DNA from: Candidatus Izemoplasmatales bacterium
GTDB taxonomy: Bacteria > Bacillota_I > Bacilli_A > Izemoplasmatales > Hujiaoplasmataceae
Reading direction: 5' to 3'
Length of the DNA stretch: 37,582 nucleotides
Assembly: GCA_028691315.1 (NCBI GenBank)
Contig: JAQUZN010000009.1
Span: 1 to 37,582, forward strand
The notes beneath the pieces were generated by a model. That model saw nothing but the letters and a program-made list of their open reading frames with translations, was not told where the DNA came from and searched no databases. Shown here one piece after another: positions 1-37,582 of the stretch; positions within the stretch are counted from its first letter, which is position 1; the number at the start of each line of letters is the position of its first letter. The position numbers and the translations under genes were made by a program.

Positions 1-934
1 TAACTAGTCCAATAGCCATAATAGCAACCCCTGGAACAAAGAATCTATTCTTGTTGTGAGCTTTGATTTGTCGTCCGACAATGACACTGACAAATGAAGC
101 TAGTAACAAGATAATTCCTAATATAATGGCATATGCATCTATATTAAGAAAACGTTGTACATAAATAATAAAATAAGGCATATAAACTTGCACAGCGATG
201 TTAAACACAGCAAATCCGATTAGATAGATGTAAAGTTTCTTATGTTTAATTACTGTTTTTGGTTTGAACCCATAAACTAGTGTTTGCATATAACTTACTT
301 CTGATTTTTTTACATTAGATTCTTTAATTAAGAAGATACCTACAATACCACCAATACTAACAAGTCCACCAGAAATCATAAAAAATAATGGCCAATTATC
401 CTTCTGAACCATAATATCAAAACCACCAAAGATGATTAAGAGTGCCATTAAAGGTAATATAGCCATAACACCTTCAATCTTTCCTCTATTGTCTTCATTT
501 GTTACATCGGTAATCCAAGCATTGAATGCACCATCGTTTGCCATAGAGCCAAAAAATGTCATGATACAATCCATTATAATAACGACTACTACTGTTACTA
601 ATACTATGTTTGCACTATTAAATATTTTGGCCATGTTATCAACAGAAACGAAAGCAAATGATAATGTAACTAGTCCCCATAATATGTATCCAACAGACAT
701 GAATAATTTTCGTTTAGATACACGATCAGATAAAGCCCCCATGAAGATTGTCGTTAAGGTTGCGGTTATTGCACTAGCAGCAACCATTGAAGCAATTGCT
801 TTTGGATCTCCCGAGATTTTGTTGTATAAAAAGAGATTGAAATACATGTTTTCAATCATCCATGCTAATTGTCCAAAAAGTCCAAATAGTATTAAAGTTG
901 CCCAAATTCTTTTACCTACGTATTTTTTGTTCAT
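1..934 (-). CDS. MFS transporter (C-terminus beyond window edge)
   Basis: This is the first 311 codons of a major facilitator superfamily permease; the 3' end lies outside the window. It starts MNKKYVGKRIW at ATG 932-934, with AGGAG about 8 nt upstream. The protein shows alternating hydrophobic segments, and the loop between helices 2 and 3 carries GALSDRVSKRK, which is the MFS signature loop (G-x-x-x-D-R/K-x-G-R/K-like). A second acidic/basic loop follows (WITDVTNEDNRGKIEG). It should act in the cytoplasmic membrane as a secondary transporter. The substrate cannot be told, although this sequence style is common among sugar or organic-solute permeases. No partner gene is visible on this side; the next gene, a DtxR-type regulator, is about 590 bp away. 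I am confident of the family and have no basis for naming a substrate. Confidence 0.85.
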   Translation of the reverse strand, partial: MNKKYVGKRIWATLILFGLFGQLAWMIENMYFNLFLYNKISGDPKAIASMVAASAITATLTTIFMGALSDRVSKRKLFMSVGYILWGLVTLSFAFVSVDNMAKIFNSANIVLVTVVVVIIMDCIMTFFGSMANDGAFNAWITDVTNEDNRGKIEGVMAILPLMALLIIFGGFDIMVQKDNWPLFFMISGGLVSIGGIVGIFLIKESNVKKSEVSYMQTLVYGFKPKTVIKHKKLYIYLIGFAVFNIAVQVYMPYFIIYVQRFLNIDAYAIILGIILLLASFVSVIVGRQIKAHNKNRFFVPGVAIMAIGLV

Positions 935-979
935 TTTGTTTTCTCCTGCTTAGTATATTTTTTTTAAAAGATGTTTAAT

Positions 980-1008
980 TGTTTAAAAATATTTTTATCA
1001 TATGTCAA
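980..1008 (-). promoter_or_regulatory. Candidate promoter of the MFS gene
   Basis: On the minus strand TTGACA (1003-1008) is followed after 17 bp by TAAACA (980-985), about 45 bp before the MFS start. The -35 is perfect but the -10 is poor. An imperfect AACGTTTTGAAAATGTT inverted repeat lies just upstream (about 1010-1026) and could be an operator. Confidence 0.35.
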
Positions 1009-1524
1009 TAACGTTTTGAAAATGTTTTAAAAAGGCGATATGAAAATATTAAATAAAAAATCGATTAGTTTACAGAAAAAACCAGAAAATATTTAAGAGT
1101 AATTATTGAGAGAGATTTATTACAAGTTGAATAATATATTGAGTCCAATGTAATAGTAACAAGTAAATAGTATCTAGACTTAAAGATTAGACTTAATATG
1201 CATTAAACTAATCTTGTGACAAAATTTTCTAAATCAATTAAAAAAAATGAAATATTCGATTAAATCAACCGGTATAACAACTTTAGAATTAATAATAGTT
1301 TAGATTGTTTGTCTCCAGTAGACTATCATTTAAAAGGGTCTATGTCTGAATTATCCTAAAAAGGGTTGTCAAACCAGAATGAAGGAATTTGCTTTGATAG
1401 ATACAAAAAATACTTAATATTTAGTTTTTTATAGCAAGTGACTAAATTAACAGAGTTTGTTTATTTTGAGTTCAAAAAATTCGAATCTAAACATACCTCA
1501 AAACCAAATGAGAAAGAAAACAAA
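1009..1524. other. Intergenic stretch, no gene seen
   Basis: Very AT-rich DNA between the MFS gene and the DtxR-type gene. Short coding-like strings occur on the plus strand around 1310-1400, but all frames are broken by frequent stops and no family is recognisable. I see no RNA gene. It may be decayed coding sequence. Confidence 0.5.
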
Positions 1525-1914
1525 TTAAAATATTTCTTCTTTACAGTTTTCACGTATTTTATTTATATATTCTTTCATCGCAAGAAATGATTTTGAACTA
1601 AGTGCGTGTTCCAAATTACACGCATCATTAATCGCTGTTTGTTCATCAACGCCAATGTACATTAAAAAGTCAGAAAAAAATTTGTGCCTGTCATATATTT
1701 TTTGAGCTAGTTCGAGGCCATTACTCGTGAAAGTAATGTTGCCATTACCACAAACTTCTATATACCCCGCTTCTGCCAAAAGTTTTAAAGCACGGCTTAC
1801 GCTTGGCTTGGAATAATTCATTTCTTTTGCTACATCAATCGCTTTTACAATTTCTTGTCGTTCTTTTATCATCATAATACGCTCAAGGTAATCTTCTCCA
1901 GATTTATGTATCAT
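1525..1914 (-). CDS. DtxR/MntR-family metal-dependent transcriptional regulator
   Basis: 129 aa, the size of the short (MntR-like) DtxR proteins without the C-terminal SH3 domain. The N-terminus has the typical opening (GEDYLERIMMI) and a winged helix: VKAIDVAKEMNYSKPSVSRALKLLAEAGYIEV, with the recognition helix at SKPSVSRALKLL. A dimerisation/metal-binding region follows, with a conserved H (RHKFFSDFL), a C and the E/H pair in CNLEHALS, which are typical metal ligands. AAGGAGTTGA lies 7 nt before the ATG. It is divergent from feoA, and an 18-bp palindrome lies in the shared promoter region, so it most likely represses the feo operon when Fe2+ (or Mn2+) is sufficient. The metal itself cannot be decided from sequence. 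Confidence 0.88.
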   Translation of the reverse strand: MIHKSGEDYLERIMMIKERQEIVKAIDVAKEMNYSKPSVSRALKLLAEAGYIEVCGNGNITFTSNGLELAQKIYDRHKFFSDFLMYIGVDEQTAINDACNLEHALSSKSFLAMKEYINKIRENCKEEIF

Positions 1915-1971
1915 TAGTTAATCAACTCCTTTTAATAGATTATATCACAAATTTGTTTTTTAAATAATCAC

Positions 1972-2000
1972 TTGACTTCTTTTATATCATGATTTATAAT
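1972..2000 (+). promoter_or_regulatory. feo operon promoter
   Basis: TTGACT (1972-1977), 17 bp spacer, TATAAT (1995-2000). This is a near-consensus sigma-A promoter. The expected start of transcription (about 2007) falls on the first base of the palindrome at 2007-2024, so repressor binding there would block initiation. Confidence 0.85.
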
Positions 2001-2006
2001 TACATA

Positions 2007-2024
2007 AGTTAGCATATGCTAACT
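2007..2024. promoter_or_regulatory. Probable DtxR-type operator 1
   Basis: A perfect 18-bp palindrome, AGTTAGCATATGCTAACT, directly after the -10 box. Its TTAG...CTAA arms resemble the operators of DtxR/MntR/SirR regulators. The same arms recur ahead of feoB at 2550-2567, which supports a shared regulator. Confidence 0.85.
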
Positions 2025-2045
2025 GCCATCTAATGAGGTGAAAGA

Positions 2046-2363
2046 ATGACGATATTATCGCAACCGATTGGAAAAAAAAGAATTGTTTCTAAAGTCGATG
2101 GAAATGATTCTATCAAATTAAAAATACAAGATATGGGGATTGTGGTAGGTAATGATATTGTAATATTATCTTATATTGGTGACAGTATAATCGTTCTTGT
2201 AAAAGAATCGAAAATTGCACTTTCTAAAGAGGTTGCTTCAAGAATTTCTGTGGATTATTGTGATTTTCACGAGAAAGGAGATGAAGATAATGAATACTCT
2301 AGACAAAGCAATTCCCAACACAAACGTTGTCGTAAAGAGAATAGACGGAGAGCAAGCCACTAA
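2046..2363 (+). CDS. feoA: FeoA-like SH3 domain protein (first copy, with out-of-frame tail)
   Basis: 105 aa. Residues 1-75 form a FeoA-type domain: a LKIQDMGIVVGNDIVILSYIGD segment matches the family pattern R-L-x-D-M-G-ϕ-x-x-G. FeoA is a small cytoplasmic partner of the FeoB iron channel. GAGGTG lies 5 nt before the ATG. The oddity is the C-terminus: the last about 24 residues (from around NEYSRQ) are strongly basic and are read from the same DNA as the start of the second feoA, in another frame, so the genes overlap by 74 bp. A FeoA of normal length would stop near 2290. The tail probably arose by loss of the original stop codon and need not be functional. Confidence 0.85.
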   Translation: MTILSQPIGKKRIVSKVDGNDSIKLKIQDMGIVVGNDIVILSYIGDSIIVLVKESKIALSKEVASRISVDYCDFHEKGDEDNEYSRQSNSQHKRCRKENRRRASH

Positions 2364-2520
2364 AAGAAGGCTGATGGATATGGGAGTTCTTCCTGGAACC
2401 TTAATTTACGTTAGAAAAATCGCTCCGCTTGGAGACCCAATTGAAATTACTGTTAAAAAAAGTGAAATAACATTACGAAAGTGTGATGCAAAAAGCGTTT
2501 ATATAGAAACCATTGCCTAA
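2290..2520 (+). CDS. feoA: FeoA (second copy)
   Basis: 76 aa, the usual length of FeoA. It contains ATKRRLMDMGVLPGTLIYVRKIAPLGDPIEI, a full match to the FeoA pattern (R-L-x-x-M-G-ϕ-x-P-G, then a P-L-G-D-P-I turn). I chose the ATG at 2290 because AAGGAG (2275-2280) sits 9 nt upstream; an in-frame ATG at 2281 lies too close. It overlaps the first feoA by 74 bp and is followed by a 62-bp gap that carries a small hairpin (2515-2532) and the second palindromic operator before feoB. Two FeoA proteins with one FeoB is a common arrangement in low-GC anaerobes. It probably modulates the FeoB G domain or pore assembly. Confidence 0.92.
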   Translation: MNTLDKAIPNTNVVVKRIDGEQATKRRLMDMGVLPGTLIYVRKIAPLGDPIEITVKKSEITLRKCDAKSVYIETIA

Positions 2521-2549
2521 ATTTTTTTAGGCAAAAAAAATAATTATCC

Positions 2550-2567
2550 AGTTAGCGTCTGCTAACT
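2550..2567. promoter_or_regulatory. Probable DtxR-type operator 2, ahead of feoB
   Basis: AGTTAGCGTCTGCTAACT has the same 7-bp arms as operator 1 (AGTTAGC/GCTAACT) with a different 4-bp centre. It ends 4 bp before the feoB Shine-Dalgarno (AAGGAG 2571-2576). It could act as a roadblock or repress an internal feoB promoter. Confidence 0.75.
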
Positions 2568-2582
2568 AAAAAGGAGAATGAA

Positions 2583-4706
2583 ATGTCTATCAAAATTGTT
2601 TTAGCTGGAAATCCAAACAGCGGTAAGACAACGTTATTTAATAAACTTACTGGTACAAATCAGCACGTTGGTAATTGGCCCGGTGTCACTGTTGAAAAAA
2701 AAGTTGGACAACTCAAGTTACATAAAGATGTTGAGATTATTGATCTTCCCGGAATCTATTCGCTTTCGCCATATTCATTGGAGGAGGTCATTTCAAGAAA
2801 TTTTATTCTTTACGAAAAAATTGATTTAATTATCAATATTGTCGACGGTACAAATCTTGAAAGAAATCTATACTTATCAACTCAATTGATTGAAACTGGT
2901 ATTCCAGTTGTATTGGCAATCAACATGATTGATAAAGTTACAAAAAACGAAGACTTAATTAACTTACAAAGTCTAGAAAAATATTTCAATGTTCCTGTTG
3001 TCGGAATTTCTGCTTTGAAAGCAGAAGGCATCGATGAGTTAATCGATGCCTCAATGAAATTGATAATGAAAAAAACAAATATCAAACCAATACTTTGGTT
3101 TAGTGAAGATGTGGAAAAAGTAATAACACAAATTTCTGGTTTATTAGTTCACCTTGTAGATGAGAATAAAGTTCGTTGGTATTCAATCAAACTATTTGAA
3201 CAAGATCAGGTTATTTTAAATGAAAGCATCTTCGCAAAAGATGTTTCTAGAGAGGTAACCAAGATTATCAATGATTCATATCCGGGTGTAGACACCGAAA
3301 GTTTGATTGCTCAAGGAAGATATCATTTTATCGAAAAAGTAAATGAAAAGGTTTTTCAAGAAAATAAACTTAAAAAACAAAAAACGAGTTATAAAATCGA
3401 CAAGATATTAACGAATAAATGGTTGGCATTGCCAATTTTTGGTGTACTTATGTTTTTGATTTATTACTTGTCGATATCCTCAATTGGAGGGTTACTAACA
3501 GATTATGTTAATGATGTTATCTTTGGAAAAGGTGGGATACCTGATATTTTAAGAGGAGCACTAGATTCATTGAATGCTAGTCCTTTTCTGGAAGGATTAC
3601 TAATAGATGGAATTGTCGGTGGAGTTGGAGCTGTACTAGGATTCTTACCTCAAATGATTGTGTTATTCATTTTACTTGCTATTTTGGAGGAGTCCGGATA
3701 TATGGCAAGAATCGCCTTTATTCTAGATAGAATTTTTAGACGATTTGGGCTTTCAGGTCAATCATTTATTCCAATGCTAATATCAACTGGTTGTGCGATT
3801 CCAGGAATTATGGCATCTCGCACAATTAAAGATGAGCAGAGCAGAAAAATGACAATCATGACTACTTCATTTATGCCATGTGGAGCAAAACTTCCGATTA
3901 TTGCGCTGATAGCAGGAGCATTATTTAGTAATTCACCTATCCAATGGCTTATTGCTCCATCAGCATATTTTTTTGGGATTTTAGCGATTTTAATCTCTGG
4001 AATAGCCTTAAGAAAATTCAAAGCATTTGCAGGAGATCCGGCTCCTTTTATAATGGAACTTCCAGACTACAGTTTTCCAAGATTAAAAAGTATATGTTTT
4101 CAAGTGTGGAACAAGCTAAAATCATTCATTATCAAAGCCGGAACAGTAGTTCTCGCTGCAAGTATTGGAATCTGGTTTTTATCTGCATTTGATCTAAGTT
4201 TGAGAATGGTAGAAGATGTAGATTCATCAATACTGGCTAGTGTTGGAAAATTTATACAGATTATTTTTGCTCCACTTGGGTGGGGAAACTGGAAAGCTGC
4301 TGTTGCAACTTTCATGGGATTGGTAGCAAAAGAAAATGTTGTTGGAACATTTGGTGTATTGTATGGATTCGCTGAAGTGGGTGAAAATGGAGCTGAAATT
4401 TGGTCCTTTTTGACTAACGACTTTACTTCATTAAGTGCTTACTCATTTTTATTATTCAATCTTATATGTGCTCCTTGTTTTGCTGCAATTGGTGCTATTA
4501 GAAGAGAAATCGGAAGCGCAAAATGGACTTGGATCGCCGTTTTGTATCAAACACTTTTAGCGTATACACTAAGCCTTATTTTTTATCAAATAGGATTGTT
4601 ATTTACTGGAGCATTTACGGCTGGAACAATTGTAGGCATAATTGCATTAGGTATTTTAGTGTATTTGATTTTTATTAAGAAAAGACCTAAGCATAATGAG
4701 ATATAA
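2583..4706 (+). CDS. feoB: Ferrous iron transport protein FeoB
   Basis: 707 aa, usual length. Residues 1-170 are the cytoplasmic G domain: G1 GNPNSGKT (9-16), G3 DLPG (54-57), G4 NMID (114-117), and a G5-like SAL. A GDI-type linker follows, then the membrane part from about residue 280, with the two gate repeats (IPMLISTGCAIPGIMASR and the C-terminal APCFAAIGAIRREIG), which contain the conserved pore cysteines. It moves Fe2+ across the cytoplasmic membrane using GTP (or NTP) hydrolysis. AAGGAG lies 6 nt before the ATG. It is the third gene of the feo operon and is preceded by its own palindromic operator. No truncation or missing motif is seen. Confidence 0.97.
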   Translation: MSIKIVLAGNPNSGKTTLFNKLTGTNQHVGNWPGVTVEKKVGQLKLHKDVEIIDLPGIYSLSPYSLEEVISRNFILYEKIDLIINIVDGTNLERNLYLSTQLIETGIPVVLAINMIDKVTKNEDLINLQSLEKYFNVPVVGISALKAEGIDELIDASMKLIMKKTNIKPILWFSEDVEKVITQISGLLVHLVDENKVRWYSIKLFEQDQVILNESIFAKDVSREVTKIINDSYPGVDTESLIAQGRYHFIEKVNEKVFQENKLKKQKTSYKIDKILTNKWLALPIFGVLMFLIYYLSISSIGGLLTDYVNDVIFGKGGIPDILRGALDSLNASPFLEGLLIDGIVGGVGAVLGFLPQMIVLFILLAILEESGYMARIAFILDRIFRRFGLSGQSFIPMLISTGCAIPGIMASRTIKDEQSRKMTIMTTSFMPCGAKLPIIALIAGALFSNSPIQWLIAPSAYFFGILAILISGIALRKFKAFAGDPAPFIMELPDYSFPRLKSICFQVWNKLKSFIIKAGTVVLAASIGIWFLSAFDLSLRMVEDVDSSILASVGKFIQIIFAPLGWGNWKAAVATFMGLVAKENVVGTFGVLYGFAEVGENGAEIWSFLTNDFTSLSAYSFLLFNLICAPCFAAIGAIRREIGSAKWTWIAVLYQTLLAYTLSLIFYQIGLLFTGAFTAGTIVGIIALGILVYLIFIKKRPKHNEI

Positions 4707-4709
4707 TTT

Positions 4710-5546
4710 ATGAAAAAATTCGATGGAATAAGTGATACATTATTCGTTCCGTTGATTGGCCGAATATATGCTACCAAACATCACTTTTCGTTATTATATG
4801 ATAAATATGCAGTTGATTTAGAAAGTAAAATTGAATCACAAATGCTAAATCAAAATTGCATGAATGAATACACATTATTAGCTAGTGCAACAAGAAATCA
4901 TAATTTTGATCAGATTATCAATGACTTTATAATGAACTCAAAAGGGAAAAGTACCATAATCAATTTAGGAGCAGGGTTAGATACGACATGCTATCGAATA
5001 AAAAAAGGCGATATCGAATGGTTTGATGTAGATTTACCAAACGTTATTGAATATCGAAAATCGTTAATGGGTGAAAGCGACACGATTCATTTTGTTTCTG
5101 GATCTATCTTTGAACCAGAATGGATAAATCAAATTCAAGAGTACAAGCCTGAAACAGTTTTGGTTATAGCTTTAGGACTCTTTCATTACTTTAGTGAAAA
5201 TGAAGTTCTTAAGGTTATTAATGAAATGTTTAAAAAATTTGTAAATATTGACATCGTATTTGATACTGTTTCAAAAAGCGGATTGATAAGGAGTAATAAT
5301 TTAGTTTCCCAGATGGGCAACAAAAACGCCAAAATGTTTTTCTATGTTAACAATGAAAAGACTTTTGCAAATAAATTACTGAGTAAACCTATTTATATCC
5401 ATCATAAAGGATTTTACACTGATACACTCAAGTTGATTGGAAAAGATATAAAGAATAAGACCAGGTTATTTATGAAAATATCTGATTTATTTAATATGGT
5501 AAAGATTGTCCACTTAAGTAATAGAGATCATACTGGATTGGTATGA
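4710..5546 (+). CDS. Class I SAM-dependent methyltransferase, LCM/O-methyltransferase-like
   Basis: 278 aa. The sequence TIINLGAGLDTTCYRI is motif I of the leucine carboxyl methyltransferase-like family (COG3315-type O-methyltransferases), followed by the acidic loop WFDVDLPNVIEYRK that binds the ribose of SAM, and VIALGLFHYF as the later motif. It starts 3 bp after the feoB stop with no good Shine-Dalgarno, so translation is probably coupled to feoB. Its place as the last feo-operon gene suggests a role tied to iron supply, for example modification of a small chelator or metabolite, but the substrate is unknown. The family is often annotated with polyketide synthesis; nothing here supports that. 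Confidence 0.85.
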   Translation: MKKFDGISDTLFVPLIGRIYATKHHFSLLYDKYAVDLESKIESQMLNQNCMNEYTLLASATRNHNFDQIINDFIMNSKGKSTIINLGAGLDTTCYRIKKGDIEWFDVDLPNVIEYRKSLMGESDTIHFVSGSIFEPEWINQIQEYKPETVLVIALGLFHYFSENEVLKVINEMFKKFVNIDIVFDTVSKSGLIRSNNLVSQMGNKNAKMFFYVNNEKTFANKLLSKPIYIHHKGFYTDTLKLIGKDIKNKTRLFMKISDLFNMVKIVHLSNRDHTGLV

Positions 5547-5659
5547 AAGAAGATTACTGGCTAGATAACCAGTTCTATCTATAAAGAATTATAAGGTAAT
5601 AACAATAAATGCTAACTTAAAATGATTCTCTATGCAATGCAATAGTTATATGGAATGAA

Positions 5660-5706
5660 GGTAAGCATGTAGCCATCAAGGATGAATTCAAGGCGGCATG
5701 CTTACC
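5660..5706. repeat. 10-bp inverted repeat downstream of the feo operon
   Basis: GGTAAGCATG (5660-5669) and CATGCTTACC (5697-5706) are perfect complements around a 27-base loop. No T-run follows, so it is not a standard terminator. The role is unknown; it could be an RNA stem in the 3' end of the feo transcript or the leader of the next operon. Confidence 0.5.
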
Positions 5707-5762
5707 TATGATATGTAAACCAAATAGAATTCGACAATTTACATATAAAAGTCATAAAAATG

Positions 5763-5790
5763 ACCATCAATTTTTGATGGTTCTTCTTCT
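5763..5790 (+). terminator. Rho-independent terminator after the feo operon
   Basis: ACCATCAA / TTGATGGT stem (8 bp) around a 3-base loop, followed by the pyrimidine run TTCTTCTTCT. It lies between the methyltransferase gene and the next plus-strand operon. Confidence 0.7.
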
Positions 5791-5814
5791 ATAAATGGTC
5801 TACTGTCAAAAATT

Positions 5815-5851
5815 CTGTATACAGTCCATTTGAAAATGATTCACATGTGAA
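5815..5851. promoter_or_regulatory. Two palindromes upstream of the DUF454/ABC operon
   Basis: CTGTATACAG (5815-5824) and TTCACATGTGAA (5840-5851) are perfect palindromes 15 bp apart, about 55-80 bp before the first start codon of the operon. They are candidate repressor or activator sites. The regulator is not known. Confidence 0.45.
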
Positions 5852-5904
5852 ATTTTGATATTTCCAAAAACAATAAGATGTTTTCTCACTTCAGGAGGTA
5901 TTAC

Positions 5905-6312
5905 GTGAAAAAAACAGCAAGGTTTTTTTTATTACCCATTGGACTTCTTTTTTTTATTTTAGGTACTGTTGGCATTTTTTTACCTATTCTACCAACAACA
6001 CCCTTTTATTTACTATCGATATATTTTGTATCAAGAAGTTCCAATAAAGTAACACAATGGATTCAATCTAGACATTTTTATAAAACACATGTAAGAGCCT
6101 TTCAGGAAAATAAGACTATGACAATAAGTCATAAAATAAAACTGATTGTGTCATTAACTTTTGTTTTTGGTCTCGCTTTCTATTTTAGCAATCATTTACA
6201 CTTAAGAATCATATTAACTGCCATTTGGTTTGTTCATGTCATTTATTTCACAATCTTCGTTAAAAATCCAAAAAAATTGAGGTGTAATTGTGCTAAACAA
6301 GAAGACATTTAA
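5905..6312 (+). CDS. DUF454 (YbaN-type) small membrane protein
   Basis: 135 aa from the GTG at 5905, chosen because AGGAGGT lies 5 nt upstream; an ATG at 5878 is in frame but has no ribosome site. The sequence matches DUF454/YbaN: a first membrane segment (FFLLPIGLLFFILGTVGIFLPILPTTPFYLL-like, with the family's LP-x-L-P-T-T-P-F motif), a short basic loop, WIQSRHFY, and two more hydrophobic segments ending in a C-N-C tail. It is an integral membrane protein of unknown function. It overlaps the following ABC gene by 23 bp, so the two are translated together. DUF454 genes are often found next to CydDC-type exporters, which suggests an accessory role. Confidence 0.85.
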   Translation: MKKTARFFLLPIGLLFFILGTVGIFLPILPTTPFYLLSIYFVSRSSNKVTQWIQSRHFYKTHVRAFQENKTMTISHKIKLIVSLTFVFGLAFYFSNHLHLRIILTAIWFVHVIYFTIFVKNPKKLRCNCAKQEDI

Positions 6313-8023
6313 CCTTATTAAGGGAAATAAAGAAAGAATATATAGACAAGCTTTTTTCCAATGGCTATCACTAATCTTTAATGTATTTATTCTATTATCT
6401 TTGACATATCTATTTTATGTTGTTATAAATGACTTGCATAATCCAACAAATCTTTTTTTCTTACCGTTGTTATCATTATGCATTCTAGTTCGAATCCTCT
6501 TAAATAAAAAAGCAAACAAAATATCTGCTGAAATTGCTGTTCAAACTAAAATTGATTTAAGAAATCGTGTTTTTCGCAAAGTTAGTCGCATGAGCCAAGA
6601 AGATCTTAATCAATTTGGTCAAGCAGAACTCACTCAACTATCAATGGATGGTATTGAACAGTTAGAGTTATATTACTCCATTTTTCTTCCTCAATTGATT
6701 TTTGGGGTTACTGCACCTTTGACACTATTTATATTAATATCCTTTATTTATTTACCTATGGCACTTGTTCTATTATTAAGCGTTCCATTAATACCGTTAC
6801 TCATCTTGTTTGCAAATAAACAAGCAAGAAAAAAGCTTCCTAAATATTGGAATTCATATACAAACTTAGGAAATATCTTTTATGATAATCTAAAAGGGTT
6901 GACGGTCTTAAAACAGTATCTTGCAGATGATAAAACACATCTTTTAATGAATGAAAAAGCAGACGATTTTAGAATCGAGACCATGCGCGTACTAAAAATG
7001 CAATTGAACTCGATTACAATTATGGATCTAGTAGCCTATGGTGGTGCTGCAGTTTCTATTTTATTGGGAGTTAATGCTGCCATTCATGATATGCTTAACG
7101 CTTATGTAGCGATTTTTTTAGTTCTAATCGCTGCTGAATTTTTCCTGCCACTTCGTTCACTTGGCAGTACTTTTCATATTGCAACGAATGGATTAATGGC
7201 ATTAAGAAAAATCTTCTCTATTTTAGAACTTCCAGAAACTAATACAGATGAAACTGAGGTAAATGTTATTTTACCTATTACATTCAATCATGTCTCTTTT
7301 TATTATGAAAAAGATAAGAACGTTTTAAAGGATATTTCCCTTATGTTACCAAAAAAAGGATTAGTTGCAATCGTTGGAAAATCGGGTAGCGGAAAAAGCA
7401 CATTAGGCATGTTGTTGACTAAAAGATATGAAACTAAAACTGGAAATATTCTATTAAATGATATAAATATCAATCAAATAAGTTCCATCTCTATATTTAA
7501 TCATATAGCCGTCCTAAATCAAGAGAATTATTGTTTTAAAGGTACCATAAGAGATAACTTATTACTTGGAAATAATGGTCTTTCTGATTTTGAGTTAACC
7601 AACGCTCTTTATCGTGCGGGATTAAAATCATTTATGGATAATATAGAAAATGGCTTGGACTATCTCCTTAACGAGAGCGGAAATAATATATCTGGTGGAG
7701 AAAAACAAAGATTATTTCTTGCGAGAATGCTCTTGCACCCTTATTCAGTTTATCTGTTTGATGAGGTCACTTCAAGTGTAGATCGACAAACTGAAGAATT
7801 GATGATGGAAACCATACAATTACTTTCGAAGGAATGCCTTGTAATCATGATTACACATCGTTTGAAACAAGCACTGCTTTCTAATTTAGTTGTTTTCATA
7901 AATAATGGTATGATTGAAACATTAGGAACTCATCAAGAAGTTCTAAACAATATAAATTACCAAAAAATGTTTGACACACAAATGGACCTCGAAGCTTTGT
8001 TTCAAAGAGGTGATAGTAGATGA
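6290..8023 (+). CDS. CydD-type ABC transporter, permease plus ATPase half
   Basis: 577 aa, starting at GTG 6290 with GAGGTG 6 nt upstream. The N-terminal about 310 residues form a six-helix ABC exporter domain. The C-terminal ATPase domain has Walker A VGKSGSGKST, signature NISGGEKQR, Walker B YLFDEVTSSVD with the catalytic Glu, and the H-loop ITHR. The layout fits the CydD subfamily (COG4988), whose heterodimers with CydC move thiols or haem across the membrane in relation to cytochrome bd. No cyd oxidase genes are nearby, so the substrate here is open. It overlaps the next gene by 4 bp (ATGA), as expected for two halves of one transporter. Confidence 0.88.
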   Translation: MLNKKTFNLIKGNKERIYRQAFFQWLSLIFNVFILLSLTYLFYVVINDLHNPTNLFFLPLLSLCILVRILLNKKANKISAEIAVQTKIDLRNRVFRKVSRMSQEDLNQFGQAELTQLSMDGIEQLELYYSIFLPQLIFGVTAPLTLFILISFIYLPMALVLLLSVPLIPLLILFANKQARKKLPKYWNSYTNLGNIFYDNLKGLTVLKQYLADDKTHLLMNEKADDFRIETMRVLKMQLNSITIMDLVAYGGAAVSILLGVNAAIHDMLNAYVAIFLVLIAAEFFLPLRSLGSTFHIATNGLMALRKIFSILELPETNTDETEVNVILPITFNHVSFYYEKDKNVLKDISLMLPKKGLVAIVGKSGSGKSTLGMLLTKRYETKTGNILLNDININQISSISIFNHIAVLNQENYCFKGTIRDNLLLGNNGLSDFELTNALYRAGLKSFMDNIENGLDYLLNESGNNISGGEKQRLFLARMLLHPYSVYLFDEVTSSVDRQTEELMMETIQLLSKECLVIMITHRLKQALLSNLVVFINNGMIETLGTHQEVLNNINYQKMFDTQMDLEALFQRGDSR

Positions 8024-9687
8024 AAAAAAATATAAACTATATGATTAGGTTAATCAAACTAATTCAACCTATCTATGGATATTTGTTTATCACCATATTT
8101 ACTGGTTTCTTGGGATTCGTTTCTGCAAGTCTAATTCCAATTCTTGGCGTGGTTATATTATTAGTACATCTTGATTACATTAACATTCAAAATATTGAAT
8201 TACTCTATATTCTACTTATGCTTTCAGGACTATTAAGGGGATTATTAAGATATGCTGAACACTACTTCGGTCATTATGTTGCATTTAAAACATTGGCATT
8301 GTTTAGAGATCATTTATTTGGTCATTTAAGAAAGATCGCTCCAACGAATATTTTGTCAAAAGAAAAAGGAGAACTGGTATCAATGGTTTCATCAGATATC
8401 GAAACTCTAGAAGTTTTTTATGCACATACAATCGCACCGGTTATGATTGCATTTCTTATGCTCATTTCTTTGTTTACTTCACTTACCCTTATCACATCGT
8501 TTTTATTCTCGATACCGGTATTAATCATGTATCTACTTATATCCTTTATACTACCGAGAAGATTCCATATAGAACTTGAAGGCCCATCAACGAATTATAG
8601 AGAGATTTTTAGTAGCAACAACAGTTTATTCTTGGAAAGCATGCAAGGAATAAATCAAATTAGATACCTAAATGCCTTTGAAGAACAAGAGCAAAAGATT
8701 TCAAAAGGAAGCATAAAACTAGAACAATCCTTCTTAGTTATTAAAAAGAAAAATATACACCATCGTTTGATAATTGATTTCCTGATTTATGCAACCATCA
8801 CACTTTCACTTCTTTTAGGCATAATACTATCAACGAATTCAAATATAGAGCATTATGAAGCAGTGCTTGGAGTTATCATTGTGATTTCATCTTTTGGACC
8901 TTTCATAGCACTATCAGCATTGCCCTCTACTTTGAATCAAACGATGGCGAGTGCAAAACGCGTTTTTGCATTACTTGATGAAAAACCTTTGATGGAAGAA
9001 AACATAGTTGGCAAATCGTTACACATAAAAAGTATAAATATGCATCATATTAATTACCAATATGATGAAAGAGTTATTTTAAAGGATTTATCCACTATAT
9101 TCCCCAAACAAGGCATTGTCGGTATTTATGGTGAATCTGGAAGCGGTAAATCCACTCTATTAAAAATTCTAATGCGCTATTTTGATCCCAACCAAGGTGA
9201 AATCGTATTCAACAATGAAAACTTAAAAAATTTAAATACAAAGTCAATTAGGAAAAACATTGCTTTTTTAGACCAAGAAACCTATATCTTTGAAGATACA
9301 TTTAAGTCAAACATTATATTGGCGAAACCATTTGATTCTAACAATCTAAATAACGCTTGCAAGATCGCTCAGCTACAATCTGTAGTTGATGCATTGCCTA
9401 ATGGATACGACACCGTTTTAGGTAATCGCTATTATAAACTATCATCAGGTGAGCAACAAAGGGTTGGTTTAGCAAGAGCTTTTTATTGGGATGCTAGAGT
9501 TCTATTGCTTGATGAGCCTACTAGTAATGTAGATAGTTTGAATGAGACAATGATTTTAGATGCCTTAGTTAAAGAAAAAACGAATCGTCTAATTATCATT
9601 ATTTCACATAGAAGATCAACATTATCTATATGTGATGATATTTATGAATTGAGAAACGGTTCTCTTGTAAAATATAACAACCAATAA
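8020..9687 (+). CDS. CydC-type ABC transporter, permease plus ATPase half
   Basis: 555 aa. Membrane domain in residues 1-310, then an ATPase domain with Walker A GESGSGKST, signature KLSSGEQQR, Walker B LLLDEPTSNVD and H-loop ISHRRS. This is the partner half of the preceding CydD-type protein (COG4987-like) and both ATPase sites look complete. AGAGGTG precedes the ATG. The operon DUF454-cydD-cydC ends here, and a strong hairpin terminator follows at about 9881-9925. The closeness to the feo operon could hint at haem or iron handling, but that is inference from neighbourhood only. Confidence 0.88.
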   Translation: MKKNINYMIRLIKLIQPIYGYLFITIFTGFLGFVSASLIPILGVVILLVHLDYINIQNIELLYILLMLSGLLRGLLRYAEHYFGHYVAFKTLALFRDHLFGHLRKIAPTNILSKEKGELVSMVSSDIETLEVFYAHTIAPVMIAFLMLISLFTSLTLITSFLFSIPVLIMYLLISFILPRRFHIELEGPSTNYREIFSSNNSLFLESMQGINQIRYLNAFEEQEQKISKGSIKLEQSFLVIKKKNIHHRLIIDFLIYATITLSLLLGIILSTNSNIEHYEAVLGVIIVISSFGPFIALSALPSTLNQTMASAKRVFALLDEKPLMEENIVGKSLHIKSINMHHINYQYDERVILKDLSTIFPKQGIVGIYGESGSGKSTLLKILMRYFDPNQGEIVFNNENLKNLNTKSIRKNIAFLDQETYIFEDTFKSNIILAKPFDSNNLNNACKIAQLQSVVDALPNGYDTVLGNRYYKLSSGEQQRVGLARAFYWDARVLLLDEPTSNVDSLNETMILDALVKEKTNRLIIIISHRRSTLSICDDIYELRNGSLVKYNNQ

Positions 9688-9771
9688 TAATACATAAAAG
9701 TTCATTAATCTTGAATATATAAGCATTGTATTTTTAGAATTGATGTCTATTATTCACATGCGATTCAATAC

Positions 9772-9892
9772 GCCATATGTACAGCACTATGCTAGGTGGA
9801 AAAAGAATACAACCCTTTGCAAAAAATAACCCACTAGTGGACTAATGGGTTTAAATGGGGATATTCTGGGATTTATACAGAAAAGTGCATAC
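9772..9892. repeat. Repeat R1, copy 1
   Basis: About 120 bp that recurs in the same orientation at 33389-33510, with roughly 85% identity by eye. Shared blocks include ATGCTAGGT, GACTAATGGGTTTA and GGGATATTCTGGGATTT. It lies just downstream of the AbiE operon; copy 2 lies just downstream of the caspase/TIR operon. It contains a hairpin described separately. Homology ends inside the left arm of the 9881-9925 terminator. Confidence 0.9.
9821..9851 (-). terminator. Minus-strand terminator inside R1
   Basis: AACCCA-C-TAGT-GG-ACTA-A-TGGGTT (9828-9851) folds into a hairpin with one mismatch and is followed, on the minus strand, by ATTTTTT (9821-9827). It would end the AbiE transcript. R1 copy 2 keeps the hairpin (33446-33469) and a shorter T-run. 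Confidence 0.7.
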
Positions 9893-9925
9893 TAGGCAGA
9901 TTTCTGCTTGGTACGCACTTTTTAT
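9881..9925 (+). terminator. Terminator of the CydDC-type operon (bidirectional)
   Basis: AAAAGTGC (9881-9888) pairs with GCACTTTT (9915-9922); inside, TAC pairs with GTA and GCAGA with TCTGC around a two-base loop. It is a long, nearly perfect stem followed by a T-rich tract. It lies between convergent operons and could serve both. Confidence 0.85.
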
Positions 9926-9934
9926 ATATTTCTT

Positions 9935-10990
9935 TTAGTTTAAATCAACCATTCTAATCGCAGTGGCAATCATATCGAAAGCACTTTGATCTAGTTTCCT
10001 AATTTGATTGATTGCTCTATAATTTTTCTCTGTAAATGGCGGTTGTGGCATTACTAGTACGTCATATGTATGATTAATCATTTTAGCAACAAATAACAAC
10101 ACTGGTGCTGCAAACTTATAGGCAACTTCACCGTTAACGCTAAATCCAAAAATGTGATTTTGAATTTTGCGTATACCTGTTATGAGATATGGATAATCAT
10201 CCGTATATAGAGCACCTCTTGATAAGATTGAAAGGGTTGCTTTAAAAGTGTCTTTTAGACAATCATTCGATGTAACATCAATACCTCGATATTTTATCTC
10301 ACTTTTTATAACATTGTTATATGTGTTTCTTACTGATTCTGGATTTTTTACCTCTAGTATGAGTTGAGACACATCCAGGAACTGTTTAATTACTTCAAGT
10401 GTTTTCTCAATTCTAGTTCCCTTATCATTGACATACTCATACTCGATACCAGTGGTATGAGGTGCAAAAGCGGTAAGTTTATCACCAAGGATGGATTCAA
10501 TGGTTGGTAGTTGTACTTGGTAATTACCTCCACTGGTTAATAAGAACTCATTGGCGATTTCTTTTGTTGCTAATTTTTCATATCCATGATGCTCAAATAG
10601 GATATCGAGTAAAATAGGAATCTCTTTTTCTGATGTTGGGGATTTGTAGTAATACTTGTAGTGCTTTTTAACTATATCGTTTTTTCCGACTCTTATATGT
10701 TCTTCCACACGTAAAAAAGGATAAATAACGGCTGCTTTAGTTAAGTAGTCATCAACTTCACAACTTGGTTCTACGATGATATCAATATCCGTTGAGAGTC
10801 GATAAGGTCTTTTAAGTAGTAGCATCAAAGCCGTACCGCCTTTAAATATAAAAGGCATCTTTACTTTAGCTAGAGATTCAAGTAACCCAAAAGCAAAAAT
10901 AGTTCTTTCAATGAGTTTTTTATCCAATGTAGGATATCTATCTTTCATACGATTGATATGATCGATTGAAAAACTTTCTTTTAATATCAT
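9935..10990 (-). CDS. abiEii: AbiEii-type nucleotidyltransferase toxin
   Basis: 351 aa. Residues 49-70 read FKGGTALMLLLKRPYRLSTDID: the GG-T-AL and S-x-DID motifs of the AbiEii/AbiGii (DUF1814) nucleotidyltransferase fold, with D68 and D70 as the likely metal ligands. ESILGDKLTAFAP further on is the typical third family motif (G-DK-x-A). AbiEii proteins are toxins of AbiE systems, which limit phage growth; related toxins transfer nucleotides to tRNA. It overlaps the upstream AbiEi gene by 4 bp (ATGA), so the pair is translated together. Both catalytic motifs are intact. Confidence 0.93.
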   Translation of the reverse strand: MILKESFSIDHINRMKDRYPTLDKKLIERTIFAFGLLESLAKVKMPFIFKGGTALMLLLKRPYRLSTDIDIIVEPSCEVDDYLTKAAVIYPFLRVEEHIRVGKNDIVKKHYKYYYKSPTSEKEIPILLDILFEHHGYEKLATKEIANEFLLTSGGNYQVQLPTIESILGDKLTAFAPHTTGIEYEYVNDKGTRIEKTLEVIKQFLDVSQLILEVKNPESVRNTYNNVIKSEIKYRGIDVTSNDCLKDTFKATLSILSRGALYTDDYPYLITGIRKIQNHIFGFSVNGEVAYKFAAPVLLFVAKMINHTYDVLVMPQPPFTEKNYRAINQIRKLDQSAFDMIATAIRMVDLN

Positions 10991-11706
10991 GACAACACTC
11001 CTGGTTTATAGTTTGATATTACTTCTTTAATTATATTTAAGTTGTTTCTTCGTTTAGCATAAGCATAAACTGTTTTTATATTGACTGGATATGTCTTAAA
11101 AATAGATTCAATGACATCCTCTTTTTCATCTTCGTTGATGAATTCTGTGATTAGGTCTTTAGTATATAAGTCCACAATAAGTTTTTCAATTTTAATGTCC
11201 TTCTTTTTTTGGTTGATTGGTGCTTGACTAATTAGTTGAGTCACGATGATAAGTTCGCCATCATACATATATAAATCTTCGTTATTTGGATTAAGTAGTG
11301 TTTTAATGGGGAATGTATTATATACATATCTAAAGACATCATTTATAAAGTATTTTTCAGTTTCAATGAATATGATTTTTCGTGCAATCTGATGATTGAC
11401 CCATTCATTCAAGAGCGTAGATTCAAAGACGGCCATACGAATGTTAGGAAATGCCTGATCAAGCGCATGAATGATTTTGTCTCTTTCATCACCCGTTTCT
11501 TGTTGGTGATAATATTTCGTTTTGCCGATAATGTACTTTGTTTGATCTAACTTACTAATAATACCATTTTTAACTAAACGATAAATAACCCATCTGATTG
11601 AAGTATCCTTGTAGTTTGGGTAAAACGTTCTGATGAGTTGATATAAGTCATCTCTATCTAATACTTTATTGTTATCTGAACTCAATAGTTTTTCTTCTAT
11701 GGTCAT
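10987..11706 (-). CDS. abiEi: AbiEi-type antitoxin, winged-helix
   Basis: 239 aa from the ATG at 11704-11706. I chose this start because AGGAGGTGA sits 5 nt upstream; the in-frame GTG three codons earlier lies inside that site. The N-terminal about 65 residues (EEKLLSSDNNKVLDRDDLYQLI, then SIRWVIYRLVKNGIISKLDQTKYII) form a winged helix typical of AbiEi antitoxin domains. The rest resembles the AbiEi/DUF6577 C-terminal domain (AVFESTLLNEWVNHQIARKI). The antitoxin is expected to repress its own promoter and to counter AbiEii. The promoter lies 20-50 bp upstream, within a recombinase remnant. Confidence 0.9.
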   Translation of the reverse strand: MTIEEKLLSSDNNKVLDRDDLYQLIRTFYPNYKDTSIRWVIYRLVKNGIISKLDQTKYIIGKTKYYHQQETGDERDKIIHALDQAFPNIRMAVFESTLLNEWVNHQIARKIIFIETEKYFINDVFRYVYNTFPIKTLLNPNNEDLYMYDGELIIVTQLISQAPINQKKKDIKIEKLIVDLYTKDLITEFINEDEKEDVIESIFKTYPVNIKTVYAYAKRRNNLNIIKEVISNYKPGVLS

Positions 11707-11728
11707 TATAATCACCTCCTACATACTC

Positions 11729-11757
11729 ATTATATCTCTTTCAACATTCTATATCAA
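11729..11757 (-). promoter_or_regulatory. AbiE promoter
   Basis: On the minus strand TTGATA (11752-11757), a 17-bp spacer and TATAAT (11729-11734). It is a strong sigma-A promoter 23 bp before the abiEi ATG. The same DNA resembles the last codons of a tyrosine recombinase gene (compare 15663-15690). Confidence 0.8.
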
Positions 11758-11800
11758 TGCATTTTCACACTTTTTTATATTTTTGTGAATTTGCATAGAA
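11730..11800 (-). pseudogene. Remnant of a tyrosine recombinase 3' end
   Basis: Read on the minus strand this stretch gives FYANSQKYKK, then KCIDIE, then (after a frame change) RMLKEI and a stop. It lines up with the recombinase C-terminus at 15663-15777, LYVHPNHEQKKKCIERMLKSI-stop. In-frame stops and a frameshift show it is not coding. Only about 23 codons remain, so the homology call is moderate; the DNA match GCATTGA...GAATGTTGAAA...GATATAA is the strongest part. Confidence 0.5.
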
Positions 11801-11802
11801 TT

Positions 11803-11852
11803 TTAAAAAAAAAGAAAACACTCTCACGCGCGTGTAAGGGGTGAAAGTGTTT
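11803..11852 (-). terminator. Minus-strand terminator at the R2 edge
   Basis: AAACACTCTCA (11816-11826) pairs with TGAAAGTGTTT (11842-11852) with one G-U pair, and the loop holds the palindrome CACGCGCGTG. On the minus strand a long T-rich run follows (11803-11815). It would separate AbiE from genes to its right. Confidence 0.75.
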
Positions 11853-11954
11853 GATGATAAAACTCTCTTTTCTTGGCTTAGTTAAATCATTTCATTTAAG
11901 ATTCATTTTCAAAATCATGATTTTCAAAAACTAGTGTCACGTATTTTAGATGTG
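11821..11954. repeat. Repeat R2, copy 1
   Basis: About 134 bp repeated in the same orientation at 36343-36474. Shared blocks include GTGTAAGGGGTGAAAGTGTT, CATTTTCAAAATCA and TTAGATGTG. It lies just upstream of the AbiE operon; copy 2 lies just upstream of the caspase/TIR operon. It contains the near-palindrome AAAATCATGATTTT. No open frame crosses both copies. Confidence 0.9.
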
Positions 11955-12001
11955 GGAATGGGGTCACGATATTTTTGTAAATATAAACTGGCCGGGAGGC
12001 A

Positions 12002-12673
12002 TCAAATATTAATTGGTTTATGACTTTCTTCATAAAACTCTCTAATCTCTTTTGGTGTATGACCATTGTTTTCATACATCCTGGTATTATTATGAAGCAT
12101 CATTGTGAGTCCAACAAATAGATTTAATTGAACTTCATCTTTAAATTGATACCCTCTTTTATTGATATAGCCCATATAATCAGAAGGCTTTCCACCCATG
12201 ATGATTCTATCATGTATTTCTAGCACATCGTACCGAACATCTTCTAGTTTCTTAATAGCAACCAATTTATTCGCTATGATGAATTTCTCTAGGTCTAATA
12301 GAGGTTTCATTGGTTCAACGTATTCATCATCTTCATATTTTAGAAACTCTTCCTTAGAGGGCAAATAGCGTGGTTTATTGGACTGTACTAAAAGCAAGTC
12401 TTTAGCAACTCTAACATCTTTAGTATCATTTAAATAGAAATAACCATTAGCAAGAATCTCTTGTTTAAAGGATAAGCCAATCTCACCTAAGCTTGATAAA
12501 AGTTCAAGTAAAGGGATTGCTTCTTCTTTGGATAAAAATTCTATTTCATATTGATTAAAGACTGAAATGAAGTCTTCAAGTTTTATCACACCATAAAGAT
12601 TGATAGCTGCAAAAGCATACTTCTTAATGAGTATTAATCGATTTGGTTTTAGATTGGTTGGTTTATTTGCCAT
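12002..12673 (-). CDS. Hypothetical protein with NNTRM-x-NGHTP motif
   Basis: 223 aa from ATG 12671-12673 (MANKPTNLKPN), which has GAAGGAAGAG 9 or more nt upstream; longer in-frame starts lack a site. It is soluble and helical, with no signal peptide or membrane segment. The C-terminus has LNLFVGLTMMLHNNTRMYENNGHTPKEI, a motif I associate with proteins that carry SEC-C zinc fingers or YecA-like regions, but no SEC-C cysteines follow here. I do not recognise a function. It overlaps the end of a 36-codon membrane peptide by 11 bp, which suggests coupled translation and a two-gene unit. Confidence 0.65.
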   Translation of the reverse strand: MANKPTNLKPNRLILIKKYAFAAINLYGVIKLEDFISVFNQYEIEFLSKEEAIPLLELLSSLGEIGLSFKQEILANGYFYLNDTKDVRVAKDLLLVQSNKPRYLPSKEEFLKYEDDEYVEPMKPLLDLEKFIIANKLVAIKKLEDVRYDVLEIHDRIIMGGKPSDYMGYINKRGYQFKDEVQLNLFVGLTMMLHNNTRMYENNGHTPKEIREFYEESHKPINI

Positions 12674-12773
12674 TTGACATTCTCTTCCTTCTAAGTTCAA
12701 TAAAAACATAGATAGCATTTGGTATTAACATACTGAGTATAAAGATAATAATCACTCCAACTTCATAGATCAT
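12663..12773 (-). CDS. Small single-helix membrane peptide (36 aa)
   Basis: From ATG 12771-12773 the peptide is MIYEVGVIIIFILSML, then IPNAIYVFIEL and a basic tail RRKRMSNGK: one membrane helix and a positively charged C-terminus. That shape is shared by small holin-like or type I toxin peptides and by membrane anchors. A TTG start 35 codons upstream would extend it, but without a good ribosome site. Its stop overlaps the start of the hypothetical gene by 11 bp. Expression is not proven, and the ribosome site (AGAAAGAAG) is weak. Confidence 0.4.
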   Translation of the reverse strand: MIYEVGVIIIFILSMLIPNAIYVFIELRRKRMSNGK

Positions 12774-12788
12774 AGTGGTCTTCTTTCT

Positions 12789-12905
12789 ATTGACGTTCAC
12801 TGTGGTTTTTACTATGTGAACGGCATAACGCTTTTTTGTCCTATAAAGGGTATATAAAAGGTGGTCTGTGTACCTCAAAAGATATGTTGGTGTTGGCGTT
12901 CACAT
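12789..12905. promoter_or_regulatory. Three GTTCAC/GTGAAC half-sites
   Basis: GACGTTCACTG (about 12792), TATGTGAACGG (about 12815) and GGCGTTCACATA (about 12894) share the same core. The second and third form a 9-bp inverted pair, ATGTGAACG/CGTTCACAT. They lie upstream of the small peptide gene and may be operator sites or the ends of a lost insertion. Confidence 0.35.
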
Positions 12906-12937
12906 ACATTATCGGACAAGAAATTTTCTGTTTTTAC

Positions 12938-15631
12938 TTAATTGATTTTAGGTTGCATTTTACTTTTAATAATTCCGTAATCCTTATTAATATTTTTGAG
13001 TCTAAATGAGCTTATAACACTCTGCTGAGTTTCTGGTGACCAATATATTATTAGAGATTTTCTTGCTCTAGTTATTGCTGTATAGAATATATTATGTGAT
13101 ATACTTTCCTCAATTTCACTAGTAATAATCAACTTCACAGAATCATATTCTAACCCTTGTGCTTTATGAATGGATATCGCATAAGCAATTTGGAAAGGAA
13201 CAACTGAATCTGAAGTAGAATCGTCACTATCAGTATTTGATGCTTTTGAAACACTGAATCCTATTATTGATTTACCTTCAAATGTCTTTATAAGTTTCAA
13301 TCCTGGGTCTAGATTAAATGCATTTATTGCCCTATCTATCTCAATCTCAAAATAAATCTTTTCAATATCCACAGCAATATTTGTGATGTTTCCTTTAAGG
13401 TTGTTATAAATAGTATTTGGAAATCTATCTGATTCGTTAAATACAATTGGATCTCCAACTTTATAAGTCCATATCCCCCATTGAAACACCTTATTTTTAT
13501 TCTTTATCTGTAGAAGTCTATTGATATTATTGATGCCATATAATCCATCATAATTAAGACATAATATTATTTCATCTGTTGCCTTATAATCAAATATTGA
13601 TTCATCATGGTTCTTACTATATGAGTTTTTGGATATATGCTCAGAAATCGAATCATCATTGTTTCTAACAAGTTCCCATAGTTTCAATAGATTGTCATCT
13701 GTCGTTCTGAAAGGCTTATATAACTCATAACAACAGTTGGGAATAAACTTTTTTAGCAATCCAAACCAATTGCCAAATGATATAGATTCGATTTGGAATA
13801 TATCACCAACAACAATCAATAACTGAAACTTGTTCATCATTAATATATTTAGCATATCTGAGTTGCTAACAGTACTTGATTCATCAATGATTAAGATGTC
13901 CGTAACTACTCCGTTTCTATAATTCTTTGCTACTGTGCTAAAACTACAATTTAATGCATTGACTTTTTTTCTTAGATTATCGACCGCAGTATTAGTGTTT
14001 GCTAAAAATAACTTTTTACTATCCTTAAAAAGATTAGCAATGTGATTAATTAAAGTGGTTTTACCAGTTCCTGCTGAACCATAAATTGCTGCTACTTTAG
14101 AGTCTGCAAAGATCTGTTTAATGATCACTTCTTTTTGAGGGTCATCAATGTTATTATAATCATCAATCCAAGATTCAACAGAATTACTATATTGATCTAT
14201 CCCGGAATCTGAAAGCGATATAATTTTGTTTAAGATGCCAATAGTGTTGTTTTCATACTCTGAAATATAAACTTGCTTCTTATCAATAATTAGTTGACGG
14301 CCTATATGTTTATAGTATATCGTATTATTATACTTTTTAACTAATTCTGGAATGTTTTCAAAATCAATTAGTTCATCCAAGGATGTGTATAAAATAGTTT
14401 CTTTTTCAGTGTTGCTTTTTATCTTTCTTGCTAATAATTCATGCATCCTTTTTTCTAGTGTTATGCATTCAAACAAATCGACTAACTTCGGATTGTGATT
14501 TATTAGAGACGTACAATATGGCATTTCGTCAAAGGAAATGCTGCCATACTCAATTAACAGATTAGATAATGATGCGTTCATCGCTCCCAAATATTGTCTC
14601 TTGATAATTTTGTTTTTCATTGTATATAGTAAATATCTCAAGATATTACAACCAGCCTTGTTTTTTGTAATAATCTTTCTGCATTCTGATAGAATCTTAA
14701 ATAGCGTTTCACTCACTCTTTTATTGGTGTGCAAATAATTGTATATATCTGTATATTCTTGATCTGGAACTGTAACGATATCAAAAAGGTTCAATCTGTT
14801 TTCAGTAAGATATTTCATCGTTTCATAGAATTCTTTAGTTTCAGTTTTAAACTCCAAATTCAAATTAAAATATTTAGCGAAATTATTGATTTCACAAGGC
14901 CTAATTGATATCATCCAGTTTGATACTATTTTTATTGGAATACTGAGTCCTAATATTGAAATGCTAGCATCTATGAATTTGGCTTTAATTGCATAATTAT
15001 CAACTATTTTAAATTTTGAAAATACAATTAGCCTATCAAATTTACTTCTGTTATCACTTCCTGGCGATAGAGTAACCTCATAAAAAACTCTTCCGTCAAC
15101 AAAAAAAGGTTTTACTTTTTCCACATAGAATCTGTCTTCAAATCCCGTATAATAATTCGCATTTCTATAAAGCGAAATCTTTGTTGCAATTTTTGAGTAG
15201 TATTCTTGAAATGTTTTGTCCTGATCAATAAGAAAAAGCTCTATGTTTTTTAAAATTGGGATCCCTAAGTTATCACTAACATATTGTTTGATGTCAAGCA
15301 AGTATTCGTAGTATTTCAACATAAGCCTTTCGGAATTATTAGAATCAAGCGTGTAATGAGATGCCGAAATATTAAGTAATGAATGAAACTTATAGAGTAG
15401 TTTGAATTTGCTTTTGCCATAGCAGTATTTAATTGCTTTTTCAATATTCGGATATGTGTAATCAACTTCAATACCATTTTCAGACTCATAAAGAATAAAA
15501 AAGATAGCTTCTATGAGATTTCGTAACTGTGCTAATACGTTAACTGAAATTTTACCTCGTTCTATACCTGAAGCCAGACTATCTTCAATAGCTTTGTTTG
15601 AATTGTCGAGAAACACTCTACTCTTAGACAT
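12938..15631 (-). CDS. SF1 helicase with large unknown N-terminal region
   Basis: 897 aa. Residues 505-890 are a superfamily 1 (UvrD/RecD-like) motor: Walker A GSAGTGKT (518-525), motif II DES (583-585), motif III VVGDIFQIES, and the C-terminal YAISIHKAQGLEYDSVKLI with YTAITRARKSL. The first about 500 residues have no motif I can name. They are helix-rich at the start (AQLRNLIEAIFFIL, somewhat like HEPN/DUF4145-type bundles, a weak guess), then mixed. TAAGGAGCATAAA precedes the ATG. It stands alone between a recombinase remnant and the small-peptide pair. In this island it is most likely an anti-phage or DNA-processing helicase. No nuclease motif was found. Confidence 0.85.
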   Translation of the reverse strand: MSKSRVFLDNSNKAIEDSLASGIERGKISVNVLAQLRNLIEAIFFILYESENGIEVDYTYPNIEKAIKYCYGKSKFKLLYKFHSLLNISASHYTLDSNNSERLMLKYYEYLLDIKQYVSDNLGIPILKNIELFLIDQDKTFQEYYSKIATKISLYRNANYYTGFEDRFYVEKVKPFFVDGRVFYEVTLSPGSDNRSKFDRLIVFSKFKIVDNYAIKAKFIDASISILGLSIPIKIVSNWMISIRPCEINNFAKYFNLNLEFKTETKEFYETMKYLTENRLNLFDIVTVPDQEYTDIYNYLHTNKRVSETLFKILSECRKIITKNKAGCNILRYLLYTMKNKIIKRQYLGAMNASLSNLLIEYGSISFDEMPYCTSLINHNPKLVDLFECITLEKRMHELLARKIKSNTEKETILYTSLDELIDFENIPELVKKYNNTIYYKHIGRQLIIDKKQVYISEYENNTIGILNKIISLSDSGIDQYSNSVESWIDDYNNIDDPQKEVIIKQIFADSKVAAIYGSAGTGKTTLINHIANLFKDSKKLFLANTNTAVDNLRKKVNALNCSFSTVAKNYRNGVVTDILIIDESSTVSNSDMLNILMMNKFQLLIVVGDIFQIESISFGNWFGLLKKFIPNCCYELYKPFRTTDDNLLKLWELVRNNDDSISEHISKNSYSKNHDESIFDYKATDEIILCLNYDGLYGINNINRLLQIKNKNKVFQWGIWTYKVGDPIVFNESDRFPNTIYNNLKGNITNIAVDIEKIYFEIEIDRAINAFNLDPGLKLIKTFEGKSIIGFSVSKASNTDSDDSTSDSVVPFQIAYAISIHKAQGLEYDSVKLIITSEIEESISHNIFYTAITRARKSLIIYWSPETQQSVISSFRLKNINKDYGIIKSKMQPKIN

Positions 15632-15662
15632 ATTTTATGCTCCTTAAGCGATACATATTTGT

Positions 15663-15777
15663 TTATATCGATTTCAACATTCTTTCAATGCATTTTTTCT
15701 TCTGCTCGTGATTAGGATGAACATATAGATTCAAAGTTGTCGAAATGTTGGAATGTTGTAAATGATAATATGGAATT
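15663..15777 (-). pseudogene. C-terminal end of a tyrosine recombinase (integrase), cut by the ISL3 element
   Basis: The minus strand reads YYHLQHSNISTTLNLYVHPNHEQKKK, then CIERMLKSI and a stop, without interruption. LxHSNISTTLNxYxH is the C-terminal box of tyrosine recombinases, with the H and the catalytic Y (in LNLYVH). The frame is cut exactly where the ISL3 left end begins (15778). No matching N-terminal part lies on the far side of the element, so the rest was lost. It is a relic of an integrative element that carried this region. Confidence 0.8.
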
Positions 15778-17409
15778 GGCTCTTATTCATTTAAGTTGAA
15801 TATTCTATTTGAAGTACTTTTTGTCGAAGCAGTTCGAAAGAGCTGCGCCCATACATAATTCCCTTAATCGTTTTGATTTTGTTAATCTTTCCCTCAGCGA
15901 TTCCATTACTTTCTGGTTCGGTTATTCCATGTAGTACTGCTTCATAATCCCGATACACTGTGTCTCGAAACGTCGTTATTTTTGAATAGGAAGTGATTCT
16001 AGGATTCAATAACCATTGTTCTAGCTTTTGCTTGTTTTTGGAACCGATGACAATTCGAAAAGTAGTAACTAGATTAATTATTTCTCTGATTTTTGGATGT
16101 TCTTTCAAGAATTGAATGATATCTCGTTGTTCTGAAAAAGACAGCCCGATATCAGCGATACCTTTATTATATAGTAACTTTTCTATCTGTCTTCTTTGAA
16201 CTTTTCTTGTGATTTTCAATTGAGTTTGATGATGAAACCTTAAAATAAAGTGTCTTAGTGATGAATAGGTTCCTTGAAAATTGAATTTCGATTGTAATAT
16301 TCGAAACAGTTCTGTTCGTTTCATACCCCTACGAATATGAGACAAAATAAAGTCTTGATATTGAGTTAACGCATGATATGTTTCTCTTTTCATTGAAGGA
16401 TACCATGCGTTACTAACATATTGTTTTACAGTACGATAATCAAGATGATACTCAGCAGCGACTTTTCGATAATTTCTACACTTGCTATAGCGTTTTTGAA
16501 TATTTTTTATCAGTTCAACCTTTTCAAGATAAGCCTCAGAAGCTTGATTATCTTTATAGTTTTTCCGTGTTTTATTGGTAAAGATTGGCAATTTGACATG
16601 TTGTTCATCAACTTTTACCATTACAGGCATTACTTCACGCAGTTCTTCCTGTGCTTTATCTGTCAAGTTCTTAAGTATATGGAAACAATCCGAAATCTGA
16701 TTGGCTTGAAGAAGTGCAAGAGATATCGCTCTAGCATAAATAGATGATCCATCTCGAGAAATACGTTGAATAGAAGAAAAACTCCTCAACCATTCAACGA
16801 CTTTTTCTTCTTGTCTTGAATCTAAAATATCGATCACTTTTCGAGATTTAGAATCGATTAAAACAGTTCCATAGGTGTGTCTTTTCTTCTTTGCAAAATC
16901 ATCTATCGATACACTTTTACAATTTCGATTAATGCTTAATATTTTTTTTAGCGATTCTAAGAATCGTTGTATCGGATACATCGGCTATTTGCTTGCGAAT
17001 TAAGCGTTCTAAACCAATTGTGCTCATCTCTTTATTTAGATGGAGTATATAAGCGTCTAATCGTTTTGTTCTTCTTCCCGTTTCATTGATGAAGTCATAA
17101 GACTCCGCTATCGTCTTCTTTGATATGGTTTGATTGTCATTAAAGTACTTTTTCGTTAATAAATGAAGTTCAACTTTATACACTCCATAAGGGATATCTT
17201 TGACCACACGCATTTTTCGTGAGTGAACTGGTTTCCCTTCAATAGGAGATTGTTCGCAAAAGATTCGTAATAGGTTTCCTTCGATTTCATGCTTAATATA
17301 GTGTAAGTTTGGACTTAATAACCTCAAATATTCATTCATAGAAAACCTCCATTTTTGGCTATATTATATCACAAAATAGAGGTTAAATCAACCTGAATGA
17401 ATAAGAGCC
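15778..17409 (-). mobile_element. ISL3-family insertion sequence, 1632 bp
   Basis: The ends are inverted repeats: 15778-15799 and 17388-17409 share GGCTCTTATTCATT and match at 20 of 22 positions. The single gene inside is an ISL3 transposase. ISL3 elements normally leave 8-bp target duplications, but the flanks (ATGGAATT on the left, ACAAACTT on the right) do not match. Together with the truncated integrase on one side only, this points to a deletion or recombination after insertion. Confidence 0.9.
15791..17339 (-). pseudogene. ISL3 transposase, frameshifted in an A8 run
   Basis: Two overlapping frames together make a transposase of about 515 residues, the family length. The first part (from 17339) is the N-terminal DNA-binding region; the second (to 15791) carries the DDE core: SIDDFAKKK with YGTVLIDS, then RDGSSIYARAI, QISDCFHILKNL, and near the end ESNGIAEGKINKIKTIKG with YGRSSF. 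The break falls at eight A residues (minus strand, about 16949-16942): GCT-AAA-AAA-AAT reads to a stop at 16929, while removing one A restores the full frame. This is an inactivating indel, transcriptional slippage, or a sequencing error in a homopolymer. Both parts are otherwise intact, so the lesion is recent. Confidence 0.88.
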
Positions 17410-17527
17410 ACAAACTTATTGACATTTATACACATAAATTATACCTTCAATATTTAATATATATAAACTCAATACCAAACAGTCCTATTTATGAAAAATA
17501 TTATAATAGGAAAATGTAAATATATCA
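17410..17527. other. Short AT-rich spacer
   Basis: About 120 bp between the IS right end and the broken TRAFs-binding gene. No coding sequence related to the truncated integrase is seen here. Confidence 0.5.
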
Positions 17528-18741
17528 TTATTTAACGTGATTTATAAAGTCTTCATAATGTGCAAGCCCTTTTTCAAACGCTTGTATTTGCCACTCATTC
17601 GGATAAAAATCAATGAATTTTTGTCTATAAAATTCAAATTTTTCTTCATCATCAAAATACAGATATGTTCCTGCCAAAGTTGTATATAACCATATATCTT
17701 TAACATTATTTAATTCATTTTCTTTAAGCAAATTAATACAATTTTGTAATATTTCTTCTCTGATTTTTCTAGATGATAGTTTATAAAAAATACTTTCTTC
17801 TCTATCGGTCGAACAAATACATAATAGCTCATTACATATCGCAACATTACTTCCATTATAATAATTTTTATCTAATACATATCCTCTACTATAAAATGAA
17901 AGACTTTTTTCTAAGTAAAATATATCTATTGTTTCTAGATAAAGATTTTTATAAATAGCACCACTTATCCCCATAGTCTAAGAATCATTTAAATCAGAAA
18001 TCTCATCAATTATCTGCCGCGCTTCCTCTATTGCTTCTCTTCTATTCGGAAAATCCGATTTATAACGTGCTAGAGCAGCTTGTTGTACATAAAATATTTC
18101 ATTAGGATTGATATGTCGCAATTCATCCCAGTTCGTATAAGCCGTATACATATATTCATTCGTAACCATACATTGTCTTGCCTTCTCAGTTAAATCGTAA
18201 ATCCTTTTTTCTTTTATAAATGCCAAATCCATTAGTTCTTCTTTTTGTTCGTTGTTCAATTCAAGAGGTGCAATATTATTTAGAAATGTATGCAGGGGAC
18301 TATCAACTATATGCATTTCAAAATTATCTAAAACTTTTTTGATTTTCTGTTTAAACCTAACACTTTCATCAACTCCAATATCGTCTCCTGAATGCTTATA
18401 AATGTGGATGCTAGTGTGATTAATATCAAATGGTAGTGGATTCGTAAATAATCCATCTTCTCCAATAACAATTGTACTATAAGGCCTTGCTGCATGGCGT
18501 ATACCTAATTCATACAAAGCATTAGGGTTTAATGTAGAGATATCCGCAATAACTAAGTCTGCATGTATTAACAATGAATACATAGGCTTATCAATAATTC
18601 CAGATTGCGATATTTCATCAGACCTAACACATATGAAACCACACTCTTCAACAACTGGTTTTATTAAATTTTTATATGATTTATCTAAGTTAATTTTTCT
18701 TCAATAGCCTCAATAATACTAAATAAATTATTATTTTTCAT
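17528..18741 (-). pseudogene. Broken TRAFs-binding-domain (DUF4071-like) protein
   Basis: One ancestral gene in three pieces. It starts MKNNNLFSIIEAIEEKLT-stop (from 18741). After that stop the frame changes and DKSYKNLIKPVVEECGFICVRSDEISQ runs into ADLVIADISTLNPNALYELGIRHAARP (18583 onward), a nucleoside-deoxyribosyltransferase/TIR-like sensor fold. The usual CFVIMPFG-type segment between the pieces is missing. A TAG at 17978-17980 then interrupts the reading frame, and the same frame continues as TMGISGAIYKNLYLETIDIFYLEKSL...YYNGSNVAICNELL, the TRAFs-binding/TPR half. The family normally links these two halves in one chain. Two lesions plus a deletion make it non-functional. It overlaps the exonuclease gene's end by 11 bp. 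Confidence 0.75.
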
Positions 18742-19405
18742 ACAATGCTTGTTTACTTCCATATGGTTGAGGTCTATATTTTACGCCATCAATTCTATTC
18801 CTAATTGGATAATTCGGATTGTATCCAAAGAGATTTACATATCTATGTAGGTCATCTTTTTCAAGATTCATGGCCTTTAATACCTCATACGTCGCCATCA
18901 CGTCACAAATTGCACGGTGTGAATTAGTAGCAATTTGCTCAAGATTATAATGTTTTATCGCATTCTCGAGTCGGTGCGGATATGGGGCTCTATCCTTATA
19001 GACAGTAAGTGCATCTAGAAATGATGGGTTGCGAGGAAAAGATAACCCATTTCTAGATAACATTGCCCCGATAAATCCAATATCAAACGGGGCATTATAA
19101 GCAATGAATAGACTATTACCACTTTCCGATAAGAAGCGCAGATAAAATTCCGACACTACTGCTTTCTCTTCTATTCCATTTTCTGTAATCATTTGATTAG
19201 AAATGCCTGTCAACTCAATTATTCTAGTTGGCAATGGCTGATGTATATTGATTAGTTTATCAAATTGATCTGTGACAGAGTAGTCACCCGAAACAAGAGA
19301 TAGTTTACAACAAGCAATCTCTACGACACGGTCAGCAGCCAGATTAAGTCCAGTTGTTTCACAATCAAAGATTATTACATTTTGATATTTATTCTCAAAT
19401 AACAT
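18731..19405 (-). CDS. DEDDh 3'-5' exonuclease (DnaQ/Pol III epsilon-like)
   Basis: 224 aa from ATG 19403-19405, chosen because TGGAGG lies 5 nt upstream; a longer in-frame start 12 codons earlier has no site. VIIFDCETTGL (D14, E16) is Exo I, IAYNAPFDIGF is Exo II, and NSHRAICDVMATYEVL is Exo III with the DEDDh histidine and last aspartate. It degrades single DNA or RNA strands from the 3' end. It lacks the BRCT or helicase domains of longer relatives. It lies 150 bp downstream of the reverse transcriptase on the same strand, so it may be co-transcribed with it, but the gap is large for an obligate partner. Confidence 0.9.
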   Translation of the reverse strand: MLFENKYQNVIIFDCETTGLNLAADRVVEIACCKLSLVSGDYSVTDQFDKLINIHQPLPTRIIELTGISNQMITENGIEEKAVVSEFYLRFLSESGNSLFIAYNAPFDIGFIGAMLSRNGLSFPRNPSFLDALTVYKDRAPYPHRLENAIKHYNLEQIATNSHRAICDVMATYEVLKAMNLEKDDLHRYVNLFGYNPNYPIRNRIDGVKYRPQPYGSKQALYEK

Positions 19406-19555
19406 ATATGCCTCCACAAAATTATGATTTAAAAACCCCAAATTTCTATAAAAAATCCAACACTACCAGAAATCCATTGATACCGTGACGGTTATGTAAA
19501 ATATTAATTATACTAGTAATAAAAAAGTAATGCTTCAAATATATCTATAATGATG

Positions 19556-22500
19556 TCATTTACTTGATTTATACCTTGCTGATGGAGAAGCAAACTTAGT
19601 AAGAGGATATGCTTGCTTAAATTTCTTTCTTAGCCTTCGCTCGTTCTCTCTTATATTATCCTTTATCGATGATATATAGGAATTAGTATTACTATCCTGT
19701 GCTTTTCTTAATGACTCAACATTGACTTTTCCAATATGAATAGAATCTTTTTCCCCTCCAGAAATGGTAGAGATTATTTTGTCTCTTCCATGTAACGGAC
19801 CAATAATCTTCGTATCCCCAAATTCAGATGAATTAGCTTGGGCTAGAAAACAATACAATTCTCGAGAAATCGAATCACCAATACTAGAAAAATAGTTTAT
19901 ATCTTTGTTGTACTGAGTTGTAAATATAAGGTCTATATTTCCACTCATATAAGCCCTTGACCTGATGTCTGTAAGTTCATAACAGTTGAATACAGAAAAG
20001 ACTAGGCCCTTCCAATTAAAGATATAATTCAATGATTTGGGTGAATCCTCACATTTTAATTTGTTTGACTCAATTAAAGATCTTTCTTCTGGAGAATAAT
20101 CATTCTTCTCCCTAATATATATCGAGGTGCTCTTATATGTGATTAAATTCCTTCTCGGTATGACTGTTGCAACACTGTTAATAACCTTCCCCTCTTGAAC
20201 ATCATACTTTATTCCACAAATGATACTTATTCCAGAATAACGCGAAAAACGAGCGATTTCAGGTATCCAGGCCAACGGAACAGAGACTTCAGGAAAAAGC
20301 AAAAAATGAACTGGTTCTAATTGGTCATGATTCTCCTCAAATATAGATAAATCTTTATGATATCGATTTGGACCCGCTAATGTTAATGAAGGTTTTTGTT
20401 TCTCCAAGTAACATTCATTGAGAAGCCTATATAAATCCTTTTTGCCTTTTCTAGATGTTTGAGAAAAATTTATTTCTCCTTTAGATCGAATCATTTGGTG
20501 CTTACCTAGGTTCACATTTGCTAATGCAATATATATTTCATGAAGACGAAAATCGTCATCGGAAGACCCAACACTTATATTAATGCGAGCATAGTCATCA
20601 TTATCCAATGTTATCTTCGAATCTTCAATATCAAGATAATCTAGATTACCTCCTATTATTTTATAAATGTTTATATACTCGTTATGTAGATTCTTAACAC
20701 TGCTAATTTGATTCAATTCTGCGTAATTCTTACAGTAATAGTAAAATGAATATTCATCCTGATGGATAAACTTGGGCGAATACTCAATCCTACGCATGTC
20801 GAGTGGAATTGATTTAGCCAATTGCATATATTTTAATATTTGAATACTAAAAAGATTCTCTATATTCGTCTCTTGAAAGAAATTAAGCATTGGAAATGCT
20901 AAGAATCTATGTTCAAACAAATTAGCTTTGTAAATTTTTATAGAAAGGTCAAATATTTGTTTTTTTATCCGAGATTCATTTTTTAGGGTTCTTCTAACAG
21001 TCAATCCTTGAGCAAGTGAGAAATCAAGAAACTGTTTCATTGTGCTCCTAATATTTTTTTGAATATCCGATTGACGTCGAACAATATAATCTTCTTGATT
21101 CAGTTCCAGAAGCAAAGATTTGATGCTTTTTTCTGCTTTTTTGTATATTTCATCCGCTAAGTCTGTGTTTCCTGTAACAATGATACAAAACTGAAAAATC
21201 TTTTCCCACCTTGCATATAGTTGGAGCAATCTCGGAACGGTCAAAATTAGCTTAATCTGTTCAATAGCCTCGTTTTCCTTAGGCTTTCTTTGATTTGGTC
21301 TACTCTTTTGACAATATTTAAAGTCTGTATTTTTTATTCCTTGTAAAAAATCATTGATAAATTTAACTAAAGCTTGCTGATTAATATCTATATACCCTGC
21401 ATCCCTGACCTTAATCGAATCATTAGGCTTTCTCATAATATACTTCAAAAAATCTTCTGGATTCAGTGATATATCTGGCATAAGATTAGGATCACTTGCC
21501 GTTGCTACTTGAGATTCTAGTTGATCAATATAGGCTCTACTACTTTTGGATGAGAACTTGAATATTTTCATTTTTTCTTTTTGAGTAGTGATGCTTGGAA
21601 AATCAGTTAATGAAATTTCTCCGTTATCATAAGAAAAATCAACAGGATAATATGATAACAATGCTTCATCGTTCATCTTTAGAATACTCGACGAATCTGC
21701 TTTACAAACGATTAATATATCATCGACATAGCGAGAATAATATTCTGTCTTGTTGCTTTTAATTATCGACAAATCAAATTTTTGAATGTGCATATTTGAA
21801 AACATGCCAGAACTTATTAGCCCAATTGGTAGAATGATTTGATGACTAATTTTTCGATACCTAGATATAATCTTTGTATATTTGCGAAATACATTATTCA
21901 TAAATTTTTGAATGCTACTAAATTCATTATAATCACTGCGAAACGCTTCATTTATAGACAGTAAATTATCGACAATTTCATTAACATTCAAATCAATTGA
22001 ATAGAAAAACCCAGTAAAATCAATCGAAAATAAAACAGAATCTTGTTCAGTGTTGTAGAATTCTCTCACCTTATTTACTGCTTGACTTTTCCATTCAGAA
22101 TAGCCTTTGAAAAAGGGGCGATATAGGTGAAGAGAGTTAAAGTCAATTGACTCAAGGAGTGAATTTGCATTCATTTTATATAATTGCTTATCGAATATGT
22201 ACGCTTTGCAGTGATTATTCGACTCGTTCTGAGAGTAAAATCTTCCTAAAAGCAAAGTCCAAAAAGTGTCCAAAATGAAAATTTCGATATCAGAGTCAAA
22301 GAAAAAATTTACTTTCTTGATTTTGTCAAGTTGATCATCTTTATCCGATTCGATAATCTGGTTTTTGTTATCAACGGTGTTCCTATCAACTGTAGACATT
22401 TTAGGTACGACAATAAAATTAATTGTGTTCAATAAAGAACGAAAGTAATTTACGTCGTTTTCGATTATAGCTTTTGCTAAAGAGGATATCCGCTTCTCGA

Positions 22501-22633
22501 TGGATGGATTTCCGTTTTCGAAATCAACTATTTTTCTCTTTAGGTGTATTGCCCCATTATTATAATAAACATTGCTTTTAAATTTTCTATATGAGTTCTT
22601 TAGCATCAAATATAATTCATCGGAAAATTTCAT
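19556..22633 (-). CDS. Defense reverse transcriptase fused to a nitrilase domain (DRT1/UG1 type)
   Basis: 1025 aa. The N-terminal half is a reverse transcriptase: motif A FSIDFTGFFYSID (about 202-214), LPIGLISSGMFSN (268-280), and the catalytic YVDD (302-305) followed by ILIVCK. From about residue 690 a carbon-nitrogen hydrolase (nitrilase) domain follows, with a likely E-K-C triad: E782 in LLFPEVSVPL, K834 in LITYKSTS and C884 in VFNCYEL. RT-nitrilase fusions form the UG1 group (defense-associated RT type 1), shown to protect bacteria from phages. AGAGGTG lies 7 nt before the ATG. All catalytic residues look intact. The upstream 700 bp holds no recognisable non-coding RNA, and one is not established for this type as far as I know. 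Confidence 0.93.
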   Translation of the reverse strand: MKFSDELYLMLKNSYRKFKSNVYYNNGAIHLKRKIVDFENGNPSIEKRISSLAKAIIENDVNYFRSLLNTINFIVVPKMSTVDRNTVDNKNQIIESDKDDQLDKIKKVNFFFDSDIEIFILDTFWTLLLGRFYSQNESNNHCKAYIFDKQLYKMNANSLLESIDFNSLHLYRPFFKGYSEWKSQAVNKVREFYNTEQDSVLFSIDFTGFFYSIDLNVNEIVDNLLSINEAFRSDYNEFSSIQKFMNNVFRKYTKIISRYRKISHQIILPIGLISSGMFSNMHIQKFDLSIIKSNKTEYYSRYVDDILIVCKADSSSILKMNDEALLSYYPVDFSYDNGEISLTDFPSITTQKEKMKIFKFSSKSSRAYIDQLESQVATASDPNLMPDISLNPEDFLKYIMRKPNDSIKVRDAGYIDINQQALVKFINDFLQGIKNTDFKYCQKSRPNQRKPKENEAIEQIKLILTVPRLLQLYARWEKIFQFCIIVTGNTDLADEIYKKAEKSIKSLLLELNQEDYIVRRQSDIQKNIRSTMKQFLDFSLAQGLTVRRTLKNESRIKKQIFDLSIKIYKANLFEHRFLAFPMLNFFQETNIENLFSIQILKYMQLAKSIPLDMRRIEYSPKFIHQDEYSFYYYCKNYAELNQISSVKNLHNEYINIYKIIGGNLDYLDIEDSKITLDNDDYARINISVGSSDDDFRLHEIYIALANVNLGKHQMIRSKGEINFSQTSRKGKKDLYRLLNECYLEKQKPSLTLAGPNRYHKDLSIFEENHDQLEPVHFLLFPEVSVPLAWIPEIARFSRYSGISIICGIKYDVQEGKVINSVATVIPRRNLITYKSTSIYIREKNDYSPEERSLIESNKLKCEDSPKSLNYIFNWKGLVFSVFNCYELTDIRSRAYMSGNIDLIFTTQYNKDINYFSSIGDSISRELYCFLAQANSSEFGDTKIIGPLHGRDKIISTISGGEKDSIHIGKVNVESLRKAQDSNTNSYISSIKDNIRENERRLRKKFKQAYPLTKFASPSARYKSSK

Positions 22634-22811
22634 GTAATTGCACCTCTATATACTAATTTTTTTGAAATAAAAACACAAAATTCGATTTCACAGAATATTT
22701 TATATCATTGTATACGTCCAAGCAAATTGCAAAACATAACATTATACATTTAATCATTTTGTTTTATATATATCATAACTAAATTCCCCGTTGTTCAAAA
22801 ACCGTACCAGC

Positions 22812-22922
22812 CTACACTCGTTGCAAAGTCGTTGAATACGTGTCTTTTTCAAGTAAAAAAGGTTGATTATTTCGTTGTATATGTTCAGCAATTTCTTCAG
22901 AATTTACACATTTGAAATCAAG
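22812..22922 (-). pseudogene. Coding-like fragment, unknown family
   Basis: The minus strand reads LDFKCVNSEEIAEHIQRNN, then QPFLLEKDTYSTTLQRV and a stop: 36 residues of ordinary protein composition with a stop directly before it and no start codon. It probably belongs to the same lost gene as the fragment at 22958-23226. I do not recognise it. Confidence 0.4.
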
Positions 22923-22957
22923 TCATTTGTACTTATTTCATTACTCTAAAATTCATT

Positions 22958-23226
22958 TCATGAATGAGTAATATAATTACTCAAATCATTTATTCTATTT
23001 AGATTAGTAAGAATCAAACCAAGCTCACTTAGTTTATCTTTTGTATCTTCTCTACTGCTAATAATATTGTCTCTAAAATTGGCAACTTGTTCAGAAATTG
23101 ATTTTCGTGAAAGTTTTTTTAACTAATTATCTATTATCCAATCTATACTGTCTTCACCTATTATCTTCAGTTTGCTGACAAAATAAAATAATTTATTTTT
23201 GCTAACACAAAGATGCTCGTTATGGA
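22958..23226 (-). pseudogene. Coding-like fragment with one in-frame stop, unknown family
   Basis: The frame gives FHNEHLCVSKNKLFYFVSK, LKIIGEDSIDWIIDN, a TAG, then LKKLSRKSISEQVANFRDN, IISSREDTKDKLSELGL, ILTNLNRINDLSNYITHS and a stop: about 88 codons with a single interruption. The composition looks protein-like and the second half looks like a coiled coil. There is no start codon or ribosome site. It is likely the remains of an earlier island gene. Confidence 0.45.
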
Positions 23227-23347
23227 ATTAAATATATGCTTTAAGAAACAAAGTCTATTTTATTGCGAGAAATTAGATTATTCTTTATTAGATATGAAAC
23301 TTTTTAATGTTTAAGTAATACTAAATCATCCATAAAACTAATTATAC

Positions 23348-24088
23348 TCAAATGTTTGATAAATAATTTTTGTGATCAATAAGTAACTGAGCAAAATTCA
23401 TAAATAAGATAGAATCAATTTGGCTTTCATGTAATATGTTTGATATATTGTCAGAAATCTGTTTATAATAGTCATTATGTACTATTTTGTTTGCAAATGG
23501 AGCATCACTTTCAATTAGTATTCTATTTGTAGGAATATTCAATAGCAATTCCTTTCCTTCAGCTGATTTTAGCATTCTTTGATTAAAAGAAATGTAAAAT
23601 CCAGAATTGATTATTAAATTAAGTTCCTTTAAATTTCCAGTAAACCAGTGAAAAATAACAAACTTAGCGTTATATTTTTTTAATATGTGAATACACTCCT
23701 TCACAGAACATCTTGAATGAATTATTAAAATTTTATCTTTTGCCATTGAGATGATTTTATCAAATATATCAATTTGAATTTGCTTTGTTATAATATGCTC
23801 CTTAGAGAAATCCAGTCCTACTTCCGATACATATTTAGTCTCAGTTAGATACTTTTTGAATAAGATTTCATCGAACTGAAAATTACAAATACTATTAGGA
23901 TGATATCCCAATGCAATACGAACCTTTTGATAACTTCCGTATTGTTTTTTATTGTATAAGTAATCATCGATATCATATGTAGCCGCTATAAAAAATATTT
24001 CTTCTTTTATCAATAGTTGATTTAGAAAATTTTGATTTTGTATCTCACTTAAGTGAATGTGGACGTCATATACATAATTCTTACTCAT
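23348..24088 (-). CDS. qatD: TatD-family metal-dependent hydrolase (QatD position)
   Basis: 246 aa. The TIM-barrel TatD motifs are all present: DVHIHLS (HxH at 10-12), SEVGLDF (metal-bridging E), LIIHSR, VIFHWFTG and IESDAPF (last aspartate). TatD enzymes are metal-dependent nucleases or hydrolases. It is the last gene of a tight four-gene operon and overlaps the QueC-like gene by 8 bp. QueC-like plus TatD-like neighbours are the hallmark of the QatABCD anti-phage system, where the TatD protein is QatD. The gene name is used by analogy. The operon differs in its first gene. Confidence 0.9.
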   Translation of the reverse strand: MSKNYVYDVHIHLSEIQNQNFLNQLLIKEEIFFIAATYDIDDYLYNKKQYGSYQKVRIALGYHPNSICNFQFDEILFKKYLTETKYVSEVGLDFSKEHIITKQIQIDIFDKIISMAKDKILIIHSRCSVKECIHILKKYNAKFVIFHWFTGNLKELNLIINSGFYISFNQRMLKSAEGKELLLNIPTNRILIESDAPFANKIVHNDYYKQISDNISNILHESQIDSILFMNFAQLLIDHKNYLSNI

Positions 24089-25310
24089 AATATTTTTCTA
24101 GTTCTAAGGAAAATTGGTTCAACATTTCCTTTAGGCAATGAAGATATTCTGTAGAAGAATAATATTTTTCTTCAATTCCTTCTAAATAAATAAAAATTCT
24201 CCCGCTTTTTATTTCTTTGTTAAACCGCATATAATATTCCTTTAATGACTTTTCTTGATGAAGCATATACCTCTTTGATGAAGCATTAGCTATTTGAATA
24301 TCATCAAAATAATAATTTGCATCGTAATCATCCAAATCAAAGTACTTTATGCCGATTTTCCTTAAAGTACAAGCAATACAAACTCCACAATTTCTTTTAT
24401 CTTCTTTAAGCCCTGCAAAATGAGTTATTCCAGCTGATTTGGAACATGTTCTGGTCTGTTTAATTATAATTCTATATTCTGCGGGTATTTCATTAATTAC
24501 TTGCCCTTTTGTATAAAACTGATATGGATTAACAGCTTTTATATCAACATCTACAGAGTGTAAAATTTCATTAAACATATATAGTGTTTTTGGATGAGTT
24601 GTTTTTGTTACTCCTCTTCTTTCGTCAAAGGAAGGATTTTGAGACATTATACCATTTTCATAGATTTTAATTTCCTTAACGCCATAATAATCAGCATAGA
24701 GCAGAGCGCAAGCTAGAAACAATAATGATCTTGTTCTTTGAGTATACCTATTTACTGGGATCTCGGAATCTTTATGAATTTCAACGTGTTTTATAACCTT
24801 GTTATTTGAAATTTCAGATAAGTAACTAAAATTATTCCCGGTCTTAGTGCCCTCTGCTCTATTTCGATATGTAACAAAGAGTGTTTTATTATTTCTACCA
24901 ATCTCCTTACAAGCTCCGGATAAAGAATCTAATCCTGCAGATAATAAGGATATTGAATTAAATATATATGTATTCGTATCTGGATTATTACTTACAATTT
25001 TCTTTTCTTTTTCAGATTTAACAAATTTTATTTTCCATTTTTCTTCACCAACAGCAAAATGGATCAGTTCCTCAAATTTATACTCTTTTCCTAAAAATGT
25101 GTTTATGTTCTCAACAGAAATTTCAATTTCAACAACAAGTCCGGAATGTTCATCTTTTGTTTCGTTTAAGTCAGCATAAAAAACATATGCAAAAATATCA
25201 AATAAATCTAAAATGATAGAATTATTATATTCTTTAATGTTCAACATATTATTTGAATTAAAATGAGTTTCATAAGGTAGTGTCTTCCTTAATCCAAAAT
25301 ATGAATTCAT
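24081..25310 (-). CDS. qatC: QueC-like PP-loop protein (QatC position)
   Basis: 409 aa. ISLLSAGLDSLSGACKEIG is the PP-loop (S-x-G-x-DS) of the QueC/ExsB family, which adenylates substrates. KEDKRNCGVCIACTLRKIG with an upstream CSKSAG gives the four-cysteine zinc site. It is much longer than housekeeping QueC (about 230 aa): roughly 130 extra N-terminal residues and a C-terminal extension, as in QatC. The start is 1 bp past the QatB-position stop, with GGAGATAT upstream. QatC is thought to make or attach a 7-deazaguanine-type group. No queuosine-pathway genes (queD, queE, queF) are near, which supports a defense role. Confidence 0.9.
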   Translation of the reverse strand: MNSYFGLRKTLPYETHFNSNNMLNIKEYNNSIILDLFDIFAYVFYADLNETKDEHSGLVVEIEISVENINTFLGKEYKFEELIHFAVGEEKWKIKFVKSEKEKKIVSNNPDTNTYIFNSISLLSAGLDSLSGACKEIGRNNKTLFVTYRNRAEGTKTGNNFSYLSEISNNKVIKHVEIHKDSEIPVNRYTQRTRSLLFLACALLYADYYGVKEIKIYENGIMSQNPSFDERRGVTKTTHPKTLYMFNEILHSVDVDIKAVNPYQFYTKGQVINEIPAEYRIIIKQTRTCSKSAGITHFAGLKEDKRNCGVCIACTLRKIGIKYFDLDDYDANYYFDDIQIANASSKRYMLHQEKSLKEYYMRFNKEIKSGRIFIYLEGIEEKYYSSTEYLHCLKEMLNQFSLELEKYYE

Positions 25311-25311
25311 A

Positions 25312-25977
25312 CTAAAATATCTCCTTCAAGACTTTCATATATTGATCTAATATTTTGTCTATTTCTTTTCTTAAATTTTCAATATAAGCTTCTTCATTTT
25401 GGCATTCAATATTGAAGTCAATATTACTTAAATCCAATTTCTCTTCAATTATATCATCAAAGCTATGCTTGATTTGCTCGCCTACAGATTCCTCATCTAA
25501 ATCATCTTCAATGACATCTGACAAATCTTCAAGTGTGTTTCGCTTAAATATTGTGTTCAATATTTTTGTTATAAAAGTTTTGATAAATAAAAATATGTCG
25601 ATACTTTTTTGTTTTCTTTCATAGAAATCGTAAAAGACACTTCTAAAGATTACTCTATCTGACTCTGTTTCTAAATTTACTTGTTCACTGATTAAATTTA
25701 TAAATTCCTCTTTTTGAAGATTCTTCTCTTGCTCAGAATAGATCCCACTGTTATATTTTCTTAATGCGCTTATTATATAAACCATAGAAATTCTTAGTCC
25801 TGGGCTCCCAAGTTTCGTATACATTTGTTTATAAATCTTATTATTTAGCTTATATTTCATCAATTCCTTGACTAAACCGCCTAATCCAATTCCAGATTTG
25901 CCAATTATGCCAGTTTTATAATTATCTTTAATAATGCTGTTTGCTCTGCTATTTCGATTTCTTTTTGATGAACCCAT
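25312..25977 (-). CDS. QatB-position protein
   Basis: 221 aa, unknown fold. It opens MGSSKRNRNSRANSIIKD with a glycine-rich stretch GIIGKSGIGLGGLVKEL, then a helical region (LRISMVYIISALRKYN) and a very acidic C-terminal part (VIEDDLDEESVGEQ). A flexible M-G-[ST]-rich N-terminus with glycines is what I recall for QatB proteins, but that likeness is weak and the call rests mainly on order: second gene, directly before the QueC-like gene. GAGGAGAT lies 6 nt before the ATG, and the start shares one base with the previous stop (TAATG). Recent work suggests that QatB is the substrate QatC modifies at its N-terminus; I cannot test this here. Confidence 0.6.
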   Translation of the reverse strand: MGSSKRNRNSRANSIIKDNYKTGIIGKSGIGLGGLVKELMKYKLNNKIYKQMYTKLGSPGLRISMVYIISALRKYNSGIYSEQEKNLQKEEFINLISEQVNLETESDRVIFRSVFYDFYERKQKSIDIFLFIKTFITKILNTIFKRNTLEDLSDVIEDDLDEESVGEQIKHSFDDIIEEKLDLSNIDFNIECQNEEAYIENLRKEIDKILDQYMKVLKEIF

Positions 25978-26654
25978 TATATTATCTCCTCTATTTTAGA
26001 AATTAACCACTCATATTTATTCTTAATTCTTTCATTTGAAATTAAATCTTTGTTTATTAAAATTAATTTATACATAGACATAAAATCTGTTATTGCTACA
26101 GAATTAATTTTACAAAAGTTTAAATAATTCATATAATAATAACCATCTTCATCAAGTTTAAATAAACTTGTAATGATTTTTTGAGTTAAACTTGATTTTT
26201 CAATCATATAGTCAAGGTTTTTTTTATCAATTATAATTCTTGGATATATAGCCTTTGTGGTTTCCAATACATAAGAGTCAACTAATGCTTCACCAAAAAG
26301 TATCTTCTCGCTATGATAGAAGTCACCAATACATATTGCGCCTCTAGAAAGAATCCCTCTTTCTAGCAAAAATCCTTGAAAGGCACAAGCTGAATTTAAT
26401 AATATTATTAGTTGAGCTTGATTATCAAAATCATCAGAATTTATTGAACAGCAAACACTATCTGACAGTATTGTTACTCTTATACTATTGCGGTTTCCTA
26501 ATTCCATGCCTTTGCCAATCGCAATATTCATTTTTAATATTGCTTCCATTGCTTTGATTACATTATTATGCTGTGTTTTATCCTTGCTCTTAATCATATT
26601 TTTAAATCCTAAAATGTCAACAAATAAAACCAGTCTTTCCTCATAATCAAACAT
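25977..26654 (-). CDS. Class III nucleotide-cyclase-like protein heading the Qat-like operon
   Basis: 225 aa from ATG 26652-26654 (GGAGG 6 nt upstream; a longer frame start has no site). The layout follows the cyclase homology domain: β1 RLVLFVDILGFKNM with metal-binding D13; VTILSDSVCCSI with the second aspartate D65; then LSRGAICIGDFY and FGEALVDSYVLETTKA, matching the R-G-x-x-x-G...G-x-x-V-x-x-A-x-x-L-E order of adenylate/guanylate cyclases. The usual base-selecting lysine and VN-x-A-x-R residues are replaced, so the substrate could be unusual or the site could be a sensor. In qatABCD this first position holds the ATPase QatA, which is absent here. No membrane segment is seen. Confidence 0.75.
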   Translation of the reverse strand: MFDYEERLVLFVDILGFKNMIKSKDKTQHNNVIKAMEAILKMNIAIGKGMELGNRNSIRVTILSDSVCCSINSDDFDNQAQLIILLNSACAFQGFLLERGILSRGAICIGDFYHSEKILFGEALVDSYVLETTKAIYPRIIIDKKNLDYMIEKSSLTQKIITSLFKLDEDGYYYMNYLNFCKINSVAITDFMSMYKLILINKDLISNERIKNKYEWLISKIEEII

Positions 26655-26719
26655 ATAAATCCTCCAAAAAAGCATCCTTTTCAATGACGTTTCTGTAATT
26701 CTTTTTGTTATTTGATTGT

Positions 26720-26728
26720 ATTATACCA
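26720..26728 (-). promoter_or_regulatory. Extended -10 promoter of the Qat-like operon
   Basis: TGGTATAAT on the minus strand, about 65 bp before the cyclase start. The TG-n-TATAAT form works without a good -35, and none is seen at 17 bp. Confidence 0.6.
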
Positions 26729-26874
26729 CTAATAATGAATATTTAAATACTATCGTGTTACTCTATTGGTTTTTAGCTAATATTTGAAGTTGTTTTCATT
26801 TTTATGGTGATGATCAACTCTTCAAAAGAGATTATCTCCTACTATTTTTGAATAACAGAAAAAGCATTATAAAA

Positions 26875-26919
26875 AAGACGTAAATTAACACCAATTTAAT
26901 GTGTTTCTATTAACGTCTT
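26875..26919. terminator. Hairpin between the IS256 relic and the Qat-like operon
   Basis: AAGACGT (26875-26881) and ACGTCTT (26913-26919) pair, and inner ACAC/GTGT also pair. A-rich sequence on one side and T-rich on the other make it a possible bidirectional terminator. It could also be an old IS end. Confidence 0.45.
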
Positions 26920-26989
26920 ATCTTATTATTATTTAGAACTTAGTTCCTTCGAAACATCTTATAATATTCCGTTATTAGAAAAATTAAGA

Positions 26990-27590
26990 TTAAAAAGATG
27001 TATTGATTATTTTCTACGAGTCCGATTACTTTCGGATAGACTTAACTCCAATTGCTTTTAAACAAATCTAGTTGAACGATAGCCGTTTTTTTGTTTTCGG
27101 CTCTGTAGATCTTTTTGAAAACTCTCAACGCTGACGATGACTTGTTCGGTAATGTTTGAGATCGTTGTCGTATTGTATTTTTTTGAGTACAGAGATTCAA
27201 CGATAATTGTTATTTCTTCATTCGTTAAGCCAGTTTAAAATAGGATGACAATGATTTCTCGGTTCTCGTATCTCTTCATTTGTACTTAGGAACAATTGGC
27301 GATTCAAACTCTGAGTTCCTGTCTCTTGGAATCATTAAACTCAGTTCACCATGGGTAGTGTTTAATTTGCGCTCATATATTCCGTTCCTAGAATTGACTA
27401 AATTGAATCCATTTCGATCATATTTTTAATATTTTAAAAATGAAGTCATTTCCAAATTCAATAGATCATTAAGTGCTTTTTCAAGTTCAACTCGAAACAG
27501 GTCTAGAATTGATTCATTTAAATTTTGATTTGATAGAATACAATTCATTTGTTTTGTGGTAAAAATCATTCATTGGAAATCTTCCTGTGT
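26990..27590 (-). pseudogene. IS256-family transposase relic (N-terminal half)
   Basis: The minus strand reads, across several stops, LFRVELEKALNDLLNLEM, TSFLKY, YDRNGFNLVNSRNGIYERKL, TTHGELSLMIPRDRNSEFES, then TGLTNEEITIIVESLYSKKYN and TTISNITEQVIVSVESFQKD. This is the N-terminal half of an IS256/mutator transposase (RNG-x-Y-x-R, PRDR-x-x-x-F, TGL/MS-x-x-EI, ISNITE). The catalytic DDE half is missing. At least four stops show long decay. Ends are approximate. Confidence 0.8.
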
Positions 27591-27837
27591 GTGAAGCGTG
27601 TGCAAACTCAATTATACACTAAGGGTTTCTCTTTTAATATTCCTAATTTCAACTCATTATCTAAATTCTATTTATACAAAATATTATATGCTCTCTATAT
27701 TTGTTCATTGGATTTTGTGCTTTTAAAACAGGTACTTTGTATAAACATGTTATTATTTCTATACGAACAATTTTCATTTAAACACACTTATTAATTGCGT
27801 TTGATTTATGAATTAGAATTTATGTGAGAAAATTTTC
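27591..27837. other. Spacer upstream of the IS256 relic
   Basis: AT-rich with no convincing gene. GCAAACTCAATTATACACTAAGGG (about 27602-27625, written here in outline only as a TATACAC-containing end) might be the outer end of the IS256 element, but no matching partner end is visible. Confidence 0.3.
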
Positions 27838-29379
27838 TCACTCATCAACATCTTTAATGCCCTCATCATATGGGCTCCAACCATCAATATCATAAGGACT
27901 TGAATTAGAATATTCATTATTTTCTGCATTTTCGGCTTTATCATACCAGTATAATGCATAATCAATATCAGCTTCTACAAAAATACCTTCTTCATAGAAC
28001 TCGCCCAAGCGATTCATTGCATCTGAACAATTATTTTCAGCAGACATTTTATACCAAGTAAATGCTTGTTCAAGATTCTTAGCACATCCAATCCCTTTTT
28101 CATAACACTCACCAAGTTGAAATTGAGCTTCTGAATCTCCTTGATCCGCCGCCTTCTCAAACCAGTATAGCGCTCTCTTTTTATCTTTTTTTACACCTGA
28201 GCCATCCAAATATCGCCATCCTAAATTTAGTTGATATATTGAAGAACCCTTTTCGCCAAGCATTTCAAACCAGTACTTGGATTGTGAATAATCTACTTGA
28301 GTTCCATATCCGTGGGCAAAACACTCTGCTATGTGATTTTGGACTTCAAATGAACTACGAGGAGAAATTTTCAAAAACCAATAAAGTGATTTTTCTAAAT
28401 CCTTGTTGATTATCTTTCCTAAATAATACTGATTAGCCAAAAACTCCTGAGCATCAAAATTTCCTTTTTCAGCTAACTTAGTAATATATTTAATGCCCTC
28501 AATCACATTTTTATCAACATATTCACCATTTATTAAATATTTTCCATAACATAATATAGCTTGTTCATTTCCACTTTCAACCGATGTTTTTAGCAAATCT
28601 AATCCCTCATGTAAATCAGCTAGAACAATATACCCTTTCAAATAATAAATAGATAAATTATACATTGCCCCAGTATTTCCTTGTTCGTATGACTGCATAA
28701 ACCAGTCAAAAGCATAATTTAGATCAACCTTTCTTCCAATTCCAAGGTGATAGAAAACTCCAATATTATTTTGAGCAGGAGCGAATCCTTGGTCCGCTGA
28801 TTTCATATACCAATCAAATGCTAAATCTATATCTTTTTTGACTCCATGACCATATCGATAACAATCACCAAGTCTATTTTGTGCTTCATAATTTCCACTC
28901 TCACATGATTTAATTAACCAGTACAAGGCTTTTTGATAATCCTGTAAATATTCAACCCCATAATAATATTTATTCCCTAGTTCAAACTCATCCTTATCAG
29001 TTATTGGAAGATTTATAGGATCTGATTTTAACTGAATTTCGTTGATTGAATTCGTTAATTCTTTATTACAAGTGCGAACATAATCAGCAGTATTGTTTAT
29101 TGAGTATATTATGTCTTTATCCTCGATATCTGGAAAGAACAATTTTGAAATGATAGTGTGTGTTTCTTCAAGAGGGAATGGTACATTTTCTTTTTGGTAC
29201 ATACCTACTTTGTCAACAACACATTCAGCAATACCATTTTTTGTTTGAACACTCACATAATCTTCTGGTTTAATTGATAAATCCTTGCATAAATAATAAT
29301 ACTGCTTATCTGGAGCATTTTTAAAATGAACTAAAACAAAGAAATACCAAATCGTTCCATTAATGTTATTACCATCCAT
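27838..29379 (-). CDS. Sel1-like repeat protein with an N-terminal β-rich domain
   Basis: 513 aa from ATG 29377-29379 (AGGTG 6 nt upstream; the in-frame GTG three codons earlier is part of that site). From about residue 135 there are ten Sel1-like repeats of 36 residues, each with the A-x-x-x-LG-x-x-Y-x-x-G pattern and an ALYWY/FDWY helix, for example AQNRLGDCYRYGHGVKKD. These stack into a solenoid that binds proteins. The first about 115 residues (YYYLCKDLSIKPEDYVSVQTKNG) are β-rich and not recognised. There is no signal peptide, so it is cytoplasmic. It stands as a single gene with its own promoter in a defense island; it may sense or bind a phage or host protein. Confidence 0.85.
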   Translation of the reverse strand: MDGNNINGTIWYFFVLVHFKNAPDKQYYYLCKDLSIKPEDYVSVQTKNGIAECVVDKVGMYQKENVPFPLEETHTIISKLFFPDIEDKDIIYSINNTADYVRTCNKELTNSINEIQLKSDPINLPITDKDEFELGNKYYYGVEYLQDYQKALYWLIKSCESGNYEAQNRLGDCYRYGHGVKKDIDLAFDWYMKSADQGFAPAQNNIGVFYHLGIGRKVDLNYAFDWFMQSYEQGNTGAMYNLSIYYLKGYIVLADLHEGLDLLKTSVESGNEQAILCYGKYLINGEYVDKNVIEGIKYITKLAEKGNFDAQEFLANQYYLGKIINKDLEKSLYWFLKISPRSSFEVQNHIAECFAHGYGTQVDYSQSKYWFEMLGEKGSSIYQLNLGWRYLDGSGVKKDKKRALYWFEKAADQGDSEAQFQLGECYEKGIGCAKNLEQAFTWYKMSAENNCSDAMNRLGEFYEEGIFVEADIDYALYWYDKAENAENNEYSNSSPYDIDGWSPYDEGIKDVDE

Positions 29380-29423
29380 ATCGAACACCTAATTTCAAAT
29401 ATACTATTTCTTGATTGATAATT

Positions 29424-29452
29424 ATTATACAGTAATAAATGCCTATTAACAA
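29424..29452 (-). promoter_or_regulatory. Promoter of the Sel1-repeat gene
   Basis: TTGTTA (29447-29452), 17 bp, TATAAT (29424-29429) on the minus strand, 45 bp before the start codon. Confidence 0.75.
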
Positions 29453-29656
29453 TATTAGCTATGAAATAATGAATTTTTAGCCATATATTGATTTTATAAC
29501 AATAATACTCTCAATTAAAATTTGCCAGATTTGAATTCGAATAAATTAAAGCACTTGTAAGTAGATAGTCTATTATATTCATCTATAAAAATTGAAGAAA
29601 TGCCATTTTTATGAAGTGGTATAGAAATAGAACAGTGTGTAATGATACCGTATCTG
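29453..29656. other. Spacer, no gene seen
   Basis: AT-rich DNA between the Sel1 promoter and the Nudix-operon terminator. No open frame or RNA structure is convincing. Confidence 0.5.
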
Positions 29657-29689
29657 TAAAAATATTAAAGGCATTAGAATAAATGCTTT
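29657..29689 (-). terminator. Terminator of the helicase-Nudix operon
   Basis: On the minus strand AAAGCATT pairs with AATGCCTTT (one bulged base) and ATATTTTT follows. It lies 33-65 bp past the Nudix stop. Confidence 0.55.
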
Positions 29690-29721
29690 TCGCTCAGTCT
29701 AATTAGTAACTATTTTAAGTA

Positions 29722-30123
29722 TTATATATTTCCTTTATTATTTTGAAGCATTTCGATTATTGGCTTATCAGCCTGTGCAAAATCAATGCTTCTCATTTTT
29801 TCAACTGTTGCCCATTTTGAATTAATGTGTTCTGATAAAACTAAGGTTCCTTTTATTAATGTACATTTATAGCAATGCATTGTTATAACAAAGGTATTGT
29901 ATTCATGATGAATAGTCATCAAAAATTGATCAACAGTTATCAGAGAATCTAATTCTTCCTTAATTTCTCTAATTAACGCCTCTTCTTTAGTCTCTCCTAA
30001 TTCAACTTTTCCTCCAGGGAACTCCCACTTCTTTGCGAGTTCTCCTTGGTCTTTTCTTTGAGCACAGAAGTATGTTCCGTTTCTTTCTATAACTGCCGCA
30101 ACTACTTCAATATGTTTTTTCAT
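29722..30123 (-). CDS. Nudix hydrolase, MutT/NudG-like (deoxy)nucleoside triphosphate pyrophosphohydrolase
   Basis: 133 aa. The Nudix box is GKVELGETKEEALIREIKEEL followed by D in place of the usual glycine, with all metal-binding glutamates present. KHIEVVAAVIERNGTYFCAQR and KWEFPGGK are typical of the NudG/MutT group, which hydrolyses damaged or non-canonical (d)NTPs to the monophosphate. It starts 9 bp after the stop of the PLD-helicase gene, so the two form an operon. Nudix genes next to PLD-helicase-DUF3427 genes recur in other genomes, which suggests a joint role, but the mechanism is unknown. Confidence 0.92.
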   Translation of the reverse strand: MKKHIEVVAAVIERNGTYFCAQRKDQGELAKKWEFPGGKVELGETKEEALIREIKEELDSLITVDQFLMTIHHEYNTFVITMHCYKCTLIKGTLVLSEHINSKWATVEKMRSIDFAQADKPIIEMLQNNKGNI

Positions 30124-30132
30124 AAATACCTC

Positions 30133-32913
30133 TTATTTCTTTAGGAAGAAATCAAATTGCAAATATTCCGGAAGTGGATGATCAAGTTTAATGTCAAATA
30201 ATAAAGTCTTTTTTGAATTGCTTGATTCTCTAGGGTTTTCTAATTTTCCGGTTCCTATATAAGTGAATGGTAAGGTGATTCCATCTTCTTCGCTTGTTTT
30301 CCTTATAAAGAGGTGACTTACTTTTGAACCAATAAGTCCTCGATGATTTTGAAGAGTTGTTGAAGTTTCAGATTCCCACTTAAATATACTTGGGCTTTCA
30401 AACTCATCTTCATATTTCAAATGTTCTATTCTTACCTTATCTTTTTTAAGATTAGCCAATATATATACTGTTCCATCTTTTTCTATCTTTGTTCCTTTAT
30501 AGTATTTGTAAGTTTTTTCACAAAGGGCCATCATAAATTGTTCTGTTGTATAATTCCCGTATAACTTAAAATTACCATTAAACTCGCCAAATTCTACTGC
30601 ATATCTAGTCAACCCATATTCAATTAAATCAAGAATATGCTCTCTAAACTCAACGTTACTTAGTTCTAAGTTTAGAGTATACATATTATCTTCAAGTAAT
30701 ACATATTGGGTGTTGTTCGTTTTTTCTGCAGTAGACAAAAATTCATTTTGGAGATTTAATAACGCATTCTCAAATAGTTCTTTTTTAAAGAAGTCATGTT
30801 TTATACTTATGTGTTCTATTAGGTCTTCTTTATTAAGCTGTTGATATATCATTAACTCAGAAATGATTTCAAATTCATCAGGTCTAACTAGAGGTAATAG
30901 ATTTGATAGATATTCAATAAATCCTTTTTGTTCCGTATCAAATGCTGGAACTGATTCGCCTATTTTTTCTAGGAAATTGTAATAGGACTTATTTTTACCA
31001 GACATAATTACTTTAATAAAACGCATTAGTTCGGGAGCATAATCATAATTAAGAAAATCCATGTGTGTAGGTGGTATTGACTTGCCTACATATGATTTAA
31101 AGTTTTCATAATCCTTTTTAAGAAAAGCTCTCATATTAAAGTTCGTCGATTCAAGATACTTATTGATATCTTCTTTACTTAATTCATCAATATTAATAAC
31201 AACTCCAGGAATATCAATAGATTTAAAGTTATCTCTAACAAGATCCATTAGTAACTGTTTTTCAATGATTGTACTTTCAGATAAAGATCCAAGCGCTTTA
31301 ATGATTTGAACACTTCTTTTATATGAATTACCTATAAAGTCTAGTACTGTAAGAAAAGACTTGTTTGTAAACTTTCTTAATCCTCTACCTAGTTGTTGTA
31401 AAAAGATAACAGAAGACTCCGTAGGACGAAGAAATAAAACCATATTGATTCCTGGAACATCTACACCTTCGTTAAGAATGTCCACCGTAAAGATGATTTG
31501 AAGTGCATGTGCTTCATCATGCAAATCATGAAAGGCTTTGATTCTTTCCCCTGTATTGCTTTGTCCGGTTAAATACATAGTTGCATATCCTAATAGACTC
31601 ATATTATCAGCCATTAATCTTGCATGTTCAACGCTTCTGCAATATCCAATTGCTTTTAATTTATCTTGAGGAAGATGCTTCTTTATCTCTTCTGATATAA
31701 ATTCACAGTTTTCTTGTTTAGATATCTCTTGAATTAATAAACGGATATCGTCATGTCCATAATTGACTAGTTTGTCTCTGATTCCAAAGTAATGGAATGG
31801 AACAACTAAGTCATTAATAATCGCATCTCTAAGCCTTAAATCAAAAGGAACGTTTTTATCAAAAATATCATAGATATCCTTATTATCCATTCGATCTGGA
31901 GTCGCAGTTAATCCCAAAAGAAATTCGGGTTTAAAATAAGTAATGATTTTTTGATAGGTATCCGCTGCAGCATGATGAACTTCATCTAAGACGATATAAT
32001 CAAATTCATGCGGATCAAATATTTCTAAATTATTTGACATTGTTAAATTCATCGAAAATATGAAAGATGAATCTATTTCTTTTGCGTTTCCCGAGAAAAG
32101 CCCTAGAGAAATATTAGATCCAAATACAGATCTAAAAATCTTTATTGCCTCAATTAATATTGTTTCTCGGTGAACAATGAATAGCAGTCTTTTTGCGCCA
32201 TAGTTTCTTGCATCAAACGCTGCTAAGTGTGTTTTCCCTGAACCAGTAGCCGCTATAACTAAAGCTTTATTAACCCCTTGATCTCTGTATCTTCTTAATT
32301 CTTTTAATGCTTTTCTTTGCATGTAATTTGGATTAACCGAAATGAAATTTGTATAATAATCCATATCCCACTTTTCAATAGAGTACTCGAGTTGGATAAC
32401 ATACTGCTTAATTAAGTCTTTTGAGAGTAGATTTGTTTGAGTCCATAATGATTCAAAGTCTGAAAATGCAGATTTATATGATTCACTCTTTTCTTTTGAA
32501 GATAGTAATATGTTCCATTCAATATTCTTAATCAAAGCAAATCTCGTGATGTTTGATGAACCTATTACAACTTCATATAAATCCGGAAAATCAAATAAGT
32601 ATCCTTTTGTATGAAACCCTTTATCTCCAAACGAATTGAAATCTATATGACAGGAAAAGTTTTTATATTTCTCTTGCCAGGAAAGAAATTGATTTAAAGA
32701 AGCAATATCAGTAAAGTTTTGATAAGTAGAGGTAATTATTTTTCCTTGTGCACCTCTTTCAAGTGCATCTGTAATTGCCTTTACTAATAGTACAATTCCA
32801 GCCTTTTTTATAAAACTAACAGAGAAATAGAAAGAAGAGCATTTTTCAATCGAATGAATAATATGCTCTAAAAATGTTTCTTTTGAGTGGTTAGCTAAGA
32901 ATTTGTTTTCCAT
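30133..32913 (-). CDS. PLD-nuclease / SF2 helicase / DUF3427 fusion
   Basis: 926 aa from ATG 32911-32913 (AGAGGAG 6 nt upstream; the longer frame has no site). Residues 1-135 are a phospholipase D-type nuclease with one HKD motif: HTKGYLF (101) and GSSN (118-121). A superfamily 2 helicase follows: Walker A AATGSGKT (221-228), DEVHH (310-314), LTATPDR, and motif VI FLQQLGRGLRKF. The C-terminal about 350 residues match the DUF3427 layout (IGSKVSHLFIRK, FTYIGTGKLENP). With one HKD, the nuclease would act as a dimer. Such proteins resemble restriction or defense nucleases. Paired with the Nudix gene. All motifs are intact. Confidence 0.9.
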   Translation of the reverse strand: MENKFLANHSKETFLEHIIHSIEKCSSFYFSVSFIKKAGIVLLVKAITDALERGAQGKIITSTYQNFTDIASLNQFLSWQEKYKNFSCHIDFNSFGDKGFHTKGYLFDFPDLYEVVIGSSNITRFALIKNIEWNILLSSKEKSESYKSAFSDFESLWTQTNLLSKDLIKQYVIQLEYSIEKWDMDYYTNFISVNPNYMQRKALKELRRYRDQGVNKALVIAATGSGKTHLAAFDARNYGAKRLLFIVHRETILIEAIKIFRSVFGSNISLGLFSGNAKEIDSSFIFSMNLTMSNNLEIFDPHEFDYIVLDEVHHAAADTYQKIITYFKPEFLLGLTATPDRMDNKDIYDIFDKNVPFDLRLRDAIINDLVVPFHYFGIRDKLVNYGHDDIRLLIQEISKQENCEFISEEIKKHLPQDKLKAIGYCRSVEHARLMADNMSLLGYATMYLTGQSNTGERIKAFHDLHDEAHALQIIFTVDILNEGVDVPGINMVLFLRPTESSVIFLQQLGRGLRKFTNKSFLTVLDFIGNSYKRSVQIIKALGSLSESTIIEKQLLMDLVRDNFKSIDIPGVVINIDELSKEDINKYLESTNFNMRAFLKKDYENFKSYVGKSIPPTHMDFLNYDYAPELMRFIKVIMSGKNKSYYNFLEKIGESVPAFDTEQKGFIEYLSNLLPLVRPDEFEIISELMIYQQLNKEDLIEHISIKHDFFKKELFENALLNLQNEFLSTAEKTNNTQYVLLEDNMYTLNLELSNVEFREHILDLIEYGLTRYAVEFGEFNGNFKLYGNYTTEQFMMALCEKTYKYYKGTKIEKDGTVYILANLKKDKVRIEHLKYEDEFESPSIFKWESETSTTLQNHRGLIGSKVSHLFIRKTSEEDGITLPFTYIGTGKLENPRESSNSKKTLLFDIKLDHPLPEYLQFDFFLKK

Positions 32914-33025
32914 AGATACTCCTCTTTGCAACAAGAAAGTGTTCATCAATTTCTTCTACATATTCAAAAAAATACGGCACCTTTTAGTTTTATAATTGCT
33001 GTAATTTCTGAGTTGTATTTTCGCT

Positions 33026-33054
33026 ATTTTATAATGAAGCTATTGTACTGTCAA
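33026..33054 (-). promoter_or_regulatory. Promoter of the PLD-helicase/Nudix operon
   Basis: TTGACA (33049-33054), 17 bp, TAAAAT (33026-33031) on the minus strand, 112 bp before the chosen ATG. Confidence 0.7.
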
Positions 33055-33323
33055 TATTGTATTTAATACTCAAACGCCTAATATAACAATAAATATTTAA
33101 AACATTCAATTTCTACTCTACTTCATTATAATTTTATCATTATATCTTGATAAAACAATAGCATCCAAAAATAAACTTTTAATTTGATTATCTAAATAAT
33201 TGCACTCATAAAACACAAAATCAGAATTATGTCATCAAAATTTCTAAACTTAAAAAATAAAAACTTACTAGCCAATACCAAGTGCTATAAAAATATTTTG
33301 CATAGTGAAGAACACAATTTTCT
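33055..33323. other. Spacer, no gene seen
   Basis: AT-rich DNA between the PLD-helicase promoter and the GC-richer block next to R1 copy 2. No open frame or structure is convincing. Confidence 0.5.
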
Positions 33324-33412
33324 TGACACTACCAGCCCGATGCCTAAGTGTCACTGAATGTAGAGTTAGTTCAAGTCCCGGAGGCGATGCCATAGGTGCA
33401 ACAGAATGCTAG
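33324..33412. repeat. GC-richer block with an imperfect tandem duplication
   Basis: CGATGCCTAAGTGTCACTGA (from 33338) and CGATGCCATAGGTGCAACAG (from about 33386) are diverged copies about 48 bp apart, each ending in GAATG-TAG. TGACACT/AGTGTCA (33324-33330 and 33347-33353) forms a small hairpin. The block is clearly richer in G+C than its surroundings. The second unit runs into R1. Confidence 0.6.
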
Positions 33413-33510
33413 GTAGGAAAAGAATGCAACACTTTGCACAAAAAGAACTCACTAGTAGACTAATGGGTTTAATCAGGGATATTCTGGGATTTGTATAGAA
33501 AAGTGCGTAA
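33389..33510. repeat. Repeat R1, copy 2
   Basis: Partner of 9772-9892 in the same orientation. It keeps the hairpin AACTCACTAGTAGACTAATG (33446 onward, closing at 33469) and the GGGATATTCTGGGATTT block. Homology stops after AAAAGTGCGTA, where a run of 24-bp tandem repeats begins shortly afterwards. Confidence 0.9.
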
Positions 33511-33536
33511 CTGGAAGATTCTTAGCTACTGAAACA

Positions 33537-33618
33537 ATTTAGTTGCTTATACAAAGTAACATTTAGCTGCTTGTTCATAGTAACATTTAGTTGCTTGTTC
33601 AAAGTAACATTTAGTTGC
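33537..33618. repeat. 24-bp tandem repeat, 3.4 copies
   Basis: Units start at 33537, 33561, 33585 and a partial at 33609. Each begins ATTTAGTTGC or ATTTAGCTGC and ends AAAGTAAC or ATAGTAAC. They lie within 4 bp of the stop of the DUF6602 gene. There are no spacers, so this is not a CRISPR array. On the minus strand the unit is open in at least one frame. Confidence 0.85.
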
Positions 33619-33621
33619 ACT

Positions 33622-34437
33622 TTAAACTTTTGCTAAAACCAATTTTTCATTTAACTCTTCATAAGATTCATATAGATCATTATTAAATTTTAAATATCTT
33701 GTTATAACAGGCTCTATCAAGTCTGGTGTAGCTTTGGGTAAATTACTAATATATTTCAACAAGAATTCCAACGAATTCTCATAATTAAACACTCCTATGT
33801 GTCTATCTATTTCTTTACCGCTACTATAACAAAAATCATACTGATTAAAAATGGCATATTTACCGTTTATAATTATACAGTCAAATTGATCATTTCTTTG
33901 AATATTATTAGTAATATAGTACTCTACGATTTTTTCAACCAAATCTATAATATCCTTATATGTGCTTGCGGCATATAAAATCACAGGAATAGTCTTTAGA
34001 GTATTTAATCTTCCCTCGCTTGGTTTCGAATACATTCTGAAGTCATAAACTCTTTTTATTTGTTTCAATTTCTTTATTTGATCTAATGATCTAGTAAGTT
34101 CATCATTCATTAAAACACCCTTCACATCAATGACAAAATCCACACCATCGGCTAATATGACTGAATGGCGTTCCGATTCTTTTGATATTGTGTTGGGGTG
34201 TATTGAATTCAGCATCACAATATCAAATGAGGGTGATTCACTTCCATAACTATCAATAATATTACCTTTGGCAATTCGATTAGGGAATGGAAAATATTTT
34301 ACTAATATTGATCTAACAAATCCTTCTCTTCTATCTGCTATTTCTTGTGGTGTCCCTCTACCTTCAATTGAAGCTTTGGAAAAAGCATTTTGAATTTCTT
34401 CAGTTTCTATTCTTAGTAATTCGTTAAGTTTTGTCAT
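33622..34437 (-). CDS. DUF6602 protein, possible PD-(D/E)XK nuclease
   Basis: 271 aa. RIAKGNIIDSYGSESPSFDIVMLN followed by DGVDFVIDVKGVL fits the DUF6602 family. The spacing of FDIV and IDVKG also resembles the active site of PD-(D/E)XK nucleases (D, then D-x-K), which is inference. AAGGAGC precedes the ATG. It is the last of four genes in the caspase operon, 20 bp after the second TIR-like gene, so it is a candidate extra effector or a regulator. A TAA ends the gene just before the 24-bp repeats; read through it, the frame would continue about 24 codons into them. Confidence 0.75.
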   Translation of the reverse strand: MTKLNELLRIETEEIQNAFSKASIEGRGTPQEIADRREGFVRSILVKYFPFPNRIAKGNIIDSYGSESPSFDIVMLNSIHPNTISKESERHSVILADGVDFVIDVKGVLMNDELTRSLDQIKKLKQIKRVYDFRMYSKPSEGRLNTLKTIPVILYAASTYKDIIDLVEKIVEYYITNNIQRNDQFDCIIINGKYAIFNQYDFCYSSGKEIDRHIGVFNYENSLEFLLKYISNLPKATPDLIEPVITRYLKFNNDLYESYEELNEKLVLAKV

Positions 34438-34457
34438 AAATTGCTCCTTATCTAAAA

Positions 34458-34850
34458 TCAGTTTCTAGCTTTGTTAATCAACAATTTTAATTTGGTCCAA
34501 GACCAAGGATAGATAACATCAGTTTTCTTAGCATTAAGCGGTTTTTCTACCTTACCATCTTTTTTTCCGCAGAGCAAAAAATACTGCACTAGTTCTTCTT
34601 GAGTAATCGTTAATTCAGCAGAAACACCTACAGCACTAGAGGTATGTCTACCACATAATACAATAACTAAATCACACGACTTGATTCTTGCTCTTGCTGT
34701 AGCTTTCCATTTTTCATCTATTGCTTCCTTAATTGACATGTCAACTATTTCAAATGGTGAATCCTTAAGTTTTGATTGTGCGACCAGCGAACCCTTAATA
34801 TCCTTGTCATTATCATAATCAAAACAAATATATACTCTCTTCTTTTGCAT
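34458..34850 (-). CDS. TIR-like domain protein (second TIR of the operon)
   Basis: 130 aa, a single domain. KRVYICFDYDNDKDIKGSLVAQ is the first strand and loop; ARIKSCDLVIVLCGRHTSSAVGV and AELTITQEELVQYFLL give the later strand and the helix with candidate catalytic glutamates. YPWSWTKLKLLI ends the domain. This layout matches short TIR-like proteins (DUF1863/MTH538-type and relatives) found with Thoeris systems. It differs strongly from the neighbouring TIR, so it is not a recent duplicate. It may be a second signal maker, a sensor, or an inactive regulator. It starts 10 bp after the first TIR gene's end. Confidence 0.75.
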   Translation of the reverse strand: MQKKRVYICFDYDNDKDIKGSLVAQSKLKDSPFEIVDMSIKEAIDEKWKATARARIKSCDLVIVLCGRHTSSAVGVSAELTITQEELVQYFLLCGKKDGKVEKPLNAKKTDVIYPWSWTKLKLLINKARN

Positions 34851-34860
34851 AATTGGTCAC

Positions 34861-35280
34861 CTATATGGAAATTTCTATGATAGCATCAACAATAGACGAG
34901 GTGCTCCATGATACAATTTTGGTAGCTTTTTCTTTAACAATTTTTGATGTTTTTTCTGATCCCCATGGTTCAATAGCAAGAATGGGTTTTTCTAATTCTA
35001 GTGCAACTTCAATTTCTAGATTAATTGAGTCACTATATGACGAATATACTCCGGCCATTATTAAGACAACACTTGCATACTTCATTTGATCCCTAATTTT
35101 GGATTTCAAAGCTATTCTGTATCTTGTTTCTGTTTTTGCAAGAATAATAAATGGATTATCTTTTGGTATAGAGTAGTTCTTATACTTAAAATAATTAGCT
35201 TTATCTAACAATAAACAAAGTTTCTCATATGCATCAGAGTAATTCCATGAGTGGCTGATAAATAGATTATATTCTGCCAT
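34861..35280 (-). CDS. thsB: TIR domain protein, ThsB-like
   Basis: 139 aa, one TIR domain. NLFISHSWNYSD is the β1/A-loop (FISHS-W is typical of ThsB), VVLIMAGVYSSYSDSINLEIEVALELEKPILAIEPWG includes the glutamate after the αC region expected to be catalytic (NLEIEVA) and the KPI-x-x-x-PWG end. ThsB-type TIRs split NAD+ into cyclic ADP-ribose signals on phage infection. It shares one base with the stop of the caspase gene (TAATG), so they are translated together. A TIR plus caspase pair matches type IV Thoeris. The gene name is by analogy. Confidence 0.85.
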   Translation of the reverse strand: MAEYNLFISHSWNYSDAYEKLCLLLDKANYFKYKNYSIPKDNPFIILAKTETRYRIALKSKIRDQMKYASVVLIMAGVYSSYSDSINLEIEVALELEKPILAIEPWGSEKTSKIVKEKATKIVSWSTSSIVDAIIEISI

Positions 35281-36251
35281 TATATGATTCCTCCCTCAAC
35301 TAAATGCCAGTAGTATTGCCCTAAAGGTGTTAACTTGCACTTTTTGCTATTCATTGCAGCAAAATACATATGTTCTTCATCTACTGGTACTACAAGGCTA
35401 TTTCTATTAAATAATTGTAGTTCATTAAAAATATGTCCATTTTCCTTAATGAAGTATGGTTTTACGCAATTTTGAGCTTCAGGTATGTTTGTGAATTCAA
35501 AAGAAGGATTCAATGAAAGTTCAGATTCAGGATTCTTGAAATAATCGGTTATTCTCCTTAAAATTTTAGGATGCACTTTTGGAGTCGTTTGTCTAATGTT
35601 AACAAACCCTGTTACATTTGTTTTAAAAACAGGTCTTTGACCAATCTTACCCATAGCAGAATCAATAAACGAATATACACTACCTATACTTATTTGACCA
35701 AGAACATCCGATGCAGCGCCTTCTAATGCTTGTACAAACAAAGTGGTAAATACTCCGTGACCATTAATTTCATAAGACACTTCATCATTTTTACTCGACG
35801 TAAAAATTGTAAGTCCTTCTGATAGCATTGAGAAATCACCTATCAGTCCAGATGATCCAGCAAACCCAGCATAACAACAATCAAATACAAGTATCTTATT
35901 ACGAATTTTAGAGTTAGTCACAATTTTAAGTATTTCAGGCATTGATACCCCATAATCTTCTTCTCCAAAATCGTGAGTCACAATGAAGCCGTCATTTTCA
36001 TCATCGTATCCGTGACCAGAAAAATAGAGTAATGCCACATCACATGAACTCTTAAAAAGTTCTTTGATGCCTTTTCTTACATTTTTTCGAGTAGCTCTTT
36101 CATCGTATATAGTTTTAACTTCGAAGTTTTTTGTTCCATCATCATTTTCTTCCAGTATTTTTTTGATTGCTTTTGCATCGTTGACGCATCCTGTTAAATC
36201 ATTAGTTCCATTATAATTATCTACACCAATAATTAATGCTGTTTTTGACAT
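35280..36251 (-). CDS. Caspase-family (C14) protease, type IV Thoeris-like effector
   Basis: 323 aa. The caspase domain fills residues 1-215: TALIIGVDNY at the start, the catalytic histidine H80 in LYFSGHG, and the catalytic cysteine C126 in LVFDCCYAGF. The C-terminal about 100 residues carry no motif I know and could be the signal-binding part. AAGGAGGG precedes the ATG. In type IV Thoeris a TIR protein makes N7-cADPR, which activates a caspase-like protease that degrades cell proteins. Here the caspase is first in the operon, followed by two TIR-like proteins and a DUF6602 protein. Catalytic residues are intact. Confidence 0.9.
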   Translation of the reverse strand: MSKTALIIGVDNYNGTNDLTGCVNDAKAIKKILEENDDGTKNFEVKTIYDERATRKNVRKGIKELFKSSCDVALLYFSGHGYDDENDGFIVTHDFGEEDYGVSMPEILKIVTNSKIRNKILVFDCCYAGFAGSSGLIGDFSMLSEGLTIFTSSKNDEVSYEINGHGVFTTLFVQALEGAASDVLGQISIGSVYSFIDSAMGKIGQRPVFKTNVTGFVNIRQTTPKVHPKILRRITDYFKNPESELSLNPSFEFTNIPEAQNCVKPYFIKENGHIFNELQLFNRNSLVVPVDEEHMYFAAMNSKKCKLTPLGQYYWHLVEGGII

Positions 36252-36342
36252 CTTTAACCCTCCTTAAGTTAAATCATTATTACAATTTTATCATTTCTTT
36301 ATCAGTATGTGGCCGCTTCTTCAGATAATAATACTAAATATT

Positions 36343-36474
36343 CTCTCATGCGTGTAAGGGGTGAAAGTGTTGGGCGATAAAATTCTCGTTTTTTGGTTTA
36401 ATTACAACATTCTTTATAAATCTCATTTTCAAAATCAGGATTTTCAAATACTGGTCTCACGTATATTAGATGTG
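36343..36474. repeat. Repeat R2, copy 2
   Basis: Partner of 11821-11954 in the same orientation, upstream of the caspase operon. It keeps GTGTAAGGGGTGAAAGTGTT exactly. The palindrome of copy 1 is degraded here (AAAATCAGGATTTT), and the minus-strand T-run of the terminator is lost. Confidence 0.9.
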
Positions 36475-36598
36475 AAGCTCTGCTATGAAAAAGCGGGACA
36501 CATATCCCCCCTCTTTGTTATAAAAAAAGGATAGTTTTATATCATTATAAATATATTATATCAATTATTTACTTAGTTGTATATCGATTAAAGGTAGT
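36475..36598. other. Spacer between R2 copy 2 and the IS3 relic
   Basis: AT-rich, with a GGGACACATATCCCCCC patch (about 36493-36509) that may be the end of the IS3 element. No gene. Confidence 0.4.
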
Positions 36599-37582
36599 TT
36601 ATTTGATTCCGTTTATGGTTCTGTATTCTATAGGACTTAAGTCTGATATGATCCATCCATTCAGTGATTCTATGACTGCATTATCTGTTGGTGTAGCGAC
36701 TCTAGACATGCTTCTTGCGATTGGATAATCTTTATGAACTTGTTCAAATTTCTTTGATGAATAGATATTTCCTTGATCACTATGTAATATCGTAGTTAAA
36801 TCACCATATCCTCTTTTCTCTTTAATCCATAAAAATTCTTTTAATGATTTCAGATGATTCATGACTCCCATACCATGCTTGTAGTTTGCTAGGTCCCACA
36901 ACCTACCATTTCGTTGTTAAACACATCTATATGGAAGTTCCAGTTATATTTCTTACCGTTAATCACTAACATCGTTGTATCACTACATACAATCTCAAAT
37001 GGTCTTGTGGTTGTCCAGTTATTATTAATTAGATTAGGAAACTTATTGGATTGATGTTTTGGCCTTCTAAAGGCTTTTCTTCTTGCTTTAGAGTAGATTC
37101 CCATCTCTCTAAAGCATCGATACATTATGTAATAACTGACTATCCATATGTGTTTGATATGTTTTTCGTTTTAGATATCTATAATATCCTAATTTATGGA
37201 CTTCCAAATAATCACACAGTTCTTTAATATAATATTTGGATTTGAATTGATCGATTATTTGATACTCATATTGCTTTATTTGTTTTTTTTAGATATTTAA
37301 CGTCTTTCTCTGAATACCTTTTTTTCAATCGCTCAATTTCTATTTTTAGTAAGAAGATTTGGTGTTTCAAATCTTCTATCGTATCTTCTGTTTTATCTGT
37401 TGGTATTTTATCTCTTTGTTTCTTCTTATTTATCAGCCCTGTTATTCCCTCTTGTCCATATTTAGTTACTTAGTCTCTTTGGGTTTTTCTAGCTACTTTA
37501 TATTCTCTTTCAATTTCATGTTTTGATATTTGTTCTTCTAATATCATTTTAACTATTTTTAATTTAAATTCCGTTGTATAGT
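36599..37582 (-). pseudogene. IS3-family element relic (OrfA and OrfB), runs off the window
   Basis: The minus strand holds, in broken frames, an OrfA-like part from the window edge (YTTEFKLKIVKMILEEQ; after a TAA, VTKYGQEGITGLINKKK; then a leucine-rich IEDLKHQIFLLKIEIERLKK) and an OrfB part: YYIKELCDYLEVHKLGYYRYL, YRCFREMGIYSKARRKAFRR, EIVCSDTTML (first D), LHSDQGNIYSS (second D) and TPTDNAVIESLNGW (catalytic E). At least three frame breaks and stops make it inactive. The 5' end is outside the window. Confidence 0.88.

What the first reader, a model, noticed from the sequence alone, without database searches (positions are those of the whole stretch)
23348..26654. Qat-like defense operon in which a nucleotide-cyclase-like gene replaces the QatA ATPase
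Four genes in one direction overlap or touch (1-bp overlap, 1-bp gap, 8-bp overlap) under one extended -10 promoter. Genes 3 and 4 are clearly QueC-like and TatD-like, as in QatC and QatD. The first gene, where qatABCD has a P-loop ATPase, has no Walker motif; it carries a class III cyclase layout (D13 in VDILGF, D65 in LSDS, RGAICIG, FGEALVDSYVLE). The base-selecting residues are changed. A system that joins a cyclic-nucleotide-type sensor with a deazaguanine-type PP-loop enzyme and a TatD hydrolase is not one I know. It could be a new Qat subtype in which a nucleotide signal or nucleotide binding replaces ATPase sensing.
Basis: partly seen in the sequence, partly recalled or inferred. Interest (0 to 1): 0.92.

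Follow-up and report, generated by a model that had tools for sequence, protein, structure and literature searches.

The report
QatA-less phage-defence operon with cyclase-fold gene
A bacterial anti-phage operon of the known Qat kind that belongs to a branch lacking the usual ATPase, and that here carries an extra protein shaped like a signalling-nucleotide enzyme, which may regulate the system but was not found beside any other Qat operon we looked at.

Summary
The operon is real and the coordinates exact. Gene 1 has the class III cyclase fold: both metal aspartates are kept, the positions aligned with catalytic Asn and Arg are not. "Replacement of QatA" is not supported. Of 20 other QatB+QatC loci, 4 also lack QatA and have no gene 1; with the window they form one clade (100/99; all five rows compositionally biased). 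Gene 1's family is beside Qat in 0 of 26 other QatC-like loci; Qat is near 0 of 51 other loci of the family. The better finding: a QatA-less Qat branch with a short QatB tail (Trp in 0 of 5, against 14 of 15 QatA-linked), to which this locus added a gene from a roaming, defence-neighbouring family. Likely mechanism: QatC uses ATP to modify QatB's N-terminal glycine; QatBC is the core; QatD and perhaps gene 1 tune it. Gene 1's role is inferred only.

The parts
25977..26654 (-). Gene 1: 225-aa protein with class III cyclase fold; D13 and D65 (metal ligands in cyclases) kept, Val at the positions aligned with catalytic Asn (125) and Arg (129)
   Evidence: coordinates, RBS; model and PDB matches; active-site columns; no Pfam, NCBIfam or PADLOC match for this protein at E<=1; phrog_23933 E 4.3e-31
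25312..25977 (-). Gene 2: QatB, 221 aa, starts MGSS (N-terminal glycine acceptor motif), short tail without Trp
   Evidence: Alignment with QatBs; profile E 1.1e-52 (the window row is in that profile); AlphaFold model (pLDDT 68.5) best PDB match 9y01_A QatB-QatC complex, E 0.36, probability 0.87; first 45 residues
24081..25310 (-). Gene 3: QatC, 409 aa; SAGLDS PP-loop at 124, T235/T237, P262-x4-TK, Cys289/308/311/314 zinc set
   Evidence: PDB QatC entries 9vlk and 9zee matched by the family profile (which includes this protein) E 1.6e-73 and 1.1e-72
23348..24088 (-). Gene 4: QatD, TatD-family metal hydrolase, 246 aa; H10, H12, E89, H124, H147, D195 conserved
   Evidence: Pfam TatD_DNase E 3.1e-35, PADLOC QatD 2.4e-42, NCBIfam QatD 162.5 bits, below its cut-off 230; alignment of 6. 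That these six are the metal ligands of TatD is recalled
26720..26747 (-). Promoter-like site TTTAAA-16-TATAAT with TG before the -10; position plausible, not above chance

Best explanation
A Qat anti-phage operon from a QatA-less branch of Qat, with a cyclase-fold accessory gene added at the front. Working model: QatB and QatC form a complex; QatC spends ATP to activate a carboxylate (7-carboxy-7-deazaguanine or a relative) and joins it to the N-terminal glycine exposed when QatB's Met is removed; the modified QatBC complex blocks phage growth. QatD (TatD hydrolase) widens or regulates this. The cyclase-fold protein, whose gene overlaps qatB by 1 nt, if it acts on Qat at all (about even odds), most likely binds a nucleoside triphosphate and metal and acts as a regulator or infection sensor; it probably does not make a 3',5'-cyclic nucleotide by the usual chemistry. 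Shown here: gene identities, folds, motifs, clade, lack of QatA, presence of FolE-QueE-QueD-QueC in the same assembly. Shown elsewhere for P. aeruginosa Qat: QatBC complex, need for QatC ATP-site and QatB G2, QatA and QatD dispensable for some phages and needed for others. Inferred: the modification itself, and everything about the cyclase-fold protein's role. The confidence given is for the QatA-less Qat core, not for the role of gene 1.
For: QatC/QatD families; QatB by N-terminus, alignment and fold; QatC keeps ATP loop, two Thr and zinc set, of which PMC13279940 (parts 1-3 of 6 read) found the loop serines and the threonines essential; QatBC alone protected against lambda-vir there; QatA-less clade 100/99 with 4 relatives that lack gene 1; no QatA-model match in the assembly; cyclase fold with Asn/Arg positions changed; FolE-QueE-QueD-QueC run on another contig of the assembly, so the deazaguanine precursor may be available.
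Against: QatC and QatD score below NCBIfam equivalog cut-offs (166 of 280; 162.5 of 230), so this is a distant member. The QatB fold match is weak in E-value and RMSD is 7.2. In the tree all five QatA-less rows are among the 11 of 26 flagged for biased letter make-up, and branches are long, so composition may help group them. QatC activity could not be reconstituted even in the known system. The assembly is 90.1% complete and 7.9% contaminated: contig C8 and the window may not be one organism, and QatA could be in the missing tenth; one partial KAP_NTPase match (positions 6-76 of 293, 23.6 bits) exists on contig C91, not a QatA-model match. The active-site mapping of gene 1 rests on a weak profile alignment (E 5.6e-4, probability 30; with a single cyclase sequence as template only 10 columns aligned).
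Confidence: 0.72

Rival explanations
1. The cyclase-fold protein functionally replaces QatA: it occupies the qatA slot and gates QatBC by nucleotide binding or a nucleotide signal, defining a new Qat subtype.
For: Same slot and same 1-nt overlap with qatB that qatA shows in 5 of the 14 loci measured; no QatA-model match in the locus or assembly; metal aspartates kept; in P. aeruginosa loss of QatA and QatD did restore susceptibility to some phages, so a substitute could have a use (PMC13279940).
Against: Four relatives in the same clade lack both QatA and gene 1; pairing seen once; QatBC alone suffices against lambda-vir, so a replacement is not strictly needed (PMC13279940).
Confidence: 0.2
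2. Gene 1 is an unrelated, self-contained defence or mobile-element gene that merely landed upstream of qatB and shares its transcript.
For: The family often shows no recognisable partner, or lies beside varied ones: ParA-type ATPase (L029, L032, L089, L090), TIR proteins (L026, L053), HaeII (L025), DNA methylase (L030), a HATPase gene (L055); the window is a dense defence island; decayed-looking frames upstream.
Against: 1-nt overlap with qatB suggests translational coupling, which an accidental neighbour need not have.
Confidence: 0.4
3. A Pycsar-like system: gene 1 makes a cyclic nucleotide and QatBCD or a nearby TIR protein responds.
For: Class III cyclase fold; two family members lie near TIR proteins, one of which (L026) matches Pfam CAP12-PCTIR_TIR (E 7.4e-40) and, over its TIR part only, PADLOC PycTIR (E 1e-11); TIR-like genes elsewhere in the window.
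Against: [quoted passage not shown] no PADLOC cyclase match at E<=0.01 in 14 family members (one weak Csx19 match in one member); no cyclic-nucleotide-binding domain was matched in the operon.
Confidence: 0.08

Closest known systems
qatABCD (Qat) anti-phage system, P. aeruginosa and E. coli type
   Same: QatB-QatC-QatD in the same order, direction and tight spacing; QatB N-terminal MG(T/S)S; QatC ATP loop, two threonines, TK and zinc cysteines.
   Different: No QatA; QatB 221 aa instead of 239-291 in the 15 QatA-linked loci examined, tail without the Trp; QatC and QatD under NCBIfam cut-offs; an extra cyclase-fold gene in the qatA slot.
QatA-less Qat loci L013 (Listeria phage record), L014 (viral contig), L004/L005 (Bacilli MAGs), found here
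   Same: Same QatC clade (100/99), no QatA, short QatB (206-221 aa) without tail Trp.
   Different: None has the cyclase-fold gene; L004/L005 also show no QatD in the stretch held and have a divergent gene upstream (DUF4238 by Pfam in L004).
Type IV CBASS Cap9 and its CD-NTase
   Same: QueC-family ligase with a partner whose N-terminus is MGGS (read in PMC13279940; the deazaguanylation preprint PMC11996544 was seen only in a listing).
   Different: No CD-NTase match among the operon proteins, and QatC has Thr-Thr where Cap9 has Tyr-Asp.
Class III nucleotide cyclases (PF00211), including Pycsar PycC
   Same: Fold; two aspartates at the metal positions.
   Different: Catalytic Asn and Arg positions not kept in the family (Asn 1 of 14, Arg 0 of 14); no PF00211 match by sequence.

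Membership tests
Qat (qatABCD) | QatC: QueC-like PP-loop enzyme with Qat-specific motifs | tested here: met
   PADLOC QatC E 8.1e-42; SAGLDS, R-x-R-x3-F, TKTTHP, P-x4-TK, C-x18-C-x2-C-x2-C; NCBIfam cut-off not reached (166 of 280)
Qat (qatABCD) | QatB with N-terminal MGTS-type motif directly before qatC | tested here: met
   MGSS start, MG in all 8 aligned QatBs; best PDB match of the model is QatB 9y01_A, but weak E 0.36
Qat (qatABCD) | QatD: TatD-family hydrolase | tested here: met
   PADLOC QatD 2.4e-42, Pfam TatD 3.1e-35; NCBIfam QatD cut-off not reached (162.5 of 230)
Qat (qatABCD) | QatA: KAP-type P-loop NTPase | tested here: not met
   No QatA match in the window or, by the NCBIfam QatA model at E<=0.001, in the assembly. 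So it is not a qatABCD; it is filed as a QatA-less relative
Qat (qatABCD) | Phage protection dependent on QatC ATP site and QatB Gly2 | not testable with these tools
   Needs cloning and plaque assays
Class III nucleotide cyclase | Cyclase homology domain fold | tested here: met
   All 50 printed of 63 PDB matches with E<=0.001 are class III cyclases, query TM 0.37-0.48
Class III nucleotide cyclase | Two metal-binding aspartates | tested here: met
   D13 and D65 in 14 of 14 family members, aligned with the aspartates of two PF00211 proteins
Class III nucleotide cyclase | Catalytic Asn and Arg of the last motif (recalled as transition-state residues) | tested here: not met
   V125 and V129; Asn in 1 of 14, Arg in 0 of 14; mapping by counting columns of a weak profile alignment
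Pycsar | PycC cyclase plus PycTM or PycTIR receptor | tested here: not met
   No PADLOC Pycsar match to the four operon proteins at E<=1, none to 14 family members at E<=0.01

The most novel reading that the evidence does not exclude
The cyclase-fold protein senses or makes a nucleotide and thereby switches the QatC-catalysed joining of a nucleobase to QatB: a nucleotide-gated protein-nucleobase conjugation, in a Qat branch that dispensed with QatA.
Probability: 0.13. Interest if true: 0.85.

Novelty: new variant of a known kind. Interest (0 to 1): 0.5.

Why it matters
What QatA does, and which reaction QatC performs, are stated open questions (PMC13279940). A natural clade that does without QatA, and whose QatB lacks the tail Trp, offers a direct test: is that tail region tied to QatA, and how is QatBC controlled without QatA? 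The two members tested score under the NCBIfam QatC cut-off (window 166, L014 213, cut-off 280), so routine annotation may miss the branch. The cyclase-fold family, without a fitting Pfam or PADLOC model in the searches made and several times found beside defence genes, is a candidate for a new nucleotide-handling module.

Tried and rejected
Gene 1 as a Qat subtype marker: not supported by the survey. Pycsar membership: rejected. Extended -10 as evidence of a promoter: not above chance. Rfam family (at gathering threshold) or tRNA in the window: none. Sequence match of gene 1's family profile to PDB: none at E<=1. QatB profile against PDB: ten weak hits, none of them QatB; fold search used instead. 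Fold search of gene 1 in viral structures: one match at E<=0.001, a 'response regulator' of Harvfovirus. Searches with little result: QatC, gene 1 and L013 QatC as single queries in viral contigs, none; L014 QatC found only itself; profile A7 found L014 and L020; gene 1 in phages, none; QatC in the one genome-contig scan, 2 loci. QatC in whole genomes: 90 of the order (own only), 392 of the phylum (own only), 395 of the class by profile (own and G507), 43 of G323's family (0), 43 of G507's order (G507 only). Gene 1 in 392 of the phylum: own plus 2 by single sequence, own plus 4 by profile. KAP_NTPase in the own assembly: one partial match. Papers: searches for deazaguanylation, QatABCD (14 papers, 13 listed), Qat with cyclase (1 paper), cyclase/Pycsar/defense island terms, QatA/QatB/QatC terms (21 papers, 20 listed), Pycsar. 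I saw listings, parts 1-3 of 6 of PMC13279940, parts 1-2 of 5 of PMC13329287 plus a term search, and passages of PMC12786226 (a complete QatABCD in an Erysipelotrichales) and PMC11224242. Nothing that I saw describes a QatA-less or cyclase-bearing Qat; other papers in the listings were not opened, and only the licensed PMC library was searched.
Full report
Observation. Genes 3 and 4 match QatC and QatD models with E-values near 1e-42, but remain under the NCBIfam equivalog cut-offs (QatC 166 of 280 bits, QatD 162.5 of 230). A QatA-linked QatC from another genome, L044, scores 494.8 and the QatA-less L014 scores 213.1 against the same QatC model; L004, L005 and L013 were not scored with it. The promoter-like site is plausible in position but not above chance.

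Gene 2 is QatB. It has no family match at E<=0.001 in Pfam, NCBIfam, PADLOC or PHROGs. It starts MGSS, the same kind of N-terminus as QatB in PMC13279940 (MGTS). It aligns with the gene before qatC in other Qat loci (MG invariant in 8 of 8). An AlphaFold model from 6 sequences (pLDDT 68.5) has as its best PDB match chain 9y01_A of the QatB-QatC complex, probability 0.87, E 0.36, TM 0.42. Alone this is weak; with position and N-terminus it is convincing.

Gene 3 as an enzyme. QatC keeps SAGLDS (residues 124-129), R192-x-R-x3-F, E218-N-G220, T235/T237 before HP, P262-x4-TK and cysteines 289, 308, 311, 314. In PMC13279940 (parts 1-3 of 6 read; [quoted passage not shown] PMC13329287 (parts 1-2 of 5 and a term search) reports qatA beside 34.3% of the QatC cluster. 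The same assembly holds a FolE, QueE, QueD, QueC run on contig C8, so the deazaguanine precursor is likely made, unless that contig or the window is contaminant (assembly 90.1% complete, 7.9% contaminated).

Gene 1. The model is good (pLDDT 88.6, pTM 0.86, 14-sequence alignment). Foldseek gave 63 PDB matches at E<=0.001; the 50 printed are all class III adenylyl or guanylyl cyclases, TM 0.37-0.48 by query length. Sequence searches find no Pfam, NCBIfam or PADLOC family for the window protein at E<=1. Of 14 family members scanned in Pfam (E<=1) and PADLOC (E<=0.01) there were only scattered weak matches, one member each, the best being Csx19 at 0.0071 and an MscS domain at 0.026. PHROG 23933, of unknown function, matches (E 4.3e-31). 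D13, G16, F17, S64, D65, R104, G110 and K213 are invariant in 14 of 14 members. In a profile alignment with two PF00211 proteins (E 5.6e-4, probability 30) D13 and D65 fall on the metal aspartates, while, counting columns, V125 and V129 fall on the Asn and Arg of the last motif; against one PF00211 sequence alone only 10 columns around D13 aligned. Across the family position 125 is Asn in 1 of 14 and 129 is Arg in 0 of 14. That Asn and Arg are the transition-state residues of class III cyclases is recalled, not from a call. My reading: an NTP- and metal-binding domain that probably does not perform standard cyclisation.

Is QatA replaced? No QatA lies in the window. In the whole assembly the NCBIfam QatA model has no match at E<=0.001; the broader KAP_NTPase model has one partial match (positions 6-76 of 293, 23.6 bits over a cut-off of 20) on another contig, which I take to be another P-loop protein. 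I examined 26 QatC-like loci other than the window. Six have no QatB match (L015, L016, L018, L020, L063, L067) and were dropped from the QatA count. Of the remaining 20, 15 have QatA, one (L060) has an insertion sequence where QatA would be, and 4 (L004, L005, L013, L014) have none. L004 and L005 are close kin, so these are three lineages besides the window. L004 is a contig of only 4.2 kb, so QatA could lie elsewhere in that genome; for the others too only the fetched stretch was examined. The plasmid loci were picked for variety, so 15 of 20 is not a prevalence. A maximum-likelihood tree of 26 QatCs (window, the 20, and 5 long relatives as outgroup; L063 left out) puts the window and the four QatA-less loci in one clade, 100/99, needing a single change of QatA state with L060 set aside. 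Against this: end branches are long, and 11 of 26 rows are flagged for biased letter make-up, all five QatA-less rows among them, so shared composition may add to the grouping. None of the 26 loci has the cyclase-fold gene.

From the other side, 51 cyclase-fold loci from viral contigs, plasmids and genomes (33 distinct proteins once identical ones are collapsed; several contigs were fetched twice) have no QatA, B, C or D match at E<=1e-4 within the fetched flanks. Among plasmids, 51 records carry the cyclase-fold gene and 102 carry QatC by the window's query; I saw the accessions of 72 of those 102 (30, 42 more) and, comparing by eye, none is shared.

What the cyclase-fold family does elsewhere. 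It directly follows a ParA-type ATPase in four viral contigs (L029, L032, L089, L090; Pfam-confirmed for the first two, by sequence likeness for the others). It lies near TIR proteins in two loci (L026, about 200 nt away, and L053, about 30 nt away), after HaeII endonuclease (L025), before a DNA methylase (L030), and before a HATPase gene in the window's own assembly (L055). Many other copies have no recognisable partner. It looks like a mobile module with varying partners.

A second difference in the QatA-less clade. QatB is 206-221 aa in the 5 QatA-less rows and 239-291 aa in the 15 QatA-linked rows (lengths, summarised; L066 counted from an upstream start). A Trp within the first 45 residues occurs in 14 of 15 QatA-linked QatBs (L068 is the exception) and 0 of 5 QatA-less ones (L066 read there from its internal MGTS start; L060, shortened beside an insertion sequence, also has none and is counted in neither group). 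In P. aeruginosa deletion of the tail stretch 16-22 with Pro16 and Trp18 abolished defence. The difference is one event on the tree, so it is a correlation of sample size one; it suggests, but does not show, that the tail motif and QatA belong together.

Mechanism. Best-supported: QatBC is the core; QatC ATP-dependently modifies QatB Gly2; QatD tunes range; gene 1 overlaps qatB by 1 nt (TAATG) and is either a nucleotide-binding regulator or an independent gene sharing the transcript. The last two cannot be separated by sequence.

Verdict. Observation confirmed; reading partly supported. New variant of a known kind: a QatA-less Qat branch, with a locus-specific cyclase-fold addition.

Noticed in passing
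L016:4144-4938, L018:5053-5859, L020:5078-5854, L067:3538-4320, each followed by a QueC-like gene: A sister group of long QueC-like proteins (566-729 aa) follows a 257-264-aa gene whose protein starts MGH or MGN with TR-x-W close behind in the 4 loci where it could be read (L018 from an internal GTG; L015 is cut by the contig end). It looks like another N-terminal-glycine substrate and QueC-like ligase pair, without QatA, B or D matches.
   Followed up: partly
L029, L032, L089, L090: Recurrent two-gene cassette: ParA-type ATPase directly followed (overlap of up to 4 nt, or abutting) by a cyclase-fold gene.
   Followed up: partly
window 19556-22633 (-): Reverse transcriptase fused to a nitrilase-like domain, PADLOC RT_UG5-nitrilase E 3.9e-153, a DRT-type defence gene just downstream of qatD.
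   Followed up: no
window 34458-36251 (-): Caspase-domain gene overlapping a ThsB-type TIR gene, with a second ThsB-TIR gene after it: a caspase plus TIR cassette.
   Followed up: no
window 12938-15631 and 30133-32949 (-): Further defence candidates: PDC-S53 helicase-like protein (1164.7 bits) and a type IV methyl-directed restriction enzyme with DUF3427.
   Followed up: no
window 33622-34437 (-): NucC-like / PD-DExK nuclease match (E 7.9e-9 and 9.2e-15).
   Followed up: no
window about 26900-27560 (-): Broken reading frames upstream of the operon look like a decayed transposase (recalled likeness to the IS256 group, not searched); an ISL3-type transposase lies at 15791-16981.
   Followed up: no
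G000:C208:3616-4407 (L055): A second cyclase-fold paralogue in the same assembly, followed by a HATPase (HSP90/GyrB-like) gene.
   Followed up: partly
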